DNA of 64,000 nucleotides from Cognatishimia maritima (GTDB lineage Bacteria; Pseudomonadota; Alphaproteobacteria; Rhodobacterales; Rhodobacteraceae). Shown here piece by piece: positions 1 to 64,000 of this stretch. The notes below the pieces were generated by a model that was given only the letters and a program-made list of their open reading frames with translations, searched no databases and had not been told where the DNA came from. Every line of letters starts with the position of its first letter. The stretch's first letter is position 1. Location: the NCBI RefSeq assembly GCF_900129685.1, contig NZ_FQWM01000003.1:145896-209895 (forward strand), given 5' to 3'. Both the position numbers and the translations under genes were made by a program.

Positions 1-285
1 TGAACGGCTGTCCAGAGGGCGCTGCATGGGACCGCAGACCTTCCACCAGTCCTGCGTTGTCGGGTCCTTGGCGACCTCGGCCATGTCGGCCTCAAAATCT
101 GATCCGGTATATTCCCAATAGCTGAACATCAGGTTTTCCGGCTCACGCAGAAAGATCGAATAGTTCGAAATATTGGACTGCTTCAGTCGTTTCAGGACAG
201 TGGGCCACACGTCTGCATGCAGCCGTTTGTACTCTTGGATGTCGTCGGCGTTGATGCCGATCACCATGCCCATGCGTTGCACCAT
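1..285 (-). CDS. L-fucose/L-rhamnose mutarotase family protein (DUF718), 3' end cut by window edge
   Basis: The gene runs off the left edge; 95 codons are visible. The protein begins MVQRMGMVIGINADDIQEY and has the short ferredoxin-like fold pattern of the RhaM/DUF718 mutarotases, including the 'SNISNYSIFL' strand and the 'WWKVCGPMQRP' stretch near the end. These enzymes interconvert the alpha and beta pyranose anomers of 6-deoxy sugars in the cytoplasm. It is the last visible gene of the minus-strand operon and starts 23 bases after the lactonase stop. A fucose dehydrogenase and lactonase next door favour L-fucose over L-rhamnose as substrate, which is inference. The family usually has about 105 residues, so only about ten are missing. 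Confidence 0.85.
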   Translation of the reverse strand, partial: MVQRMGMVIGINADDIQEYKRLHADVWPTVLKRLKQSNISNYSIFLREPENLMFSYWEYTGSDFEADMAEVAKDPTTQDWWKVCGPMQRPLDSRS

Positions 286-308
286 GAAGTCCTCCGGGAG
301 ACTGTGTG

Positions 309-1139
309 TCAGAGTTGATAGAATTGCCGGGCGTTTGAACCCATGATCCGTTGTTGGTCGTCCTCGCTGAAATCTTTGATCAGGCGGCGCACCGTTTCGA
401 TCCAGGATTTGTAATCGCTGGCGAGGTTAACCACCGGCCAATCACTGCCAAAAATTGTTTTCCGTGGTCCGAAACTGTCCAGCACGTGTTCCGCAAATGG
501 TGTGATGTCAGCGCGTGTCCAGCCCGGACCAACTTCGGTGACCATGCCTGACAATTTACACCATACGGTGTCGCATTGCGCGAGAGCCGCAAACCCAGCC
601 ATCCAATCTGTGTCGGGCACTTGTCCTTTGCCCATTGCCGGTTTGGCCACGTGGTCAATGACGATTTGTAAGTCCGGGTGACGTTCCGCGAGCTGCAAGA
701 TCGCGGGCAGGTGGCGGGGCTGAATCAAGGCGTCAAACCGAAGGCCGGTTTCCGCCATATGGGCCAGGGCAGGGGTCAGCGCCGGATCAAGGATCCACTG
801 GGTATCTGCGATGTTCTGCAGCATGGGACGCAGTCCCTTAAGCAAAGGGTTTGCGCGAAGCCGCTCTATTGTTGTCACGGCATCAGGGTCCGCCAGATCG
901 ACCCAGCCCACGACGCCAGCAACAAAGGGCGTTTGCTGGGCGAGATTCAGTAGGAATTCGGTCTCTGCCACCGTATCCGTTGCCTGCACCACAACGGTCT
1001 GATCTACGCCTGCCTCGGCCAACAGCGGCGCAAGATCACCTGGCCCAAAATCGCGAAAGATTGGGGCGACCGTGTCGTTGGGCCACGGGTAGTCGCCGCG
1101 ACGGAGTGACCAGAAATGTTGATGAGCGTCGATGATCAT
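309..1139 (-). CDS. Amidohydrolase-family lactonase, probable L-fuconolactonase
   Basis: This is a 276-residue metal-dependent TIM-barrel hydrolase of the amidohydrolase_2 type. The HxH metal motif is visible at H6 and H8 (start MIIDAHQHFW), there is a late 'IDHVAKP' strand, and the C-terminal 'FGSDWPVVN' carries the conserved Asp. The family includes L-fuconolactonase, L-rhamnonolactonase and 2-pyrone-4,6-dicarboxylate lactonase. Its start codon overlaps the stop of the upstream aldose dehydrogenase by four bases (ATGA), so translation is probably coupled. The pair would oxidise an L-aldose to a lactone and then open it. The exact sugar is inferred from neighbours. Confidence 0.85.
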   Translation of the reverse strand: MIIDAHQHFWSLRRGDYPWPNDTVAPIFRDFGPGDLAPLLAEAGVDQTVVVQATDTVAETEFLLNLAQQTPFVAGVVGWVDLADPDAVTTIERLRANPLLKGLRPMLQNIADTQWILDPALTPALAHMAETGLRFDALIQPRHLPAILQLAERHPDLQIVIDHVAKPAMGKGQVPDTDWMAGFAALAQCDTVWCKLSGMVTEVGPGWTRADITPFAEHVLDSFGPRKTIFGSDWPVVNLASDYKSWIETVRRLIKDFSEDDQQRIMGSNARQFYQL

Positions 1140-2101
1140 GGCTGGGGTTCAATGAAGCCTGCGCTGGCAAGATCTGCCCAAAGGGCCTCGGGGATCGCGC
1201 GGTTGAACTGGTCGACATTGCGCAGCCACGAGGCGGCTTTTGACGTGCCAATCAGGGTCGAGGCTACCAGAGGATGGCGGTCTGGATACTGCAGGGCTGC
1301 CGCCGCAAGCGGCACATCGTGGCTGTCGCAGATCGCCTTGATCGCGCTTGTCCGCTCTAGGATTTCGGGCGAGGCCGGGGCGTAATTGAAATGCGCCCCA
1401 TCAACAGGTCCGGTCGCCAGAATGCCGGAATTAAAGACGCCGCCGATCACCAGGCGGATGTCATGGGCAGCAAGCTTGTTAAGCAGCCCCTCCCGTGCAG
1501 ACCCGTCCAGTAGCGTATAGCGCCCGGCCAAAAGGATCAGGTCGATGTGCATTTGCCCGATCAGATCATTGCAGGTTTCAACGCGATTGACGCCCAGTCC
1601 AACGGCAGCAACGGTGCCGTCGGCTTTCAACTGTTCAAGCGCTTTCTGGCCACTGTCCAGCAAAGCCGCACGGTGTTCAGGTGTGTCGGTGCCCGCCGCC
1701 GGTTCGCCGATGTCGTGCACATAGAGGATATCAATTCGGTTTAGGCCCAGCCGCTGAAAGCTGTCCTCGACAGAACGCATGATCCCGTCATAGCTGAAGT
1801 CAAATTCTTGTTTGAACGGCCAACTGCTGTGAAAGCCGTTGATGACGGCAGGCGGGTTAGGGTCCGGTGTCAGGACGCGCCCCACTTTGGTGGACAGAAC
1901 CCACCCCTCACGATCCCGCAGGAAATTCCCCAGCAGCCCCTCGGCAGCCCCGTTGCCATAGTGTGGGGCAGTGTCAAAGTAACGGGTGCCGCTGTCCCAC
2001 GCGGCGGTCAAAACCGCCTCTGCTTCGCCGGGGGCGAGCGGTTTGTAAAGCCCGCCTAAGCCTGATGTGCCAAATGAAAGACGGTGCGCGGCGTTCAGCA
2101 T
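1136..2101 (-). CDS. Aldo/keto reductase, D-threo-aldose 1-dehydrogenase (L-fucose dehydrogenase) type
   Basis: This is a 321-residue aldo/keto reductase of the D-threo-aldose 1-dehydrogenase subgroup, which oxidises L-fucose, L-galactose or D-arabinose at C1 with NAD(P). The catalytic tetrad is visible: D43 and Y48 in 'YFDTAPHYGNG', K72 in 'LSTKVGR', and H129 in 'ILYVHDIG'. The 'HSSWPF' and 'FDFSYDGI' segments are typical of this subgroup. It lies 12 bases downstream of the UxaA-type dehydratase and overlaps the lactonase. It would catalyse the first oxidation after uptake. Specificity within the 6-deoxy and threo-aldoses cannot be read from sequence. Confidence 0.85.
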   Translation of the reverse strand: MLNAAHRLSFGTSGLGGLYKPLAPGEAEAVLTAAWDSGTRYFDTAPHYGNGAAEGLLGNFLRDREGWVLSTKVGRVLTPDPNPPAVINGFHSSWPFKQEFDFSYDGIMRSVEDSFQRLGLNRIDILYVHDIGEPAAGTDTPEHRAALLDSGQKALEQLKADGTVAAVGLGVNRVETCNDLIGQMHIDLILLAGRYTLLDGSAREGLLNKLAAHDIRLVIGGVFNSGILATGPVDGAHFNYAPASPEILERTSAIKAICDSHDVPLAAAALQYPDRHPLVASTLIGTSKAASWLRNVDQFNRAIPEALWADLASAGFIEPQP

Positions 2102-2113
2102 CGTTTGGATTCC

Positions 2114-3307
2114 TTAGACATGGCAGCTTGGTTCCGGCGGCGTTGGGGTTTTGTAGGTTAGAACAAATTCGACATGGCCGAGGTCCTCGGATGCGGTGCG
2201 CGCACCGCTGGCGAGACCGATCAGCTTGTCGTGAATTTCGCGACCGACATCTTGGAGCGTTGCGCCCCCTGTCAAAATGCGCCCTGCGTTGACGTCCATA
2301 TCGTCTGACATGCGGTCATAGGTTTCGGGGTTCGCACAGACTTTCAGAACCGGCGAAATGGCAGAGCCAACAACCGAGCCGCGACCCGTTACAAAGATCA
2401 CCGCATGCGCGCCGCAGGAAATCAATTCGATGATCTCGGCGTTGTCGTTGATGTTTGGGTAGCCATATTTCGGTGCGCCGTCAGGCACGACATCTAGCAA
2501 GTAAAGCCCGCCGGTTTTTGCCCTTTCGGCAGGGCGAAGCAGACCGTTGATCTGGCTTTGCCCGGATTTTGCATAGGCCCCAAGGGATTTCTCTTCGATG
2601 GTCGATAGGCCGCCTGTCGCATTGCCATTGGAGAAGGAGCCATAGCCCATGGCCGCGTAATACGTCGCGGCTTTGTCGACGGTGGCGATGATTTGTGGGC
2701 GTAAATCGTCTGTCGCCGCGCGGGCTGCCATCACGTGCTCGCAGCCTATCAATTCTCCGGTTTCCTCAAAGATACAGGTCGCGCCCTCGGCGACCAGCAT
2801 GTCAAAGGCGACACCAGCAGCCGGGTTACCGGTGAGGCCGCTTGTGGCATCCGAGCCGCCGCAGATGGTGCCGATCACCAGTTCTGAGACAGCCATCGGT
2901 ACTTTCGGTGCGTCGGCGAGTTGGGCTTTTGTTTCAGCAACCCAAGTACGACCTTGATCCACGGCTGCACGGGTGCCGCCGGTGTCTTGGATAGTGGTCA
3001 CATTGACGGGACGACCTGAGGCGCGAATGGCCAATGCAAGTTGCTGTTTCTTAAAGTTCTCGCACCCCAAAGATACCAGTTGAACGGCCCCCACGTTTGG
3101 GTGGGTACACAGTGCCTCCATCATGTCCTGGCCGTAGTCAGATGGGAAACAGCCCGAAAACCCGATCACTTGCACATCGGCCTCATCAAAGGGGCGAGCG
3201 ATTTGTTTACACACGTGATGCGCGCATTCGACCAGATAGGCGACAAGCACCACGTTTCGAATTCCCTTGCGGCCGTCGTTGCGCGGCCATGCCATCATTT
3301 CGGACAT
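2114..3307 (-). CDS. UxaA-family sugar-acid dehydratase, large (C-terminal) subunit
   Basis: These 397 residues match the C-terminal catalytic module of altronate/galactarate dehydratases (UxaA/GarD). This family is a metal- or Fe-S-dependent aldonate dehydratase group giving 2-keto-3-deoxy acids. Visible family signatures are 'SLGCENF', 'GGSDATSGLTGNPA' and a C-terminal 'ILTGGATLQDVGREI'. Here the N-terminal SAF module is a separate gene directly upstream, three bases away, so the active enzyme should be a two-subunit assembly. In this lactonase/aldose-dehydrogenase context it probably dehydrates L-fuconate or a related aldonate. That would replace the enolase-superfamily fuconate dehydratase of better-known pathways. 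Confidence 0.85.
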   Translation of the reverse strand: MSEMMAWPRNDGRKGIRNVVLVAYLVECAHHVCKQIARPFDEADVQVIGFSGCFPSDYGQDMMEALCTHPNVGAVQLVSLGCENFKKQQLALAIRASGRPVNVTTIQDTGGTRAAVDQGRTWVAETKAQLADAPKVPMAVSELVIGTICGGSDATSGLTGNPAAGVAFDMLVAEGATCIFEETGELIGCEHVMAARAATDDLRPQIIATVDKAATYYAAMGYGSFSNGNATGGLSTIEEKSLGAYAKSGQSQINGLLRPAERAKTGGLYLLDVVPDGAPKYGYPNINDNAEIIELISCGAHAVIFVTGRGSVVGSAISPVLKVCANPETYDRMSDDMDVNAGRILTGGATLQDVGREIHDKLIGLASGARTASEDLGHVEFVLTYKTPTPPEPSCHV

Positions 3308-3310
3308 TGG

Positions 3311-3598
3311 TTACTCCATGATCTCGACGGTTGTGTAGCGGCTAGTCAGATTGTGCACGTGGACATGGGTGCCAAGCGGGATATCGGTGCCAGCGAAGCC
3401 GATGGGAAAGCTGTACTTCAGGATATCCTCGCCCTTCGCGATATTGCGCAAGGCAAGTTTGTGCCCAAGGCCAAGTGTATCGGGCAGGGTGACGTTTTCG
3501 CCCGCGACCTGAATGGTTTCACCTGCTTTTACGGTTGATGTCAGGATGCCGACATTGTCGTTTTCCGACAGCACCAATAGGCGTGGGTCATGTGTCAT
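3311..3598 (-). CDS. UxaA-family dehydratase, small SAF-domain subunit
   Basis: This small 95-residue protein has the SAF/UxaA N-terminal pattern: 'LLVLSENDNVGILTS', 'GETIQVAGENV', 'LGHKLALRNIAKGEDILKY', 'IGFAGTDIPLGTHVHVHNL'. It is the small subunit partner of the following gene. I place the start at 3598 rather than 3640 because that ATG overlaps the stop of the upstream GntR gene (ATGA), and the extra upstream residues are an Arg-rich tail foreign to the family. The C-terminal 'GTHVHVHNL' is the usual end of the SAF module. Confidence 0.85.
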   Translation of the reverse strand: MTHDPRLLVLSENDNVGILTSTVKAGETIQVAGENVTLPDTLGLGHKLALRNIAKGEDILKYSFPIGFAGTDIPLGTHVHVHNLTSRYTTVEIME

Positions 3599-4524
3599 GC
3601 TGTGCTTTCGTCTTCTGTGGCCTCGGCGGCGCTGTCCCATTGAACAGATTGCAGCAAAGTGTCGCGCGCGGCGTTCAAGTGGGCTTGGAAATGTGTGGTG
3701 GCTTGATCCGGTTGATTGGCCTTTAGCGCGTGGATCACCGCCAAATGCTGCTTGGCGGCGGCCAGGTTGCGTTCGTGTTCGTCCTGTTTGTTCCAGCGGT
3801 AGTGGTAGTGAAAGATCACCGAAACCAGTTCAAAGAAATCCTTGATAAACCGGTTGTTCAGATCGCCGATCAGGATGCTGTGAAAGGCTTCATCCAGCCG
3901 CGGGAAATTCAGGTATTCGTCATCAATATGCGCGACGATATTGTCGTGGGCGTCTTCCAGATTGATCAGTTTTTGATAGGCGGGAGCCTCTGGGTCGCCC
4001 GCCAGCAGCCTTTGAAAGGCGCGTTGTTCAAACATTTCCCGCACGTCGAACAGTTCGATGGCGAAGTTCTTTGTAAAGCCGCGCAACACCCAATGCCGGT
4101 TGGGTTCTTTTTCGATCAGTCCAAAGCGAGAAAACTTGATCAGAAATTCACGCAGGACCGAGGTGCTGGCCCCAAACTCTTTCACGAGGTCACTTTCGTG
4201 CAGGATGGTGCCCGGTTTCAAATCGCCGCCGAGGATGTATTCCATGAACTTGGTTTCGACCTGTTCATGCGTCGACAGCGTCTCTTCTTTGGCGAAGTAA
4301 TCTTTGGAGCGCGGTTTGCGCAGCACTGTTTTGCTGCGGCCTGACCATGCGATGACGCCAATCTCATCCAGATGCGACAGCACGGCGCGCACGGTGGTGC
4401 GGCTGATCCCAAGCTGGCGCGTCAATTCGACTTCGGACGGCAGGGCGGCCTCTGTGCCGAGGGTCGCCACATAATCCAAACTGCGGTTCAACGAGTCTTT
4501 GTATGTCGAATTGTCGCGTGACAT
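3595..4524 (-). CDS. GntR-family regulator with two winged-helix domains and an FCD domain
   Basis: This 309-residue regulator lies inside the operon it probably controls. A first winged helix covers about residues 25-65 ('LPSEVELTRQLGISRTTVR'). A second covers about 86-150 ('LHESDLVKEFGASTSVLREFL'), and an FCD ligand-binding helical bundle follows from about 155 to 295 ('LFDVREMFEQRAF'). Ordinary FadR/FCD-type members have one winged helix and about 230 residues, so this protein has an additional DNA-binding module. The ligand is probably a sugar acid of the pathway. It starts 36 bases after the RraA stop, and its stop overlaps the small dehydratase subunit. Its target site was not identified. 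Confidence 0.85.
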   Translation of the reverse strand: MSRDNSTYKDSLNRSLDYVATLGTEAALPSEVELTRQLGISRTTVRAVLSHLDEIGVIAWSGRSKTVLRKPRSKDYFAKEETLSTHEQVETKFMEYILGGDLKPGTILHESDLVKEFGASTSVLREFLIKFSRFGLIEKEPNRHWVLRGFTKNFAIELFDVREMFEQRAFQRLLAGDPEAPAYQKLINLEDAHDNIVAHIDDEYLNFPRLDEAFHSILIGDLNNRFIKDFFELVSVIFHYHYRWNKQDEHERNLAAAKQHLAVIHALKANQPDQATTHFQAHLNAARDTLLQSVQWDSAAEATEDESTA

Positions 4525-4560
4525 GTGTGGTCCTCAAGCTGCTCCTATTTTTTGAATTTC

Positions 4561-5232
4561 TTACATAACGCCGAAGGTTGCAAAGGCCTCTTGCGTTGAC
4601 ATCCCGGCTTTGATGGCGCGGGCGACTTCGCTTTCTGTCGAGGCTTTCTCAAGCGCGTCTTGGATGGCTTGCGCTTCGACCTCTTTTGGGATCACCAAGA
4701 CGCCTTCGTCATCGGCAAAAATCAGATCGCCGGAGTGGATCGTGACGCCGCCGATGGAAATTGGAACTCGGTAGTCCAAAACCTTGCCGCGCACGCCTTG
4801 ATCCTGCGCATAAGACCCGCGCGAGAAGGTTGCGAAGCCCAGCCGCCGGATTTCATCTGTGTCGCGGATGTAGCCGTCGAGAATGGCCCCTGCCGCCTTC
4901 AGGTGCTGCGCACGCGTCGACATCAGCCCGCCCCAAAGCGCATAGGTCAGCGATGCACCGGTTGCGACGTAAATCTCGTTCTCTTTCAAGTCATCCAAAG
5001 CCGCGAACATTAAGCCAAAGGGTTGGTCAGAAAGCGGGCCATTGCCGTCGCCTTCTAAGTAATCCGCTTCAAGAACAGTCATTGCGCGCCCGACCAGCTT
5101 TATACCGGGCACCAGGGGTTTGATAGGTTGGGGCAGAAACTGATTGCGGTATCCGAGCGCATCCAGAACATCGCCGACAACGGCGGTGAACAGTTGTGTT
5201 TTGATCAACTCAAACAGTTCCGCGTCGGTCAT
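4561..5232 (-). CDS. RraA-family protein, possible 4-hydroxy-2-oxo-acid aldolase or lyase
   Basis: This is a 223-residue RraA/HMG-aldolase fold protein. The diagnostic 'GAILDGYIRDTDEI' contains the metal-binding and catalytic Arg-Asp (DGYIRD at residues 119-124). 'WGGLMSTRAQ' (about 100-109) forms the pyruvate-binding loop. The family includes 4-hydroxy-4-methyl-2-oxoglutarate aldolase and many carboxylic-acid lyases or decarboxylases. It is also named after an RNase E inhibitor, but retention of the aldolase residues and a place between a dehydrogenase and a dehydratase point to carbon-chain cleavage. The likely product is pyruvate plus an aldehyde or lactate-level compound. Substrate is inferred. 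Confidence 0.85.
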   Translation of the reverse strand: MTDAELFELIKTQLFTAVVGDVLDALGYRNQFLPQPIKPLVPGIKLVGRAMTVLEADYLEGDGNGPLSDQPFGLMFAALDDLKENEIYVATGASLTYALWGGLMSTRAQHLKAAGAILDGYIRDTDEIRRLGFATFSRGSYAQDQGVRGKVLDYRVPISIGGVTIHSGDLIFADDEGVLVIPKEVEAQAIQDALEKASTESEVARAIKAGMSTQEAFATFGVM

Positions 5233-5241
5233 GTCGCGCTC

Positions 5242-6021
5242 CTAAAACCCGGTCGCCCCGCCACCATCCACAAGCAGAACTTGGCCGGTGACGTATTTGG
5301 CAGCAGGTGACGCAAGAAAGGCGCAGGCCCAACCGATGTCTTCTGGCGTACCCAGCTTGCCCATTGGTATGCGGCCCATGATCTTGGCTTTGCGTTCTGG
5401 GTCGCCTTTCGTCGCGGTGCGGAAGACATCCGTGTCAATCCAACCCGGCGCAACGCCATTCACGCGAATGCCATGTTCTGCAAATTCGGCAGAAAGGGCG
5501 CGGATCACGCCATTGATTGCGGTTTTAGAGATTGTGTAGCCCGAAACATTCGGCTGCCCGATGTAGGCTGTCATCGAAGAGATAAACTGCACACTGCCTT
5601 GGCGACCTTCGCTCAGCATCCGTGCGACGATGGCGCGGCTGAGTTCCAGTGCGCCCCGTACATGCACGTCAAAAACGCCGTCAAATTCCTGTAACGTTGA
5701 CTCTACAAAGGGTTTTTTCAGCGTATTTCCGGCATTATTGATCAGGATATCAAACGTGCCGAATTTTTCATGTAGCGCCGACGCCGCGCTTGGGATCGCG
5801 GCGATGTCGGTCAGGTCCAGCGCCATAAATTCGGCTCCATGGCCGATCTCGGCACAAGCTGCCTCAAGCACCTCCTGTCGCCGTCCCGCAATCACGACGC
5901 GCGCTCCGCTTTGGGCAAGAGCGGTCGCAATCGCCTTACCAAGGCCCGTGCCTCCGCCGGTGACCAAAGCGGTCTTGCCACTTAGTCCGTATTGGTTGTT
6001 AAGAACTGTGGGATCAGCCAT
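5242..6021 (-). CDS. SDR-family oxidoreductase
   Basis: This is a 259-residue classical short-chain dehydrogenase. The cofactor motif is TGGGTGLG (residues 21-28), followed by 'INNAGN', the catalytic Ser near 148-149 ('FISSMTAY'), Y162 and K166 ('YTISK'), and 'VNGVAPGWIDT'. The family includes gluconate 5-dehydrogenase and 2-keto-3-deoxy-L-fuconate dehydrogenase. In a fucose-type pathway it would oxidise the C4 hydroxyl of the 2-keto-3-deoxy acid before cleavage. Its start overlaps the upstream Zn-dehydrogenase stop by eight bases, so the two dehydrogenases are translationally coupled. Confidence 0.88.
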   Translation of the reverse strand: MADPTVLNNQYGLSGKTALVTGGGTGLGKAIATALAQSGARVVIAGRRQEVLEAACAEIGHGAEFMALDLTDIAAIPSAASALHEKFGTFDILINNAGNTLKKPFVESTLQEFDGVFDVHVRGALELSRAIVARMLSEGRQGSVQFISSMTAYIGQPNVSGYTISKTAINGVIRALSAEFAEHGIRVNGVAPGWIDTDVFRTATKGDPERKAKIMGRIPMGKLGTPEDIGWACAFLASPAAKYVTGQVLLVDGGGATGF

Positions 6022-7048
6022 CTTGGTTTGCCTTCATGTCGATCAATACTTTGAATGTTTCTTGGCGGTTGGCCTGCCAATAGGGGAAGGCTTTGTCTGC
6101 CTCTGCCCAAGGGAACACGCGCGAAATCAAGCGGTCCTCTAGGTCTGGATTTGCTTCTAGACAGGTAATCACAGCCTCGAAATCGGAGCGCGTTGCGTTG
6201 CGCGACCCGAGGATGTCCAGCTCTTTCAGATTAAACAGAGAGGTGTTGTAGGCAACTTCTGACTTGGCGTAGCCCACGTAAACCACGCGCCCGCCAAAAC
6301 ATGCCAGATCAATAGCACTGCGGAAGGTTTCTGGCATGCCGACCGCCTCAATCACCACGTCACAGCCATGGCCTTCGGTCATTGCGTCAATGACGGCACC
6401 AAGGTCTTCCGTATGTGGGTTGATGACGCGTGCGACGCCAAGTGCCTGCAGGGCATCGCGTTTTGTCTCGCTTACCTCTGACACAATGACGGTTGCGCCT
6501 TGCGCCAGCGCCCCAAGGATCGCGCCAACGCCGATCATGCCCGCGCCAAGAACAAGCACCGTGTCCTTTTGGGAAACGCGCCCGCGTGCCACGGCGTGAA
6601 AGCCGACCGAAAGCGGCTCGACCAGCGCCAGCGCGCGGTCAGACAGGGTATCGTTCAGGATCAGCCGCTCATGTGGAACCGCGATTTGGGCTGACATCCC
6701 ACCCTCGCGCTGTACGCCCAGCGTTTCGTTGTGGCGGCAGGCGTTTGCGCGGCCAGACCGGCAGGCAGAGCATGTGCCGCACGTGGTGTAGGGGATGACG
6801 ATGGCCGCGCGCCCATTCTGAAATTCGGGTGGCACGCTGGACCCGGTACCAATAATGCGACCCCCAATTTCATGTCCGGGAATGCGGGGCAGGGTGGTCA
6901 GGGGGTTCAACCCATTGAATGTATTCAGATCACTTCCGCAAAGCCCGACGTAGGAAATATCCAACAGAACGTCCTGAGGTCGAACCTCTGGCTCTGCAAC
7001 CGTCTTGAACGCGGTTTCTCCGACGGATGTGATAACGAGAGCTTGCAT
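6014..7048 (-). CDS. Zinc-dependent medium-chain alcohol dehydrogenase (sorbitol/L-idonate dehydrogenase-like)
   Basis: This is a 344-residue MDR-family dehydrogenase. The catalytic zinc ligands C37 ('GLCGSD') and H59-E60 ('PGHEIGG') are intact. The structural zinc cysteines C90, C93, C96 and C104 are all present ('CGTCSACRSGRANAC'), and the Rossmann motif is 'VLGAGMIGVGAI'. Members oxidise polyols and sugar acids such as sorbitol, L-idonate and threonine. It is the first enzyme gene after the sugar-binding protein and overlaps the SDR gene. With an AKR, an SDR and an MDR in one operon, the pathway probably accepts more than one sugar or polyol. Confidence 0.88.
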   Translation of the reverse strand: MQALVITSVGETAFKTVAEPEVRPQDVLLDISYVGLCGSDLNTFNGLNPLTTLPRIPGHEIGGRIIGTGSSVPPEFQNGRAAIVIPYTTCGTCSACRSGRANACRHNETLGVQREGGMSAQIAVPHERLILNDTLSDRALALVEPLSVGFHAVARGRVSQKDTVLVLGAGMIGVGAILGALAQGATVIVSEVSETKRDALQALGVARVINPHTEDLGAVIDAMTEGHGCDVVIEAVGMPETFRSAIDLACFGGRVVYVGYAKSEVAYNTSLFNLKELDILGSRNATRSDFEAVITCLEANPDLEDRLISRVFPWAEADKAFPYWQANRQETFKVLIDMKANQDG

Positions 7049-7079
7049 GAAATGAATTATTCCGTTTGTGAGTAGATCG

Positions 7080-7112
7080 GTCGCGAGGCACGCATTGCAC
7101 GCGCCCCGCGAC
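7080..7112 (-). other. Intercistronic hairpin after the sugar-binding-protein gene
   Basis: Arms GTCGCGAGG (7080-7088) and CCCCGCGAC (7104-7112) pair with one mismatch around a 15-base loop. No T-run follows on the minus strand. It sits in the 75-base gap between the binding-protein gene and the Zn-dehydrogenase gene. It fits an mRNA-end stabiliser or partial attenuator that keeps binding-protein mRNA above the enzyme mRNA. Confidence 0.5.
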
Positions 7113-7123
7113 TTCAGGGAGAC

Positions 7124-8035
7124 TTATTTGAAGTCCGCGACGTTGTCTGATGTGATCAGAATGCCATCAATCGGAGTGAAGGCTGGCACAGACTCGCCTT
7201 TGATCAAGCCGACCAGATTGGTCACCGCTTCGGCCCCCATACGGGTGTTGTCCTGCTTGATTGTTGCAGATTGTTCACCTGCTTCGATCGACACAAGGTT
7301 GGCCGGGTTGCCGTCAAAACCGACGATCACCAGATCATCCAGCTTGCCGAGTTCGGTCGCAGCAGAGACGGCCGCCAATGCACCCGGGTCCCAAGCAGAG
7401 AAAATCGCGGTGATGTCAGAGTTGGACTGCAGGAAGTTCACTGTGGTTTCATAGGCGCAGGCGTCTTGCCAATCACAGATTTGGAAGATCACCTCATGGC
7501 CTGCAGCCTCGGCTGCGGTTTTCACACCATCGCGGCGCGCGTTGCCTGTTTGGTGACCGGCCGAGCCACCAAGGATCAGGACGGTACCGCCTTCGATCTG
7601 ATCCACGATGTAGTCGCCCGCAATGCCAGCCGCCGCAAGGTTGTCAGTCTGTACAAGGCTTGCGACATGTTCGTGATCAATGCCGGTGTCCACAGCAACG
7701 ACTGGAATGCCCTTGCGTTTGGCATTGTCCAAAGACGCGTCAAAGGCGCGGTTGTCGACAGAGCCAATGATGATGCCATCGACGCCCATATTGATTGCCC
7801 GATCCACGGCGTCTTTTTGGGCCGCTGCGTCTGGTGAGGACGCGGTGAGGTCGATCAATTCGATCCCCATTTCGTCTGCCTTGGCGGCGGCCGCTTTGGC
7901 AACGCCGATCCAGAATGTGTTGTCCGTCGAATATCCGGTATAGGCGATCCGCAGGTCTTCGGCGAGGGCCGCGCCTGCCATGACAGTGGTGACAGCAAGT
8001 GTGGCAACCATGCCTTTTAGATGTTTCAGTTTCAT
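7124..8035 (-). CDS. Sugar ABC transporter periplasmic substrate-binding protein (RbsB type)
   Basis: This is a 303-residue periplasmic binding protein with a Sec signal peptide at residues 1-25 (MKLKHLKGMVATLAV...AALAED). The type I sugar-binding fold is evident from 'IAYTGYSTDNTFWIGVAKAA', 'GVDGIIIGSVDNRAFDASL', 'VAVDTGIDH' and 'IVGFDGNPANLVSIEAGE'. These proteins bind monosaccharides in their pyranose form. A strong ribosome site (GGAGGAAG) lies before the ATG. It follows the permease gene by 93 bases. Being in the fucose-type operon, it probably binds a deoxy or threo-configured hexose. Confidence 0.9.
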   Translation of the reverse strand: MKLKHLKGMVATLAVTTVMAGAALAEDLRIAYTGYSTDNTFWIGVAKAAAAKADEMGIELIDLTASSPDAAAQKDAVDRAINMGVDGIIIGSVDNRAFDASLDNAKRKGIPVVAVDTGIDHEHVASLVQTDNLAAAGIAGDYIVDQIEGGTVLILGGSAGHQTGNARRDGVKTAAEAAGHEVIFQICDWQDACAYETTVNFLQSNSDITAIFSAWDPGALAAVSAATELGKLDDLVIVGFDGNPANLVSIEAGEQSATIKQDNTRMGAEAVTNLVGLIKGESVPAFTPIDGILITSDNVADFK

Positions 8036-8128
8036 GTTTCTTCCTCCAAGTTGATATATTGTGCCCTTAAAAGTGGGTGGTCTTAGCAGCGGGGTCTCCT
8101 CCTCCCCCGCCTCGAGTTGGTGTTCTCG

Positions 8129-9121
8129 TCAACGGGCCGGGCGCTTCCAGACGTCCCAATAGACTGCGAGAATGATGATGATGCCGATGGCGATGCGCTG
8201 CACCGAGGTGCCAACGCCCAGATAGGACAGGCCGACAATGATGGTCTGCATGATCAGCATGCCGATCAACGTTTTGCCGACGCCGCCGCGACCGCCAAAC
8301 AGGCTGGTGCCACCGATGACGACCGCTGCAATGGCGAAAAGTTCGTAGCTTTGGCCGCGGGCGGGCATGGCGAAATTCAGTTTAGAGACCTCAAGGATCG
8401 CCGCGGTGGCCGCCAGCGCGCCGCCGATCATGTAGTAATAGATCCGGCTTTTTCGCACATTGACGCCTGAAAGCCGCGCGACTTCTTCATTGCCCCCAAT
8501 GGCGTAGGCATGATTGCCCAACTGGGTTTTGGCAAGGAACAGCCCGGTGACAAGCGCCACCGCAAACATGATCCCCATGGGGACCATATAGCCAGAGCCA
8601 AGCATCTGAAAACTATCAGGAAAGCGTGACAGATCGCGGCCGCTTGCAAGGATTTCGGCGATGCCTTTATAGGCCGTCAGCCCGCCGAGGGTGACGATAA
8701 AGGCGGGGACTTTCGTCAGGACTTGAATGGTCCCATTCAGCGCGCCCATACCTGCGCCGGCCAGAAGGCCGATAACGACAGCGAGCGGTACAGGAAGTTG
8801 GTATTCTGCCAACATAATGCCAACCACGACGCCCACCACGGCAAAGATCGACCCGACCGACAGGTCCAGCCCGCCAGAGATCAGCACTACCGTTGTGCCG
8901 CAGGCTAATATCGCAAGAATTGAAGCCTGCCCAAAGATCGAAAGAAGTGTGTCCAAGCTGCGGAATGGCTCGGATAGAACAAAGAACACCAAGTAGATCA
9001 GTACCAGTGCGGCCAGCACCTGCCAGATTTGCTGGAACTGGTGGCGCAAAACGTCAAAGCCGGAACTTGTTGCAGTTGGCGTAGAGATTTGTGTCGATGA
9101 ATTATCGCCTGTGTGGGTCAT
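8129..9121 (-). CDS. Sugar ABC transporter permease (RbsC type)
   Basis: This is a 330-residue integral membrane protein with about eight to ten hydrophobic segments. It shows 'ILACGTTVVLISGGLDLSVGS', the hallmark of RbsC/XylH-family permeases, and the late 'RGQSYELFAIAAVVIGGTSL'. It forms the transmembrane pore, presumably as a homodimer, for the neighbouring binding protein and ATPase. It starts one base after the ATPase stop, so the two are translationally coupled. Confidence 0.9.
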   Translation of the reverse strand: MTHTGDNSSTQISTPTATSSGFDVLRHQFQQIWQVLAALVLIYLVFFVLSEPFRSLDTLLSIFGQASILAILACGTTVVLISGGLDLSVGSIFAVVGVVVGIMLAEYQLPVPLAVVIGLLAGAGMGALNGTIQVLTKVPAFIVTLGGLTAYKGIAEILASGRDLSRFPDSFQMLGSGYMVPMGIMFAVALVTGLFLAKTQLGNHAYAIGGNEEVARLSGVNVRKSRIYYYMIGGALAATAAILEVSKLNFAMPARGQSYELFAIAAVVIGGTSLFGGRGGVGKTLIGMLIMQTIIVGLSYLGVGTSVQRIAIGIIIILAVYWDVWKRPAR

Positions 9122-9122
9122 C

Positions 9123-9893
9123 TTACGCGGCCCTTCCCTCGGTCGCGCCGGTGATCAACCCCACCAGCGTGTCTCCGTCCACATCTTTGACATCGCGCAC
9201 AGCGGCCAGTCGCCCCAGCCGCAACACCATCACGCGGTCGCAATAGTTCATCACATGCTGCATATTGTGGGTGATCATGATGACCGACAGACCGTGGTCT
9301 TTCAGAGAGCGCACAAGGTCCATCGCCATCTTGCTCTCACGCACGCCAAGCGCCGCCGTCGGCTCATCCAAAATCGCAATCCGCTTGCCGAACATGACGG
9401 TTTTTGCCAGTGCGACGGCCTGCCTTTGCCCACCGGAAAAGGCCTCTGCCTCGCGATAGATGTCCGCAATACGAATATCGAGCTTCTGAAACAGCGCGCG
9501 GATTTCAGAGTCCATCTTGGCAAAATCCAATGCGCCGAACAGGCGGCCGAACACGTCATTTCGGCGAATTTCACGCCCCAGAAACATGTTCTTTGTGATC
9601 GACAGCTCGTTGACCAGCGCAAGGTCCTGATAGACCGTTTCGATCCCGGCGCGTTTGGCGTCGCTGGGAGAGTTGATCACGACCTCTTCGCCGTCCATCT
9701 CGACCCGGCCCGCGGTTTTGGAAATCGCACCGGTCAGAGCCTTGATCAACGTGGATTTTCCTGCGCCATTGTCGCCGACAACAGCCAAAACTTCACCCTG
9801 ACGCAATTCCAGATCAACGGCGTCAAGAGCGACAACGCCTCCATAGTGTTTGCTGAGCCCACGCGCACTTAGAATGGTTTGAGTGCCATTCAT
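9123..9893 (-). CDS. Sugar ABC transporter ATP-binding protein, single-domain (FrcA type)
   Basis: This is a 256-residue ABC ATPase: Walker A 'GDNGAGKSTL', signature 'FSGGQRQAVAL', Walker B 'IAILDEPTAALG' and a switch His in 'MITHNMQHV'. It has one nucleotide-binding domain, unlike the two-domain RbsA/XylG proteins, so it should act as a homodimer as in FrcA-type systems. I place the start at 9893 because the ATG is preceded by GGGGGAG and begins the family N-terminus 'MNGTQTILSARGLSKHYGG'. The longer reading frame to 10250 adds about 119 unrelated residues. This is the first gene of the minus-strand operon. Confidence 0.9.
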   Translation of the reverse strand: MNGTQTILSARGLSKHYGGVVALDAVDLELRQGEVLAVVGDNGAGKSTLIKALTGAISKTAGRVEMDGEEVVINSPSDAKRAGIETVYQDLALVNELSITKNMFLGREIRRNDVFGRLFGALDFAKMDSEIRALFQKLDIRIADIYREAEAFSGGQRQAVALAKTVMFGKRIAILDEPTAALGVRESKMAMDLVRSLKDHGLSVIMITHNMQHVMNYCDRVMVLRLGRLAAVRDVKDVDGDTLVGLITGATEGRAA

Positions 9894-9953
9894 TCTTATT
9901 CTCCCCCAGTGATTGCGCCGACTCATGGCCTGGCCGCAAACGGTATATATTGT

Positions 9954-9991
9954 ATAAAAAACATTTTCGGGCGAAGTCAAATGTTTTTTAT
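9954..9991. repeat. Perfect 13-bp inverted repeat upstream of the sugar ABC operon
   Basis: ATAAAAAACATTT (9954-9966) and its exact reverse complement AAATGTTTTTTAT (9979-9991) are separated by 12 bases. It lies 60-100 bases upstream of the first operon gene. The symmetry suits a regulator-binding site, for the LacI or GntR protein, rather than a terminator, since the arms are AT-rich. Confidence 0.6.
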
Positions 9992-10259
9992 GGAATAAGT
10001 ACACAAGATCTTTGCCAAGTTCGTGGGGCATTGGCGGTTCCGCATTCAGGGTATCTGACCCAGGTGCGGGCTGTTGCTGACCCTTCGTTGTTGACCACGT
10101 GGCGACACCTTCGCAGCGCAAACTATAGCGGAAAATCATACCTACTTCTGACCAGCATCTGAGTTTCAGAGGCGGTCGAAGGGGGCAATCAAAGTGTGGC
10201 GCACTTGGCATACCCTCAAGCTTTGTGGCATTTGGCCGCTTGAGTTGCAAAGCGGTTTA

Positions 10260-10273
10260 TGCAAAAAATTGCG
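10260..10273. promoter_or_regulatory. Candidate LacI-family operator in the regulator's own leader
   Basis: TGCAAAAAATTGCG is a near-palindrome (TGCAA-N4-TTGCG). The same core recurs as the perfect TGCAAAAAATTGCA at 11454-11467 before the next operon. The ATG that overlaps it has no ribosome site, so I read this as operator and leader rather than coding sequence. Confidence 0.5.
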
Positions 10274-10303
10274 ACAGGTGAATTTTCAGGGAGCCAGACG
10301 ATC

Positions 10304-11317
10304 TTGAAGCGAGTCAATCAGGCCGAAGTCGCGCGGGTTTCTGGCGTTTCTATATCAACGGTGTCACGTGTTCTTTCGCAAGCACCGGGCATTTCGGACC
10401 CAGTTCGCAATAAGGTTTTGTCGGCCGCGCGGGATCTTGGCTATGTATTTCGCCGAGGCACAGATCCTCTGGAAGCAAAGATTGATCGCGCTGTTTTATT
10501 TGTTGGGCAGGCACAAGCGGTGACCGACGTAAGCGCGGTTTACAGTCAAGTCATAGATGGCATTCGTTTTGCGGCCGAGGCTTCGGGGCTTTCTGTTCAA
10601 TTTGCGCTGCTGGAAGGGGGCGGTCGACTGCCAAAGACGGCGCTACGCGAACGCACAGGGCTGCTTTTTCTAGGGATTGATCCCCCGCATGAAATCCTAA
10701 GCGACCTAAGGCAGCGCGAAATTCCGGTTGTTCTTGTGAATGGTCTCGATGCTGACCTCATTGCCGACTCCGTTTCGCCGGCAAACTACTTCGGCGGGCG
10801 CCTTGCGGCCAAGCATTTGCTCGAAATGGGGCACACGGATCTGACGATTTTGCAGAACACCGGTCGTTGGACGCTGAGGCGACGCATCGAGGGTTTTCTT
10901 TCGGGGATCAAAGAGTTTGCTGGCGAAAAAGACGTGACCCTTCGCGAGTTCCATATTGACAGCCTTAGTGGGCAAGCCGTTTTTGAGGCCGAAGAAATGT
11001 GGCTTCCAAAGGGACGCTGTCCTTCGACGGCAGTGTTTTGCGGCAATGATCTGGTTGCTGTGGCCGCGATTCAGGCGCTTACAAGCCACGGCATTCGTGT
11101 GCCGGAAGATGTTTCCGTTTTGGGGTACGACGATTTGCCCGTTGCGCAGATGTCCGAGCCTGGCCTGACCACCATCCGTGTTGATTGGACTGCAATCGGT
11201 AAAGAAGCGATCCGACTGGTGCTTGCGCGCAGCAGTGCAAATGATGCACCAGTTGCGCAGGTTCAAATCGGCGGTCACCTCGTGAGACGCCAGAGCGTGG
11301 CGATGCCATCCCGTTAA
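10304..11317 (+). CDS. LacI-family transcriptional regulator
   Basis: This is a 337-residue repressor with an N-terminal LacI helix-turn-helix ('NQAEVARVSGVSISTVSRVLS') and hinge. A periplasmic-binding-protein-like effector domain follows ('FVGQAQAVTDV', 'VPEDVSVLGYDDLPVAQMSEPGLTTI'). I choose the TTG at 10304, preceded by AGGGAG, because it gives the standard short LacI N-terminus (LKRVNQAEV). The ATG at 10259 would add 15 unmatched residues, has no ribosome site and overlaps a candidate operator. It lies between two sugar operons. The shared TGCAA-N4-TTGCA sites suggest control of itself and of the operon starting at 11562. Confidence 0.85.
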   Translation: MKRVNQAEVARVSGVSISTVSRVLSQAPGISDPVRNKVLSAARDLGYVFRRGTDPLEAKIDRAVLFVGQAQAVTDVSAVYSQVIDGIRFAAEASGLSVQFALLEGGGRLPKTALRERTGLLFLGIDPPHEILSDLRQREIPVVLVNGLDADLIADSVSPANYFGGRLAAKHLLEMGHTDLTILQNTGRWTLRRRIEGFLSGIKEFAGEKDVTLREFHIDSLSGQAVFEAEEMWLPKGRCPSTAVFCGNDLVAVAAIQALTSHGIRVPEDVSVLGYDDLPVAQMSEPGLTTIRVDWTAIGKEAIRLVLARSSANDAPVAQVQIGGHLVRRQSVAMPSR

Positions 11318-11453
11318 GGCCAAAACTTCTCTGTCATTTCAAATAAATCTTCAGGTCGTCAAAGACCCTTTGTGGCAGAGGCTTTCAGCAAATCGCGCGA
11401 ATTTTCTGTGTGATGGAAACGCATGTCTTGGTGGGAAGTTACGAAAAACTATA

Positions 11454-11467
11454 TGCAAAAAATTGCA
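11454..11467. promoter_or_regulatory. Candidate LacI-family operator before the peptide-type ABC operon
   Basis: TGCAAAAAATTGCA has perfect TGCAA/TTGCA half-sites. It is about 95 bases upstream of the first operon gene (ATG 11562) and matches 13 of 14 bases of the site in front of the LacI gene. A second TTTGCATAGAATG lies just downstream. Confidence 0.55.
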
Positions 11468-11561
11468 CAATATGTGAAATATCTAAAATATTTGCATAGA
11501 ATGAAAAACAATGCATACTGCATCCGTGGCGCGATTCTTGGCGCAAAAGGAAGCAGGCAAG

Positions 11562-12569
11562 ATGTTAAAAACTCTCGTTCAGGTAAATAGTTCAGTTTTT
11601 GGTGTCCATTTTCCTGGCAATTCCTTTGCAAATTTACAGAAATCCGCAAATCTTTTGCATGCCGCGCCGGTATCAACGCTGACCGATCCAGTATGTGCTT
11701 CGGTACTATCGGAAGTAGAAGTTCTCGTGACGGGCTGGGGGTCTGAAAGGCTTACCGATGAGTTGCTTTCGCAGATGCCTAAGCTACGGCTAGTGGCGCA
11801 TCTTGCCGGTACGGTTAAGAACCTGTTGACCCAAGAGCAAATGGCGCGGGGATTTGTTGTCACGCAAGCTGCGGAAGCGAACGCGCTACCTGTTGCTGAA
11901 TTCACCCTTGGTGCGATCCTCTGGCATAATAAGTCCGTTCTCACATGGGAAAAACTCTATCGTGAGAAGCGCAGTGCAATGTCCGTTCGGCGCGAGGCGC
12001 TTTATGCGGGTGTTGGCAACCGTGACAAGGTTGTTGGTGTCATCGGCGCGTCACGCGTTGGCCGCCAGGTATTGCGGTTGCTTCGACAGCACCGTTTGAC
12101 CGTGTTGTTGCAAGATCCGTTCCTGACGACGGCCGAGGCGAAGGCGCTCGGCGCTGATCTTGTGTCACAGGATGAGTTGCTATCGCGCAGCGATGTTGTG
12201 TCGCTCCATCAACCCCTACTGGCAACGACTCGAAAGTCTTTCTCCGAAGCGCAGTTCGCCCAAATGCGAGAAGGGGCGCTTCTGATAAACACGGCCAGAG
12301 GCGCAATTATCGACCATGATGCGTTCTTGCCTCATCTTCAGTCTGGCCGCCTCAACGCCATTCTCGACGTGACCGACCCAGAGCCGCTTCCGGACGAGTC
12401 TCCTTATTGGGATTTGCCAAATGTGATGCTCACACCACATATCGCTGGGTCATTAGGGCATGAAGTTCTTGATATGACCGAAATGGTGCTGGAGGAGATC
12501 GCACGCTTTTCTCGCGGAGAGCAACTAAGGTATGCCATTTCGCCGGATGAGTGGGATCGGGTGGCATGA
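11562..12569 (+). CDS. D-isomer-specific 2-hydroxyacid dehydrogenase
   Basis: This 335-residue NAD-dependent dehydrogenase shows the Rossmann segment 'VGVIGASRVGRQVLRLL' and the catalytic Arg segment 'LLINTARGAIIDHDAFL'. It also has the 'DVTDPEPLPDESPYW' Glu region and a catalytic His in 'VMLTPHIAGS'. The Rossmann motif is GASRVG rather than the usual GxGxxG. I start at 11562, with AAGGAAG upstream, rather than 11511, which adds 17 residues. The family reduces 2-keto acids or oxidises D-2-hydroxy acids. As first gene of an oligosaccharide-type operon it may act on a uronate-derived keto acid. It overlaps the next gene (ATGA). Confidence 0.85.
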   Translation: MLKTLVQVNSSVFGVHFPGNSFANLQKSANLLHAAPVSTLTDPVCASVLSEVEVLVTGWGSERLTDELLSQMPKLRLVAHLAGTVKNLLTQEQMARGFVVTQAAEANALPVAEFTLGAILWHNKSVLTWEKLYREKRSAMSVRREALYAGVGNRDKVVGVIGASRVGRQVLRLLRQHRLTVLLQDPFLTTAEAKALGADLVSQDELLSRSDVVSLHQPLLATTRKSFSEAQFAQMREGALLINTARGAIIDHDAFLPHLQSGRLNAILDVTDPEPLPDESPYWDLPNVMLTPHIAGSLGHEVLDMTEMVLEEIARFSRGEQLRYAISPDEWDRVA

Positions 12570-13360
12570 TCGCAGAGGCCCCCATACCTGGACTATGCTC
12601 GGTGACCTTTCGGAACCAGAGCGCTGAAGCCATTTTGGACATTGCGGCTGGAAATGGAGTCAAAGCAATCGAGTGGGGTGCCGATGTGCACCTCCCGCCC
12701 GGGGCTTTGGGGCGTGCGCAAGAGATTTCAGACCGATCCGCGCAACTTGGAATTCAGGAACGCTCATATGGTAGTTACTTCCGTGCAGGCGTGTCAGACG
12801 CAGAGGCAGAGATTGCGCCCCTAATCGAAACCGCTGCGGCGCTTGGTGCATCCCATCTACGGGTTTGGGCAGGTGATACGTCTGGCGCGACCGCCAGTGA
12901 CAAACTTTGGGGTGATGCTGCACGAGATCTCATCGCGGTTGCGGATGCTGCCGCAGGTCACGGAATTGCTGTCAGCGTCGAATATCACCGTGGCACGCTG
13001 ACTGAAACCGCTTCTGACACCATCAAGCTTTTGACGATGGCGGATCATTCAAACCTTTATTCACTTTGGCAGCCGGTTCCGGACCGTGCACCGGCCGACT
13101 GGTTGACCGAGCTCTCGCTTTTGGAGCCATGGCTTAGCCATTTGCATGTTTTTCATTGGCAACCCGATACGCCGCGCGACCAACGGCGGCCATTGCGCGA
13201 AGGCGAGGCCGATTGGCAAACGCTGTTCGCGCATTGGGAGCAATCCCCGCGTTGGGACGGTGCCAAAATCGCATTTCTAGAGTTTGTCGCAGATGACAGG
13301 GAGGAGAACTTTGTCGACGACATGAAGGTGCTGAACAGCCTGTGTTCGGCGCGAACTTAA
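12566..13360 (+). CDS. TIM-barrel sugar phosphate isomerase/epimerase family protein
   Basis: This is a 264-residue AP-endonuclease-2/xylose-isomerase-like barrel: 'CSVTFRNQSAEAILDIAAGNGVKAIEWGADVHL', 'LRVWAGDTSG', 'VSVEYHRGTLTET', and a late 'KIAFLEFVADD' that supplies an acidic metal ligand. Members isomerise, epimerise or eliminate on sugars and keto-sugars with a divalent metal. The start at 12566 overlaps the dehydrogenase stop (ATGA). The frame upstream to 12551 has no better start. The substrate is unknown. Confidence 0.85.
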   Translation: MIAEAPIPGLCSVTFRNQSAEAILDIAAGNGVKAIEWGADVHLPPGALGRAQEISDRSAQLGIQERSYGSYFRAGVSDAEAEIAPLIETAAALGASHLRVWAGDTSGATASDKLWGDAARDLIAVADAAAGHGIAVSVEYHRGTLTETASDTIKLLTMADHSNLYSLWQPVPDRAPADWLTELSLLEPWLSHLHVFHWQPDTPRDQRRPLREGEADWQTLFAHWEQSPRWDGAKIAFLEFVADDREENFVDDMKVLNSLCSART

Positions 13361-13408
13361 GAGGACTGAAAACTGGGTAATCACCCCAAACCAACCAGGG
13401 AGGTTAAG

Positions 13409-15295
13409 ATGAGACTAATTGAACGAGGCATGCTAACCGGCATGCTTGGGATATTGGCGAGTTCTGTATGGGCCGCTGACTATTCTGAAGCCCCAGAACT
13501 TGCAGAACAGGTGGCGGCAGGAACGCTTCCACCCGTCGAAGAACGCCTACCGGAGAACCCGCTTGTATTAGAACCCATCGAAGGTATCGGTGAGTATGGT
13601 GGCGTTTGGCGCTCGGCCCTTAAGGGAACTTTTGACAACGGCTGGATTCGTAGGACAGTCGCATACCAACCGCTTGTCGCTTTCGATCTGAAGTGGCAGA
13701 AAGTCATTCCAAACATCGCAGAGAGCTTTGAAGCCAATGCGGATGCAACAGAATTCACGTTTAAGACTCGCAAAGGGCATAAGTGGTCCGACGGTGCGCC
13801 TTTCACGTCCGCGGACCTGGTTTTTGCGATCGAGACTCTTAGCCACGAGGACTATGCAGCGCACCGTCCGGGGTTCATCGATTGGGGGACAATCAAGGCT
13901 GAAGCGATTGATGACGTGACAGTGAAAATCACGCTGGCTGAGCCAAACGGTACGCTCATGCAAAGACTGGCCGCTGTGGACGGACCGTTCATTGTGAATG
14001 CACCGAAACACTTCTGCTCGCAGTTTGTGCCAGATCACAACGAGAACGCCGCTGAAGTCGCAAAAGAACGCGGTTATGATAGCTGGTCTCAGGCCTTTGA
14101 GCAGATCTGCTACTTCAACTTCACCACAGCAGAGCGTCCAACGCTGAATGCTTGGCGCCAGGTGACGAACTATGACGGGATCAATCAAGTTATTGATTTT
14201 GAAAGAAACCCGTATTTCTTCAAAGTTGACCCTGCAGGCAATCAGCTGCCCTACATCGACGACATTCAGTATGTGCAGACGGAAAACACCGAAGATATCC
14301 TGTTGAAAGTTATCAACGGTGAGATCGACTTCTCCAACCGCCACTTTGCAACTGTGACAAACAAACCAGTTGTATTTGACGGCCAGGAAAAGGGTGGGTA
14401 CCGCCTCACAAAAACAATCGATGCGCGGATGAACTCTGCTGTCATCCAGCTTAACCTGAACCACGAAGATCCAGCAAAGCGGGAACTTTATCAGAACAAA
14501 GATTTCCGCGTCGCGCTAAGCCACGCTATCGACCGGCAAGAGATCATCGAAGTAATGTTTGCGGGCCAAGGTACACCGCATCAGGCCGCGCCGCGTCCTG
14601 AGTCGGCCTTCTACAACGAAGAGTTGGCAACGCAATACACGGAGTTTGATCCCGATCTCGCGAACGAGCTTTTGGACGGTTTGGGCCTGACAGAGCGCAA
14701 CGATGAGGGTATTCGTCTTGATAGCCAGGGCAATCCGATCACCATCTCATTGTTGACGGCTTCCGATTTCATCGAGTTCAACGATATTTCACAGCTTTTG
14801 GTGGAATACTGGGCCGATATCGGGATTGCGCTTGATCAGCGAAATGTGGAACGCAGCTTTGCCTATGAGCACTTCCGCTCTAACCAGCATGACATGCACA
14901 TGTGGTGGGGTGATGGCGGTCTTGGCGATGCGATCCTTGATCCGCGCTACTACCTGCCGTTCAACGGAGAATCTGCTTTTGCCTATAAATGGGCTCAGTG
15001 GTTCATGAATCCAGACGGCGCTGGCGCAGAAATGCCAAGCGAAGCCGCGAAAGCGCAAATGGACCTTTACAGGCAGCTTGAAACAAGCGGTTCTAGCGAA
15101 GAGCAGGCCCGGCTGTTTGGAGAAATCCTTGATATCGCGCAGGATGAATTCTGGGCAATCGGAATTTCTCTGCCGCCAGAAGGTTATGTCGTCGCCAATA
15201 AACGGCTTGGGAATGTTCCTGAAGTGCAACCGTTTGCCTGGCAATATCCACAGCCCGGTCCAATGGGTACGTCGCAACTCTATTATAAGAACTAA
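13409..15295 (+). CDS. Peptide/nickel-type ABC transporter substrate-binding protein, probably for oligosaccharide
   Basis: This is a 628-residue family-5 extracellular solute-binding protein with a signal peptide over residues 1-23 (cleavage after 'SSVWAA'). It shows 'KWSDGAPFTSADLVFAIE' and 'DFRVALSHAIDRQEIIEVMFAGQGTPHQAAPRP', typical of OppA/DppA proteins. It is longer than most (about 530). Such long versions commonly occur in operons for plant and algal oligosaccharides. Neighbouring sugar-modifying genes support a glycan ligand over a peptide. A GGGAGG ribosome site precedes the ATG. Confidence 0.9.
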   Translation: MRLIERGMLTGMLGILASSVWAADYSEAPELAEQVAAGTLPPVEERLPENPLVLEPIEGIGEYGGVWRSALKGTFDNGWIRRTVAYQPLVAFDLKWQKVIPNIAESFEANADATEFTFKTRKGHKWSDGAPFTSADLVFAIETLSHEDYAAHRPGFIDWGTIKAEAIDDVTVKITLAEPNGTLMQRLAAVDGPFIVNAPKHFCSQFVPDHNENAAEVAKERGYDSWSQAFEQICYFNFTTAERPTLNAWRQVTNYDGINQVIDFERNPYFFKVDPAGNQLPYIDDIQYVQTENTEDILLKVINGEIDFSNRHFATVTNKPVVFDGQEKGGYRLTKTIDARMNSAVIQLNLNHEDPAKRELYQNKDFRVALSHAIDRQEIIEVMFAGQGTPHQAAPRPESAFYNEELATQYTEFDPDLANELLDGLGLTERNDEGIRLDSQGNPITISLLTASDFIEFNDISQLLVEYWADIGIALDQRNVERSFAYEHFRSNQHDMHMWWGDGGLGDAILDPRYYLPFNGESAFAYKWAQWFMNPDGAGAEMPSEAAKAQMDLYRQLETSGSSEEQARLFGEILDIAQDEFWAIGISLPPEGYVVANKRLGNVPEVQPFAWQYPQPGPMGTSQLYYKN

Positions 15296-15314
15296 AGCGA
15301 CGGATATTGACATC

Positions 15315-15345
15315 TCACCCGCGCGTGCCTCCTGCGCGCGGGTGA
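15315..15345 (+). other. Intercistronic hairpin after the substrate-binding-protein gene
   Basis: The perfect 11-bp arms TCACCCGCGCG (15315-15325) and CGCGCGGGTGA (15335-15345) enclose a 9-base loop. No T-run follows, and the next gene's ribosome site comes 10 bases later. It is probably an mRNA-stabilising or attenuating element that raises binding-protein expression over the permeases. Confidence 0.65.
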
Positions 15346-15367
15346 AACTACTAGAAAGGAACACCAC

Positions 15368-16366
15368 GTGATCGCATATTTGGCCCGAAGGCTGATTGCC
15401 ATGATCCTGACGCTGCTGATCTTGTCGATGGTTGTGTTCGTTGTCATTCAACTCCCGCCCGGAGATTTTGTGACATCCTATATCGCACGCCTTTCCAGTA
15501 TGGGTGAGGTGCCAGATGAAAACGTTGTCGAGGCCATTCGTGCGCAATACAAACTCGATGACCCCTTATTTGTTCAGTACTGGGCATGGCTGGAAGGTAT
15601 GTTTACCGGCAATTTCGGATTTTCGTTCGAAATGAAGCGCCCAGTCGCAGAGATATTTTCACAGCGGATTGGCATTTCGCTGACCGTCGAAATTCTTGCG
15701 ATTGTCGTGATGTGGGGCATTGCGATCCCGATTGGCATCTACTCTGCGGTCTATCAATATTCGGTTGGTGACTACGTGGCGACAATCGTCGGATTTCTCG
15801 GAATTGCTGTGCCGAATTTTCTATTTGCTCTTATCCTCATGTATGTCTGCTATGTCTGGTTTGGCGTCACGATAACGGGTCTGAATTCGCCTGATTTTGC
15901 CAACGAACGTTGGAGCCTCGCTAAACTTCTAGACTTTGCCTCTCATGTTTGGGCGCCGGTGCTTGTCATCGCAACGGGTGGGGCGGCGACCCTGATCCGG
16001 GTGCTGCGCGCCAATCTTCTTGATGAACTCAAGAAACCCTATGTGCTAACCGCCCGCGCCAAAGGCCTAAAGCGACACAAGGTTATCATGCGCTATCCGG
16101 TTCGGGTCGCGATGAATCCGCTGATCTCGGTTGTGGGGTGGGTATTGCCGACGGTGATCTCGTCCAGCTTTGTTACGGCCATTGTGCTTAACATGCCGAC
16201 GCTTTCACCAATTCTACTACGAGCCCTGCTTAGCCAGGATATGTATTTGGCCGGTGCGCTAATCCTTTTCATGGGCTTCTTGACGATGATTGGAACACTT
16301 CTTTCCGACATCCTACTCGCTTGGATCGATCCGCGGATCCGGATGGGCATGATTGGTGCAAGGTGA
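15368..16366 (+). CDS. ABC transporter permease (DppB type)
   Basis: This is a 332-residue inner-membrane permease with six or more hydrophobic segments. It has the DppB-like N-terminus 'YLARRLIAMILTLLILSMVVFVVIQ' cut by 'LPPGDF', and the 'ARAKGLKRHKVIMRYPVRVAMNPLIS' coupling loop that contacts the ATPase. The start is GTG at 15368, eight bases after AAAGGA. It pairs with the next gene to form the pore. Confidence 0.88.
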   Translation: MIAYLARRLIAMILTLLILSMVVFVVIQLPPGDFVTSYIARLSSMGEVPDENVVEAIRAQYKLDDPLFVQYWAWLEGMFTGNFGFSFEMKRPVAEIFSQRIGISLTVEILAIVVMWGIAIPIGIYSAVYQYSVGDYVATIVGFLGIAVPNFLFALILMYVCYVWFGVTITGLNSPDFANERWSLAKLLDFASHVWAPVLVIATGGAATLIRVLRANLLDELKKPYVLTARAKGLKRHKVIMRYPVRVAMNPLISVVGWVLPTVISSSFVTAIVLNMPTLSPILLRALLSQDMYLAGALILFMGFLTMIGTLLSDILLAWIDPRIRMGMIGAR

Positions 16367-16374
16367 GGGACACT

Positions 16375-17565
16375 ATGACTATGACAACCGAAAACCTTAG
16401 CGCAGCTGAAGCTGATAAAGACATCGTGGCGACAACCGAGGACGCGCAGCTTGATGCGGTGAAACCCGGATTGCAATACGGTGGTACAGAGAGCCAGTGG
16501 CAGCTTATCCGCGCACGGTTTCGTCGTCATCGGTTGGCGCGCGTTTCGCTGTGGATCATGGCCGTTTTTGCCATCGTCGCCATCTTTGCTGAATTCCTCG
16601 CTCCGAAGGATCCGCACGACGTTCAGGCGCGCTACACTTATGCCCCGCCTCAAGCGCTTCATTTCATTGATCGCGACGCGGATGGCTGGCGGATCAAGCC
16701 CTATGTATATGATTACAAAGTAGAAGTCGAAGCAGAGTCCCTGCGACGCGTATTCCGTATCGACGAAACCAAAAAAATATATGTGCGCTTCTTTGCGGAG
16801 GGGTTTGAATACAAACTCTTTGGTCTCATCCCTATGAATCGCCATCTGATCGGCCCTGAGAAAAAGCGAAAACCCCTGTTCCTGATCGGCTCTGATCGGC
16901 TGGGACGCGATATGTTAAGCCGCCTAATCTATGGCACGCGGATATCGCTTTCAGTGGGGCTTATCGGTGTTTCCATGTCACTGTTTCTGGGGGTCTTGAT
17001 CGGCGGTCTGGCAGGTTTTTACGGCGGACTTTTTGACGCCGCGACACAAAGGGTGATCGAGTTTTTGCGGTCCCTTCCAACGATCCCACTTTGGATGGGG
17101 CTTTCAGCGGCGATGCCCAGAGATTGGTCGCCTCTCCAGATATATTTTGCGATCACCCTTATCCTTTCGCTTTTAGGCTGGACCGAACTAGCCAGGGTGG
17201 TCCGAGGCAGGTTCCTGGCCCTGAAAAGCGAGGATTACGTCTCTGCGGCGCTTTACGATGGAGCAAGCCACGTGCGTGTGGTCCTCCGCCATATGGTGCC
17301 CGCATTTACCAGTCACATCATCACCGCCGCAAGCCTGGCAATTCCGGGCATGATTTTGGCCGAAACCGCGCTGTCGTTTCTCGGTCTCGGGTTGCAAGCG
17401 CCGGTTATTTCTTGGGGCGTGTTGCTGCAAGAGGCCCAGAACATTCGTGTCTTGGCGACAGCACCTTGGCTGCTTGCGCCTGGGCTGGCAATCATCGTCG
17501 CAGTGCTTGCGATGAACTTTATCGGAGACGGTCTGCGCGACGCTGCCGATCCCTATACACATTGA
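16375..17565 (+). CDS. ABC transporter permease (DppC type) with large periplasmic insert
   Basis: This is a 396-residue DppC-like permease. After a cytoplasmic N-terminus and one membrane helix (about residues 57-76) comes a charged, soluble insert of about 100 residues ('DIQARYTY'-like start, 'YVYDYKVEVEAESLRRVF'). Then come the core helices and the coupling loop 'AALYDGASHVRVVLRHMVPAF'. The ordinary DppC length is about 300 residues, so the insert accounts for the excess and probably docks the long binding protein. The start at 16375 follows GAGGGA; the frame upstream overlaps the previous gene. Confidence 0.87.
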   Translation: MTMTTENLSAAEADKDIVATTEDAQLDAVKPGLQYGGTESQWQLIRARFRRHRLARVSLWIMAVFAIVAIFAEFLAPKDPHDVQARYTYAPPQALHFIDRDADGWRIKPYVYDYKVEVEAESLRRVFRIDETKKIYVRFFAEGFEYKLFGLIPMNRHLIGPEKKRKPLFLIGSDRLGRDMLSRLIYGTRISLSVGLIGVSMSLFLGVLIGGLAGFYGGLFDAATQRVIEFLRSLPTIPLWMGLSAAMPRDWSPLQIYFAITLILSLLGWTELARVVRGRFLALKSEDYVSAALYDGASHVRVVLRHMVPAFTSHIITAASLAIPGMILAETALSFLGLGLQAPVISWGVLLQEAQNIRVLATAPWLLAPGLAIIVAVLAMNFIGDGLRDAADPYTH

Positions 17566-17572
17566 GGGCACC

Positions 17573-19273
17573 ATGACCCAACCAAACGATGACGTCATCT
17601 TGCGCGTCGACCGGCTCAACGTCGATTTTACCTTTGGCAAGATGAACCTAAAAGCAGCGCGCGATGTCAGCTTTGACTTGCGTCTTGGGAGAACCACTTG
17701 CCTTGTCGGGGAAAGTGGTTCCGGCAAATCGGTGACCGCGCGTGCAATCATGAACATCGTCGAACCAGCGGTCATTTCCAGTGGCGCCGTCACGTTATTT
17801 GATCTGAAGGAAGGGGAGGTGCTTGAACTCGCCAGCCTTGATCCCGACGGTGCCGAAATCAGAGCAGTACGTGGTGCGCGTATCGCAATGATTTTTCAGG
17901 AGCCGATGTCGTCCCTCTCGCCGGTTCACACGATTGGGGCACAGATCATCGAAGCCATTATGCTGCATCAGGATGTGGACAAACACGAGGCACGCAAACG
18001 CGCGATTGAGGCGCTTCGCGACGTTCATATTCATGATCCGGAGAGGGCGGTGGATCGCTATCCGTTTGAATATTCCGGCGGCATGCGCCAGCGGGCCATG
18101 ATCGCCATGGCGCTGGCATGCGAACCGGATGTTTTGATCGCCGACGAACCAACAACCGCATTAGATGTCACGACTCAGGCTGGCATATTGAAGCTTATCC
18201 GTGAACTGCAGGTCAGCCATGGTATGGCGGTGATGTTCATTACCCATGACATGGGCGTCGTTGCAGAGATCGCAGATGATGTTGTTGTGATGCTTCGCGG
18301 CGACGTTGTTGAACATGGCGCGGTTGAGCAGATTTTCCACGAACCCAAACATTCCTACTCACGGGCCCTGATCGGAGCGTCGCTTGGGCTTAATAATGCA
18401 GAGGCTCGGCCCGCCCCTCCGACCGAGGGAACCCCGCTGATCTCGGCGCGTGATCTAAGTTTGTTTTTCCCCGGTCAGCGCAAGTTGTTGGGAAAACCAG
18501 ATCCGGGTGTTCAAACCCTCAAAGATGTCTCGTTCGATCTGTGGCCCGGAGAAATACTTGGTGTTGTCGGAGAAAGTGGATCAGGCAAGACAACGCTGGG
18601 CCGGGTGCTCATGGGAAAATACCAACCCGAAGCCGGGGAGGCGCTCTATCGAACTGGTTCCGGCGATGTGCGAGATCTGGCTGACAGGAACAGCTTCAGA
18701 GACAAGCAGGTCTACCGTGAAATCAGAATGATTTTCCAAGACCCATATTCTTCGCTCAATCCGCGCATGACGGTTGAACAGATCATTGCCGAGCCTCTGT
18801 GGGTAAACAACATCGCAAAAGGGGCGGCGATGCGAGACCGGGTCGCTGAATTGCTCGAGATTGTCGGCCTCAGCCCCGCTATGATGGAACGGTATCCACA
18901 TGCGTTTTCAGGTGGCCAGCGCCAAAGGATTGGCATCGCTCGGGCGATTGCGCTTGAACCGCGGATCATTATTGCTGACGAGGCAACCTCGGCCCTTGAT
19001 GGTTCGATCCGCGCGCAGGTTCTCGATCTTCTGCTGAAGTTGCGTGATGAACTGGGCATGGCGATCCTTTTCATTGCCCACGACATCGGCGTTGTGCGGT
19101 ACTTCTGTGACCGGGTCGTGGTCATGCATAAGGGGCAGATCGTCGAGACCGGCACTGCGCACCAAATCTGCGATGCCCCGCGTGAAGACTATACAAAGGC
19201 GTTGCTTTCTGCAGTGCCAAGCCCCGATCCACGCAACCGCAAGATCATGCCTCCCCTTTCCGTCGCTGAATAG
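17573..19273 (+). CDS. ABC transporter ATPase, fused DppD-DppF type
   Basis: This is a 566-residue protein with two complete ABC ATPase domains. The first has Walker A '[11 protein letters not shown]', signature '[12 protein letters not shown]' and Walker B '[12 protein letters not shown]'. The second has Walker A '[11 protein letters not shown]', signature '[12 protein letters not shown]' and '[12 protein letters not shown]'. Each has the short C-terminal oligopeptide-type extension ('[10 protein letters not shown]', '[10 protein letters not shown]'). One polypeptide therefore supplies both ATPases of a DppBCDF-like transporter. It starts seven bases after the permease stop. Confidence 0.9.
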
Positions 19274-19297
19274 CGTTTTCCAATTAAGAGCATCCCA

Positions 19298-21208
19298 ATG
19301 ACCGAAACACAGTTTCAATTTAACCCGATGTATGGAAACCCGTTTGCCACGCGGGCGGATGCGGTTGACGCCCTCGTCGCCCTAAGCAAGCCGTTGATGG
19401 GACAGTTTTCTAACAGCCGTGGTCGCCTGCGTCTGGGATCTGCAGGCGCACATTTTCCTGAGGAAGCCGCTGACCTTGAAGGGTTGTCGCGCCCGTTATG
19501 GGGGTTTGCGCCACTGATGGCCGGAGGCGGGACTTTCGAAGGGATCGAGCTGTTCGTCGAGGGGCTAATCAACGGCACCGATCCATCGCATGGTGACTAT
19601 TGGGGCCCGCCGCAAGATTTTGACCAAAAAATCGTGGAAAGTGCAGCCATCGGATATGCCTTGGCACTTGCGCCCAATGTATTCTGGGACCCGCTCACAA
19701 AGGCGCAGCAAGACAATCTGTCAAATTGGTTGGTCACTTCTCTGACGTGCATTCCTGCGCCCAACAACTGGCACTTCTTTCACGTTTTGGTTTCGCTTGG
19801 ACTTGATCGCGTGGGCGTGCCCTATGACCGCTCAAGTGTCGAAGATGACCTCGACTTTCTCGAAACATGTGAGATGGAGAAGGGGTGGTACCGTGATGGT
19901 CACCAACCCCGAGCAGAGCATTATATCCCCTTTGCCATGCACTTTTATGGCCTCATTCATGCGGCTCTGAGCAAAGACCATGGGCTCGGTGATGAAGCGC
20001 GCGCCGAACGATTCCGGCAACGCGCGCGGGTTTTTGTCCCCCAAATCCGACACTGGTACGACAGCAATGGCGCGGGTCTGGCCTATGGACGGTCACTGAC
20101 CTACCGTTTTGCCCAAGCAGGTATTTGGGGTGCCTTGGCTCTGGCAGATGTTGAGGCGCTGCCTTGGGGTGAACTTCGCGGATATTGGGCGCGGAATATG
20201 CGTTATTGGGCAAAGTTGCCCATCGCAGATCGCGACGGCGTTCTGCCAGTCGGCTATGGGTACCCAAACCTTTTGATGAGTGAGAGCTACAATTCTCCCG
20301 GCTCACCCTACTGGGCGTTTAAGGCTTTCGCGCCTTTGGCGCTTGGCGAAGATCACCCATTCTGGAGCGAAGGCGAAGCCCCGTATGTCGCGCCCAGCGA
20401 GGGCGTAACCTGTCTTGATCAACCCGGTATGATTCACTGGGAGGAACCCGGAAATGCCGTGTTGCTGACCGGAGGACAAGAGGCCTTTGCGATGCGTCAA
20501 GGTCCCGAAAAGTATAACAAATTCGCCTATTCGACGCGCTATGGATTTTCGGTCGAAAGCGACCCACGCTGCTTTGCTTCGGGCGTATTTGACAATATGA
20601 TCGCCTTCTCGGAGGACGGCGCGCATTACCACGTGCGGCGCAATGAAAAGATGGCGAGGATCGGGGCGGACCGCCTGTATTCCGCTTGGTCGCCCATGCC
20701 GGGCGTGGACGTGGAAAGTTGGGTTGTTGCAAGGCCACCTTGGCACATCCGCATCCATCGCATTACCACCAATCGAACCGTGATGAGCCGTGAGGGCGGC
20801 TTTGCCGTGGAACGCGAAGGATGGCTTCCGCTTTCCGCCGAACCTGCCGTTGCACATCGGACTGAACCCGACAAACCCAAAGAACTGCAATATCGCTTTG
20901 CGCGCGTGACGACCAAGACCGACAGATCAGAGATCATCGACCTTGATCTGCCTTGGGTCGAGGCTGGTGTCAAACGATGGGGGCGTGTTCACCATGCTGA
21001 TCCAAACACCAATGTCATCTATCCCCGCAGTTGGGCCCCTCAGTTGACGGCCGACCTGTCTCCAGGGGAGCATTGGCATGCCGCTGCAATCTATGCCGGG
21101 ATGGGTGCAGATCGTGATCCCGGCCCACCGCCGTCGCTGCCGAGTTATGAAGAACTCATGCAAGACCGTGAAAATCTACGGGTGATCCCGGTTTGGGATG
21201 TAAAATGA
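19298..21208 (+). CDS. DUF2264 domain-containing protein, probable carbohydrate-active (alpha/alpha)-barrel enzyme
   Basis: This 636-residue protein has no signal peptide and so should be cytoplasmic. The N-terminal 400 residues match the DUF2264 pattern: '[16 protein letters not shown]', '[25 protein letters not shown]', '[22 protein letters not shown]', '[26 protein letters not shown]', '[20 protein letters not shown]'. The rest is beta-rich. The fold is expected to be an alpha/alpha toroid as in glycan lyases and glucuronyl hydrolases. Acidic and His residues in the quoted motifs are candidates for catalysis. Its place behind an oligosaccharide-type transporter suggests intracellular cleavage of an imported uronate-containing fragment. 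The activity is not established from sequence. Confidence 0.8.
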
Positions 21209-22821
21209 GATCGCTGTCTCCTTATGACGCCTCTCCTTGGAGGTTCAGTCATGAGGCCAGCGATGAGGAGCGCGCCGAACAGAACGCATTTCGACGCATA
21301 TTGCTGGACACTGGCCGCTTTTCCTTTGGCAAGGGGGGCTTCGTGTCACCCAACGCCTATTGGACTGCAAAGTCGGGCACGTTTGGCGACGACTGTATCG
21401 TTGCCGCCGGCGTGCGGATTGATGGCGCGTTAGTCGCCGGGGCGCGTTGTTCGTTTAACCTCCATGTCAGCGTCGTAGGCACTGTGCGCATGGGCGATGA
21501 TGTTCGCATCGCGGCGGGTGCCGGGCTATGGGGGTTCGACCACATCCACGATGACCCAGACCAACCGATTTCATCCCAAGGCGTTGTCAGCAAAGGCATC
21601 ATGATCGGGAGCGATGTTTGGATTGGTGCAAATGCGACGATTACCGATGGTGTACATATCGGTAACCATGTGATCGTCGCAGCGGGCGCTGTGGTCACTT
21701 CGGACGTCCCCGATTACGCCCTTGTCGGTGGCAATCCGGCCCGGATTATCCGAGACCGCCGGACCAAGCCTGCAAAGAAAGCATCAGATGCATTGCAAGA
21801 CAGTCTTCTCCGCCTTTCCGATCTGGCAGCGTCGGACTGGACAACGATCCTTGCCCGTCACCGCAGCGATGCGCGCGCTGGTTATGTCTACAGCGATCCG
21901 CGCAACGATGCCGTCAACCCGATCCGGCCAGATTGTGATGCGGTACAGATTGCCGCGATGTTTGACGCGCAAGCAGACGGACAATTGCGATCTGAGTGGA
22001 TCGAACATTTCGCAAGCCGCCAAGACGCGGCAACGGGGCTTTTTTCAATTGAGCCAGGAGCTAAGATTTCCAATCTTAACACCCTGACGCCCGATGGTGT
22101 GCACGGCTACGACATACTGTGCGTGACTTATGCGCTGGAATGCCTTGGATCAAAACCGCGTCACAGAGTGGTCTGGGCAGATCAGATCATGTTGGAAATC
22201 GAGGCACATCTGGCGGCACTTCCATGGGAGGACCGTGGCTGGAAGTGCGGGGGGATTGTTGATGCCATTGGGACGGCGGCTTATGTCAACAACCGCTATT
22301 TCGGTGGCCAACCGCATTTGTCGCGCCTGTTTGGTTGGCTTGCGCTCGCTTGCAGGGCGCAAACGGGCCTGTGGTCGCCCGAAACCGATAGCGATATGCT
22401 TCAGGCCGTCAATGGCTTTTATCGTCTGACCCGAGGAACCTACGCGCAGTTCGCCCAGCCATTGCCCTATTCAGAGGCTGTTATTGATGCAGTCCTCGCT
22501 TATGCTAGAAAACGCCGGTACTTTTCAGGGGCAGATCGTACTGCATGCAACGTTCTTGATATCGTGCATCCCTTGATGCTGGCGGCAAGGCAAACAGACC
22601 ACCGCGCCGATGATATCACCAGCTGTATCGCGCAAAGCTTGATCGGAATTGAACGCGCTTGGCAGCGCGAGCGTGGATTTGCGTTTTCACCGACAGAGTC
22701 GCCAAGCCTTCAGGGGACAGAAATGTGGCTTTCAATCGCAGCACTGGCTGGCACGCATATCGGATGTGCCGATGCCTTGTCGTTTAAGCTTTGTGGAATA
22801 CATCGTTGGGATGTGCATTGA
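21205..22821 (+). CDS. Fusion of hexapeptide-repeat acetyltransferase and an uncharacterised helical domain
   Basis: This protein has 538 residues. Residues about 40-185 are a left-handed beta-helix acyltransferase: '[21 protein letters not shown]', '[38 protein letters not shown]' and '[10 protein letters not shown]' as in maltose/galactoside O-acetyltransferases, with the catalytic-type His in 'DHIHDD'. Residues about 195-538 form a helix-rich domain ('[16 protein letters not shown]', '[14 protein letters not shown]', '[18 protein letters not shown]') resembling an alpha/alpha toroid; I do not recognise its family. The start at 21205 overlaps the DUF2264 stop (ATGA). An acetyltransferase in a catabolic operon is unexpected. 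Confidence 0.8.
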
Positions 22822-22968
22822 GAGTGACCATTGGTGTCACCTAAGATACTGTGAACGTTCTATAAATACGTGCTTCTACGATTGCGATTTTGCGCGTATT
22901 CGAAAGCTGAGAGTGGCGAAGACTCTGAGTTAGGGCGCCGTACTGCCAATGCCACTTTTAGAATGAAG

Positions 22969-22997
22969 TTGACAAAAAGACATCTAACTCCTTAATT
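22969..22997 (+). promoter_or_regulatory. Sigma-70-type promoter of the TTT/TetR operon
   Basis: TTGACA (22969-22974) is followed after exactly 17 bases by TTAATT (22992-22997). The TetR-type operator begins inside the -10 hexamer, so repressor binding would block polymerase. Confidence 0.6.
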
Positions 22998-23014
22998 ACC
23001 TACTAGTCAGTAAT
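22995..23014. promoter_or_regulatory. Palindromic operator, copy 1, for the TetR regulator
   Basis: ATTACCTACTAGTCAGTAAT is a 20-bp dyad centred on ACTAGT with ATTAC/GTAAT ends. Its exact reverse complement occurs at 26962-26981. It lies over the promoter 15 bases before the binding-protein ATG. Confidence 0.8.
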
Positions 23015-23028
23015 AAGGGAGGTTGGCT

Positions 23029-24030
23029 ATGATAAGGGATATTTTGCGCGCATCTGTGGTGTTGGGGCTTTCCGCTTCGGCCCTAATGGCAGATGGCTGG
23101 AAACCGGATCGACCGATTAACATCATTGTGCCTTGGTCAGCAGGGGGATCGACAGATCAGGTCACACGAGTGGTTGCACCGATCCTTGCCGAAGAACTGG
23201 GCGTTTCTGTTGTTGTGGTGAACCAACCCGGAGCATCTGGGTCGCTGGGGACCAAATCAGCGCTGGACGCTCCGCGTGACGGTTACACCTGGACGGCGAA
23301 TGCAATCGCAAATAACGCGACCTATGCTGTCACTGGGATGCTCGAAAACACCTCGATTGACGACTATGAGGTCTACCTTCATGTCGCGAACGTTCCTCTG
23401 GTAAGCGTCAACCCAGGATCGGGCTACGATGACTTTGGTGCATTGCTGGAAGCCATGCGTGGTCAAGACGTCACGGTCGGAACGGCGGGTGTGAACTCCT
23501 CAGGTGGAATGGCTCTCGCAGCGATTCAAGAAGCTGCTGGCGGAGAGTTTGGCGCTCGGATGGTAAGCTATGACGGCGGAAATCCTGCGGTGATTGCGGC
23601 GGTATCGGGCGAAGTCGTGGCAACGACCCAGCTCGCCGTAGAGCAGACAGAGATGGCAAAGGCAGGCAATTTGCGTCCATTGGCCGTGTTGTCAGACACC
23701 AATCTTGTCGTCGAAGGTTTGGACCCGGTGCCACCAATCACCAACTGGCTGCCTAATATGGAAATCGCGCCAGATTACTTCGGTGTCTTTATTCCAAAGG
23801 GTGCTCCGGAAGAGGTCTATCAGACTGTTAACGAGATTTGGGAGCGTCGGATAATGACGTCGCCTGAATTGCAAGAATATGCATCAAGCCGAGGCGCGGT
23901 TTTTGCGCCAAGCTATGGCGAGGAAGCGATCAAGCGAGCGATGCCTGTCGTTATTGCAGAAGCCTGCGCACGAGTGCATCGGGGCGAGGCTGTCCTTGAT
24001 CCGTCTGAAATCGGCATTTCCTGCGAGTAA
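23029..24030 (+). CDS. TTT-family (TctC-type) periplasmic substrate-binding protein
   Basis: This is a 333-residue Bug/TctC-family binding protein with a signal peptide at residues 1-21 (...SASALMADG). It shows the hallmark 'RPINIIVPWSAGGSTDQVTRVVAPIL' and 'VVVNQPGASGSLGTKSALDAPRDGYTW'. TctC proteins bind carboxylates such as citrate, tartrate, terephthalate and other organic acids in the periplasm. The ATG at 23029 follows AAGGGAGG. It is the first gene of tctC-tctB-tctA-tetR, under the palindromic operator. The nature of the acid is unknown. Confidence 0.9.
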   Translation: MIRDILRASVVLGLSASALMADGWKPDRPINIIVPWSAGGSTDQVTRVVAPILAEELGVSVVVVNQPGASGSLGTKSALDAPRDGYTWTANAIANNATYAVTGMLENTSIDDYEVYLHVANVPLVSVNPGSGYDDFGALLEAMRGQDVTVGTAGVNSSGGMALAAIQEAAGGEFGARMVSYDGGNPAVIAAVSGEVVATTQLAVEQTEMAKAGNLRPLAVLSDTNLVVEGLDPVPPITNWLPNMEIAPDYFGVFIPKGAPEEVYQTVNEIWERRIMTSPELQEYASSRGAVFAPSYGEEAIKRAMPVVIAEACARVHRGEAVLDPSEIGISCE

Positions 24031-24045
24031 CAGCAAACCTTTTTT

Positions 24046-24076
24046 ACACCGTGCGTCTATAATGGCCGCACGGTGT
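24046..24076 (+). other. Intercistronic hairpin after the TctC gene
   Basis: The perfect arms ACACCGTGCG (24046-24055) and CGCACGGTGT (24067-24076) enclose an 11-base loop. There is no T-run after it; a T-run before it (24040-24045) would only work for the opposite strand. It lies between the binding-protein and membrane genes. Confidence 0.6.
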
Positions 24077-24101
24077 TCTTGTATCTAAGAGAGCGGTACG
24101 A

Positions 24102-24581
24102 ATGTTAAACATGAAGACGGCTGATCTGGTGTTCGGGCTGATACTTGTCATGCTCGGCTGTGCCTTGACTTGGGGCGGTTTCACAATGGATCGGCTTGAA
24201 GTTCGACGCATCCATCCTGCCAGCATTCCGGGTCTTGTACCGATGGGCTTGGGACTACTGATTGCCCTGAGCGGGGTGCTTTTGGTTGCAACAAACATGA
24301 AGGTTCGGGCATCCGAGATCATAAGTGTGCAGAAGCCCGGCCTTCTTTTTCAGATGCTCGTTATCTGTCTATTTTATGCGCTTGTGATGTTGGGGCGAAT
24401 TCCCTTTTTCTGGGCGACGTCCATTTTTATCGCGATCGCGACATTTCGTTTGGGGTCCGATGCGGCGGAAACTGAGACCAGCAGGGGCCCCCTAATGATC
24501 AAAGCGGTGCTCTTTGGATTGGTCATGTCGGCTGCAATATCAGCTCTCTTTAGATATGCTTTCTTGGTGCGTCTGCCATGA
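24102..24581 (+). CDS. TTT-family small membrane protein (TctB type)
   Basis: This is a 159-residue protein with four predicted membrane helices ('LVFGLILVMLGCALTWGGF', 'GLVPMGLGLLIALSGVLLV', 'LLFQMLVICLFYALVMLG' and a C-terminal helix). Together with size and position this matches TctB, the small subunit of tripartite tricarboxylate transporters. It overlaps the TctA gene by four bases (ATGA). Confidence 0.85.
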   Translation: MLNMKTADLVFGLILVMLGCALTWGGFTMDRLEVRRIHPASIPGLVPMGLGLLIALSGVLLVATNMKVRASEIISVQKPGLLFQMLVICLFYALVMLGRIPFFWATSIFIAIATFRLGSDAAETETSRGPLMIKAVLFGLVMSAAISALFRYAFLVRLP

Positions 24582-26077
24582 CAAGCACCTTTGATTACCT
24601 CTCTGTCGCCCTCTTTGAATTGACCCAGCCAATGATGTTGTTCCACGTCGTTTGGGCGACGGTTCTGGGTATTTTTGTCGGTAGCCTACCGGGTTTGACA
24701 GCAACGATGGGCGTCGCCTTGCTGACGACATTGACCTACGGGCTAGAGCGCGATGCAGCCATATTGGTGCTGATCTGCATGTACGTCGGCGCAATCTACG
24801 GCGGATCACGCAGTGCGATTTTGCTAAACATTCCGGGCACACCTGCAAGCGCTGCGACCTCGCTAGATGGATATCCACTGGCTATGGCGGGCAAAGCGAA
24901 ACAAGCGATGACTTTGGCGACCCTTGGATCGGCGCTCGGGACGATTGTGGGCATCGTTTTGTTGGTGCTGATCGCTCCGCCGCTCGCTGCGTTTGCTTTG
25001 AAATTCGGTGCTCAGGAATTCTTTTGGCTTGCTGTGTTTGGCATCATTATCTCAGGCCAGCTCACATCCAACGGCAATGCGCTCAAGGGGCACATCGCGG
25101 GGTTTCTTGGCCTTGCAGTTGCGATGATTGGTTCGGAAGGCATTCACGCGCATGTTCGTTTCGATTTTGGGTTCCAGCCTCTCTCGGGTGGGATTGGGTT
25201 GATACCTGCCATGGTTGGTGTGTTCGGGTTTGCTGAGGTGCTGACAACGATAGCGTCTCGTGCAGGCGTCATTACGGAAACGACCGAGAAGGCGCGCAAA
25301 GGCCCCTCGAACGTTTTTAAGCTGTTATCCTACCGCTATACAATTTTCCGATCCGGAGTGATCGGGACCGTTGTTGGGATTTTGCCCGGTGTGGGTGAAG
25401 ATATCGGTGCTTGGGCGTCCTACGCAGCGGCACGGGCGCGCAGCAAAGAGCGCGAATTGTTTGGCAAGGGTTCAGAAGAAGGCTTGATCGCTGCTGAAAC
25501 CGGTAATAGCGCCGTCGTTCCGGGCTCTTTAATTCCCGCAATCACGCTTGCCGTTCCCGGGTCTGCCGCGTCAGCGGTGTTGATCGCTGCGCTGTTTATT
25601 CACGGTGTTCGTCCTGGACCGATGATCATGATCGACCAACCCGGTTTCATCTACACGGTTGCGATCATGCTTCTGTTGGCGACGGTGGCAATCTTAGTCT
25701 TTGGTGTGACCTTGACCCCGGTCTTTGTATCGGTCCTAAAGATTCCAAACCATTATCTGATGCCAATCGTCTTTACGCTTTGCGTGATTGGGCCTTACGC
25801 CATTAGCCAACGTCTATTTGACGTCTGGGTCATGGTCGCATTTGGCATATTGGGGTTCATCTTGCGCCAAATGAAATATCCCATGCCGCCCTTGGTGTTA
25901 GGCATTATCTTGGGCACATTGCTTGATAAAAGCTTGAGAAGAGGCCTAATCATTAGCGACGGAGATATCCTTCCTTTCTTTACACGACCAATTTCGGCCT
26001 TTTTTGTTGTATTGGTTTTACTGGTGGTATTTGGAGGGCTCTTTCGCCGTCGCAAGCAACGCTTTCAAGAGGAGTAA
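24578..26077 (+). CDS. TTT-family large membrane protein (TctA type)
   Basis: This is a 499-residue, 12-helix membrane protein with both TctA signatures: 'GIFVGSLPGLTATMGVALLTTLTYGL' near the N-terminus, and 'GVIGTVVGILPGVGEDIGAWASYAAA' in the middle. 'GSRSAILLNIPGTPASAATSLDGYPLA' and 'VPGSAASAVLIAALFIHGVRPGP' are also present. It is the proton- or sodium-coupled channel subunit. It starts inside tctB, and the TetR gene follows after five bases. Confidence 0.9.
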   Translation: MTSTFDYLSVALFELTQPMMLFHVVWATVLGIFVGSLPGLTATMGVALLTTLTYGLERDAAILVLICMYVGAIYGGSRSAILLNIPGTPASAATSLDGYPLAMAGKAKQAMTLATLGSALGTIVGIVLLVLIAPPLAAFALKFGAQEFFWLAVFGIIISGQLTSNGNALKGHIAGFLGLAVAMIGSEGIHAHVRFDFGFQPLSGGIGLIPAMVGVFGFAEVLTTIASRAGVITETTEKARKGPSNVFKLLSYRYTIFRSGVIGTVVGILPGVGEDIGAWASYAAARARSKERELFGKGSEEGLIAAETGNSAVVPGSLIPAITLAVPGSAASAVLIAALFIHGVRPGPMIMIDQPGFIYTVAIMLLLATVAILVFGVTLTPVFVSVLKIPNHYLMPIVFTLCVIGPYAISQRLFDVWVMVAFGILGFILRQMKYPMPPLVLGIILGTLLDKSLRRGLIISDGDILPFFTRPISAFFVVLVLLVVFGGLFRRRKQRFQEE

Positions 26078-26082
26078 ATCAA

Positions 26083-26772
26083 TTGAGTGAGCCGCATGTT
26101 ACAGTGACCGACTCTTTAAAGACCAAGGGTCGAAAACTTGGCAAAAAGCGGCCTCGCGACGCCAGTGCGTCAAAGGAATTGATCCTCACCGCGGCTCTCA
26201 TCGAATTTGCTGAAAAGGGCTATGCCGGTGCGCGCGTGGACGAAATTGCGCGCCAAGCGGGCGTTAGCAAACCACTCATCTACGACTATTTTGGCGACAA
26301 GGATGCCGTTTACACTGCTGCCCTGCGTGAAGCCTATGTTCGGATCAGGGCAGGGGAAGAGAAGCTAAATCTGGATGAACTCGACCCAATCGAGGCAATT
26401 GAGATGCTGGTCAAGTTCACGGTCAAACATTTCCGAGAGAACCCATGGTTCATTTCGATGCTGAACACCGAAAACCTACGCGGTGGGCATACGATCAGAA
26501 CGTTGGAAGATGCGGCCGGCATTCAGACAAAGCTTCTGGACCAGATCGAAAGAGTCGTCAGCCGTGGCATTCAGGAGGGATTAATGGGGGCCGGTATTTC
26601 AGCGGTGGATCTCTATATTAAGATCGCTTCCTTGTGCTACTTCCCAATTTCCAATCGCCACACTTTGGAATCGGTATTCGAGGTAAAAATTGATGACGAT
26701 TGGCTCGACAAGCACACGCAGGAAATTACCCAAATGGTGCTTGCTTACGTAAGGAGCACGCGCAGTTCGTAA
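26083..26772 (+). CDS. TetR-family transcriptional regulator
   Basis: This is a 229-residue TetR repressor with a DNA-binding domain at about residues 25-75 ('ILTAALIEFAEKGYAGARVDEIARQAGVSKPLIYDYFGDKDAVY'). A helical ligand domain follows ('LVKFTVKHFRENPWFISMLNTENLRGG') with RutR/YcdC-like C-terminal features. The start is TTG at 26083, eight bases after AGGAG. As last gene of the TTT operon it is probably autoregulated through the operator at 22995. The same operator at 26962 puts the following enzyme operon under its control. Confidence 0.87.
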   Translation: MSEPHVTVTDSLKTKGRKLGKKRPRDASASKELILTAALIEFAEKGYAGARVDEIARQAGVSKPLIYDYFGDKDAVYTAALREAYVRIRAGEEKLNLDELDPIEAIEMLVKFTVKHFRENPWFISMLNTENLRGGHTIRTLEDAAGIQTKLLDQIERVVSRGIQEGLMGAGISAVDLYIKIASLCYFPISNRHTLESVFEVKIDDDWLDKHTQEITQMVLAYVRSTRSS

Positions 26773-26961
26773 GCCATTCATAGTGTGGTGAATCCTGCGA
26801 ACACGCACAACTCCAATGACAAGCCGCCGTAGACCTGCATATCTGAGCAATACGCGGCTTGAACCGATGTGATTTTTGGCATCTTGATGGTCGTTGGTCC
26901 ACACGAGAAACGCTTTGTCTTTAACTGCACGTCGTCAGCGAAAAATCCACTTGCCATTTAT

Positions 26962-26981
26962 ATTACTGACTAGTAGGTAAT
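26962..26981. promoter_or_regulatory. Palindromic operator, copy 2, for the TetR regulator
   Basis: ATTACTGACTAGTAGGTAAT is the exact reverse complement of copy 1 and is extended by AT on each side (26960-26983). It is 21 bases before the ATG of the Gfo/Idh gene. A 230-base gene-free gap separates it from the TetR gene. Confidence 0.8.
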
Positions 26982-27002
26982 ATCAAGACTTTGGAGGATG
27001 AC

Positions 27003-28157
27003 ATGACAAAAACTCGGAATATTGGCATCATTATGCACGGCGTGACCGGCCGTATGGGTATGAATCAGCATTTGATCCGATCAGTTCTGGCTATTCGCAA
27101 TCAGGGTGGGATTGCCCTAGATAACGGCGAACAGCTTATCCCTGATCCGATCATCGTCGGGCGGAACGCGGACAAAATCGCGGCCTTGGCGGCGCGTCAT
27201 TCGGTTGAACGCTACACCACCGATATGGATGCGGCACTGGCAGACCCTTATAACGAAATTTTCTTTGATGCTGCCTCGACGCAGTTGCGCCCGGGGTTGC
27301 TGCGCAAGGCTATCGACGCCGGTAAACATGTTTACTGCGAAAAGCCTGTCTCTGAGGGGCTAACCGAAGCGCTTGAGATTGCGAAGTACGCGCGTGAAAA
27401 GAATGTGAAGAACGGCATCGTGCACGACAAACTTGATCTGCCAGGGCTCGTCAAACTGAAACGGCTGCGTGACAGCGGCTTCTTTGGCAAAATTCTGTCG
27501 GTGAAGGGCGAGTTTGGCTATTGGGTTTTTGAAGGCGACTGGATGCCTGCACAGCGGCCAAGCTGGAATTACCGCGCTGAAGATGGTGGTGGTATGGTGT
27601 CTGACATGCTGTGCCATTGGCGGTATGTGCTTGATAACGTGGTCGCTCCGGTCAAGTCCGTGTCGTGCACGACGGCGACGCATATTCCAAAACGGGTTGA
27701 CGAAGCTGGGCGCGAATATGACTGCACAGCGGATGACGCGGCTTATGCGACCTTCATGCTGGAAGGCGACATCGTCGCCCATATCAATTCCAGCTGGTGC
27801 ACCCGCGTAAAACGCGATGATCTGGTGACCTTCCAGATCGATGGCACGCACGGGTCTGCTGTGGCTGGCTTGCACTCTTGCTATAGCCAGCACCGCGTCA
27901 ATACGCCCAAGCCGGTCTGGAACCCGGATGAGCCAAACAAAATGGATTTCCACGCGGGTTGGGAAGAAGTGCCGGACAACGTTCCTTTGGACAATGGCTT
28001 CAAAGTGCAGTGGGAGCAGTTCCTGCGTCACGTTGTTGAAGATGCCCCATGGAAATACGACTTGGTCGAGGGTGCCAAAGGCGTCCAATTGGCAGAAGCT
28101 GGTTACGAAAGTGCCCGCACCCGTCGTTGGGTCGATCTGCCGGATCTGGACATCTAA
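27003..28157 (+). CDS. Gfo/Idh/MocA-family NAD(P)-dependent oxidoreductase
   Basis: This is a 384-residue dehydrogenase with a Rossmann start ('IGIIMHGVTGRMGMNQHLIRS'), the Gfo/Idh active-site 'HVYCEKPVSEGLTEAL' with the conserved EKP lysine, and a C-terminal alpha/beta domain ('KGEFGYWVFEGDW', 'WNYRAEDGGGMVSDMLCHWRYVLDNV'). The nucleotide motif is GVTGRMG, an unusual form. The ATG at 27003 follows GGAGG. The family oxidises sugar, inositol or glycoside hydroxyls. It is first in a three-gene operon under the TetR operator, so its substrate should be what the TTT system imports, or a product of it. Confidence 0.88.
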   Translation: MTKTRNIGIIMHGVTGRMGMNQHLIRSVLAIRNQGGIALDNGEQLIPDPIIVGRNADKIAALAARHSVERYTTDMDAALADPYNEIFFDAASTQLRPGLLRKAIDAGKHVYCEKPVSEGLTEALEIAKYAREKNVKNGIVHDKLDLPGLVKLKRLRDSGFFGKILSVKGEFGYWVFEGDWMPAQRPSWNYRAEDGGGMVSDMLCHWRYVLDNVVAPVKSVSCTTATHIPKRVDEAGREYDCTADDAAYATFMLEGDIVAHINSSWCTRVKRDDLVTFQIDGTHGSAVAGLHSCYSQHRVNTPKPVWNPDEPNKMDFHAGWEEVPDNVPLDNGFKVQWEQFLRHVVEDAPWKYDLVEGAKGVQLAEAGYESARTRRWVDLPDLDI

Positions 28158-28167
28158 GGAGAGTTTT

Positions 28168-29334
28168 ATGGCACAGTTGATATTGCCGACCGCAGGCGGC
28201 GGGACTGAATCCTTTACTATCAAGCCAGGGATTGATCCTGCCGCAGTGTCTCCGATTCAACGCGATGTGCGCACGGTCTATGCCGCGGTGCATGTTGTAG
28301 TAGACCCGTTTGCCGATAATGCGCCCATGATCGAAGGCGCCGTTGATTGGGATCGCACACTCGCCTTCCGAGAGCACCTGTGGAACCTAGGGTTCGGCGT
28401 CGCCGAAGCCATGGACACCGCGCAACGCGGAATGGGTATGGACTGGAATACCTCGCTTGAGCTTATTCAGAAAAGTGTCGCGCTGGCCAAATCTGGCGGC
28501 CATCTTGTGGCTTGCGGCGCGGGGACAGATCATCTTGAACCCGGCCCGGATGTCACTTTGGATGACGTCATTGCAGCCTATGAATTGCAATGCGAGGCGG
28601 TTGAAGCCGCAGGCGGGCAGGTCATCATGATGGCATCCCGCGCCTTGGCAGCCGTGGCGCAATCGCCCGATGACTATCGCAAGGTCTACGCGCGCATCTT
28701 GGGTGGTCTGCAGCGTCCGGCGATTTTGCATTGGTTGGGCGAGATGTTTGATCCAGCTTTGAAAGGCTATTGGGGATCAGATGACCACGATATCGCGATG
28801 GACATCTGTTTGGACATTATTGCCGAAAGTGCTTCGAAAATTGACGGCATCAAAATTTCGCTGCTTTCCGCTGAGAAAGAAATCACGATGCGCAACCGCC
28901 TGCCGGCCAATGTGCGCATGTATACGGGTGACGATTTTAACTATCCCGAATTGATTGCCGGGGACGAACAAGGCTTCAGCCACGCCCTTTTGGGGATCTT
29001 TGACCCAATCGCACCGATGGCTGCGAACGCTTTAAACGCGCTCAGCGCTGGCGATACACAGGCTTTCCTCGCTCAACTGGAACCGACGGTCGCCCTGTCA
29101 CGCCACATCTTCAAAGCGCCAACACGCTTTTACAAGACCGGCGTGGTCTTTTCGGCCTATCTGAATGGTCATCAAGACCACTTTACCATGCTCGGAGGGC
29201 AGCAGGCCGCGCGGTCAATGTTACACTTGGCAGACCTGATCCGGCTGGGCAGCGATGCCGGACTATTCCCCGACCCAGAGATGACCGCCCGGCGCGCCGC
29301 CAGCGTATTTGCAACTTACGGTGTGACCCAATGA
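28168..29334 (+). CDS. DUF993 family protein, aldolase-like (dihydrodipicolinate synthase fold)
   Basis: These 388 residues match DUF993, an uncharacterised family related to class I aldolases of the DapA type. Segments include 'VHVVVDPFADNAP', 'TAQRGMGMDWNTSLELIQKS', 'VAACG'-like 'GGHLVACGAGTDHL', 'GQVIMMASRALA' and 'ILHWLGEMFDPALKGYWGS'. 'SKIDGIKISLLSAEKEITMR' offers a lysine at the position of the Schiff-base strand. I choose ATG 28168, eight bases after AAGGAG; the longer frame to 27841 runs antisense to nothing but overlaps the dehydrogenase in another frame. It probably cleaves a keto acid produced by the dehydrogenase. Confidence 0.85.
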   Translation: MAQLILPTAGGGTESFTIKPGIDPAAVSPIQRDVRTVYAAVHVVVDPFADNAPMIEGAVDWDRTLAFREHLWNLGFGVAEAMDTAQRGMGMDWNTSLELIQKSVALAKSGGHLVACGAGTDHLEPGPDVTLDDVIAAYELQCEAVEAAGGQVIMMASRALAAVAQSPDDYRKVYARILGGLQRPAILHWLGEMFDPALKGYWGSDDHDIAMDICLDIIAESASKIDGIKISLLSAEKEITMRNRLPANVRMYTGDDFNYPELIAGDEQGFSHALLGIFDPIAPMAANALNALSAGDTQAFLAQLEPTVALSRHIFKAPTRFYKTGVVFSAYLNGHQDHFTMLGGQQAARSMLHLADLIRLGSDAGLFPDPEMTARRAASVFATYGVTQ

Positions 29335-30158
29335 CCGGCGTTTCAGCAAACCGCCTGTCTTTGAACACGGCAACGGTCAAACAACAATGGAACCTTGAGC
29401 AGTGTATCGAAGGCTGCGCTCGGCACGGCCTAGGCGGCATTGCGCCTTGGCGTGATGTGCTTCAGGACCTTGGTGTTTCAAAAGCAGCTAAAAAGATCAA
29501 AGATGCCGGTCTACAGGTGTCAGGCCTCTGCCGGGGCGGTTGGTACACGGCCGAAGGCGCTTTGACTCAGGCGGTGCTTGACGACAACAGGCGCGCAGTG
29601 GATGAGGCCGCTCAAATCGGAGCGGACTGCCTTGTGATGGTAGTTGGCGGGCTGGCCGAGGGGAGCAAGGATATTCAGGGCGCGCGCGCGATCGTCGAAG
29701 ACGGGTTGGCGCAAACGCTGGACTATGCCCGCTCTGTCGGGGTTAAGATCGCCATCGAGCCATTGCATCCCATGTATGCCGCAGATCGTGCTTGTGTGAA
29801 TACCTTGAGTCAAACACTTGATATCTGTGATCGTCTCGGCGCAGGTATCGGTGCTGCAGTGGACGTGTACCATGTTTGGTGGGACCCAGACATCCAGGAA
29901 CAGATCAAACGCGCAGGACAGGATCGCCTGCTGGCCTTTCATGTATGTGACTGGTTGCTTGAAACCAAAGACCTGCTGACAGATCGCGGAATGATGGGCG
30001 ATGGGGTGATCGATATTCGTGGCCTGCGTTCTGATGTCGAAGCAGAGGGGTTTGCGGGCCTTGTCGAAGTGGAGATATTCTCGGCGGATAACTGGTGGAG
30101 ACGTGACGCTGACGAGGTGATGCAAGTGATCATCGAACGTGGTGCGTCTGCCTGCTAG
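29331..30158 (+). CDS. TIM-barrel sugar phosphate isomerase/epimerase family protein
   Basis: This is a 275-residue AP-endonuclease-2 barrel with metal-ligand motifs 'VKIAIEPLHPMYAADRA' (Glu), 'AAVDVYHVWWDPD' (Asp and His), 'HVCDWLLETKD' and 'GLVEVEIFSADNWW' (Glu). It starts inside the DUF993 stop (ATGA), giving tight coupling. In such operons these proteins act as isomerases, epimerases or keto-glycoside eliminases. No terminator is evident in the 101 bases before the LysR remnant. Confidence 0.86.
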   Translation: MTGVSANRLSLNTATVKQQWNLEQCIEGCARHGLGGIAPWRDVLQDLGVSKAAKKIKDAGLQVSGLCRGGWYTAEGALTQAVLDDNRRAVDEAAQIGADCLVMVVGGLAEGSKDIQGARAIVEDGLAQTLDYARSVGVKIAIEPLHPMYAADRACVNTLSQTLDICDRLGAGIGAAVDVYHVWWDPDIQEQIKRAGQDRLLAFHVCDWLLETKDLLTDRGMMGDGVIDIRGLRSDVEAEGFAGLVEVEIFSADNWWRRDADEVMQVIIERGASAC

Positions 30159-30259
30159 TCTGGGGCGACTGGTGGTAAAATTTGCGCGTCAGAGGCGGTC
30201 GCTTGAACAATTTGAGCGCCCGCGCCTTACGGTCGGAAGTTTTTTCAAAGCGCAAGTCT

Positions 30260-31078
30260 TTAACAAGGCTTGGCGACTGACTCGAATGACTTTCGTTTGA
30301 TGTAATCGACTAGAAAGTCCGCAAAGGTTCGGACACGCCTTGGCAGTGTGCGTCCCGGCGGAAACATGATCTGGAGTGGGATTGGCGGCGGCAAAAAATC
30401 TGTTAGGAGTGGGATCAGCCGACCTGCACGCAGGTCCTCGCGCGTGTCGAGCTCGGACTTTAAGATAATGCCATATCCTTTCAGCGCCCATTGCCTCACC
30501 AATTCCCCGTCATTGGCGACGCGATTTCCTCTGACAAGAATTTCTTGGCGATTTGGTCCGGTGCCAAACTGCCAAACATTGTCAAGATCGCGGCCAAAAC
30601 GCATAATCAGGCGGTTGTGATCCTTTAGATCGGAAGGGGACTCGGGCGTTCCATGCGCACTCAAATAGCTTGGCGATGCACAAACGACGCGACGCATTTC
30701 ATCGATCCTGCGAACCCGCAGCGAACTGTCTGAAACATGTCCAAACCGTATGGCGAGATCAAATCCTTCACCCACAATATTCACATAACCGTCAGCCAAA
30801 GATTGCTCGATCATGGCTTGAGGGTGGCGTTCGAGAAATTCAGCAATCGCTTCAGAAATGGTGTTTCGTCCCATGTCGCTGGGTGCACTGATGCGGATCA
30901 GGCCAGAAACGGTTTCAGCGCCATAGCGAATGCGGGAATCCAAGTCTTTGACTTCGTCCAGCACCGTCCTTGCGCCCTCCAAGAGCGTGCGCCCTTCTTC
31001 CGTTAGGCTAAAGGAGCGGGTCGTTCGATTGAGCAATGTAACCCCATAATGTGCCTCTAGCGCCGCCAGACGCTCACC
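30260..31078 (-). pseudogene. LysR-family regulator, 5'-truncated, without its helix-turn-helix
   Basis: The effector domain is intact ('VSGLIRISAPSDMGRNTISEAIAEFLERHPQAMIE', 'DGYVNIVGEGFDLAIRFGHV', 'KGYGIILKSELDTREDLRAGRLIPLL'). The last part of the DNA-binding domain is also recognisable ('ERLAALEAHYGVTLLNRTTRSFSLTEEGRTLL'), reading back to about 31075. Upstream of that, homology stops, a stop codon follows, and the recognition helices (about 45 residues) are missing. The only available start is an internal TTG at 31036. A regulator without DNA contact residues is very likely dead. It abuts a similarly beheaded nitroreductase. Confidence 0.8.
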
Positions 31079-31084
31079 AAATGA

Positions 31085-31324
31085 AACAAACAGGTGTACC
31101 TTAATCTCTGGGAATTACTTTTGGGCGTTTCGACGCTGGGCATCAATGCTACACCGATGGAAAGCATCGACACGCGCGCGTTGGATGCAGAATTCGGCTT
31201 GCGTGAAAAGGGGTACAGCAGCCTTTTCATCGTTACTCTGGGCTACTCCGACTCCGATACGGACTTTAACGCAAAGCTGCCAAAGTCCCGACTGCCATTT
31301 AACGAGATCCTGACCGAAGTCTGA
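31085..31324 (+). pseudogene. Oxygen-insensitive nitroreductase (NfsB type), C-terminal remnant
   Basis: Only about 79 codons remain, reading [19 protein letters not shown] and then '[19 protein letters not shown]', '[20 protein letters not shown]', and ending '[16 protein letters not shown]'. This matches the last third of NfsB/NfnB nitroreductases (about 217 residues). The FMN-binding N-terminal two thirds are gone; a stop codon at 31082 closes the frame upstream. No promoter or ribosome site is visible. Together with the LysR remnant, this looks like one deletion that removed the divergent promoter and both 5' ends. Confidence 0.75.
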
Positions 31325-31503
31325 TCATCTCTCATATCTGAACACGAACGTACCGACCGCGTCTTATGCGGCCGGGCACTATCTCCATCGGTCGCGCCTG
31401 CTCAGGGAGGATCGCGCCGCTTCGGCATCGCGATCCGACTTATGTGCACAAAGATATTTCTGAAATCACGCGGCCACCAAATCTTAAGTCCCAAAAAATC
31501 CAC

Positions 31504-31532
31504 TTGACTCATATCTATTAATATACTGTGAT
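31504..31532 (+). promoter_or_regulatory. Promoter of the amino-acid-type ABC operon
   Basis: TTGACT (31504-31509) and, 17 bases on, TGTGAT (31527-31532), inside the palindromic operator. The -35 to operator distance is the same (8 bases) as in the second TTT promoter. Confidence 0.5.
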
Positions 31533-31539
31533 ATATTAA
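31518..31539. promoter_or_regulatory. GntR-type operator, copy 1
   Basis: TTAATATA-CTGTGA-TATATTAA is a perfect 8-bp inverted repeat around six bases. It matches 19 of 22 bases at 40721-40742 before the TTT operon that encodes a GntR regulator. Confidence 0.75.
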
Positions 31540-31658
31540 GAAGGTGATGACGTCGATCTGAACTGTGTCTGCAATAGAACTTTGCGATACAAATACCGCT
31601 GGAGTGAAGCCGACCTCTGCATCTTCGGAAAATTTGCGATACGACGGGAGGAGCCAGG

Positions 31659-32327
31659 TTGTATCAGTTTAATTTCGAACCGGTTTTCGGGGCGTTTGAT
31701 ACGCTTTTGCTCGGGGCTTGGTTTACAATTCAGATGTCTTGTATGGCGATGCTATTGGGGCTCGCCGTGTCGGTTGCTGGCGCAATTGGGAAAACATCGG
31801 GCATCCGTCTGCTGAATCTGGTGGTCGACATCTATGTCGAGATCATTCGCAACACGCCATTCCTCGTGCAGATCTATTTCATCTTTTTTGGCTTGCCTGC
31901 CTTGGGTATTCGTATGTCGCCCAACCAAGCAGCATTGCTGGCCCTGACCGTGAATTTTGGCGCCTATGGAACCGAGATCATTCGGGCCGGGATCAATTCC
32001 ATTAACCGTGGTCAGATCGAAGCCGCTCAGGCCATTGGCCTTTCGTGGCTCCAAGTCCTGCGCTACGTCGTGATCAAGCCAGCTCTGCGCGCTGTCTATC
32101 CAGCTTTGACCAGCCAGTTCATCTTTTTGATGCTTGGCTCAAGTGTGGTATCCGCGATTTCTGCCACTGACCTGACGGCTGCCAGTAACGATTTGAATTC
32201 ACTGACATTTGCGAGTTTCGAGGTCTATCTGGTGACGACTGCGATTTACCTCGTGATGTCGATTGCCTTCTCGATCGCATTTTCTCTCATTGGGCGCTCT
32301 TGGTTCGCCTATCCGGTCAACAGGTAG
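31659..32327 (+). CDS. Polar amino acid ABC transporter permease (HisM/GlnP type)
   Basis: This is a 222-residue permease with about five membrane helices. The family motif 'YVEIIRNTPFLVQIYFIFFGLPALGI' is present, as is the coupling loop 'GQIEAAQAIGLSWLQVLRYVVIKPALR'. The start is TTG at 31659, preceded by GGGAGGAG at the right spacing; no ATG is available in the frame nearby. It forms the pore together with the next gene. Confidence 0.88.
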   Translation: MYQFNFEPVFGAFDTLLLGAWFTIQMSCMAMLLGLAVSVAGAIGKTSGIRLLNLVVDIYVEIIRNTPFLVQIYFIFFGLPALGIRMSPNQAALLALTVNFGAYGTEIIRAGINSINRGQIEAAQAIGLSWLQVLRYVVIKPALRAVYPALTSQFIFLMLGSSVVSAISATDLTAASNDLNSLTFASFEVYLVTTAIYLVMSIAFSIAFSLIGRSWFAYPVNR

Positions 32328-32336
32328 GAGGCAAAG

Positions 32337-32993
32337 ATGATCCGTGAATTTGGAACAGGCGAAGTCATCTATATCGTACTCGCGATCCGCTGGACGATTG
32401 CGCTTTCGTTGATCGCATTCCTAGGCGGTGCGTTAGGAGGCCTGACCGTTGCCCTTGCTCGCGTGTCAGACAACACATCGGCAAGGTTGGCCGCGACGGG
32501 CTTTATCCGTTTGTTTCAGGGCACGCCGCTGTTGATGCAGCTCTTCATCGTTTATTTTGGTCTTAATATCGTTGGCCTTCCGACCAGCGCATGGCTGGCT
32601 GCGGCTGTAGCACTGACTTTGCATGCCAGCGCCTTTCTTGGCGAGATTTGGCGCGGATGTATCCAAGCTGTGCCGCGTGGCCAGACCGAGGCAGCTGATG
32701 CTTTGGCCTATGGTTATGTCACACGCTTGAAGGACGTGATCCTGCCTCAGGCGGCACGGATTGCTGCTGCCCCGACCACGGGATTTCTGGTGCAACTCAT
32801 TAAGAGCACCTCCCTAGCATCCATTATTGGGTTCACAGAACTAACCCGGGCGGGGCAGGTCATCAGCAACGCGACCTTCAAACCTTTCGTGGTGATCAGC
32901 CTCGTTGCTGTTCTCTACTTCATTCTGTGCTGGCCGCTGTCTTTGGCGGCAAAGCGCCTTGAATCCAGATTTGACCGGGCCGTCGCACGTTAA
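32337..32993 (+). CDS. Polar amino acid ABC transporter permease (second subunit)
   Basis: This 218-residue permease is homologous to the previous one: 'FIRLFQGTPLLMQLFIVYFGLNIVGL' and the coupling loop 'GQTEAADALAYGYVTRLKDVILPQAAR'. It starts nine bases after the previous gene. The two form the heterodimeric channel of a His/Gln-type importer. Confidence 0.88.
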   Translation: MIREFGTGEVIYIVLAIRWTIALSLIAFLGGALGGLTVALARVSDNTSARLAATGFIRLFQGTPLLMQLFIVYFGLNIVGLPTSAWLAAAVALTLHASAFLGEIWRGCIQAVPRGQTEAADALAYGYVTRLKDVILPQAARIAAAPTTGFLVQLIKSTSLASIIGFTELTRAGQVISNATFKPFVVISLVAVLYFILCWPLSLAAKRLESRFDRAVAR

Positions 32994-33038
32994 CCGCGCG
33001 GCCCAAATGCAACCGCTACACCATTTAGGAGGAGAAAC

Positions 33039-33845
33039 ATGGTACTAGCTAAAACAAAGGGCCTGATCGCAGCATCAGCCGCGCTCGCGTTGAGCGTTCT
33101 CGGTGCGCAGCACGCCGCCGCCGACAGCATTTCCGACATTCAAAACGCAGGTTCGATGAAGGTCGGCATGCTTGTGGACTTTCCGCCAGTCGGGTTCATG
33201 AATTCCGACAATGAACCAGATGGGTATGATGCCGATATCTCGGCGATGCTGGGTGAGAAACTGGGTGTGGATGTGGAAATCGTGCCGGTCACAGGCCCGA
33301 ACCGCATCCCTTATCTGTTGAGCGGTCAGGTTGACTTGCTGATTTCGTCGCTTGCAATCACACCCGAGCGTGCAGAAAAAGTCGATTTCAGCGAGCCCTA
33401 TGCAGCCGTGCGCATTGGCATCTTTGGCCCCACTGATTTGGATATCTCAGATGCAGATGATCTGCCGGGTCATGTGATTGGTGTAACTCGGGCAAGTGGT
33501 CAGGATGCGACGCTGACAAAGATCGCGCCAGAGGGCACGAACATTCGCCGCTTTGACGATGATGTCAGCGCAGTGCAGGCGCTGCTGAGTGGCCAAGTTG
33601 AGGCGATTGGCGTGTCAAACATCGGCATGAAGCAAATTCATCAGATTGCGCCAGGCAAATTCAACGAGAAGTTTGAGATGAACCGCTTCATTCTGGCGCT
33701 TGGTGTGCACCCGGATGATGATGCAATGATGGACTATGTGAACACTTTCCTGGGCGAGATCAAAGCCAGCGGTCAGTTGGAAGCCACCTACCAAAAGTGG
33801 TTTGAGGAATCCCTGCCTGACTTCTCTGGTGTGGTCACCAAGTGA
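33039..33845 (+). CDS. Polar amino acid-type ABC transporter substrate-binding protein
   Basis: This is a 268-residue family-3 solute-binding protein with a signal peptide at residues 1-29 (...QHAAAD). It shows '[35 protein letters not shown]', '[22 protein letters not shown]' and a C-terminal '[10 protein letters not shown]'. The conserved ligand residues of the amino-acid cluster (the Arg-Glu-Lys region around '[14 protein letters not shown]') are present. GGAGG precedes the ATG. It shares a regulator with a carboxylate TTT system, so an amino acid or an acid with similar charge is a fair guess. Confidence 0.9.
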
Positions 33846-33862
33846 GCGCAAAGGACACATCC

Positions 33863-34639
33863 ATGAACATGGTCCCAACAAAACCTGAGCCTGCTTTGCA
33901 GGCTCAGACACTGCCTGCTATCGAACTGCAAGGTCTTGAGAAATGGTACGGCGCTTTTCAAGCACTCAAGAACGTGGATTTGACCGTACAATCTGGCGAA
34001 AAGATTGTTATTTGCGGACCCTCTGGATCAGGCAAATCGACGCTGATCCGGTGCATCAATCAGCTTGAGGAGATTCAAGGCGGTACCATTCGTGTTGATG
34101 GCAAGGCCCTGACAAATGATCCCAAAAGCGTTCGAGCGGTCCGGCGCGAAATTGGCATGGTGTTTCAACAGTTTAATCTGTTTCCACATATGACTATCCT
34201 TGAAAACTGTATTCTTGGCCCGATCAAAGTGGCAGGTGTCCCACGGGCTGAGGCCGAAGAGATCGCACACGAATATCTAAAGCGCGTCCGTATTCCCGAG
34301 CAGGCCAACAAATATCCGGCACAGCTTTCTGGCGGTCAGCAACAGCGCGTTGCCATCGCGCGGGCACTTTGCATGCGCCCTAAGGTGATGCTTTTTGACG
34401 AACCCACCTCGGCCTTGGACCCTGAAATGGTCAACGAGGTGTTGGATACGATGATCGATCTGGCCTCTGACGGGATGACAATGATTTGCGTAACCCATGA
34501 GATGGGGTTTGCAAGGAAGGTCGCGGATCGGGTGATCTTTATGGATCACGGTGAAATCATTGAAGAAAACGACCCGGAACAATTTTTTGAAGCGCCGCGT
34601 CACGAGCGTACGCGCAGTTTCTTGGGTCAAATTGCATAA
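33863..34639 (+). CDS. Polar amino acid ABC transporter ATP-binding protein
   Basis: This is a 258-residue GlnQ/HisP-like ATPase: Walker A '[18 protein letters not shown]', Q-loop '[15 protein letters not shown]', signature '[15 protein letters not shown]', Walker B '[15 protein letters not shown]', switch '[15 protein letters not shown]'. I prefer ATG 33863 (AAGGA eight bases upstream); GTG 33842 would overlap the preceding stop. It completes the four-gene transporter. Confidence 0.88.
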
Positions 34640-34652
34640 GAAGGAAGCTGTC

Positions 34653-35024
34653 ATGTCTGATATCGCAGAGCTTGAAGCTGCTGAAAATGCGCGTTGCAAT
34701 GCGCTGATGAACAATGATGTCGACGGGCTAGCGGCGATGCTGGCTGACGATCTGGCCCATGTTCACCTGAACGGGAATGTTGATGGCAAAGATGCCTATC
34801 TGGCCGGTGTCCGGGATCGCTTTCGGTTTTTATCCGTGCGGCGGGACAATCTGCAAATCCGTGTGATTGGGGACACGGCCGTGATGATTGGGGATTTAAT
34901 CCAGCAAACGAGAACGCTGGAGACGAATACCGACTTTGACATCAAAGCGGTCACGACCCAAGTCTGGGCAAGGCAAAACGGCAAGTGGACCTTGAACACT
35001 TGCCATAATGCGCTACCGGCTTAG
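34653..35024 (+). CDS. SnoaL-like/NTF2-fold protein
   Basis: This 123-residue protein fits the nuclear-transport-factor-2/DUF4440 pattern: 'ENARCNALMNNDVDGLAAMLADDLAHVHLNGNVDGKDAYL', then 'VRVIGDTAVMIGDL' and 'TTQVWARQNGKWTLNTCH'. These small cone-fold proteins are often isomerases, hydratases or ligand carriers. It starts 13 bases after the ATPase with AAGGAAG before ATG 34653; the longer frame to 34551 lies inside the ATPase gene. A role as an enzyme on the imported compound is possible; no activity can be read from sequence. Confidence 0.8.
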   Translation: MSDIAELEAAENARCNALMNNDVDGLAAMLADDLAHVHLNGNVDGKDAYLAGVRDRFRFLSVRRDNLQIRVIGDTAVMIGDLIQQTRTLETNTDFDIKAVTTQVWARQNGKWTLNTCHNALPA

Positions 35025-35052
35025 ACCTCCGAGAGATTTTGCCCGGATGGAT

Positions 35053-35673
35053 TTATGTCAGAGGACGCATGACTTGAGAGCGAAAGGCCGGCCTCTCGCT
35101 TAGCCTTTTGTACCACCGTTCAAGGTTTTTAAGTTCTGGTCGATCAATCTCAAGCGCATGCCAACGGTAGGCCGCGCATCCAATAGGGATATCGGCCATG
35201 CAAATGTGGTCTCCCAGAAGGAATTTCTTTCCCTCAAGTTGGGCATCTATCATCGACAATAGCTTCACTGATCGGTCATGTGCGTCCGCCAATAGCTGCG
35301 GATCACGTTCTGCGACGGGCGTCCGGATCAGCTGCAGGAAGACGGTCGACACTGCAGCATGCAAACTGGTCAGGGACCAGTCCATCCACTGATGGGCGAG
35401 GCCCTGTTGTTTCGCGCAGCTTGGCACCCAAGTAGCCGTGTCATATTGCAGGCAAAGATACCTTACGATGGCATTGGATTCCCAGATTGTGAAATCGCCG
35501 TCAATCAACACCGGGATTTGGCGGTTTGGATTGAGCGACAAGAACTCTGGCGTTTCGATGCCACCAAATTCTCCGCCCATGTCGACGCGTTCAACATCGA
35601 GCCCCAATTCAGCGGCGCACCACATCACCTTTTGGACGTTGATCGAATTGTTGCGGCCTAGAACCTGAATCAT
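35053..35673 (-). CDS. Glutathione S-transferase family protein
   Basis: This is a 206-residue GST. The thioredoxin-like N-terminal domain reads MIQVLGRNNSINVQKVMW with Ser/Asn near position 10, 'NPNRQIPVLIDGDFTIWESNAIVRYL' (the cis-Pro and Glu-Ser glutathione motif), then the helical C-terminal domain. I start at 35673, four bases after the next GST gene's stop; the longer frame to 35889 is antisense-type extension. It is tandem with a second GST. Confidence 0.85.
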   Translation of the reverse strand: MIQVLGRNNSINVQKVMWCAAELGLDVERVDMGGEFGGIETPEFLSLNPNRQIPVLIDGDFTIWESNAIVRYLCLQYDTATWVPSCAKQQGLAHQWMDWSLTSLHAAVSTVFLQLIRTPVAERDPQLLADAHDRSVKLLSMIDAQLEGKKFLLGDHICMADIPIGCAAYRWHALEIDRPELKNLERWYKRLSERPAFRSQVMRPLT

Positions 35674-35677
35674 AAGA

Positions 35678-36307
35678 TCACCCCTGTGGAATTGGACCAG
35701 CATCATGCGGAATGTGGTATCCGCGCTGCACTGCGTCTCTTTTGAGGATATTTCGATACCAGGTCTGCACATTTGGATAGGCACCGAGATCGACCTGATG
35801 CCATTCATAGCGCGAGACCCAGGGCCAGATGGCCATGTCGGCAATGCTGTAGTCGCCCGCGATATAGGCCTTGTCAGCGAGTTGATCATTGAGCACCCGA
35901 TAGAGGCGCGCGATTTCTGTTTTCAATCGATCCTCAGTATAGGCCGACGCTCCCGGGTTGAACTTCATAAAGTGGTGCCCCTGACCGGCCATTGGACCAA
36001 GTCCACCCATCTGCCACATCAGCCATTGCATGACCGAAGCACGGTTCGTCACGTCAGTTGGTAGAAATTTACCATATTTTTCAGACAGATAAACCATGAT
36101 TGCACCGGATTCGAACTGTTTGACACCTGTTTCTGTGTCGTGAATCGCGGGCACTTTATTGTTTGGACTGATGTCCAAAAACTGCGGGGCGAACTGTTGG
36201 TCTTGGCCAATGTCGATGGAATGCACCTGATAGGGAACGCTTAGTTCCTCTAAAAGGATTGACACTTTCCGGCAGTTTGGTGTGGGCCATGCATATAGGT
36301 GGATCAC
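35678..36307 (-). CDS. Glutathione S-transferase family protein
   Basis: This is a 209-residue GST of the YfcG/Ure2p-like group: 'LYAWPTPNCRKVSILLEELSVPYQ', 'ISPNNKVPAIHDTETGVKQFESGAIMVYLSEKYG', and 'WLMWQMGGLGPMAGQGHHF', which is typical of disulfide-bond oxidoreductase GSTs. It precedes the other GST in the same operon. The pair may serve glutathione-dependent chemistry on the imported substrate or thiol stress defence. Confidence 0.87.
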   Translation of the reverse strand: MIHLYAWPTPNCRKVSILLEELSVPYQVHSIDIGQDQQFAPQFLDISPNNKVPAIHDTETGVKQFESGAIMVYLSEKYGKFLPTDVTNRASVMQWLMWQMGGLGPMAGQGHHFMKFNPGASAYTEDRLKTEIARLYRVLNDQLADKAYIAGDYSIADMAIWPWVSRYEWHQVDLGAYPNVQTWYRNILKRDAVQRGYHIPHDAGPIPQG

Positions 36308-36328
36308 AGGAGCCTCATTCTATGAGTT

Positions 36329-36362
36329 AAAAAGTGTGAACCCGGCATCACCCGGGTTCACA
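36329..36362 (-). terminator. Rho-independent terminator after the peroxiredoxin-like gene
   Basis: The perfect 11-bp arms TGTGAACCCGG (36335-36345) and CCGGGTTCACA (36352-36362) enclose a six-base loop. Read on the minus strand, the hairpin is followed by CTTTTTAA. It ends the transcript coming from 36940 and separates it from the GST pair. Confidence 0.7.
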
Positions 36363-36406
36363 TGACCGTTTGATTGGGAAGGATACCAAACGGGTCTGGG
36401 AGAACA

Positions 36407-36940
36407 CTAGTCTGGGCGATATTCGCCACGGGCTGGATAGTTTGCAGCCATTGCGCCGTCGACGGCGGCCAGAAGCTCTTTAAAGTGCGGACGCACAAAT
36501 GGCATGGTTTGAACAGAGCCGTAATAGAGCGCGCGATCAGGCTGTACGAGGAATATGCCTGGTTCTGAAAACAGATCCGGTTCCATGATATCCAAGGACG
36601 ACTTGCCGCGCGATGTGGAGATATAAAGCCCCCAATCCATGGCTTCTTCGATCGTCACGCCATAGCCCAGACGCAGGCTGGACATACCAACCTTTTCCGC
36701 CATCGCCTGCGCGCGGTCTTTAACATCGGTCGACACCGCAACGGTGCCGATACCGCGTTCGTTGAACTCTGGTGTAAGACGTTCGAGTTCTTTCAGGTAA
36801 TTTGCGCAGATTGGGCAATGCAAACCGCGATAGAAACACACAACGGTTCCGCGTTCATTTGTTTCCTCCGATAGGGTGAACTGGTCTCCGGTGACCAACT
36901 GAACCGACAGGTCAGGGGTCTTTTTGCGTGGCATCAACAT
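36407..36940 (-). CDS. Peroxiredoxin-like (AhpC/TSA) family protein
   Basis: This is a 177-residue thioredoxin-fold protein with 'VVCFYRGLHCPICANYLKELERLTPEF'. It has a C42-x-x-C45 motif rather than the single peroxidatic Cys of classic AhpC. 'IGTVAVSTDVKDRAQAMAEKVG' continues the AhpC/TSA pattern. It resembles the redoxin/alkyl-hydroperoxide-reductase-like group of unknown partner. No signal peptide is seen. It lies 84 bases downstream of the GntR gene and ends in its own terminator. Confidence 0.83.
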   Translation of the reverse strand: MLMPRKKTPDLSVQLVTGDQFTLSEETNERGTVVCFYRGLHCPICANYLKELERLTPEFNERGIGTVAVSTDVKDRAQAMAEKVGMSSLRLGYGVTIEEAMDWGLYISTSRGKSSLDIMEPDLFSEPGIFLVQPDRALYYGSVQTMPFVRPHFKELLAAVDGAMAANYPARGEYRPD

Positions 36941-36974
36941 TTCGATTTCCTTTCGATAGTCAAAGAGTCTCCGC

Positions 36975-36995
36975 CGTTTGAAATCGCTTCAAACG
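36975..36995. repeat. Perfect 8-bp palindrome between GntR and peroxiredoxin genes
   Basis: CGTTTGAA (36975-36982) and TTCAAACG (36988-36995) are separated by ATCGC. It is too short and T-poor for a terminator, so an operator for the peroxiredoxin gene is possible. Confidence 0.4.
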
Positions 36996-37024
36996 TTGGG
37001 AAGGGTGAGATGTGATTTGGCCGG

Positions 37025-37711
37025 TTAGGCCGCGGGGAACTTAATTTGTCCTCGGTCGATCATGGCTTCGACCTTGAGTGCCGTTGCCTCTGATGTTTCA
37101 AACGTTTCTTCCAGCGCGTCGCGGGCAGCCGCTTCATTGCCTTCAGCAAGAGCGCGCGCCATGCGGCTGTGGTTATCCACAGCGCTTCCCGGACCTGTAT
37201 TCGTTTCGCGCGCGAGCAGGTAACCAATACGTCGAGAAATTGCGTGAAGCGGGAAAACAACCTTACAGGCGATGTCATGACGTGCGGCTTCGGCGACGCG
37301 ATCATTCAACTCGCGGTCCAACGCCATAAACGCCAGAGTATCTCCGGTCTGTCCTGTTTCCTCGATCCGCTCCGCCAGTTGTCCAAAACGCCACCGTTCT
37401 GTGCTTTCCGCAAAATTGGCCGCGCGGGCTGTCAGGAAAGGCTCCAACCGCCGCCGCACGTCGAGCGTTTTGATCGCTTTCTGGGCATCAATTGGTTCGA
37501 TAAGAATGCCGCGTCGAGGCAGAACAGATACCAACATGTCCCGTTCAAGCTTTTGAACCGCCTCGCGCACGGGTGTGCGCCCAAAACCGCTGAGGGTACA
37601 AAGATCTTGCTCTGTCACCAGCCGTCCGGGTGAAATGACGAGCGTCACAATTTTCTCTTCGATATCCTTATAGACCGCTTTTGATCGGCTTTCAGGACGG
37701 TCACTACTCAT
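37025..37711 (-). CDS. GntR-family (FadR/FCD) transcriptional regulator
   Basis: This is a 228-residue regulator with a single winged helix at about residues 10-75 ('RLVTEQDLCTLSGFGRTPVREAVQKLERDMLVSVLPRRGILI') and an FCD domain after about 85 ('LDVRRRLEPFLTARAANFA', 'FMALDRELNDRVAEAARHD'). Its start overlaps the TctA stop (ATGA), so it is the last gene of tctC-tctB-tctA-gntR. The ligand should be the imported acid. The matching palindromes in front of this operon and of the ABC operon at 31659 make both likely targets. Confidence 0.87.
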   Translation of the reverse strand: MSSDRPESRSKAVYKDIEEKIVTLVISPGRLVTEQDLCTLSGFGRTPVREAVQKLERDMLVSVLPRRGILIEPIDAQKAIKTLDVRRRLEPFLTARAANFAESTERWRFGQLAERIEETGQTGDTLAFMALDRELNDRVAEAARHDIACKVVFPLHAISRRIGYLLARETNTGPGSAVDNHSRMARALAEGNEAAARDALEETFETSEATALKVEAMIDRGQIKFPAA

Positions 37712-39195
37712 ATTTTGCGCCTTCTTCGTTTGAGCGTTGAATACAATAAGGGAACGACGATGATTGCAATGGTAATTGCTCCGAGGCTGCCCGCGATGGG
37801 CCGCGAGAAGAATTCGATGAAGGATCCCTGCGACTTTGCGAGGGAGGCAAGGAAGGTCGACTCAAGTATTGGCCCAAGAACAATGCCCAAAATCACGGGT
37901 GCCAGCGGGAAGTCATTCTCTTCAAGGTAAAATCCCAAAAGACCTGCGGCCAGCATGACCAGAATAGCAAAAGTTGTATTTTCCACCGCGAACGCCCCGA
38001 CAATACAGGCCAGTGTGACAAGAGCCATGACAACACCGGGGGGGGCAGACAGGATACGGCGGAATAGAACAATGGCGCCAAAGCCGAGGGGAACCATCAC
38101 GATATTGGCAATCAAAAACGCGATGAAAATGGCATACAGCAGGGTTGGTTGCATGATAAAGACGGTTGGTCCCGGGTTAAGGCCCTTCATGTAGAGCACG
38201 CCGATGATCACCGCCGTCAAGCTGTCGCCAGGGATGCCGAAAACCGTTGCTGGTATTAATGCACCTCCAACGGCCGCATTATTTGCGGCTGTGGCTGGTG
38301 CAATGCCATCAACAGTGCCCGTCCCGAATTCCGCCTTACGAGGCGACGACCGGCGCGCAACGGCATATGAAATATATGCTGCGATGTCAGCTCCTGCGCC
38401 GGGGATGGCGCCAACCACCGCCCCAATGCCCGAGCCTCGTAAGACTGGCCATTTCAGGCGGCGCACATGGCTGAAGACCCCAACAAACAAGGATTTGGGT
38501 GACATAGGTAAAATGTCAGGGCGTTCGACAGGTTTTGCACCAAAGCGGAACGCCTCTGATACAGCAAAAAGCCCGATCAACACCGGAATAAAGGCAAGAC
38601 CGCCAATGAGGTTGATGTTGCCAAATGTAAACCGCTGTTGGCCCATAACCGGATCAAGTCCAACCATCCCAATTGTCAGGCCAATAAACAGCGATATTGC
38701 CCCTTTCGCCGGGGTCGAATTGGAGGCAGCAATCGCTGCGACCAGCCCCAAGCAAGCCAGCCAGAAGTATTCAAAGCTTGAGAAGTTCAGGGAAATTTCA
38801 GCAAGCATGGGCGCGGCGAAGATCAGCATGAGTGCCCCAAAAACCCCGCCCAGTGCCGATGCGACCAGCCCGACGCCCAAGGCGGTTTCAGCCTCACCGC
38901 GTTTCGCCATAAGATAGGATTCATTTGCGTAAGCTGCTGAGGCAGGTGTGCCGGGCATGCGCAGTAAAGCCCCGGGGATGTCGCCTGCAAAAATCGCCAT
39001 GGCGGCAAGGGTGACAATTCCTGCAAGTGCTGGAACCGGGTCGAGAAAATAGGTCATCGGAACCAAAAGGGCGACCGCCATCGTAGCGGTAAATCCAGGG
39101 ATCGCACCAACAACGAGGCCATATACTGCGCAGCCAAGTATGACTGCCAGCGTGGTTGGCTCCAGCAAGAGCATCAGGGAGTCATAGGCTACCAT
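37708..39195 (-). CDS. TTT-family large membrane protein (TctA type)
   Basis: This is a 495-residue, roughly 12-helix protein with the TctA signatures 'VVGAIPGFTATMAVALLVPMTYFL' and 'SGIGAVVGAIPGAGADIAAYISYAVA', plus 'FAGDIPGALLRMPGTPASAAYANESYLMAKRG'. It overlaps tctB by seven bases at its start and gntR by four at its end. It is the second TTT system in the window and differs clearly from the one at 24578. Confidence 0.9.
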   Translation of the reverse strand: MVAYDSLMLLLEPTTLAVILGCAVYGLVVGAIPGFTATMAVALLVPMTYFLDPVPALAGIVTLAAMAIFAGDIPGALLRMPGTPASAAYANESYLMAKRGEAETALGVGLVASALGGVFGALMLIFAAPMLAEISLNFSSFEYFWLACLGLVAAIAASNSTPAKGAISLFIGLTIGMVGLDPVMGQQRFTFGNINLIGGLAFIPVLIGLFAVSEAFRFGAKPVERPDILPMSPKSLFVGVFSHVRRLKWPVLRGSGIGAVVGAIPGAGADIAAYISYAVARRSSPRKAEFGTGTVDGIAPATAANNAAVGGALIPATVFGIPGDSLTAVIIGVLYMKGLNPGPTVFIMQPTLLYAIFIAFLIANIVMVPLGFGAIVLFRRILSAPPGVVMALVTLACIVGAFAVENTTFAILVMLAAGLLGFYLEENDFPLAPVILGIVLGPILESTFLASLAKSQGSFIEFFSRPIAGSLGAITIAIIVVPLLYSTLKRRRRKI

Positions 39196-39677
39196 GTCAG
39201 GGCTCCGGAATATTCAATGAGAATGCCCCAAGGCAGCGGTGCCTTCATGATCTGATAGAAGAATGTATGCAGTAAAAAGGTGCCGACGATGCTAACTGTG
39301 ATGGCGAGCTTCCATCGGCGCTCAAACCAATAAACGATGACAAACAACAGTATCGGCGCGACAATCAGGAACCCAAACGTGTCTGCCGTCAGAATGTAAA
39401 AGACAATGGCGGCGAGAAATATGCCAACGCCAAGTAACCCACGCAAACCATTGCCATTGAAGGCGAACCATCCGTCAACAATCCCGACGTTTTTCCAGAT
39501 CCGAGCAATAATCAATGCTGCACCGGCCAAGGCCATACCGGTTCCCACGATACTGGGCAGAAATCCGGGACCGTATTCGATCTGTGCCATTGTGGGCAGC
39601 GACTGGGCATAGGCGACAATGCCGATCCCCAAAACAAGAAACACAACGCCATTGATGAGGTCGTCCAGTTTCATCAA
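39189..39677 (-). CDS. TTT-family small membrane protein (TctB type)
   Basis: This is a 162-residue protein with about four membrane helices ('LINGVVFLVLGIGIVAYA', 'GFLPSIVGTGMALAGAALIIA', 'GVGIFLAAIVFYILTADTFGFLIVAPILLFVIVYW'), matching TctB in size and place between tctC and tctA. Confidence 0.85.
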   Translation of the reverse strand: MMKLDDLINGVVFLVLGIGIVAYAQSLPTMAQIEYGPGFLPSIVGTGMALAGAALIIARIWKNVGIVDGWFAFNGNGLRGLLGVGIFLAAIVFYILTADTFGFLIVAPILLFVIVYWFERRWKLAITVSIVGTFLLHTFFYQIMKAPLPWGILIEYSGALTW

Positions 39678-39702
39678 AAGTCCTTTCGGGTGACGCAGAG
39701 AC

Positions 39703-39727
39703 GCCGGAGCAGCGTGGCCGCTCCGGC
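39703..39727 (-). other. Intercistronic hairpin after the TctC gene
   Basis: GCCGGAGC (39703-39710) and GCTCCGGC (39720-39727) pair perfectly around nine bases, in the 65-base gap between the binding-protein stop and tctB. There is no T-run on the minus strand. Confidence 0.6.
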
Positions 39728-39742
39728 ATAGTTCACTCGTTC

Positions 39743-40696
39743 TTACAGGCCTAGCGTCGCGACGATCTCGCGCACTGTGCCTTCTTCAGAGGCCATGAAG
39801 TCGGCAAAGGTAGAAGAATCCCGCCATTGGATACCAAAACCGCGCTCTGTCATCTGCGCCTGCCAGCCTTCGTCGTTGACGATCTCGCTCATGGCTTGTT
39901 CCAGCTCTGCAGCGATCTCGGCGTCCAGCCCAACTGGGGCCACCACACCGCGCCATGCACCGAGGGACAGATCAAGATCAGTCTGCTCAGACAGGGTAGG
40001 GATGTCTGGGAAAGCCGCCAAACGTTCGGACCCAAATACGGCCAAAGATTTCACGCGACCCGCTTGGATCAAAGCACCCGCTTCAGGAACAGATGTTGGT
40101 ACAACGTCAAAGCCGCCGGCAACCATGTCCTGCAACGCGCCCGCGGCACCTTGGCCGGCAATCATTCGAACCTGTGAAAGATCGACGCCCCATTCGTTAA
40201 ACAGCGTCGCAGCTGCAATTGGCCAAGAGCCACCGCACCCACCGCCGCAGGCAATAGAATAGTCAGCCGGAGCCGCTTTGATTGCGTCAAGCGCGTCCCC
40301 GATTGTGTTCCATTCGCTCTCTGCACGCACATTGAAACCTGCAGGGTCAAAGTTGTACTGCGCAATAGCTGTGAAATCCGAAGCGTTGAAATCCGCCTGA
40401 CCCATCGGGGCGTAATGCGCAAAGTTATAGATCACGCCGATCGTGTAGCCGTCAGGATCGGCCGTTTTGATGTTGTTGATGCCAACAACACCGCCACCCT
40501 GGCCTTGGTTCACAACATTAAAGGGCACACCGAACTTATCGCGCAGGCGATCAGCCAGCATACGAGCGGTGGCATCTGTGCCGCCGCCTGCACCTGCAGG
40601 AACAACGATTGTGACTGGGCGCTCAGGCCAGTCAGCGGCGAATGCAAAGCTTGGAAGCAACGCGGCAATAACTGCCGCAAAAATAGTGCGTTTCAT
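39743..40696 (-). CDS. TTT-family (TctC-type) periplasmic substrate-binding protein
   Basis: This is a 317-residue Bug/TctC protein with a signal peptide at residues 1-20 (MKRTIFAAVIAALLPSFAFA). It shows 'DWPERPVTIVVPAGAGGGTDATARMLADRL' and 'PFNVVNQGQGGGVVGINNIKTADPDGYTIG'. 'SIACGGGCGGSWPIAAATLF' is an unusual Gly/Cys-rich loop near the ligand site. The ATG at 40696 follows GGAGGAG. It is first in the GntR-controlled TTT operon. Confidence 0.9.
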   Translation of the reverse strand: MKRTIFAAVIAALLPSFAFAADWPERPVTIVVPAGAGGGTDATARMLADRLRDKFGVPFNVVNQGQGGGVVGINNIKTADPDGYTIGVIYNFAHYAPMGQADFNASDFTAIAQYNFDPAGFNVRAESEWNTIGDALDAIKAAPADYSIACGGGCGGSWPIAAATLFNEWGVDLSQVRMIAGQGAAGALQDMVAGGFDVVPTSVPEAGALIQAGRVKSLAVFGSERLAAFPDIPTLSEQTDLDLSLGAWRGVVAPVGLDAEIAAELEQAMSEIVNDEGWQAQMTERGFGIQWRDSSTFADFMASEEGTVREIVATLGL

Positions 40697-40720
40697 CAAC
40701 AAGTCTCCTCCTACTGTCGA

Positions 40721-40742
40721 TAGATATATTGTGATATATTAA
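40721..40742. promoter_or_regulatory. GntR-type operator, copy 2
   Basis: Read on the minus strand: TTAATATA-TCACAA-TATATCTA. It equals the perfect copy at 31518 in 19 of 22 positions and lies 25 bases before the TctC ATG. Confidence 0.75.
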
Positions 40743-40756
40743 TGATGCGTTGTCAA
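40728..40756 (-). promoter_or_regulatory. Promoter of the GntR-controlled TTT operon
   Basis: On the minus strand TTGACA (40756-40751) is followed after 17 bases by CACAAT (40733-40728). The operator starts eight bases after the -35, exactly as in the promoter at 31504. Confidence 0.55.
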
Positions 40757-40780
40757 ATGAAACAAGAAAGGAGGCGAGAA

Positions 40781-40819
40781 ATGCCAAGGATGATTGCAGT
40801 CTTCGTTGATGGAATGTGA
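40781..40819 (+). CDS. Twelve-codon micro-ORF with perfect ribosome site
   Basis: ATG 40781 follows AAGGAGG by six bases and encodes MPRMIAVFVDGM before a TGA. It is divergent from the TTT operon and shares its operator region. It may be a leader peptide or, more simply, the surviving 5' end of a decayed divergent gene. The following 268 bases to 41087 show no continuing frame, no repeat and no terminator. Confidence 0.3.
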   Translation: MPRMIAVFVDGM

Positions 40820-41087
40820 ACTGCATCGCACCGCATTTATTTGCGCCACCTGTGCAAGCAAAGGCATTCTTATCTGATGCCGTGCCTGCAAGAGTTGGGG
40901 GGATACCTGCGATCGACGAGATGAACTAAGATTTTATATCTAAGAGATTTTTTCCGAAATAGACACCGAAGAGTTCCAATTGAAACAGTCGCTTGGCGCG
41001 ATAATCAAGTTGGGATGTGTTTCGTTAATTCAAAAACACGTAATTCACGATCAGGGTTGGGTCCCATTTCACCCGCATTTTAATAAC
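40820..41087. other. Gene-poor spacer between TTT operon and 41088 ORF
   Basis: Together with 40697-40819 this makes 391 bases without a sound gene. Apart from the promoter, operator and micro-ORF noted separately, I see only AT-rich sequence (e.g. TTTTATATCTAAGAGATTTT near 40932) and nothing assignable. Confidence 0.5.
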
Positions 41088-41399
41088 CTAGTTTCTTTCG
41101 AAAGCGATGGTGGCGGTAGGCTTATTAAGGGGTGACCAAACTCCATATCGCTGTTTGTGGCTCTCGAAATGCCACTCAACCAGGGGCTTTTGATCCGATT
41201 TCCGAATCCCTGTTTGGAGTGACCAATTAGTAAAGATTCTTACGTCCGTCCTGTTATCACCAAGGTCTTCAAAATAATCGCACCACATACGGAATATTCG
41301 TAAATCAATTTGAAATAGTGTTTCGTGATCTTGTGTTTCCGTTTGGCCGGGCGGCGTGGCCCGAAATAGCATGATGTCACCCAATCTGACGTGGCGCAA
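41088..41399 (-). CDS. Hypothetical protein, 103 codons
   Basis: I do not recognise this frame. It reads 'LFRATPPGQTETQDHETLFQ', 'FRMWCDYFEDLGDNRTDVRI', 'FTNWSLQTGIRKSDQKPLVE' and ends 'IAFERN'. It is polar, with no signal peptide or membrane helix. The only start is a TTG at 41399 or an internal ATG (residue 10), neither with a ribosome site. It lies downstream of the amine operon, in the same frame as a short remnant. It could be a decayed gene or chance frame. Confidence 0.3.
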   Translation of the reverse strand: MRHVRLGDIMLFRATPPGQTETQDHETLFQIDLRIFRMWCDYFEDLGDNRTDVRIFTNWSLQTGIRKSDQKPLVEWHFESHKQRYGVWSPLNKPTATIAFERN

Positions 41400-41414
41400 A
41401 TTGCAGAGGAATGC

Positions 41415-41492
41415 CTAGTTCAGATCCACGTTCTCTTCCGCATCGAAAAAGACCTGCGTTCCGCTAGGGGGCAGCGCGCTGTTTTCTAAGCC
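41415..41492 (-). pseudogene. Possible 3' remnant of an ABC ATPase (TOBE-like tail)
   Basis: Directly after the HAD stop and in the same frame, about 24 codons read VGLENSALPPSGTQVFFDAE and then ENVDLN before a TAG. The 'LPPSGTQVFFDAEEN' pattern resembles the final TOBE strand of PotA-type transport ATPases. No start or rest of the gene remains. The assignment rests on a short stretch. Confidence 0.25.
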
Positions 41493-41495
41493 AAC

Positions 41496-42149
41496 TTACG
41501 TTTGAAGATAGGACAGAAAAGTTTGGATTTGCGCCGGTGTTTCGGCAATAAAATCGGCGCCGGCGTTCTGTAATTTTTCGGGCATTTGCCATCCCCAGGA
41601 AACGCCAATCGAGGAAATGCCTGCGGATGCTGCGGCAGAGATGTCGCTTACACCATCACCGACCAGTGCCAAAGGTGAATAGGTGCCCTGTTGACGTATT
41701 GCGATGATTTTTTCTGCCTTGGTTCCGGGGTCATCTCGCGTAAGCAGAACCGAGAAGAATTCGGAAATTTCATGGTACCCAATAAAGCGCTGGATGAACG
41801 CCTTGGGGGAGGCCGACAGGATACCCAGTGGCGTTTCGGACGAAAGGCGGCGCAGAGTTTCGATCATGCCCACAAAGGTTGGGGCTATGTCCCGGCGCTG
41901 TTTGAGCAAAAGTGTGGCATCAGCTGTGAAAGTTGATGGACAAAGTCCAAGCTGCAAAGCCAAAGCTTCGAAGGTGATTTTGTCAAGCTCAGCAAACGGA
42001 TTGGGCGGCAGTTCCGCTTGATACCCTTGGTTTTGGGCCGCTTGGGTGCAGATTTCCGTGTAGATGTGCAGCGAGTCCGCCAGTACACCGTCAAAGTCGA
42101 AAAGAAGCATATCCGTATCCGTTGAGGCGAGGATTAGAGGCGCGGCCAT
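41496..42149 (-). CDS. HAD-superfamily hydrolase (phosphoglycolate-phosphatase-like)
   Basis: This is a 217-residue HAD phosphatase with motif I 'LLFDFDGVLADS' (nucleophile D18, acid D20), motif II Ser in 'LGILSASPKAF', motif III Lys in 'GTKAEKIIAI', and motif IV 'LVGDGVSD'. A helical C1 cap lies between motifs I and II. It closes the ten-gene amine operon, 61 bases after the iron dehydrogenase. With a kinase at the head of the operon, it may remove the phosphate put on the substrate, or act as a housekeeping repair phosphatase. Confidence 0.85.
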   Translation of the reverse strand: MAAPLILASTDTDMLLFDFDGVLADSLHIYTEICTQAAQNQGYQAELPPNPFAELDKITFEALALQLGLCPSTFTADATLLLKQRRDIAPTFVGMIETLRRLSSETPLGILSASPKAFIQRFIGYHEISEFFSVLLTRDDPGTKAEKIIAIRQQGTYSPLALVGDGVSDISAAASAGISSIGVSWGWQMPEKLQNAGADFIAETPAQIQTFLSYLQT

Positions 42150-42210
42150 TCACCTTCAAATGATCACCGCGCCAGTGTTTCCTGCCTGTCTGTAGAGGCG
42201 TTAAGCCGTT

Positions 42211-43356
42211 TCAGAGAGCAGCTTGGAATAGGGTGCTCAAATTATCTTCGGTCAGCTTTACCGGGTTGCCACCACAGGATGGATCAATAATCGCGCCTTT
42301 GACCAGTTCGGGGATCGCGTTTTGGGTTACACCCAGATCGCCCAGCTTTCGTGGGATGCCCAGCGAGTCGTTGAAGTCCTGCACAAAAGCGCGGAAACCG
42401 TCAAATCCGCCTGAAATGCCCAGATATGCTGCAGCGCTGTTGAACCGATCCGCGATTGCGGGCGCATTGAATTCGAGCACGGCGGGCATGCAGACAGCGT
42501 TTGTCGTGCCATGATGGGTGTTGAATACCGCGCCGATCGGATGGCTCATGGCATGGATCGCTCCGAGGCCCTTCATAAAGGCTGTGGCACCCATGGCGGC
42601 CGCGCTCATCATCTGGGCGCGTGCTTCAATGTCGGACCCGTCGGCATAGGCGCGGGGCAGGTACTCCTTGACCAGTCGCATGCCCTCCAGGGCAATGCCC
42701 TGAGACATCGGATGGTAATGCGGGCTCGAAAAGGCCTCGACGCAATGGGCAAAGGCGTCAAGACCGGTGCCTGCGGTAATAAACTGCGGCATGCCCACGG
42801 TCAGCTCGGGATCGCAGATGACGACGCCGGGCAGAACCTTGGGATGAAAGATGATCTTCTTGGCGTGGGTTTCTGAGTTGGTGATGACGCTGGCGCGGCC
42901 TACTTCAGAACCCGTGCCGGCCGTTGTCGGTACGGCAACGATGGGGGCGATTGCATCCGCTTCGGCGCGTGTCCACCAGTCGCCGATATCTTCGAAATCC
43001 CAGACCGGGCGGGTTTGACCGGCCATAAAGGCCACCATCTTGCCCAGATCCAAACCCGAGCCGCCACCAAAGGCGATCACGCCGTCATGACCACCAGCCT
43101 TATAGGCGGCGACTCCGGCGTCGAGATTGGTTTCATTTGGGTTCGGATCAACATTGGAGAACAATCCGCGACCAAGGCCGGCAGCGTCGAGTATATTCAG
43201 TGTTTCCTTGGTGATCGGAAGGTCGGCCAATCCGCGATCCGTGACAAGCAACGGCTTCTTCATGCCAAGGGCTGCACAAGCTTCAGGCAGCTCCTTGATC
43301 CGGCCTGCGCCGAATTTGATGTTGGTGGGGTAAGACCAGTTTCCAACGAGAGACAT
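42211..43356 (-). CDS. Iron-containing alcohol dehydrogenase (type III)
   Basis: This is a 381-residue Fe-ADH with 'GGGSGLDLGKMVAF' (cofactor), 'VPTTAGTGSEV', and the metal ligands D200 and H204 in 'TAGTGLDAFAHCVEAF', H268 in 'LGAIHAMSHPIG' and H282 in 'NTHHGTTNAVCMP'. It oxidises a primary alcohol, or reduces an aldehyde, in the cytoplasm. It lies directly behind an aldehyde dehydrogenase, which suggests the sequence alcohol to aldehyde to acid, for example on a gamma-glutamyl-ethanolamide-like intermediate. That substrate is inference. Confidence 0.9.
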   Translation of the reverse strand: MSLVGNWSYPTNIKFGAGRIKELPEACAALGMKKPLLVTDRGLADLPITKETLNILDAAGLGRGLFSNVDPNPNETNLDAGVAAYKAGGHDGVIAFGGGSGLDLGKMVAFMAGQTRPVWDFEDIGDWWTRAEADAIAPIVAVPTTAGTGSEVGRASVITNSETHAKKIIFHPKVLPGVVICDPELTVGMPQFITAGTGLDAFAHCVEAFSSPHYHPMSQGIALEGMRLVKEYLPRAYADGSDIEARAQMMSAAAMGATAFMKGLGAIHAMSHPIGAVFNTHHGTTNAVCMPAVLEFNAPAIADRFNSAAAYLGISGGFDGFRAFVQDFNDSLGIPRKLGDLGVTQNAIPELVKGAIIDPSCGGNPVKLTEDNLSTLFQAAL

Positions 43357-43402
43357 GTGGTATTTCCTTCAATTTTCCGGCTGTTCCGACAAAGGGGATG
43401 TG

Positions 43403-44779
43403 TCAGGCAGTGATTTTCTTAAGATGGTAGCTCTTGGGACGGGTCAAGTTGTGATAGCCGATTTGCGACAACCCCCCGCCGCGCCCGGTGTTCTTGCAAC
43501 CGGTCCAGCATAGGCCCGGGTCCAGATAGTCGGCTCGGTTCATGAACACAGTGCCTGTTTCGATCCGGTCGCCCACATGTTCCGCCCGTTCCAGATTCCG
43601 TGTCCAGAGCGATGCGGTCAGGCCGAATTCACTGTCATTCATCAAGCGAATAGCCTCGTCATCCGAGGCGACTTTCATGATGCCGACAACAGGGCCAAAG
43701 CTTTCGTCCCGCATCACACGCATGTCATGGTTGACATTTGTCAGGATTTGCGGGGTCAGGTAGGCGCCGCCATCGTCTTCGGCAAAGGGGGCAATATGGG
43801 CGATGGCGCCGGCCTCAACTGCTTCGGCGATTTGGGCACGCACCTCATCGGCAAAGCGCACATTGGCCATAGGGCCGATGGTGGTTTCTGCGTCCAGAGG
43901 ATTGCCCAGCTTGTAGCCTTTGACGATGGCTACCGCCAATTCAACAAAAGAGTCATAGAGGCTTTCGTGCACATAAATCCGTTCAATTCCGCAGCAACAC
44001 TGGCCAGAATTGAACATCGCTCCGTCGACCAGCGTGTCAACTGCTGCACCAAGATCGGCATCTTCCATGACATAGGCCGGGTCTTTGCCGCCCAATTCGG
44101 TTCCAACACCGGTAAATGTACCCGCCGCCGCGCGCTCCATCGCGCGCCCACCTCCGACTGAGCCAGTGAAGTTTACAAAATCAAAGGCATTGCCCGCGAT
44201 TAGGTCATTAGTGACATCGTGACTTAGGAAAACGTTCTGGAACACGTCTTCTGGCACACCGGCCGCGTGGAAAGCCTGCGCCATGCGCTCGCCCACCAAA
44301 AGGGTCTGAGTAGCATGTTTCAGGATCACGGTGTTGCCCGCGATCAGGGCCGGAGCAACCGTGTTGATCGCGGTCATGTAGGGGTAATTCCATGGCGCCA
44401 CAACGAACACGACCCCGTGCGGGACACGCTTGATATAGCGTTTGAAGGTTTCGTCTTCGCCTACGCTAATGTCTGCCAGAGCGTCTTCGGCAATGGCCGC
44501 CATATGGCTGGCACGCTCATTGAAGCCCCCGAATTCGCCACCATAGCGAATTGGGCGCCCCATTTGCCACGCCAGTTCGGGCACGATGTCGTCATTCATC
44601 GCCCCCACGGCTTCAACACCTTTCATCACCAAGGCCGAGCGTTCGGCCAACGGGCGCGTTGCCCATGCGGCTTGCGCCTTACGGGCGCGACCAGCGGCTT
44701 CAAACGCTGACTCACGCGACAGGGTTTCGCGTTCGGCAAAGACAGATCCATCGATCGGAGAGATACATTTCAGAGTCAT
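43403..44779 (-). CDS. NAD(P)-dependent aldehyde dehydrogenase
   Basis: This is a 458-residue ALDH. The catalytic residues are visible: N131 in 'APWNYPYMTAINT', general-base E228 in 'GTELGGKDPAYV', and the nucleophile in 'FNSGQCCCGIERIYV' (C262 by spacing, with Cys on both sides). It is close to the succinate-semialdehyde/aminobutyraldehyde group. It begins five bases after the glutamine-synthetase-like gene. It would oxidise the aldehyde formed by the iron dehydrogenase or by deamination. Confidence 0.9.
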   Translation of the reverse strand: MTLKCISPIDGSVFAERETLSRESAFEAAGRARKAQAAWATRPLAERSALVMKGVEAVGAMNDDIVPELAWQMGRPIRYGGEFGGFNERASHMAAIAEDALADISVGEDETFKRYIKRVPHGVVFVVAPWNYPYMTAINTVAPALIAGNTVILKHATQTLLVGERMAQAFHAAGVPEDVFQNVFLSHDVTNDLIAGNAFDFVNFTGSVGGGRAMERAAAGTFTGVGTELGGKDPAYVMEDADLGAAVDTLVDGAMFNSGQCCCGIERIYVHESLYDSFVELAVAIVKGYKLGNPLDAETTIGPMANVRFADEVRAQIAEAVEAGAIAHIAPFAEDDGGAYLTPQILTNVNHDMRVMRDESFGPVVGIMKVASDDEAIRLMNDSEFGLTASLWTRNLERAEHVGDRIETGTVFMNRADYLDPGLCWTGCKNTGRGGGLSQIGYHNLTRPKSYHLKKITA

Positions 44780-44784
44780 GAGTG

Positions 44785-46149
44785 TCAGGCTTTCTCAAAT
44801 CCGCGTGCGATTTCCCAATCGGTCACGACGCGGTCAAATTCTTCTAGTTCTACTTCGGCGGCGCGGGTGTAGTGGTCGACAACCCAATCGCCCATCGCGC
44901 TGCGCAACATGTCCGAATTCCGCAGGGCTTCGGTCGCGGCGCGCAACGTATGTGGCACTTCGGCGATGTCTTTCATCGCGTATAGGTCGCCTGTCACCGG
45001 TTCCGGCAGGGCGAGCCCTTCCTCGATCCCCGCCAGTCCTGCGGCCAGCTGAGCCGCACAGGCAAGATAGGGATTGATGTCGGATCCAGGGATACGGCAT
45101 TCGATCCGCACGGCTTTCGTATTTTCTCCGACCAAACGGAAGCCAGCGGTGCGGTTGTCGACCGACCACGCGCTTTTGGTCGGGGCAAAAGTTCCCGGTA
45201 CGAAACGTTTGTAGCTGTTCACATAAGGCGCGAGAAAGACCATGCCGTCGGCGGCGTATTTGATCAGCCCCGCCACATAGCTGCCCATCAGTTTTGACAT
45301 GCTGCGCGGATTTTCGGGATCGAAGAACACGTTGTCTCCGTCGCGGAACAGCGATTGGTGAATATGCGCAGCGCTGCCGACCTTGTCATGGTGAACCTTG
45401 GGCAGGAAGCTGGCAGCGTGGCCTTTCTGATCGGCGATTTCTTTGATGGCCTGTTTCGAGACCGTGTGCTGATCGGCGGCCAACAGGGCATCGGCATAGC
45501 GGATGTTCAGTTCGGCCTGACCCGCCTCGGCTTCGCCTTTGGTGTTTTCCACAGGCACACCGGCTTCGACCAGCAGGTTGCGAATCGGGCGCATGACATG
45601 CTCTTCCCGGGTGGTCTGCAGAATGTGGTAGTCCTCGTTATAGCCGCCCAGCGTCGCCATATCGCGAAAACCGCCGCGGCGGATCTCGTCATAGCTTTTC
45701 TCGAACAGAAAAAACTCCAGTTCGGTCGCCATATAGGGCGTTAGGCCCATGGCCTCGGCCCGGGCGACCTGTCGTTTCAGGATCTGACGAGGCGAATGCG
45801 GTACCGGTTCGTGGGTATGATGGTCGATGACGTCGCACAGGACCAATACTGTGCCGTCCAACCAGGGAATGCGGCGCAAGGTACCAAGGTCGGGCTTCAT
45901 CACATAGTCGCCATAGCCCGCTTCCCAGCTTGTGGCGGCGTAGCCTTCCGGCGTAGCCATTTCCAGATCCGTGGCCAGCAAGTAATTGCAGCAATGGGTT
46001 TCCTTGTAGCCGCTCTCCAGGAAATTCGAGACGTGAAAGCGTTTACCCATCAGCCGCCCCTGCATGTCGACGAGACAGACCAGCACTGTATCCAGTATCC
46101 CGGCCTCTGCCTCCGATTTCAGGGTTTCAAGGGAAATCAAACCCGACAT
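44785..46149 (-). CDS. Glutamine-synthetase-family ligase (gamma-glutamylamide synthetase type)
   Basis: This is a 454-residue GS-fold protein: 'TLKSEAEAGILDTVLVCLVDMQGRLMGKR' (beta-grasp N-terminus), 'MATELEFFLFE', 'ENTKGEAEAGQAELNI', 'ASFLPKVHHDKVGSAAHIHQSLF', and 'ECRIPGSDINPYLACAAQLAAGL'. The N-terminal region and overall length match PuuA/IpuC/GmaS-type enzymes that join glutamate to an alkylamine with ATP, rather than the GlnA form, which carries a Tyr adenylylation site and other signatures. It overlaps the amidohydrolase gene by 13 bases. It would gamma-glutamylate the amine left after demethylation. Confidence 0.88.
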   Translation of the reverse strand: MSGLISLETLKSEAEAGILDTVLVCLVDMQGRLMGKRFHVSNFLESGYKETHCCNYLLATDLEMATPEGYAATSWEAGYGDYVMKPDLGTLRRIPWLDGTVLVLCDVIDHHTHEPVPHSPRQILKRQVARAEAMGLTPYMATELEFFLFEKSYDEIRRGGFRDMATLGGYNEDYHILQTTREEHVMRPIRNLLVEAGVPVENTKGEAEAGQAELNIRYADALLAADQHTVSKQAIKEIADQKGHAASFLPKVHHDKVGSAAHIHQSLFRDGDNVFFDPENPRSMSKLMGSYVAGLIKYAADGMVFLAPYVNSYKRFVPGTFAPTKSAWSVDNRTAGFRLVGENTKAVRIECRIPGSDINPYLACAAQLAAGLAGIEEGLALPEPVTGDLYAMKDIAEVPHTLRAATEALRNSDMLRSAMGDWVVDHYTRAAEVELEEFDRVVTDWEIARGFEKA

Positions 46150-46907
46150 TGGCCAGTCTCCATTCTGTTTGTCAAAGCAAGCGCATCCAGCGCATCGAGA
46201 ATTAGTGCCGCGGTGTCATTTGCAACCAAATGCTGTTGCTGCGGCGTTGCGATCATATCGTTGCGAAATTCCAGCATAACGTTAGCCCATCCTCGCGGCA
46301 GCGCGTGTTGTTTCAAGGTGTGCGTGACCCCATCCTCGGGGCCATAGGGTTCATTGCGTGCGGTTTTCAGTGCGGTGTGTGTCGCTGCCTTTACCAGCAT
46401 TTTGTCAGCGAGGCTGGTGTCATCGTCATGAAGGATGCCCAGTTGAACCTCGCGGGGCTTTCCGTGAAATACCGGGGTAAAGCTGTGCACCGTGACCAGA
46501 ACGCCAGTCTGTCTCTGATCCATCAGGTCGGACAGGGCAGTTTCAAAAGGCCGGTAGACGCTATCCACCCGTTCGGCCCGCTGTTCCGGTGTCAGATTGT
46601 GATTGCCGGGAATGTCATGGATTTCCGACACTTCGCGGATGGCACTGTCGGATTCAGGCGGACGGTTACAGTCGTAGACGAGCCTTGAGACAGTCGAGGC
46701 GACCAGCGGCGCATCTAGGATATCGGACAAATCTCTGGCCACGCCATAGGCGCCCGGGTCCCAGGCAGCATGGCTGTTCGCGGCCTCCTCGCTGAGCCCC
46801 AGCCCACCGTAGCGGGCCGGGATATGCTGCGAGGCATGTTCACAGACCAGAACAATGTTCGACGCGCCCGAACCGTTTAAGACGATGACGGAAGTATCGT
46901 CCATCAC
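46137..46907 (-). CDS. N-formylglutamate amidohydrolase family protein
   Basis: This is a 256-residue zinc hydrolase of the FGase/HutG2 family: 'VLVCEHASQHIPARYGGLGL', 'AAWDPGAYGVARDLSD', 'VYDCNRPPES', 'LVTVHSFTPVF' and 'ANVMLEFRNDMI' carry the metal-binding acidic and His residues. No histidine-degradation genes are nearby. Next to a gamma-glutamyl ligase, an activity on a gamma-glutamyl or N-acyl-glutamyl compound is plausible. It overlaps the DMGDH stop by four bases (ATGA). Confidence 0.85.
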   Translation of the reverse strand: MMDDTSVIVLNGSGASNIVLVCEHASQHIPARYGGLGLSEEAANSHAAWDPGAYGVARDLSDILDAPLVASTVSRLVYDCNRPPESDSAIREVSEIHDIPGNHNLTPEQRAERVDSVYRPFETALSDLMDQRQTGVLVTVHSFTPVFHGKPREVQLGILHDDDTSLADKMLVKAATHTALKTARNEPYGPEDGVTHTLKQHALPRGWANVMLEFRNDMIATPQQQHLVANDTAALILDALDALALTNRMETGQCRV

Positions 46908-49348
46908 ACTTTCACCCGCTCCATTTTGGGATCAAACAGCGGCGCCAGCGTGACCTCGCAAGGGACCCGCACGGTGGCGACTTCCAGCTCGTAAGTCCCG
47001 CTGTTGATAAAGTCGCGGTCCACCCCGCCGTCATGACGCACGTAGCCCATTGCTATGGATTTGCCGATCGTGTGGCCATAACCGGCCGAACTGATGTAGC
47101 CGACACGCTCGCCGTTGCGGTAAATGGTTTCCCGGCCGGACAGAATGACGTCGCCATCAGTGGTGAAGGTGGCCAGCATCTTCTTAAGTTTGCCGCCTCG
47201 TTGTTCGGCAACGGCCTCGCGTCCCTTGAACGGAATATCCTTCTTCATCTTCACGGCCCAGCCCAGCCCAGCCTCGTCAGGCGTGTGATCGGGGCCAATG
47301 TCGGATGGCCAGGCACGATAGCCCTTCTCAAGCCGCAGTGTTTCGATTGCCCGGTAGCCTGCGTCGACCAGCCCGTGTTCGGCACCGGCTTTGTGCAGCG
47401 CGTCATAGACCGCGGTGGCATATTCCACTGGCAAATGAAGTTCCCAGCCGAGTTCGCCCACATAAGTGACGCGCAAGGCGTTGACCGGGCATCCCGCGAT
47501 GCCGATGGTCTTTGCCTTGCCGAATGGGAAGCCTTCATTGGAAACATCGTCACGTGTCACCGACTGAAGGATTGTACGTGCCTTGGGTCCCATCAACGAC
47601 AAGACCGCATATGAAGACGTGACATCGAACAGCTGCGCATTCATGCCGTCGGGGATGTTCTTGCAAATCCAGTCGAAGTCATGAGTGGCATAGCCGGTGC
47701 CTGTGACGATGTAGTATTCGTCTTCGGCGACACGCACACAGGTCAGGTCACATTCGATGCCAGCCCGATCATTCAGCATCTGGGTATAGATCAGAGAGCC
47801 GACCGGCTTGGCCACGTCATTGGCAGCGATCCAGCTGAGGGCCGCTTCTGCATCCGGGCCCTTCAGGGCGAATTTGGCAAATGAGGTCTGGTCGAAAAGG
47901 ACAGCCGATTCACGGCAAGCGCTATGCTCTCGTCCCACTGGCGTGTGCCAGTTCGGGCGCTCGAACGTGTAAATGTCGCGCTGATCTTCACCTGCCGCCG
48001 TGTCAGCGTACCAGTTGGGACGTTCCCAGCCGAGTTTTTCGCCGAACACGGCGCCTTGGGCGCGCAGCGTGTCATAAAGCGGCGACTTGCGGCAAGGTCG
48101 GCCCGAGTCATGTTCTTCAGAGGGCCAGGCCATGGTGTAGTGCTTGCCATAGGCCTCGATCGTGCGGGTGCGAATCCAGTCGTCGTCGAAATGGGGGCGA
48201 CCAAAGCGGCGGATATCTACAGGCCACAAGTCAAACGGAGGCTCACCCTTAGCAACCCATTCCGCCAACGCCATGCCCGCGCCACCGCCAGCGGCAATGC
48301 CATAGGCGTTGAAGCCGGCTCCAACAAAAAAGTTCTTCAGTTCCGGCGCTTCCCCAAGGATGAAGTTGCCATCCGGCGTAAAGCTTTCTGGCCCGTTCAC
48401 CAACTCTTTGATCCCGGCGGTTTCCAGTGCCGGAACCCGGCCCAGCGACAGTTCCATCAGCTGTTCGAAATGGTCGAAATTGCTGTCCAGAAGCGTGTAG
48501 TGAAAGCCTTGCGGAATACCGTTGGTGGCCCAGGGGATCGGGTTGGGCTCGTAGCCGCCCATCACCAGCCCGCCAACCTCTTCCTTGTAGTAGGTCAGAC
48601 GGTCCGGGTCGCGCAGCGTGGGCAAGTTGGCAGGCACACCTTCGATCCGTTCGGTCACCATGTATTGATGCTCCATCGGCACCAGCGGCACATTTACACC
48701 TACGGATTTCGCGAAAGTCCGGGTCCACTGGCCGCAGCAAGCAATCACGATCGGGGTCTCGATCCGGCCTTTTTCGGTTTCGACAGCCTTGATCACACCC
48801 TTTTCAATATCGACTGACGTGACTTTGGTGTCTTCGAATATCCGCGCCCCGGCCATGCGCGCGCCCTTGGCCAGCGCTTGGGTGATGTCAGAGGGGTTGG
48901 CCTGACCGTCGGTCGGCAGATAGGCCGCACCAATGACATCGTCGATGGTCATCAACGGCCACAATTCCTGCGCCTCTTTCGGAGTCAGCAACTGCATGTC
49001 CAACCCAAAGGAATGTGCCGTGGTGGCCTGGCGTTTCACTTCGGTCCATCGCTCCGGATTACAGGCAAGCCGTAACCCGCCATTCATCTTCCAGCCCGTG
49101 CCCAGCCCGGTTTCCTGTTCCAGTGAATTATAAAGATCGACCGAATAGCCCAGCAGCTGGGTGATATTCGCGTTTGAACGCAATTGGCCGACGAGACCCG
49201 CAGCGTGGAAGGTTGTCCCTGATGTGAGTTTCTTGCGCTCGACCAGAACCACGTCCCAGCCCATCTTGGCAAGATGATACGCCGTCGAGCATCCGACGAT
49301 CCCGCCGCCAACGATGACGGCCTGTGCGGTGTTAGGAAAATCGCTCAT
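46904..49348 (-). CDS. FAD-dependent dimethylglycine/sarcosine-dehydrogenase-like protein with GcvT domain
   Basis: This is an 814-residue two-part flavoprotein. Residues 1-370 form a DAO FAD domain (GGGIVG at about 14-19) with a candidate flavinylated His48 in 'SGTTFHAAGL', followed by an FAO_M linker. Residues about 430-805 form a GcvT aminomethyl/folate-binding domain ('YVGELGWELHLPVEYATAVYDAL', 'LRLEKGYRAWPSDIG'). Family members oxidise N-methyl groups and pass formaldehyde to tetrahydrofolate. The aromatic residue before the flavin His is Phe here, while the second copy has Trp. It lies two bases after the kinase. It should demethylate an N-methylated amine. Confidence 0.88.
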   Translation of the reverse strand: MSDFPNTAQAVIVGGGIVGCSTAYHLAKMGWDVVLVERKKLTSGTTFHAAGLVGQLRSNANITQLLGYSVDLYNSLEQETGLGTGWKMNGGLRLACNPERWTEVKRQATTAHSFGLDMQLLTPKEAQELWPLMTIDDVIGAAYLPTDGQANPSDITQALAKGARMAGARIFEDTKVTSVDIEKGVIKAVETEKGRIETPIVIACCGQWTRTFAKSVGVNVPLVPMEHQYMVTERIEGVPANLPTLRDPDRLTYYKEEVGGLVMGGYEPNPIPWATNGIPQGFHYTLLDSNFDHFEQLMELSLGRVPALETAGIKELVNGPESFTPDGNFILGEAPELKNFFVGAGFNAYGIAAGGGAGMALAEWVAKGEPPFDLWPVDIRRFGRPHFDDDWIRTRTIEAYGKHYTMAWPSEEHDSGRPCRKSPLYDTLRAQGAVFGEKLGWERPNWYADTAAGEDQRDIYTFERPNWHTPVGREHSACRESAVLFDQTSFAKFALKGPDAEAALSWIAANDVAKPVGSLIYTQMLNDRAGIECDLTCVRVAEDEYYIVTGTGYATHDFDWICKNIPDGMNAQLFDVTSSYAVLSLMGPKARTILQSVTRDDVSNEGFPFGKAKTIGIAGCPVNALRVTYVGELGWELHLPVEYATAVYDALHKAGAEHGLVDAGYRAIETLRLEKGYRAWPSDIGPDHTPDEAGLGWAVKMKKDIPFKGREAVAEQRGGKLKKMLATFTTDGDVILSGRETIYRNGERVGYISSAGYGHTIGKSIAMGYVRHDGGVDRDFINSGTYELEVATVRVPCEVTLAPLFDPKMERVKV

Positions 49349-49350
49349 TT

Positions 49351-50244
49351 TTATCCTCTTTGGGATTGATATTCGGAAAGGGCCAGCCGGTAGCGGGCCA
49401 GGTTGTCAGCCGTATAGGCGGCATAGTCGAAGTCGATCTCGGAGGTGATTTCCGAGACCATGCTCCACATGGTTTCGCGCAGCAGCGAGGCGCATTTCAT
49501 CGCGCCATAGCTGTTCATTAGGGTCTCGTCCGGCGGAGTGCCGAAATAGGTTTCCAGTATCACCATCTCGGCCTCCGGCGGCAGGTCGCAATTGGTGGCG
49601 AGACCTCCGAGATCGAACAAGGGTGAATTGAAGCCGCCATATTCCCAGTCGATCAGCCAAAGCCGGTCTGGGCCGCGGAGGATATTGGCGGGAAGCAGGT
49701 CGTTGTGACTAAGAACAAGATCAACCTTGCCAACCGCTTGCTCCAGCGCCGCAGCCTCTTGCATCAACTCTGGAAGGCGGTCCATTTGAGTAGAAGCGTT
49801 GCGAGAAAGGAAAGCGGCATAGTTGCGAAGGACGTGAAACACCCAGAAGGTCAGAATGGGCCCGCGCACTTTGCTAGTTACGGTTTCATGCACAGACCGG
49901 ATCAGGTGTACGGTATTCACCAGCGTTTCTGCATCATGCAGGTCAGCGGCCTTCAGCGGCGTTGACTCGACGAAGTCCAGAACCAAAACGCCCGGTTCGG
50001 TATGATTGATCGCAGGCGAAATTCCCGCTTCTTGTGCAGCGTAGGAGATCGCCTGTTCATTGAACCGCATCACCCCATGCTCGGGAATATCCTCGCCGAA
50101 GCGCACCACATATTTTCCAGTGTTGTCGGTGACAAGCAGGTTAACATTCGTGATACCGCCGCCCAGCTGTTCGATTTCGGGCGTGCCCTGCCAGCAGGGC
50201 AAAGCGCGGGCAGTTGCGAATGCGTGTTCGAGAGCCATCGTCAT
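49351..50244 (-). CDS. Choline/ethanolamine-kinase-like phosphotransferase
   Basis: This is a 297-residue aminoglycoside-phosphotransferase-fold kinase with the Brenner motif 'LVLSHNDLLPANILRG', the metal-binding Asp segment 'LWLIDWEYGGFNSPLFDLGGL' and an N-terminal 'GGGITNVNLLV' nucleotide loop. 'WEYGGFN' is diagnostic of the choline/ethanolamine kinase (LicA) branch. It sits between the permease (ATGA overlap) and the DMGDH gene. A kinase between importer and demethylase suggests that an alcohol-bearing amine is phosphorylated on entry. Confidence 0.87.
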   Translation of the reverse strand: MTMALEHAFATARALPCWQGTPEIEQLGGGITNVNLLVTDNTGKYVVRFGEDIPEHGVMRFNEQAISYAAQEAGISPAINHTEPGVLVLDFVESTPLKAADLHDAETLVNTVHLIRSVHETVTSKVRGPILTFWVFHVLRNYAAFLSRNASTQMDRLPELMQEAAALEQAVGKVDLVLSHNDLLPANILRGPDRLWLIDWEYGGFNSPLFDLGGLATNCDLPPEAEMVILETYFGTPPDETLMNSYGAMKCASLLRETMWSMVSEITSEIDFDYAAYTADNLARYRLALSEYQSQRG

Positions 50245-52244
50245 TTCACACCCAGCCTTTCCTGCGAGCTCTTTGAAAGGGCCGTGACAATCCGGTCGGC
50301 AATGATGGCAATAAAGGCAACCGCAAGCCCGGCGATGATACCTTGTCCGGTATTGGCCTTAGTCAGAGCGATATAGACTTCCTGACCAAGATCACGGGTG
50401 CCAACGAGCGCGGTAATGACCAGCATAGAAAGGGCCAGCATGATGGTCTGGTTTAGACCCAGCAGTAGCGAGGGCGCGGCCAGCGGTAGTTTGATCCGCC
50501 ACAGAAGTTGGCGTTCGGTACAGCCTGAGACCTTACCAGCTTCGATCAATTCGGAGTCGATCGACCGGATGCCATGGGCGGCGTAGCGCACGGCTGGGGC
50601 CAGGGCATAAAGCACCACCGCGATCATGGCCGAGAAGTCACCCACCCGGAACAGCATCACGACCGGGATCAGGTACACGAAGCTGGGCATGGTTTGCAGC
50701 GTATCGATTAATGAGCCGATCACGCTGTTGGCGCGGGCGCTTTGACCAGCCCAAATGCCCAAAGGAATACCGATGGCGCTGGCGATCAGAACCGAGACCG
50801 ATACCAGATAGACGGTGACCATCGCCTTGGCCCAAAGCCCGTTTGCCGCGATGAATAGTGTCATCAGAGCAGAAATAAGGCCAAGTTTCCAACCTCCCAG
50901 ACGCCCTGCTGCGATGCCAACAGCGATGATGCCCCAAGCCCAAGGGATGCCACCGAAAAACCGTTTTACCGGCAGCAAAAGGGTGGTCAGGAAGAACGTC
51001 TTGATGGCTTCGAACGTGTCAAAGAAGGTGATGTTGATCCACTCCATCATCGCGGTCCAGAACGCACCGGTGGTGATGGTGAAGGCCTCAGGCAGCACGC
51101 GGAATGCAGGCAGGTAGAAGCTCGTCAAAGTGGTCACGAAAATCAGCGCAAGGACCGTGCTTATCAGCGGATGGCGCTGATATACTGGGAGTGTCGGATC
51201 TGGGCGGGGACGCACGCGACGGATGGCGAAGGCCTGACTGACACGGTCCAGAGCGATGGCCATCACCACGATGGCCAATCCGGCCTCGATGCCACCTCCA
51301 ATATCCAGCCGGCGCAGTGAGGTCAGAACATCATAGCCGAGACCGCCAGCACCAATCATCGATGCGATAATTACCATGTTGAGGGTCAGCATGATCACCT
51401 GATTGACCCCGACCATCAGTGACGGAAGCGCGGTAGGCAGCATCACTTTCCACATCAACTGACGGGGTTTGCAGCCCACCATTCGACCGGCTTCGATTAT
51501 CTCTTCCGGCACAGACTGCAACGCCACTGTTGAGATCCGTACCATCGGCGGCATGGCGTAGATCACCGTGGCGACTAGGGCAGAGATCGGACCAAAACCG
51601 AACAGGAACAAGATCGGCACGAGGTAGGCAAAGACCGGGACGGTCTGCATCAGGTCGAGGACCGGGCGCAGTGCACGTTCGACCCATGGGTGGCGATAAG
51701 ACAGAATGCCAAGCATGAGACCGCCCGCCACACCGATCGGCACTGCGATCAAAACCGAGGCCAGCGTGACCATGGCGCTTTCCCATTGGCCAAAGATAGC
51801 CAGATAGGCAAAACACAGACCCGCCAGCAAGGCCAGAGACTTGTTTTTCGCGTAGATTGCCACCGCAGCCATGGTGCCAATGATGGCGATCCAGCTGATC
51901 GAGGGTGCTAATTCAATAGCCTGCTGCCCCTGGCCGACCGAGAAACCATCTACCAGCATTGATCGAACCAATTGATAGGGAAGTTCGATCACACCCGCGA
52001 TGAATCGGGTGAGGTCACGGAATGAGAACAGGCCAAAATGCGCATCTTCCACAAGCCAGGACATAGCGTCCGAAATCCAGCCATCCAACGGCAGTTCGTA
52101 TTGCTTGGGAAAGCGGATGATCCAGCGCGCGTCCAATGCCTGGTACAGGCTGAACGACCACTTCGACAGAGCCCAAGTCACCAAGAATAGGCCCAGCCAA
52201 AACGGCCTCGAGCCATTGGTCAGGGATTTGAGAAACCTCGTCAT
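50241..52244 (-). CDS. Betaine-type ABC permease, two ProW modules in one polypeptide
   Basis: This is a 667-residue membrane protein made of two homologous ProW/OpuAB units, each with its own coupling loop: 'EEIIEAGRMVGCKPRQLMWKVMLPTALPSL' in the first half and 'SELIEAGKVSGCTERQLLWRIKLPLAAPSL' in the second. Ordinary ProW has about 280-350 residues and works as a homodimer. Here the dimer is fused, so each half can diverge. About 12-14 hydrophobic segments are seen. Four-base overlaps link it to the ATPase before and the kinase after. Confidence 0.87.
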   Translation of the reverse strand: MTRFLKSLTNGSRPFWLGLFLVTWALSKWSFSLYQALDARWIIRFPKQYELPLDGWISDAMSWLVEDAHFGLFSFRDLTRFIAGVIELPYQLVRSMLVDGFSVGQGQQAIELAPSISWIAIIGTMAAVAIYAKNKSLALLAGLCFAYLAIFGQWESAMVTLASVLIAVPIGVAGGLMLGILSYRHPWVERALRPVLDLMQTVPVFAYLVPILFLFGFGPISALVATVIYAMPPMVRISTVALQSVPEEIIEAGRMVGCKPRQLMWKVMLPTALPSLMVGVNQVIMLTLNMVIIASMIGAGGLGYDVLTSLRRLDIGGGIEAGLAIVVMAIALDRVSQAFAIRRVRPRPDPTLPVYQRHPLISTVLALIFVTTLTSFYLPAFRVLPEAFTITTGAFWTAMMEWINITFFDTFEAIKTFFLTTLLLPVKRFFGGIPWAWGIIAVGIAAGRLGGWKLGLISALMTLFIAANGLWAKAMVTVYLVSVSVLIASAIGIPLGIWAGQSARANSVIGSLIDTLQTMPSFVYLIPVVMLFRVGDFSAMIAVVLYALAPAVRYAAHGIRSIDSELIEAGKVSGCTERQLLWRIKLPLAAPSLLLGLNQTIMLALSMLVITALVGTRDLGQEVYIALTKANTGQGIIAGLAVAFIAIIADRIVTALSKSSQERLGVK

Positions 52245-53275
52245 CCCGCGCTCCGTCCAACCATGATATCGATTGCTGCGCGCGAGTCGATGGTGCCAAC
52301 CGGCTGACCGTCTTCGTCCAGAACCCTGAATGGCAGAGTAGAATCATCCAACTGAAGGATGGTGTCGGCCACTGTAAGGTGGCCGGGCAGGTCTCCGGCA
52401 TAGTCGTTTTCTGGGACTCCGGCGGACATGATGGATTTCAACCGCATGACTTTAGCACGGGGAATGTGGCGGGTGAACTCCTCGACATAGGGCGTAGCCG
52501 GTTTCATCACCAGGTTTTCGGGCGTGTCGATCTGTTCGATACAACCGTCTTTCATCACTGCGATGCGGTCGGCCAGACGGATAGCCTCGTCAAAGTCGTG
52601 GGTGATGAACACGATCGTCTTGTGCAGCATAGATTGCAGACGCAGGAATTCGTCCTGCATTTCCCGACGGATCAGCGGATCAAGCGCCGAGAACGGCTCA
52701 TCAAGGAACCACAGATCAGGGTCGGCCACCAACGAACGCGCGATCCCAACGCGCTGTTGCTGGCCACCGGACAATTGCCGGGGATAATGGTCTTCACGCC
52801 CTTGCAAGCCGACGGTTTCGATCATCTGACGGGCACGGTTTTCGCGGTCTTTCAGGGGGAAGCCCTGAATTTCCAGCGGGAAAGCGGCGTTTTGCAAAAC
52901 GGTCAGATGCGGCAGCAGTGCGAAATGCTGAAAGACCATGCCCATTTTCTTGCGACGCACATCGATCAATTCAGAGTCGCCCATGGTCAGCAGATTGCGG
53001 CCTTCGAAGTTGATTTCGCCCGCGGTTGACTCAACGAGGCGCGAAAGGCAGCGCACCAACGTGGACTTTCCTGATCCGGAAAGCCCCATGATGACGAAAA
53101 TCTCGCCCTCAAATATTTGGACATTGGCATCGCGCACGGCACCGACCATTTGGGCGGCTTCAAAATCTTCTGAGGTTGGTGCGTCATTGTGTTTCTTAAG
53201 GAAGTCTTCGGGGTGTGGGCCGTAGATCTTCCAAACACCTCGGCACTCCAGTTTTACGGAACGCTCCATAGTCAC
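52241..53275 (-). CDS. Betaine-type ABC transporter ATP-binding protein (ProV/OpuAA type)
   Basis: This is a 344-residue ATPase with the ProV-like N-terminal extension ('VWKIYGPHPEDFLKKHNDAP'), Walker A '[17 protein letters not shown]', signature '[15 protein letters not shown]', Walker B 'LWFLDEPFSALDPL', and switch 'ITHDFDEAIRLADRIAVM'. A shortened C-terminal CBS-like part (about residues 280-340, 'VADTILQLDDSTLPFRVLDEDGQPVG') may sense ionic strength or a nucleotide. It follows the binding-protein gene after 91 bases. Confidence 0.9.
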   Translation of the reverse strand: MTMERSVKLECRGVWKIYGPHPEDFLKKHNDAPTSEDFEAAQMVGAVRDANVQIFEGEIFVIMGLSGSGKSTLVRCLSRLVESTAGEINFEGRNLLTMGDSELIDVRRKKMGMVFQHFALLPHLTVLQNAAFPLEIQGFPLKDRENRARQMIETVGLQGREDHYPRQLSGGQQQRVGIARSLVADPDLWFLDEPFSALDPLIRREMQDEFLRLQSMLHKTIVFITHDFDEAIRLADRIAVMKDGCIEQIDTPENLVMKPATPYVEEFTRHIPRAKVMRLKSIMSAGVPENDYAGDLPGHLTVADTILQLDDSTLPFRVLDEDGQPVGTIDSRAAIDIMVGRSAG

Positions 53276-53318
53276 CTCGGGGATTTGGCCTTGTCGGGCC
53301 AGATTGCTGGGAAAGGGG

Positions 53319-53349
53319 GGAGAAGGCGCGGGGAGTGGCCGCCTTCTCC
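53319..53349 (-). other. Intercistronic hairpin after the betaine-type binding-protein gene
   Basis: GGAGAAGGCG (53319-53328) and CGCCTTCTCC (53340-53349) pair perfectly around 11 bases. The hairpin is in the gap between binding-protein stop and ATPase start, with no T-run on the minus strand. Confidence 0.65.
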
Positions 53350-53366
53350 GAGCGGATCAAGGAGGG

Positions 53367-54308
53367 TTACTTGATCCAGGACGACCAGGTGGCTTCGTTA
53401 GCGCTCATCCATTCGGAAACAACGCTGCTGATGCTTTCACCATCGAGGTCGACTTTGCCGACAAGGGCGCCCATCGTGTCGTTGTCGATGTCAAAGGCGT
53501 TGATCGCGCTGGCAGCACCCGGCCATTTGTCGGCAATGCCGGACCAGGCCACTTTCCAGATCGGACCGGTCGGCTTGCCGCAATCATAGGCCGAGTCCGG
53601 GTTCACGCCGACAGACGGGTCGTTGTAACATTCGTCAGAGTAGGGCGGGAATTCGACGAATTTGCCGTCATACTTGGCGGTCGCCCAATGTGGAGAATAG
53701 ATCCAAAGCACGATCGGGGCTTCACGCTGATAGGCCGATTCCAGTTCGGCAAAAAGCGCAGCGTCGGTGCCAGCGTGCACGACTTCGAAATCCATGCTTA
53801 GGGCCTCGACGCGTTCGTCGTCAAAGCCGCCCCAAGTCACAGGACCGCCTAGGTAACGCCCCATCGGCGCGGTTTCAGGGGTGGCGAATTCGGCGGCGCA
53901 GTCATTCAGTGCCTGCCAGTCGGGCAGGCCGGGGCACAGCTTTTCCATATAGGACGGATACCACCATTCCTCGATGGCTTTCATACCGGTTGGACCCATG
54001 TTGACGACCTTGCCGGTGCCAAAGGCTTCGTCCATCGCCTCGCGACCAGTGGTTTCCCAGATTTCCATAGCGACATGCAGGTCGCCGGTCTTAAGTCCGG
54101 CAAACTGAGCGATGTAATCGGCCTGCACGTATTCCACATTATAGCCAGCCTTTTTCAGAACTTCCCCCATGATGGTGGTGGTGATGATCTGGCCCGTCCA
54201 GTCATGCGTCGTCAGCTTGATCGGATCCAGAGATTCAACCTCGGCCATCGCGCCCGCTGCCGAGAGGGCTGTCAGAAGCGCCGCAGAAAAAGGTGTGAAT
54301 TTTGTCAT
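53367..54308 (-). CDS. Betaine/choline-type ABC transporter substrate-binding protein (OpuAC/ProX type)
   Basis: This is a 313-residue periplasmic protein with a signal peptide at residues 1-22 (MTKFTPFSAALLTALSAAGAMA). It has the OpuAC pattern: 'KLTTHDWTGQIITTTIMGEVLKKAGYNVEYV', 'DLHVAMEIWETTGREAMDEA', 'WWYPSYMEKLCPGLPDW'. Abundant Trp suits an aromatic cage for a quaternary or methylated ammonium head. ATG 54308 follows GGGAGG; the frame upstream to 54410 is non-coding. It is the first gene of the ten-gene operon and divergent from a DeoR regulator. Confidence 0.9.
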   Translation of the reverse strand: MTKFTPFSAALLTALSAAGAMAEVESLDPIKLTTHDWTGQIITTTIMGEVLKKAGYNVEYVQADYIAQFAGLKTGDLHVAMEIWETTGREAMDEAFGTGKVVNMGPTGMKAIEEWWYPSYMEKLCPGLPDWQALNDCAAEFATPETAPMGRYLGGPVTWGGFDDERVEALSMDFEVVHAGTDAALFAELESAYQREAPIVLWIYSPHWATAKYDGKFVEFPPYSDECYNDPSVGVNPDSAYDCGKPTGPIWKVAWSGIADKWPGAASAINAFDIDNDTMGALVGKVDLDGESISSVVSEWMSANEATWSSWIK

Positions 54309-54394
54309 GGTCAGCCTCCCAGCTGTTGATTTTGTGGGTTTCGCAAGATCAGGCGTCTGAAAATGCGTGAATGAATTAATGTTTCGCCAAAAAC

Positions 54395-54470
54395 CAACAT
54401 AAATCAACATAAAAAGTTAGAAAACGTTGTAAAAGGTAAAAAATATGTGGAAATTTGTGGAAATTAGTGG
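54395..54470. repeat. Ten-bp-periodic repeat array, copy 1 (probable DeoR operator)
   Basis: CAACATAAAT/CAACATAAAA (from 54395 and 54405) form one tandem pair. ATGTGGAAAT (54445), TTGTGGAAAT (54455) and TAGTGGCTAT (54465) form a second tandem in the opposite orientation. The unit is near TGTKG plus five A/T-rich bases with exact 10-bp phasing. It lies between the divergent starts of the amine operon and the DeoR gene. An array with the same layout is at 59543. Confidence 0.65.
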
Positions 54471-54519
54471 CTATTTAGAGGTGCAGCCGCGGTGTTGACT
54501 GCGGAAATGGAGTAGAATC

Positions 54520-55290
54520 ATGGAGACTCGGGTTAATCACCGACAGAAGGCTATTCTGGACGAACTGCACCGGTCTGGTGGCTCGATGCGGATACATGCG
54601 CTGGCCGAGGCTCTGGATGTGACCGAAGAAACCGTGCGGCGAAATCTCAAGGTTCTTGCAGATGATGGCTTGGTAGAGCGCATGCACGGTGGCGTTCGTA
54701 TCGTCAGCGATAGCACTGAGGCCGATTTCAATGCCCGATATCGCGAGAATCCAATCGCCAAACAGCGGATTGCACAGCACGTCGCCTCAATGTTGCCTAA
54801 TGATGTTTCCCTGTTTCTCGATATTGGCAGTACCACCGCTCATATCGCAGACGCATTGCGCGACCACCGCCGACTGGTCGTGGTGACGAACTCAGTCTAT
54901 GTGGCTTTCCGCCTGGCCACCCGCAATGAAAACCGGGTGTTTCTGGCTGGCGGGGAATTGCGGGGCCATGACGGCGGAGCTTTCGGCGCGGATGCCATGG
55001 AGTTTGCCGCGAACTTCAACACCGACTTCGCGGTCTTGTCCTCTGCCGGGATCAACGAAAAGGGGTTCTTTTTGTACGACCTTGAGGAAGCTCGGTTTTC
55101 GCGCCTGATCATGCGGCAGGCCAACACCAGCATCATCGCGGCGGACTTCAGCAAGTTCGGCCGGGTCGCGCCGGTCGATATTGGTCACCCGGAACGGGTT
55201 GATTACCTTGTCTGCGACAAGGAACCGCCTAAAGAAATTGCCTCCGCCGCGTTGGTCGACTGGGGCACAGACATCCAAGTAGCCAAATAG
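54520..55290 (+). CDS. DeoR-family transcriptional regulator
   Basis: This is a 256-residue DeoR/GlpR-type repressor with a winged helix at about 5-55 ('RQKAILDELHRSGGSMRIHALAEALDVTEETVRRNLKVLADDGLVERMHGGVRI') and a sugar-isomerase-like sensor ('VSLFLDIGSTTAHIADAL', 'RLVVVTNSVYVAFRLA', 'VFLAGGELRGHDGG', 'IIAADFSKFG'). DeoR sensors usually bind phosphorylated metabolites, which agrees with the two kinases nearby. It is divergent from the amine operon and five bases before the IMPase-like gene. Confidence 0.88.
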   Translation: METRVNHRQKAILDELHRSGGSMRIHALAEALDVTEETVRRNLKVLADDGLVERMHGGVRIVSDSTEADFNARYRENPIAKQRIAQHVASMLPNDVSLFLDIGSTTAHIADALRDHRRLVVVTNSVYVAFRLATRNENRVFLAGGELRGHDGGAFGADAMEFAANFNTDFAVLSSAGINEKGFFLYDLEEARFSRLIMRQANTSIIAADFSKFGRVAPVDIGHPERVDYLVCDKEPPKEIASAALVDWGTDIQVAK

Positions 55291-55295
55291 GAGAA

Positions 55296-56075
55296 ATGAT
55301 GAGCCCCCCGATAGAAAAGATCGGTGAAATCGCCGAAAGGATTGCCCGCGAAGCCAGTGCGATCCCGATGTCACATTTCCGCGCGCCACTGGATATTGAC
55401 GCCAAGGCCGACGAAAGCCCAGTGACGGTAGCAGACCGCGAGACCGAAGCTTTCATCCGAGACGCCTTGCAAAGCGCCTTTCCGGGGCACGGTATCTTTG
55501 GCGAGGAATACGGGATTTCCGGGTCCTTGGACGGAGAAACTTGGATCATTGACCCGATTGACGGCACCCGGACTTTCATTACCGGCTCCCCCCTATTCGG
55601 CATGTTGATGGGATACCTTGTCGGGGGTCGCCCCAAGATTGGCCTAGTCCGCATGCCGGCGCTGGATGAAACCTATATCGGCCTTGAAGGGCAGGGGGCG
55701 ACACTGAACGGTGCACGGATTCGGTGCCGCGATACCCGCGAGTTGGGAGAGGCGATGATCTATGTAAACGAAGCGGAGCGGCTTCAATCGATGAACCCGG
55801 ACCTGTTCGGGCGGCTCTGCCGCATAGGCCATACCAGACGGATGGCCTATGATTGTTACCCGCATGCGCTGGTGGCATCGGGACAAATTGATGCGGTGGT
55901 GGATTGCAGGCTGGAGCCTTACGATTTTCTGCCTCTTGTCGGTTTGATCAAGGCCTCAGGGGGCGTCATCACTGATTGGGAGGGCAATGACCTGACAATG
56001 AAGTCTGATGGCAAGGTCGTCACCGCGACCACGCCTGAACTGCTGCAGGCCATGCTGGATGTCGTCAATGGCTGA
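55296..56075 (+). CDS. Inositol-monophosphatase-family phosphatase
   Basis: This is a 259-residue Mg-dependent phosphatase: 'GIFGEEYG' (about 67-73), 'WIIDPIDGTRTFITGSPLFG' (metal motif DPIDGT at 86-91), and late 'CRLEPYDFLPLVGLIKASGG' in place of the usual WD motif. It resembles the histidinol-phosphatase (HisN)/IMPase subgroup. No inositol or histidine genes are close. Beside two choline-kinase-like genes it may hydrolyse a phosphorylated amine alcohol. It ends at a strong shared terminator. Confidence 0.87.
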   Translation: MMSPPIEKIGEIAERIAREASAIPMSHFRAPLDIDAKADESPVTVADRETEAFIRDALQSAFPGHGIFGEEYGISGSLDGETWIIDPIDGTRTFITGSPLFGMLMGYLVGGRPKIGLVRMPALDETYIGLEGQGATLNGARIRCRDTRELGEAMIYVNEAERLQSMNPDLFGRLCRIGHTRRMAYDCYPHALVASGQIDAVVDCRLEPYDFLPLVGLIKASGGVITDWEGNDLTMKSDGKVVTATTPELLQAMLDVVNG

Positions 56076-56094
56076 ATGAAACGGTTTGAATGGA

Positions 56095-56127
56095 AAAGGG
56101 CGCCGGTGAGGACCGGCGCCCTTTTTC
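56095..56127. terminator. Bidirectional rho-independent terminator
   Basis: The perfect arms AAAAGGGCGCCGG (56095-56107) and CCGGCGCCCTTTT (56114-56126) have a six-base loop and T-runs on both sides. It lies between the convergent IMPase-like and kinase genes and serves both. Confidence 0.88.
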
Positions 56128-56145
56128 GTTTGCTTGGGAAGAGTA

Positions 56146-57075
56146 TTAGCCAAGCTTCACCGCAGCCACATGCCCTGGGAAATCATCACTGTTCATCAGC
56201 GCCTTGCAACGATCAAAGCGGGTGGTTGCATAGGCCCAGAAATCCTCTGCCGGATTGTTGTCGGTGTGTTGGATCAACCCCCACAACGTCCAGAGCAGGT
56301 CGCACATGGCCTTGTAGATCACAACGCGCCCCTTTTCCTCTGCGGTGGGCTCGCGCCCGAAATAGCCGCGTAGAAGTTCGGCCTCCTGACTTTCGTCCAT
56401 ATTGGCTTCGACCGAAAGATCACCAACATCCCAAAGCGGGTCGTTCATGCCGGAATACTCCCAGTCAACGATCCACATGGCCTCGCCATCGTCAAGAAAG
56501 TTCTCGCAAAGTGGATCACAGTGGCACGGCGCCAAGCGGGCTGGGTTGGCGTTGAGGGCTTCCTTTATCGGCTCGGCCGCCTTGACCACCACGTGGTAGC
56601 CTTCCGGCAGGTCCACGTCTTTTGTTGCCAGTACCTTGAGGTATTCATCGATCATGGCGAACAGCTCGAAGCGAAACTCGAACGCTTCGCCCGAATTGTG
56701 CAGCTTGGCCAACGCCTTACCCGCTCGCTCCGGAGACCCTGAGCGAGACTTAAACAACGCGGGCGTCATAGTTTCAATGTTTTCTATCGCTCGGGTGACC
56801 ATTTCGCCCGAATTGGCATCGGCCCATAGAACCTCGGCAGAAATACCGGCACGCCAGGCGGCATTGGCGTTGGTGATCTCGATTGATCGGTCGATATATT
56901 CATCGGTGCCTTCGCCGGGGATGCGCACAATCACGCGAGCAGTTGGGGTTTCAACAAGATGGACAAGGTTGGTCAGCCCGCCAAGACGCGTGATACTACA
57001 CCGATCCGACGCAACAGTTTCAAAGCCAGGAGTCTTCCGCAACGTGGCCAGAACGGTTTCCGTATGCTCGTACAT
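56146..57075 (-). CDS. Choline/ethanolamine-kinase-like phosphotransferase, second copy
   Basis: This is a 309-residue kinase of the same LicA/choline-kinase branch: 'GGLTNLVHLVETPTARVIVRIPGEG', Brenner motif 'LAPCHCDPLCENFLDDG' and 'MWIVDWEYSGMNDPLWDVGDLS'. 'CHCDPLCEN' and 'WEYSGMNDP' are the hallmarks. It is nine bases after the second DMGDH gene on the same strand, which repeats the kinase-DMGDH pairing of the main operon, in reversed order. Confidence 0.87.
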   Translation of the reverse strand: MYEHTETVLATLRKTPGFETVASDRCSITRLGGLTNLVHLVETPTARVIVRIPGEGTDEYIDRSIEITNANAAWRAGISAEVLWADANSGEMVTRAIENIETMTPALFKSRSGSPERAGKALAKLHNSGEAFEFRFELFAMIDEYLKVLATKDVDLPEGYHVVVKAAEPIKEALNANPARLAPCHCDPLCENFLDDGEAMWIVDWEYSGMNDPLWDVGDLSVEANMDESQEAELLRGYFGREPTAEEKGRVVIYKAMCDLLWTLWGLIQHTDNNPAEDFWAYATTRFDRCKALMNSDDFPGHVAAVKLG

Positions 57076-57084
57076 GTCAGCTCC

Positions 57085-59508
57085 TCAGGACTTCAATTTT
57101 TCATTTTGCGGGTCAAACAACGGCCCGTCTACCCTTGTGATTGGGTGGCGTTCACCGAACACTTCGATCTCAAATGTGGTTTCCCCGCAGAGCGCGTTTT
57201 CCAGATATCCGAAGATGATCGTTTGTCCGACCGAATATCCGAAGCCAGCGCTGGTCGCGAGTGAGACCGTCTTGCCGTCATGGATGATGGTTTCACCGCC
57301 ATAGAGTGGTAGTTTGACGGGAGTAACAAAGGTGCAAAGTTTGCGGTCAGGCCCTTCCGCCTTCTGCTTCGCCAACACCTCGCGACCAAGGAAATCACCG
57401 CCGGCCTTGAGATGGACGCGGAACCCAAGCCCAGCCTCGATGGGGGTGTAGTCGGGGGTAATGTCGCCCGACCAATAAAGATAGCCCTTCTCCAGACGCA
57501 GAGAGTCGATGGCGCGATAGCCGATGTCTCGAATGCCGTGAGGCTCACCTGCACCGTGCAAGGCCTTATAAACATGGGCAGCGAATTCCGTCGGGACGTG
57601 TAGTTCCCAACCCAGTTCGCCGACAAACCCGATGCGTACAGCGCGAACCGGCGCGCTACCAACCGTGATGTCGCGGGCCGTACCAAAGGGGAACGCCTCG
57701 TTGGAAACGTCCTGTTCGCAGACCGCTTGCAGCACGTCGCGCGCCTTGGGACCGCAAATATTAATAACTGCGCGGCCAGAGGTCACCTCGATCATTTGGA
57801 CCGAGCCGTCCTTGGGCATGTTGCGGCGAATCCAGTCTTCGTCATGTGTGCCGAAGCCCGAGCCAGTGACGAGATAGAAGTGATCTCGCCCAAGCCGGGT
57901 TATGGTGACATCGGCCTCGATGCCTCCTGTTTCGTTGCAGAATTGTGCGTAGATCACGGTGCCGTCGGGCTTGTCCATGTTGCAGGCGGCAAGGTGCTGC
58001 AACAGATCCAGTGCGCCGGGGCCGATGATTTCGAATTTGGCAAAGCTCGATTGATCAATCAGAGCCACGCCTTCGCGCACCGCCTTGTGCTCCTCGGCGG
58101 CAAACTTGTGCCAGCCGGGCTCAAGGAAATCGAGCTGGTCTACAGGCTCAACGCCTTCCGGAGCAAACCACAGTGGACGTTCCCAGCCATTCTTGGATCC
58201 ATAGACCGCGCCCTTCTTCTTTAGGATGTCATATAGCGGCGACAGACGCAGGTTGCGGGCGCTTTCATGTTCCTGACCGGGATAACGCATCTTGTAATGA
58301 TGCGCATAGTGTTCGACCGCGCGCGGGTACATGAAAGACTTGGTGCCGTGATGCGGCCCGAAGCGGCGGCAATCGAGCGGCCAAAGGTCAAGGCTGGGGC
58401 GCCCTTCGGTGATCCATTCGGCGATCATCTCGCCAGCCCCACCGCCGGCGGCAATGCCATAAAGGAATCCGGTTGCCATCATCAGGTTGTCAAAGCCCGG
58501 CGCCCAGCCCAGCACAAAGTCCCCGTCCGCCGAATAGGGGATCGGGCCGTTGATCACCGAGCGGATGCCAACTTCGTTCAGGACCGGTGTCACCTGTGCG
58601 GCCAATTCCGCCAGTGGGCCGAACCGGTCGAGGTTGTCCGGTAGCAATTGGCGCACGAACTCTCCTGGGATGCCATTATCGCCAAAGGGTAGGGTGCCTT
58701 CTTCATAGCCGCCGATTACAAGGCGGCCACCGGCATCGGGCTTGTAATACACAAGACGCTCCGGGTCGCGCAGGGTGGGCAAGCCTTTAACCAGCGCCTC
58801 ATCAGGAAGCGGCTCTGTCACGATATACTGATGCTCAACCGCGCAAGCTGGGACATGAATACCCAGCTTCGCACCCAATTCACGGCTCCACATTCCGGCG
58901 GCCATTACGATGGTCTCAGCCTCATAGTCGCCTTCGCTGGTCATCACCTTGGTGATGCGTCCGTCCTTGATTTCGAAATCCAAAACCTTCACATCCTGCC
59001 GGATTTGCGCGCCGTATTTGCGGGCGCCTGAGGCAATGGCCTGACACAGGCTGGCAGGGTCAACATGACCATCCGAGGGGATAAACGCCGCGCCTTGCAA
59101 GCCTGAGTCGTCGATATAGGGAAACAACTCCTTGGCCTCTTTGGCGGTGATCATCTCCATTTCCAGATCGAAGCTTTTGGCCATTGTCGTCAGGCGTTTG
59201 GCTTCCAGCAACCTTTCTTTGGTTGCCGCCAACCGCAAGCTGCCGACCTTCTTCCAATCGAAGGCCATACCGGTTTCTTCTTCCAGCCGGTCATACATGG
59301 CCACCGAACGTTTCAACATGCGGGTGGTATTGCGAGATGAGCGCAACTGCCCGACGAGGCCCGCCGCATGCCAGGTTGCGCCTTCTGTCAAGGAGGCCTT
59401 TTCAAGCAGAACGACGTCCTTCTCGCCGTTTCTGGCAAGATGGTACGCGGTCGAACATCCGATGATGCCTCCGCCAATGATGAGATGCTTCGCTGAATGG
59501 GTGGTCAT
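57085..59508 (-). CDS. FAD-dependent dimethylglycine/sarcosine-dehydrogenase-like protein with GcvT domain, second copy
   Basis: This 807-residue protein has the same architecture as the one at 46904: DAO domain (GGGIIG at about 12-17), candidate flavinylated His47 in 'EGATWHAAGLVGQLRSSRN', FAO_M linker, then GcvT domain ('FVGELGWELHVPTEFAAHVYKAL', 'LRLEKGYLYWSGDI'). Trp precedes the flavin His, as in dimethylglycine dehydrogenase. I start at ATG 59508; the longer frame to 59694 is hydrophobic nonsense through the regulatory array. It is divergent from a GbdR-like activator. It is likely to act on another N-methylation state or a related substrate. Confidence 0.88.
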   Translation of the reverse strand: MTTHSAKHLIIGGGIIGCSTAYHLARNGEKDVVLLEKASLTEGATWHAAGLVGQLRSSRNTTRMLKRSVAMYDRLEEETGMAFDWKKVGSLRLAATKERLLEAKRLTTMAKSFDLEMEMITAKEAKELFPYIDDSGLQGAAFIPSDGHVDPASLCQAIASGARKYGAQIRQDVKVLDFEIKDGRITKVMTSEGDYEAETIVMAAGMWSRELGAKLGIHVPACAVEHQYIVTEPLPDEALVKGLPTLRDPERLVYYKPDAGGRLVIGGYEEGTLPFGDNGIPGEFVRQLLPDNLDRFGPLAELAAQVTPVLNEVGIRSVINGPIPYSADGDFVLGWAPGFDNLMMATGFLYGIAAGGGAGEMIAEWITEGRPSLDLWPLDCRRFGPHHGTKSFMYPRAVEHYAHHYKMRYPGQEHESARNLRLSPLYDILKKKGAVYGSKNGWERPLWFAPEGVEPVDQLDFLEPGWHKFAAEEHKAVREGVALIDQSSFAKFEIIGPGALDLLQHLAACNMDKPDGTVIYAQFCNETGGIEADVTITRLGRDHFYLVTGSGFGTHDEDWIRRNMPKDGSVQMIEVTSGRAVINICGPKARDVLQAVCEQDVSNEAFPFGTARDITVGSAPVRAVRIGFVGELGWELHVPTEFAAHVYKALHGAGEPHGIRDIGYRAIDSLRLEKGYLYWSGDITPDYTPIEAGLGFRVHLKAGGDFLGREVLAKQKAEGPDRKLCTFVTPVKLPLYGGETIIHDGKTVSLATSAGFGYSVGQTIIFGYLENALCGETTFEIEVFGERHPITRVDGPLFDPQNEKLKS

Positions 59509-59542
59509 TTCCGATTCCTCACTGAATTCGGAATTAGACTGC

Positions 59543-59590
59543 CACAAAAACAACAAAAAACAACAAAAAATGTGGAAAGATGTTGAAATT
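59543..59590. repeat. Ten-bp-periodic repeat array, copy 2 (probable DeoR operator)
   Basis: CACAAAAA, CAACAAAAAA (59551) and CAACAAAAAA (59561) are followed in the other orientation by TGTGGAAAGA (59571) and TGTTGAAATT (59581), all in 10-bp phase. This is the same inverted pair of tandem TGTKG-A/T units as at 54395-54470, here before the second DMGDH gene. Confidence 0.65.
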
Positions 59591-59685
59591 GAGAAGTCGA
59601 TGACGCAAATTACTCTGAATTCCGGCGCTTTCAAAGGGCGGAAAAGGGCGAGATCGTCGCCAGTGCAACCCAAAGGAGGTAAGTC

Positions 59686-60660
59686 ATGGAACACCCGGCA
59701 CGGAATTCCTTCAACTCAGGAGCACAGCCAATTGTTCAGGATGTGGTCATCATGTTGGGTGACGGTGCAACGTTGGCGGATTGCAGTGCAATTACCCAAC
59801 CCATGCTCACCATGAACGAAATCTCGGGACGAAGGCATTACAGATGGCATTATGCCTCGCTGAATGGGTCGGTTCAAAAACTTGCCTGCGGAGCGGAATT
59901 GTCTTGTGATGCCGATGTGGGTCAATTGCATCACGATACTTTGGTCGTCTTGAATTGGGGCAGTGCTGCCACCGCAAAGGAAGACAAGCTAATCGCATGG
60001 GTGCGCCGGCAATACCGGGTCGGCAACAAGTTTATCTTGCAGGGGAATGCGGTGTTCACTTTGGCGCGCGCCGGTTTGCTAAGCGACATCCCCGTCGCCG
60101 TCCATTGGGAATGGATGGAAACGATGAAGGAGCTTTACCCGAATATCCTAGCCGTTGATCAGCTCTACTCGGTGTCCCCGCGCATTTGCGCCAGCACTTG
60201 CAGTGATGCAGCGACGGAATTGGTGGTTGGCCTTATTGAAACACGCCATGGCCGCGAGATCGCAAGCAAGGTGCAAGAGCAACTCAACCGGCCGGCTTGC
60301 CGCCCCCCGACCACTCCGCAAAGCATTCCCCTGGCACGCAAGTATGGTTCGCGAAACCAGACTTTTCTGGCTGTGGTTGAACGCATTCAAAGCAGCTATG
60401 AGGAAGACATCTCCGTGCAGGATCTTTGCTGCGAGTTCAACATTTCAAGGCGCCAGCTTGAACGGCAATTTGCAGAAAAGACAGGAACCTCACCCCTACG
60501 GTTCATCAAGGATCACCGGTTGCGAAAGGCGCAGAAACTGTTGCAGATCACCAACATGAGCGTTCTGGAAGTGGCCATAGCCTGCGGCTTTCAATCCGAC
60601 TCGTGCTTCCGCACGGCCTTCAAGCGCAAATTCGGAGTGACGCCAAAGCAATTTGTTTGA
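59686..60660 (+). CDS. GATase1/DJ-1-AraC family regulator (GbdR/GlxA type)
   Basis: This is a 324-residue regulator. Residues 15-195 are a DJ-1/PfpI-like sensor ('DVVIMLGDGATLADC', 'TLVVLNWGSAA', 'LQGNAVFTLARAGLL'), with no nucleophilic Cys at the elbow. Residues about 225-324 are an AraC DNA-binding domain ('DISVQDLCCEFNISRRQLERQFAEKTGTSPLRFIKDHRLRKAQKLL', 'EVAIACGFQSDSCFRTAFKRKFGVTPKQF'). This architecture is that of GbdR, the glycine-betaine/dimethylglycine-responsive activator in pseudomonads. It is divergent from a DMGDH, which supports an amine ligand. GGAGG precedes ATG. Confidence 0.88.
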   Translation: MEHPARNSFNSGAQPIVQDVVIMLGDGATLADCSAITQPMLTMNEISGRRHYRWHYASLNGSVQKLACGAELSCDADVGQLHHDTLVVLNWGSAATAKEDKLIAWVRRQYRVGNKFILQGNAVFTLARAGLLSDIPVAVHWEWMETMKELYPNILAVDQLYSVSPRICASTCSDAATELVVGLIETRHGREIASKVQEQLNRPACRPPTTPQSIPLARKYGSRNQTFLAVVERIQSSYEEDISVQDLCCEFNISRRQLERQFAEKTGTSPLRFIKDHRLRKAQKLLQITNMSVLEVAIACGFQSDSCFRTAFKRKFGVTPKQFV

Positions 60661-60710
60661 TTTCGCGCCTGACGGTTGCGTACGAGAAGGATTTCTGGGA
60701 AGGAATAACC

Positions 60711-61472
60711 ATGGCGAAATATGACCAAGAGATCCTCAACGCCGTGGCTTTGCGCGGTACTTTGACCGTCACGGAACTGTCCGAAATGCTGGGTGTTTCG
60801 GATCAGACGATCCGACGGATCGTCAAGCCGCTGGTTGATGCCGGCAAGGTTGAAAAGGTCCATGGCGCCATTGTCAGTATCGAAAACCCGATGACGGCAC
60901 CATTCCAGATTCGGATGCATCACAACCGTGAAGCCAAGGCTCGTATCGCCTCCAAGGTGGTCGAGCTTATTCCCAATGGCGCGTCTGTTGCCATTGATGC
61001 GGGGTCCAGTTCAGGATTCGTTTCCCAAGCTCTACAGATGAAGAAGGATCTCACGGTCGTAACAAATTCAGCATTTGTGGCGAGTAAGCTGTCGATGACA
61101 AAGGGTAACCGGGTCTACTTTGCCGGCACGCAATTACGCGATTACGATGGAGCTTCCTATGATCGCACGGCGTTTCACACCGTAGAGAAAATGCAAGTAG
61201 ACTTCTGTGTCGTAACCGCTGCTCAGGTGCATCCCGAACGGGGGTTTCTCATGGCAGAACAATGTGAGGCGGATATGGTCGAGGCGATGTCACGTATTGC
61301 CAAACAGGTAATTTTTGCTGTCGATCACAGCAAAGTCGAGGCAACGAGCACGACCGGGCTGATCGCGATTGACGAGACAAGCGAAGGAATTTGGATCGTG
61401 ACAGATTCCAATGAGGTGGTCCGCCACGCTAACCTCAAGAATGTTGCCCGGGTCATAGTGAGCGATGCCTGA
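60711..61472 (+). CDS. DeoR-family transcriptional regulator, second copy
   Basis: This is a 253-residue DeoR-type regulator: winged helix 'ILNAVALRGTLTVTELSEMLGVSDQTIRRIVKPLVDAGKVEKVHG' and sensor 'GASVAIDAGSSSGFVSQAL', 'LTVVTNSAFVASKL', 'VYFAGTQLRDYDGAS', 'VIFAVDHSKV'. ATG 60711 follows AAGGA by six bases; the longer frame to 60603 lies inside the AraC gene. It starts 50 bases after the GbdR-like gene, on the same strand, so the two may be co-transcribed. Its distinct recognition helix suggests different or combined targets from the first DeoR. Confidence 0.87.
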   Translation: MAKYDQEILNAVALRGTLTVTELSEMLGVSDQTIRRIVKPLVDAGKVEKVHGAIVSIENPMTAPFQIRMHHNREAKARIASKVVELIPNGASVAIDAGSSSGFVSQALQMKKDLTVVTNSAFVASKLSMTKGNRVYFAGTQLRDYDGASYDRTAFHTVEKMQVDFCVVTAAQVHPERGFLMAEQCEADMVEAMSRIAKQVIFAVDHSKVEATSTTGLIAIDETSEGIWIVTDSNEVVRHANLKNVARVIVSDA

Positions 61473-62040
61473 ACAGTGATCGTGAACACTTGGCGTAGAG
61501 TGAACTCCGAAATATCCTTTCATTCCAGTCGGCCTTGATTGACGATACGGGATCCGCAGGTCGACGGTGTACCCGCAGACACGTTCGACCAGAAAGATCA
61601 GTTTGCCTTTCCATGCTCCTTATATTCGTACCTAGTTAGTACTTCGCTAATGAAACCAATCAGGCAAAACATATAGCGTGTAAGATAGATTATGTTATAT
61701 TTATGGCGGATAAGAAAAGACTTGTTACGACCGTCAACTCTACGCGTCTTGGCCTTCATCGCGCGCTGTAAATGCGGTTGGAAAACCGACGCAACACATG
61801 AAACCGTGCATATCTACCGAAGTGCAATCGGTTCCAAGTTCTTACCCATCCCCTGAAGCTGGTACGCGGAGTAGCGCAGGGTTGCGTGTGACAGATCATG
61901 TTTGTTGCAGATCTTCATACGGAAAGGCAAAATGCAACCGGTTGCAAAAATGAGTTGACTTAGCCCCGAAATGATCGCAGCTTTGCAGTGGAAGGTAGAG
62001 TCGGGACCGTTTGCCAAAAACAGGCGGTCTAGGGAGAGAC
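61473..62040. other. Gene-free region upstream of the last sugar operon
   Basis: These 568 bases show no credible frame on either strand. The first 200 bases have mixed composition; 61650-61715 is AT-rich. The end holds a perfect LacI-type operator (61933-61946), followed by TTGACT (61955-61960) but no clear -10. Confidence 0.6.
61933..61946. promoter_or_regulatory. LacI-family operator
   Basis: TGCAACCGGTTGCA is a perfect 14-bp palindrome with central CG, the canonical LacI/GalR-family form. It is 95 bases upstream of ATG 62041. The regulator that uses it is not in the window, unless the protein at 10304 does. Confidence 0.8.
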
Positions 62041-62859
62041 ATGCTCGAATTTGCGTTAAATCAGGTGACGATGGCCAACGCGCCGCTACGCGATGTGCTA
62101 AAGACCGCGCAGCGTTTGGGCTGCGTGGGTGTTGAGCTACGCAATGACTTGAACCGCCCTCTTTTTGATGGGCTTTCGGCAAAAGACGCAGGTGCGATGG
62201 TGCGTGATCATGGGCTTCGCCTGCTGGGTCTTTCGCAAATCTACCCTTGCAACCGGTGGTCTGAAACCATCGCAAAGGACAGCCAATGGCTGATCGACAG
62301 CGCTGTTGAAGCCGGGGCGGAGGCCATCAGCCTGATCCCGTGCAACGATGGCGACCAGCGGAAAGACATCAACCGCGTTGATCAATTGGTCACGGGGATT
62401 GAAGCAATTCACCCAATGCTAAGACAGGCAGACATGAAGGCGTTTTTTGAGCCGCTTGGGTTTCAATCATCGTCGTCTCGTTTGAAGTCCGAGGCTATTG
62501 AAATCATGCGATCTTTGGATGCAACCGATTGCATAAAGATCGTACATGATACGTTTCACCATTATCTGGCCGAGGAAGACACGCTGTTTCCGGCGGAAAC
62601 CGGCATCGTACATATTTCTGGTCTGGCCGATGTTTCGATCCAAAAACCCGATATCGTTGACGCGCACAGAGGGCTTGTGACGGCCGCAGACCAACTGGGG
62701 TCTGTGCAGCAGATCATTGCCTTGATCGACGCGGGCTACACAGGGGCATTTTCGTTCGAATGTTTCGCGCCAGAGGTTCACGACCTTGCAGCGCCAGAGG
62801 CGGCCCTCAGGCAATCCATGAATTTCATTGCTTCACACGCGCAGCAGAGAGCGGCGTGA
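62041..62859 (+). CDS. TIM-barrel sugar phosphate isomerase/epimerase family protein
   Basis: This is a 272-residue AP-endonuclease-2 barrel: 'LGCVGVELRNDLNRPLFDG', 'LLGLSQIYPCNRW', 'AISLIPCNDGDQ', 'KAFFEPLGFQSSSSR' (Glu metal ligand), 'IKIVHDTFHHYLAEEDTLF' (Asp/His) and 'GAFSFECFAPEV' (Glu). It is similar to inosose isomerase/IolH-like proteins. ATG 62041 follows GGGAGAG; the upstream frame is not supported. It is first in an operon with a sugar-binding protein, so it probably processes that sugar or an inositol derivative. Confidence 0.85.
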   Translation: MLEFALNQVTMANAPLRDVLKTAQRLGCVGVELRNDLNRPLFDGLSAKDAGAMVRDHGLRLLGLSQIYPCNRWSETIAKDSQWLIDSAVEAGAEAISLIPCNDGDQRKDINRVDQLVTGIEAIHPMLRQADMKAFFEPLGFQSSSSRLKSEAIEIMRSLDATDCIKIVHDTFHHYLAEEDTLFPAETGIVHISGLADVSIQKPDIVDAHRGLVTAADQLGSVQQIIALIDAGYTGAFSFECFAPEVHDLAAPEAALRQSMNFIASHAQQRAA

Positions 62860-62940
62860 TGCGGAGTTTTGTCTAGCCCGCACAGCGGGCGATCCGGTGA
62901 GTAAAAAAGGTGTTCCGGACACCAACTAGGGAGGAAACTT

Positions 62941-63879
62941 ATGAAGAAAACATTTATGATGGCTGGCCTTGTTACAGTCATGGGCACAGGTGCCTTCGCA
63001 TTGGAGATTGGCGCAACCTTTTCGCGCTTTGACGACAACTGGCTGACCGTTCTGCGCAACGGTATGGTCGAATATGCAGAGTCCATTGATGGTCTGACAT
63101 ACCAACAAGAAGACGCCAGCGACGATCTTGCAAAACAGATCGATCAGGTCACAAACTTCGTGGCGCAAGGCGTTGATGCGATCATCGTGAACATCGTTGA
63201 TACTTCTGCGGGTGCCGCGATCACAGCTGCAGCGGGCGACACCCCGCTGGTGTTTGTGAACCGCGAACCAGACAACGTAAACGAACTGCCGCCGACCCAA
63301 GCCTTCGTTGCTTCAAACGAGATTGAGTCAGGCACATTGTCTGCCTTTGAGGTCTGTAAAAACCTGCGCGCCGAAGGCAAAGGCAATGGCGCGCGCGGCT
63401 ATCTGATGAACGGTCAGCTGTCCAACCAAGCTGCGGTTCAACGCTCTAAGGACGTGCATGACGTGATCGGCATGGACATGTGCAACTTCATGGAAATCAT
63501 CGATGAAGCACCGGCCAACTGGTCCCGCGACGAAGCGCAGGATTTGATGACCAACTGGATGTCCTCTGGTGAGCCTTTTGACTTTGTTCTAGCAAACAAT
63601 GACGAAATGGCCATTGGCGCGATCCAGGCGATGAAAGCCGCAGGTATGGACATGGCTGACGTTCAGGTTGGTGGTGTTGACGCATCTCAGGACGCCCTGC
63701 TGGTTATGGCAGCAGGCGACTATGACGTGACCGTGTTCCAAGACTCTGTTGGTCAGGGCACAGGCTCTATTGATGCGGCCATCAAGCTCGCAAACGGTGA
63801 GAAAGTCGACACCAAGGTCTACATTCCGTTCGTTCTGGTGACGCCAGACAACATGAATGACTTCTTGGACAAAAACTAA
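62941..63879 (+). CDS. Sugar ABC transporter periplasmic substrate-binding protein
   Basis: This is a 312-residue type I sugar-binding protein with a signal peptide at residues 1-20 (MKKTFMMAGLVTVMGTGAFA). It shows 'IGATFSRFDDNWLTVLRNGMVEYAE', 'VAQGVDAIIVNIVDTSAGAAIT', 'PLVFVNREPDN', 'FVLANNDEMAIGAIQAMKAAG' and 'VGGVDASQDALLVMAAGDYDVTVFQD'. It is related to inositol- and galactose-type binding proteins (IbpA/MglB group). GGGAGG precedes ATG. The partner ATPase probably starts at 63963. Confidence 0.9.
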   Translation: MKKTFMMAGLVTVMGTGAFALEIGATFSRFDDNWLTVLRNGMVEYAESIDGLTYQQEDASDDLAKQIDQVTNFVAQGVDAIIVNIVDTSAGAAITAAAGDTPLVFVNREPDNVNELPPTQAFVASNEIESGTLSAFEVCKNLRAEGKGNGARGYLMNGQLSNQAAVQRSKDVHDVIGMDMCNFMEIIDEAPANWSRDEAQDLMTNWMSSGEPFDFVLANNDEMAIGAIQAMKAAGMDMADVQVGGVDASQDALLVMAAGDYDVTVFQDSVGQGTGSIDAAIKLANGEKVDTKVYIPFVLVTPDNMNDFLDKN

Positions 63880-63899
63880 CTTCAAATCCCACCCTTTCT

Positions 63900-63929
63900 T
63901 CAGGGCGGCGCAAGATGCCGCCGCCCTGA
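63900..63929 (+). other. Intercistronic hairpin after the sugar-binding-protein gene
   Basis: TCAGGGCGGCG (63900-63910) and CGCCGCCCTGA (63919-63929) pair perfectly over 11 bp with an eight-base loop and no T-run. It sits between the binding protein and the next transporter gene, as with the other binding proteins here. Confidence 0.65.
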
Positions 63930-63962
63930 GGAACGACTTGACGCCAGAAGGAACCCCGACCA

Positions 63963-64000
63963 ATGGCAGACACCAGCCACGGCACCGGCGGGCTTGTTTT
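63963..64000 (+). CDS. Start of the next transporter gene, cut by window end
   Basis: ATG 63963 follows AGAAGGAA and begins MADTSHGTGGLV before the sequence ends. The position after a type I sugar-binding protein makes an ABC ATP-binding protein likely, but the 12 visible residues cannot prove it. Confidence 0.4.
   Translation, partial: MADTSHGTGGLV

Follow-up and report, generated by a model that had tools for sequence, protein, structure and literature searches.

When a choline-kinase-type gene is found inside an operon for amine breakdown, the question arises of what a kinase could be doing there. Such a gene, kin1, lies in a stretch of 64,000 nucleotides of the Cognatishimia maritima genome (hereafter, the window), among ten genes in which a preliminary description had read the import of a methylated ethanolamine-type amine, its demethylation to folate, gamma-glutamylation, oxidation to gamma-glutamylglycine and hydrolysis, with the kinase left unexplained. 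Here we argue that the locus is probably an operon for the breakdown of N-methylated ethanolamines, with N,N-dimethylethanolamine and/or N-methylethanolamine as the likeliest substrates, which would pass through kinase, demethylase, phosphatase and, finally, a module of ethanolamine enzymes; the kinase is proposed to make the O-phospho amine that the demethylases use.

The ten genes, all on the minus strand, run from 54308 (54410 if the longest reading frame is taken) down to 41496, and the operon with its named domains is borne out by strand, spacing and domain searches. Overlaps of 4 bases link proV with proW, proW with kin1, and dmg1 with fga, fga and gs overlap by 13 bases, and the gaps kin1-dmg1 and gs-aldh are 2 and 5 bases long; Fe-ADH and HAD are spaced more loosely (46 and 61 bases), and 91 bases lie between opuAC and proV. 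Terminator-like sites in 40900-60800 show no excess over chance (17, versus 21.1 in shuffles). The border drawn around ten genes proves too narrow: deoR-imp (54520-56075) and kin2-dmg2 (56146-59508) belong to the system as well, since in relatives they accompany the operon, and an operator-like repeat is common to dmg2 and the opuAC/deoR region. The HAD gene, counted as the tenth member, is a doubtful one, with a single weak match (39%) among 105 related loci. The features are as follows.

53367..54308, minus strand: opuAC, periplasmic binding protein of a TmoX-like ABC importer (PF04069, 173 bits); the start at 54308, codon 35 in the longest reading frame, is the ATG preceding the signal peptide
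52241..53275, minus strand: proV, ABC ATPase of the betaine/choline family (ABC_tran; TIGR01186, 332.2 bits, above the cut-off of 326.6)
50241..52244, minus strand: proW, fused double permease of 667 aa (two BPD_transp_1 stretches; TIGR03416, 427 bits, cut-off 363)
49351..50244, minus strand: kin1, choline/ethanolamine-kinase-type phosphotransferase (PF01633, Choline_kinase, 82.2 bits)
46904..49348, minus strand: dmg1, DMGDH-type FAD/folate N-demethylase (DAO-FAO_M-GCV_T-GCV_T_C)
46137..46907, minus strand: fga, predicted gamma-glutamylglycine amidohydrolase of the FGase family (PF05013, 134.1 bits)
44785..46149, minus strand: gs, predicted ethanolamine gamma-glutamylase, a GS-like ligase (Gln-synt_C; best PDB match 5dm3, 678.9 bits)
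43403..44779, minus strand: aldh, aldehyde dehydrogenase with gamma-glutamylglycine as predicted product (PF00171, Aldedh)
42211..43356, minus strand: Fe-ADH, predicted gamma-glutamylethanolamide dehydrogenase (PF00465)
41496..42149, minus strand: HAD hydrolase, doubtful operon member, possible extra phosphatase (PF13419)
54520..55290, plus strand: deoR, divergent DeoR/GlpR-family regulator (PF00455, 148 bits)
55296..56075, plus strand: imp, IMPase-family phosphatase nearest to the histidinol-phosphatase HisN (TIGR02067, 229.6 bits, below the cut-off of 275.15)
56146..57075, minus strand: kin2, second choline-kinase-type phosphotransferase (PF01633, 63.5 bits)
57085..59508, minus strand (longest reading frame from 59694): dmg2, second DMGDH-type demethylase with the same four domains as dmg1
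54395..54470, no strand assigned: operator-like repeats separating opuAC from deoR, where CMACAWAWNNCMACAWA occurs three times, each copy with no more than one mismatch
59542..59567, plus strand: operator-like repeat upstream of dmg2, the same as between opuAC and deoR
60603..61472, plus strand: second DeoR-family regulator, homologues of which adjoin dmg2 in 15 relative loci

As the related loci show (105, or 106 with the window; counts from tblastn), the operon is made of two joined modules: module A, which comprises the TmoX-like ABC importer, the two kinases, the two DMGDH-GcvT demethylases, the HisN-like phosphatase and the DeoR regulators, and module B, which comprises the FGase, the GS-like ligase, the ALDH and the Fe-ADH. 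Genes of module B lie near kin1 in nine of the 105 loci other than the window, the remaining 96 showing none in the stretch examined; among the 80 loci found by kin1 alone, such genes are nearby in six, the expectation being 0.37. The two modules adjoin in several separate arrangements; the order in Salipiger abyssi is ABC-kin1-dmg1-ETF-folD-purU-FGase-GS-ALDH-FeADH-glyA. In Shinella, the FGase and GS genes beside module A are only 39% and 26% identical and, therefore, were not counted as module B.

Module B corresponds to a known pathway. In Phaeobacter sp. MED193, according to PMC10132767, ethanolamine is converted via gamma-glutamylethanolamide and gamma-glutamylglycine to glutamate and glycine. 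The EtoX-type pathway (Phaeobacter MED193_10021-10056; Chromohalobacter Csal_0678) shares with the window the set of FGase, GS-like ligase, ALDH and Fe-ADH and the same inferred chemistry, the counterpart of fga being the etoX-cluster neighbour gene called GGAH, and aldh and Fe-ADH standing in the places of GAADDH and GETADH (PMC10132767). Since the second half of the pathway proposed earlier matches this route gene for gene, and genomes that carry module A nearly always have the ligase (see below), that reading is supported, with a methylated ethanolamine as the presumed substrate. Unlike in the EtoX-type pathway, the TRAP genes EtoVWX and the RpiR gene are found neither in the operon nor among its neighbours within the window, so that it is counted as a variant of that pathway, for which uptake and regulation would be supplied by module A, feeding in methylated amines. 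Module B does occur together with TRAP genes in two relatives (L032 and L034), and the TRAP binding protein of L034 matches 4uab, which we take to be the ethanolamine protein Csal_0678, with 616.3 bits. Glutamine synthesis by the GS-like gene is ruled out by the curated models: gs scores below the cut-offs of GlnA, GlnT and PuuA (251.9 bits against 429.15 for GlnA; 238.7 bits against 469.6 for the type III model), and a search for Gln-synt_N gave no match at E 0.001. Nor was there a match in the window's genome to EutB (PF06751), as sought for the EutBC ammonia-lyase route. For the homarine pathway, considered as a lead, the literature searched held no fitting description.

The tie between the modules extends beyond gene neighbourhood. 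Among 295 sampled genomes, each standing for one genus, kin1 is found in 58 and kin2 in 35, and the ligase is present in 54 of the 58 kin1 genomes versus 124 of the 237 without kin1 (Fisher 1.2e-9, like all such values here without correction for descent or genome size). FGase taken alone as the marker of module B gives a weaker link (38/58 versus 98/237, p = 0.001); in the low-identity kin1 group it shows no excess (8/19 versus 128/276, p = 0.81), the ligase being present in 18 of these 19 genomes. At the thresholds used, 4 of the 58 kin1 genomes have no ligase and 20 have no FGase. All 35 kin2 genomes also carry kin1, the nesting order being B, then kin1, then kin2; the presence of module A depends on that of module B. 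The ligase and EutB are mutually exclusive (ligase in 2/19 EutB genomes versus 176/276 others, p = 5e-6), as expected of two ethanolamine routes.

These data bear on the possibility that module A serves some other N-methyl compound, TMAO-like or a betaine, the join to the ethanolamine module being incidental. The binding protein is indeed nearest to TmoX, its best PDB sequence match being 4xz6 (261.8 bits), and in the Salipiger-type cluster the neighbours of kin1-dmg1 include the trimethylamine gene Tmm, a Tdm-like gene and mgs genes; across genomes, there is also a weak association of kin1 with Tmm (20/58 versus 46/237, p = 0.02). Yet the ligase, so strongly linked to kin1, shows no such link to Tmm (39/66 Tmm genomes versus 139/229 others, p = 0.89), the A-B arrangements are several and separate, and in Nitratireductor (DeoR//kin1-dmg1-EutH) the gene adjoining kin1-dmg1 is EutH, over its cut-off. 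Furthermore, of the seven residues that form the pocket in R. pomeroyi TmoX, only four persist: Trp55, Trp102, Glu131 and Trp177 are kept in 60 of 60 relatives (positions mapped by hand from the alignment), whereas Phe106 is replaced by Gly, Phe220 by Trp and Trp222 by Tyr in nearly every one. The window system thus resembles the TmoXWV TMAO importer (PMC8918994), its nearest solved binding protein, in the Trp cage and Glu131, and differs in the three replacements and in having one fused permease. On this evidence, service to another compound appears quite improbable.

What, then, do the kinases and demethylases act upon? The predicted structure of kin1 (pLDDT 94.6) has choline/ethanolamine kinases as its best 35 structural matches, homoserine and aminoglycoside kinases ranking lower, and the family profile and the HxD...N and D catalytic motifs are present. 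The likeness to LicA, human choline kinase and M. loti 3dxq thus covers fold and motifs, but the setting here is catabolic, as opposed to lipid or cell-wall, and kin1 has Glu257 where the first Trp of WxxW would stand (ExxW in 81 of 81 sequences), while kin2 keeps WxxW in 40 of 40; the alignment to LicA may shift by a turn. This motif presumably takes part in choline binding as the cation site. The demethylases show the DMGDH-type domain order and the HAAGL motif, the histidine of which we take to carry covalent FAD; dmg1 aligns with human and rat DMGDH (529.6 and 525.1 bits) with that motif in register, and dmg1 and dmg2 form separate clades, distinct too from four further DMGDH-like proteins that this genome encodes. 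With the DMGDH and sarcosine dehydrogenase of choline-glycine betaine catabolism, described in PMC4744692, they share the FAD-GcvT build that passes methyl groups to folate, but differ in being paired with kinases and a phosphatase.

The WxxW of kin2 and the importer of choline/TMAO type with its conserved Trp cage would both suit choline as the true substrate, phosphorylated and then stripped of all three methyls as phosphocholine, bypassing glycine betaine; SAR11 TmoX binds choline with a Kd of 2.5 uM, according to PMC8918994. This reading appears distinctly unlikely, as the window module has no quaternary demethylase. Flavin amine dehydrogenases require a free electron pair on the nitrogen and, to our knowledge, are inactive on quaternary amines. 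The host has, moreover, a betA over its cut-off at a separate locus, flanked by ALDH- and SoxA-like genes, so that plain choline oxidation following betaine uptake, weighed earlier as an alternative, fits the operon poorly too.

The kinases might, alternatively, make the inducer of DeoR (or a lipid side product), with the demethylases acting on the free amine. Phosphorylated compounds are the usual signals of DeoR-family regulators, which would control the operon here as well, and deoR is present in 66 of the 106 loci. Still, a dmg gene lies directly 3' of kin1 in 95 of the 106 loci, even where no importer adjoins (in the other 11, one of them at a contig edge, none does), each demethylase group is paired with its own kinase group, and imp accompanies the set in 41 of the 106 loci, all of which makes this alternative rather unlikely. 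HisN, to which imp is nearest, is an amino-alcohol-phosphate phosphatase, and imp fits the phosphatase step better than HAD, which is not conserved in relatives.

The repeat CMACAWAWNNCMACAWA is common to both module A promoters (opuAC/deoR and dmg2) and has no other match in the window; as the pattern was drawn from window sites, the scan of the window alone is circular, and the relatives provide the independent part. Among 56 stretches between opuAC and deoR, a set to which the window belongs, 10 have a site, as do 6 of 30 stretches upstream of dmg2; the densities are 0.85 and 0.59 per kb, respectively, versus 0.005 elsewhere, a figure that still includes three window sites lying outside the borders set for these stretches. 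It is direct repeats that recurred; an inverted-repeat operator was discarded, no palindrome recurring.

The breakdown of methylated ethanolamines can thus be envisaged as follows. The TmoX-like transporter would import the amine, the hydroxyl of which would be phosphorylated by kin2 in the more methylated form and by kin1 in the less methylated one; dmg2 and then dmg1 would strip methyl groups onto tetrahydrofolate, with the phosphate as an anionic handle in the role that the carboxylate has in dimethylglycine. The HisN-like phosphatase would free ethanolamine, the ligase would make gamma-glutamylethanolamide, which Fe-ADH and ALDH would oxidise to gamma-glutamylglycine, and from this the FGase would release glutamate and glycine. 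Against this scheme speak the separate location of the two modules in most loci, the kin1 genomes that have no ligase or no FGase, the weak association of kin1 with Tmm, the kin1 loci with no adjoining dmg gene and the presence of imp in no more than 41 of the 106 loci. The general principle, O-phosphorylation of amino alcohols before DMGDH-type demethylation, with phosphate replacing carboxylate, is suggested tentatively, as a new route that falls a little short of being probable; in its boldest form, both kinase-demethylase pairs together would convert choline to ethanolamine with no passage through glycine betaine. Known FAD amine oxidoreductases include some that act on N-methyl-2-aminoethylphosphonate: the Pbf enzymes, according to PMC10590968, are DAO-domain flavoproteins that oxidise an N-methyl amine bearing a phosphorus-acid handle, but their substrate is a phosphonate, not a phosphate ester, and they give phosphonoacetaldehyde directly.

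The earlier statement that no described pathway has this exact set holds in part: the ethanolamine half is known from Phaeobacter, while the kinase/demethylase half and the A-B join appear to be new, no description of module A being found in the literature searched, a body to which most subscription journals do not belong. The operon offers a test of the chemical idea of phosphate as a temporary handle in demethylation. If the proposed scheme is true, functions would be assigned to two groups of kinases and two of demethylases, and kin1 and kin2 (58 and 35 of 295 genomes) would become marker genes for survey data. Methylated ethanolamines occur as headgroups in the lipids of bacteria and algae; marine Rhodobacteraceae would gain one-carbon units, glutamate and glycine from them, and phospholipid turnover would be linked to the methylated-amine cycle.

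The ten-gene operon for which the preliminary description had proposed methylated ethanolamine breakdown is borne out as a gene set: all ten genes lie on the minus strand, eight of them overlapping a neighbour or standing at most 5 bases from it, and the domains named for them are confirmed by profile matches. The features of the window are:

54308 to 41496, minus strand: the ten-gene operon
37025-40702, downstream of the operon: transporter genes of the tripartite tricarboxylate type (tctA, tctB, tctC-like) and a GntR-like regulator, recognised by eye
60603: a second DeoR-type regulator gene
59686-60660, between the demethylase gene dmg2 and the second DeoR gene: an AraC-type regulator, nearest model GbdR of choline metabolism (176/480 bits)

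Since the order opuAC-proV-proW-kin1-dmg1 (importer, choline/ethanolamine-kinase-type gene, DMGDH-type demethylase gene) is found again in many relatives, and the order fga-gs-aldh-FeADH (FGase, glutamine-synthetase-like ligase and two dehydrogenase genes) likewise recurs, the operon is more than a chance assembly. It lies outside the genus core, because none of eight congeners has a close FGase relative (no match in one, paralogues of 33-35% in seven).

The two orders belong to separate modules, A and B, respectively. When the FGase gene was used as query (60 relatives searched, ten neighbourhoods read), the kinase and demethylase genes were usually missing beside fga, gs, aldh and Fe-ADH, and this set encloses a TRAP transporter in L032 and L034. 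In a family survey of 295 genomes, one per genus (thresholds E 1e-30 for kin1, 1e-45 for FGase and 1e-150 for the ligase), kin1 occurs in 58 and FGase in 136, mostly at different places; unlike most surveyed genomes, the window has them joined. A known ethanolamine pathway (module B) is combined with an upstream half (module A) that appears to be without published description, no paper on it having been found in a literature search covering few subscription journals.

For module B, the steps from ethanolamine to glutamate and glycine are established in other systems and, carried over by homology, would apply here. In the profile search the ligase scores too low for the curated models of glutamine synthetases and gamma-glutamylputrescine synthetase. 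Its catalytic part can be aligned to glutamine synthetases of solved structure, the arginine-rich glutamate site included, whereas no alignment is obtained for the first 80 residues. Its top PDB match is 5dm3 (678.9 bits), and the single PDB match of the L034 TRAP binding protein is 4uab (616.3 bits), which we take to be Csal_0678, 5dm3 presumably being the product of its neighbour gene. A study on Phaeobacter sp. MED193 (PMC10132767) reports the same gene set (GGAH, EtoVWX, ETAGA, GAADDH, GETADH), induced on phosphorylethanolamine, and a Kd of 7.9 µM for ethanolamine binding by EtoX.

Among the 80 kin1-picked loci listed, covered by stretches of at most 20 kb, six include a close B gene (L078, L079, L093, L116, L135, L140), with FGase present in four, against 0.37 expected if each 4-Mb genome has one B locus; with 25 further loci chosen for kin1 or kin2, which contribute L057, L064 and L076, the two modules are linked in 9/105 of the loci listed. 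The B genes follow dmg1 on the same strand in the window and L078, follow ETF, folD and purU genes in Salipiger abyssi and imp (a HisN-like phosphatase gene) in Leisingera daeponensis, and occupy the opposite strand in Litoreibacter halocynthiae; in L116 and L064 they come with TRAP genes. Beside these counts and arrangements, an incidental joining of the modules remains an alternative. The Salipiger abyssi stretch reads like a complete pathway: genes for importer, kinase and demethylase are followed, in this order, by those for an electron carrier, by folD and purU, whose products would take care of the methyl groups, by module B and by glyA; a further glyA, a purU and an L-serine ammonia-lyase gene lie upstream of it. 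Downstream of kin1-dmg1 (42% and 61%), Nitratireductor sp. OM-1 has EutH, scoring over its cut-off.

Module A is made up of a TmoX-like importer, the two pairs kin1-dmg1 and kin2-dmg2, and deoR-imp as a divergent pair. In 95 of the 106 kin1 loci listed, the window included and many ending at contig ends, the gene next to kin1 on its downstream side is a dmg gene; of the 106, 69 show opuAC, 66 deoR, and 41 each imp and kin2. As in the window, a second DeoR-type gene adjoins dmg2 in 15 loci. Direct repeats of CMACAWA, spaced by a period of 10 bases, are found in the stretch that separates opuAC from deoR and also upstream of dmg2, with 4 matches in the window vs 0.15 expected; in relatives, they are about hundredfold denser at these stretches than elsewhere, the site being present in only 10/56 opuAC/deoR and 6/30 dmg2-upstream stretches. 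A small class I methyltransferase gene is divergent from or adjoins kin2 in L069, L070, L074, L086 and L146, and at L062:13074-14765 and L124:3514-5205 dmg1 has a sulfatase/phosphoesterase-like gene nearby, whose match to its best model, PehA, stays below the cut-off. Kin1 relatives in a different setting, without demethylase (L061/L115, L143, L153, L155, L156), perhaps have another function.

Because kinase and demethylase are paired, with the HisN-like phosphatase alongside and DeoR-type regulators, module A is most simply read as a route in which the amine would first be phosphorylated by the kinase, its phospho form demethylated by the DMGDH-type enzyme, and the amine then released by the phosphatase. 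As a precedent, flavoproteins of the demethylase superfamily use N-methyl-aminoethylphosphonate, an N-methylated amine that carries a phosphorus acid group (PMC10590968). A role of the kinase product as inducer remains a rival to this phosphorylation-first route.

The predicted kin1 structure (36-row alignment, pLDDT 94.6) has choline and ethanolamine kinases as its best 35 structural matches (Z from 29.5 down to 23.6), while homoserine kinase (Z 22.9) and aminoglycoside kinases (Z at most 21.3) rank lower; the HND...N and DW motifs are conserved. WxxW is kept in 40/40 kin2 sequences and ExxW in 81/81 kin1 sequences, the Trp at this position presumably corresponding to choline cage residues of human choline kinase; hence, kin2 may suit a more methylated amine and kin1 an amine with N-H. 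As compared with the TmoX pocket described in PMC8918994, the opuAC binding protein conserves Trp55, Trp102, Glu131 and Trp177 in 60/60 sequences and replaces Phe106 by Gly (59/60), Phe220 by Trp and Trp222 by Tyr; its pocket appears to be an onium pocket for a ligand other than TMAO.

Both dmg1 and dmg2 show the complete DMGDH architecture with the HAAGL motif and form two separate clades in the tree. The host genome encodes eight dmg1-related proteins at E 1e-20, and no kin1/kin2 relatives were found beside the dmg1-related genes in the neighbourhoods examined on contigs C9 and C3. On C3, a betA over its cut-off is accompanied by genes resembling ALDH, SoxA, sulfatase and DMGDH genes, so that the host seems to have a standard choline route separate from this operon; plain choline itself remains a rival substrate for module A. 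Two more DMGDH-like genes of the same genome, around an AraC/GlxA-like gene (L166:7046-13000), are possibly its dimethylglycine/sarcosine dehydrogenases. In relatives, kin1-dmg1 lies within a trimethylamine cluster (Tmm, Tdm-like GCV_T+DUF1989 protein, P450, mgs genes) in L056, L057, L085, L089, L093 and L094, and adjoins two Rieske oxygenases at L066:6199-8540, one weakly like the glycine betaine monooxygenase GbcA; a first step for a quaternary amine is possible there. In Shinella sp. HZN7 (L074:15395-15667), the gene immediately downstream of dmg1 encodes a formaldehyde-sensitive repressor, which agrees with a release of the methyl groups as formaldehyde or methylene-THF.

In survey counts that ignore descent and genome size, the ligase is found in 54/58 kin1 genomes vs 124/237 kin1-free ones (Fisher 1.2e-9), the control trimethylamine monooxygenase shows no ligase link (39/66 vs 139/229, p=0.89), and ligase and EutB are mutually exclusive (ligase in 2/19 genomes with EutB vs 176/276 without), as expected if both serve ethanolamine. 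Three of the four ligase-lacking kin1 genomes (G012, G029, G060) have FGase, G029 (79%) and G060 (86%) being incomplete. All 35 kin2 genomes carry kin1, at another genome position, and 23 genomes have kin1 alone. Module A depends on module B, and the nesting of kin2 within kin1, and of kin1 nearly within the ligase, is the pattern that a linear path would leave, one that would lead from a more methylated amine via a less methylated amine to ethanolamine.
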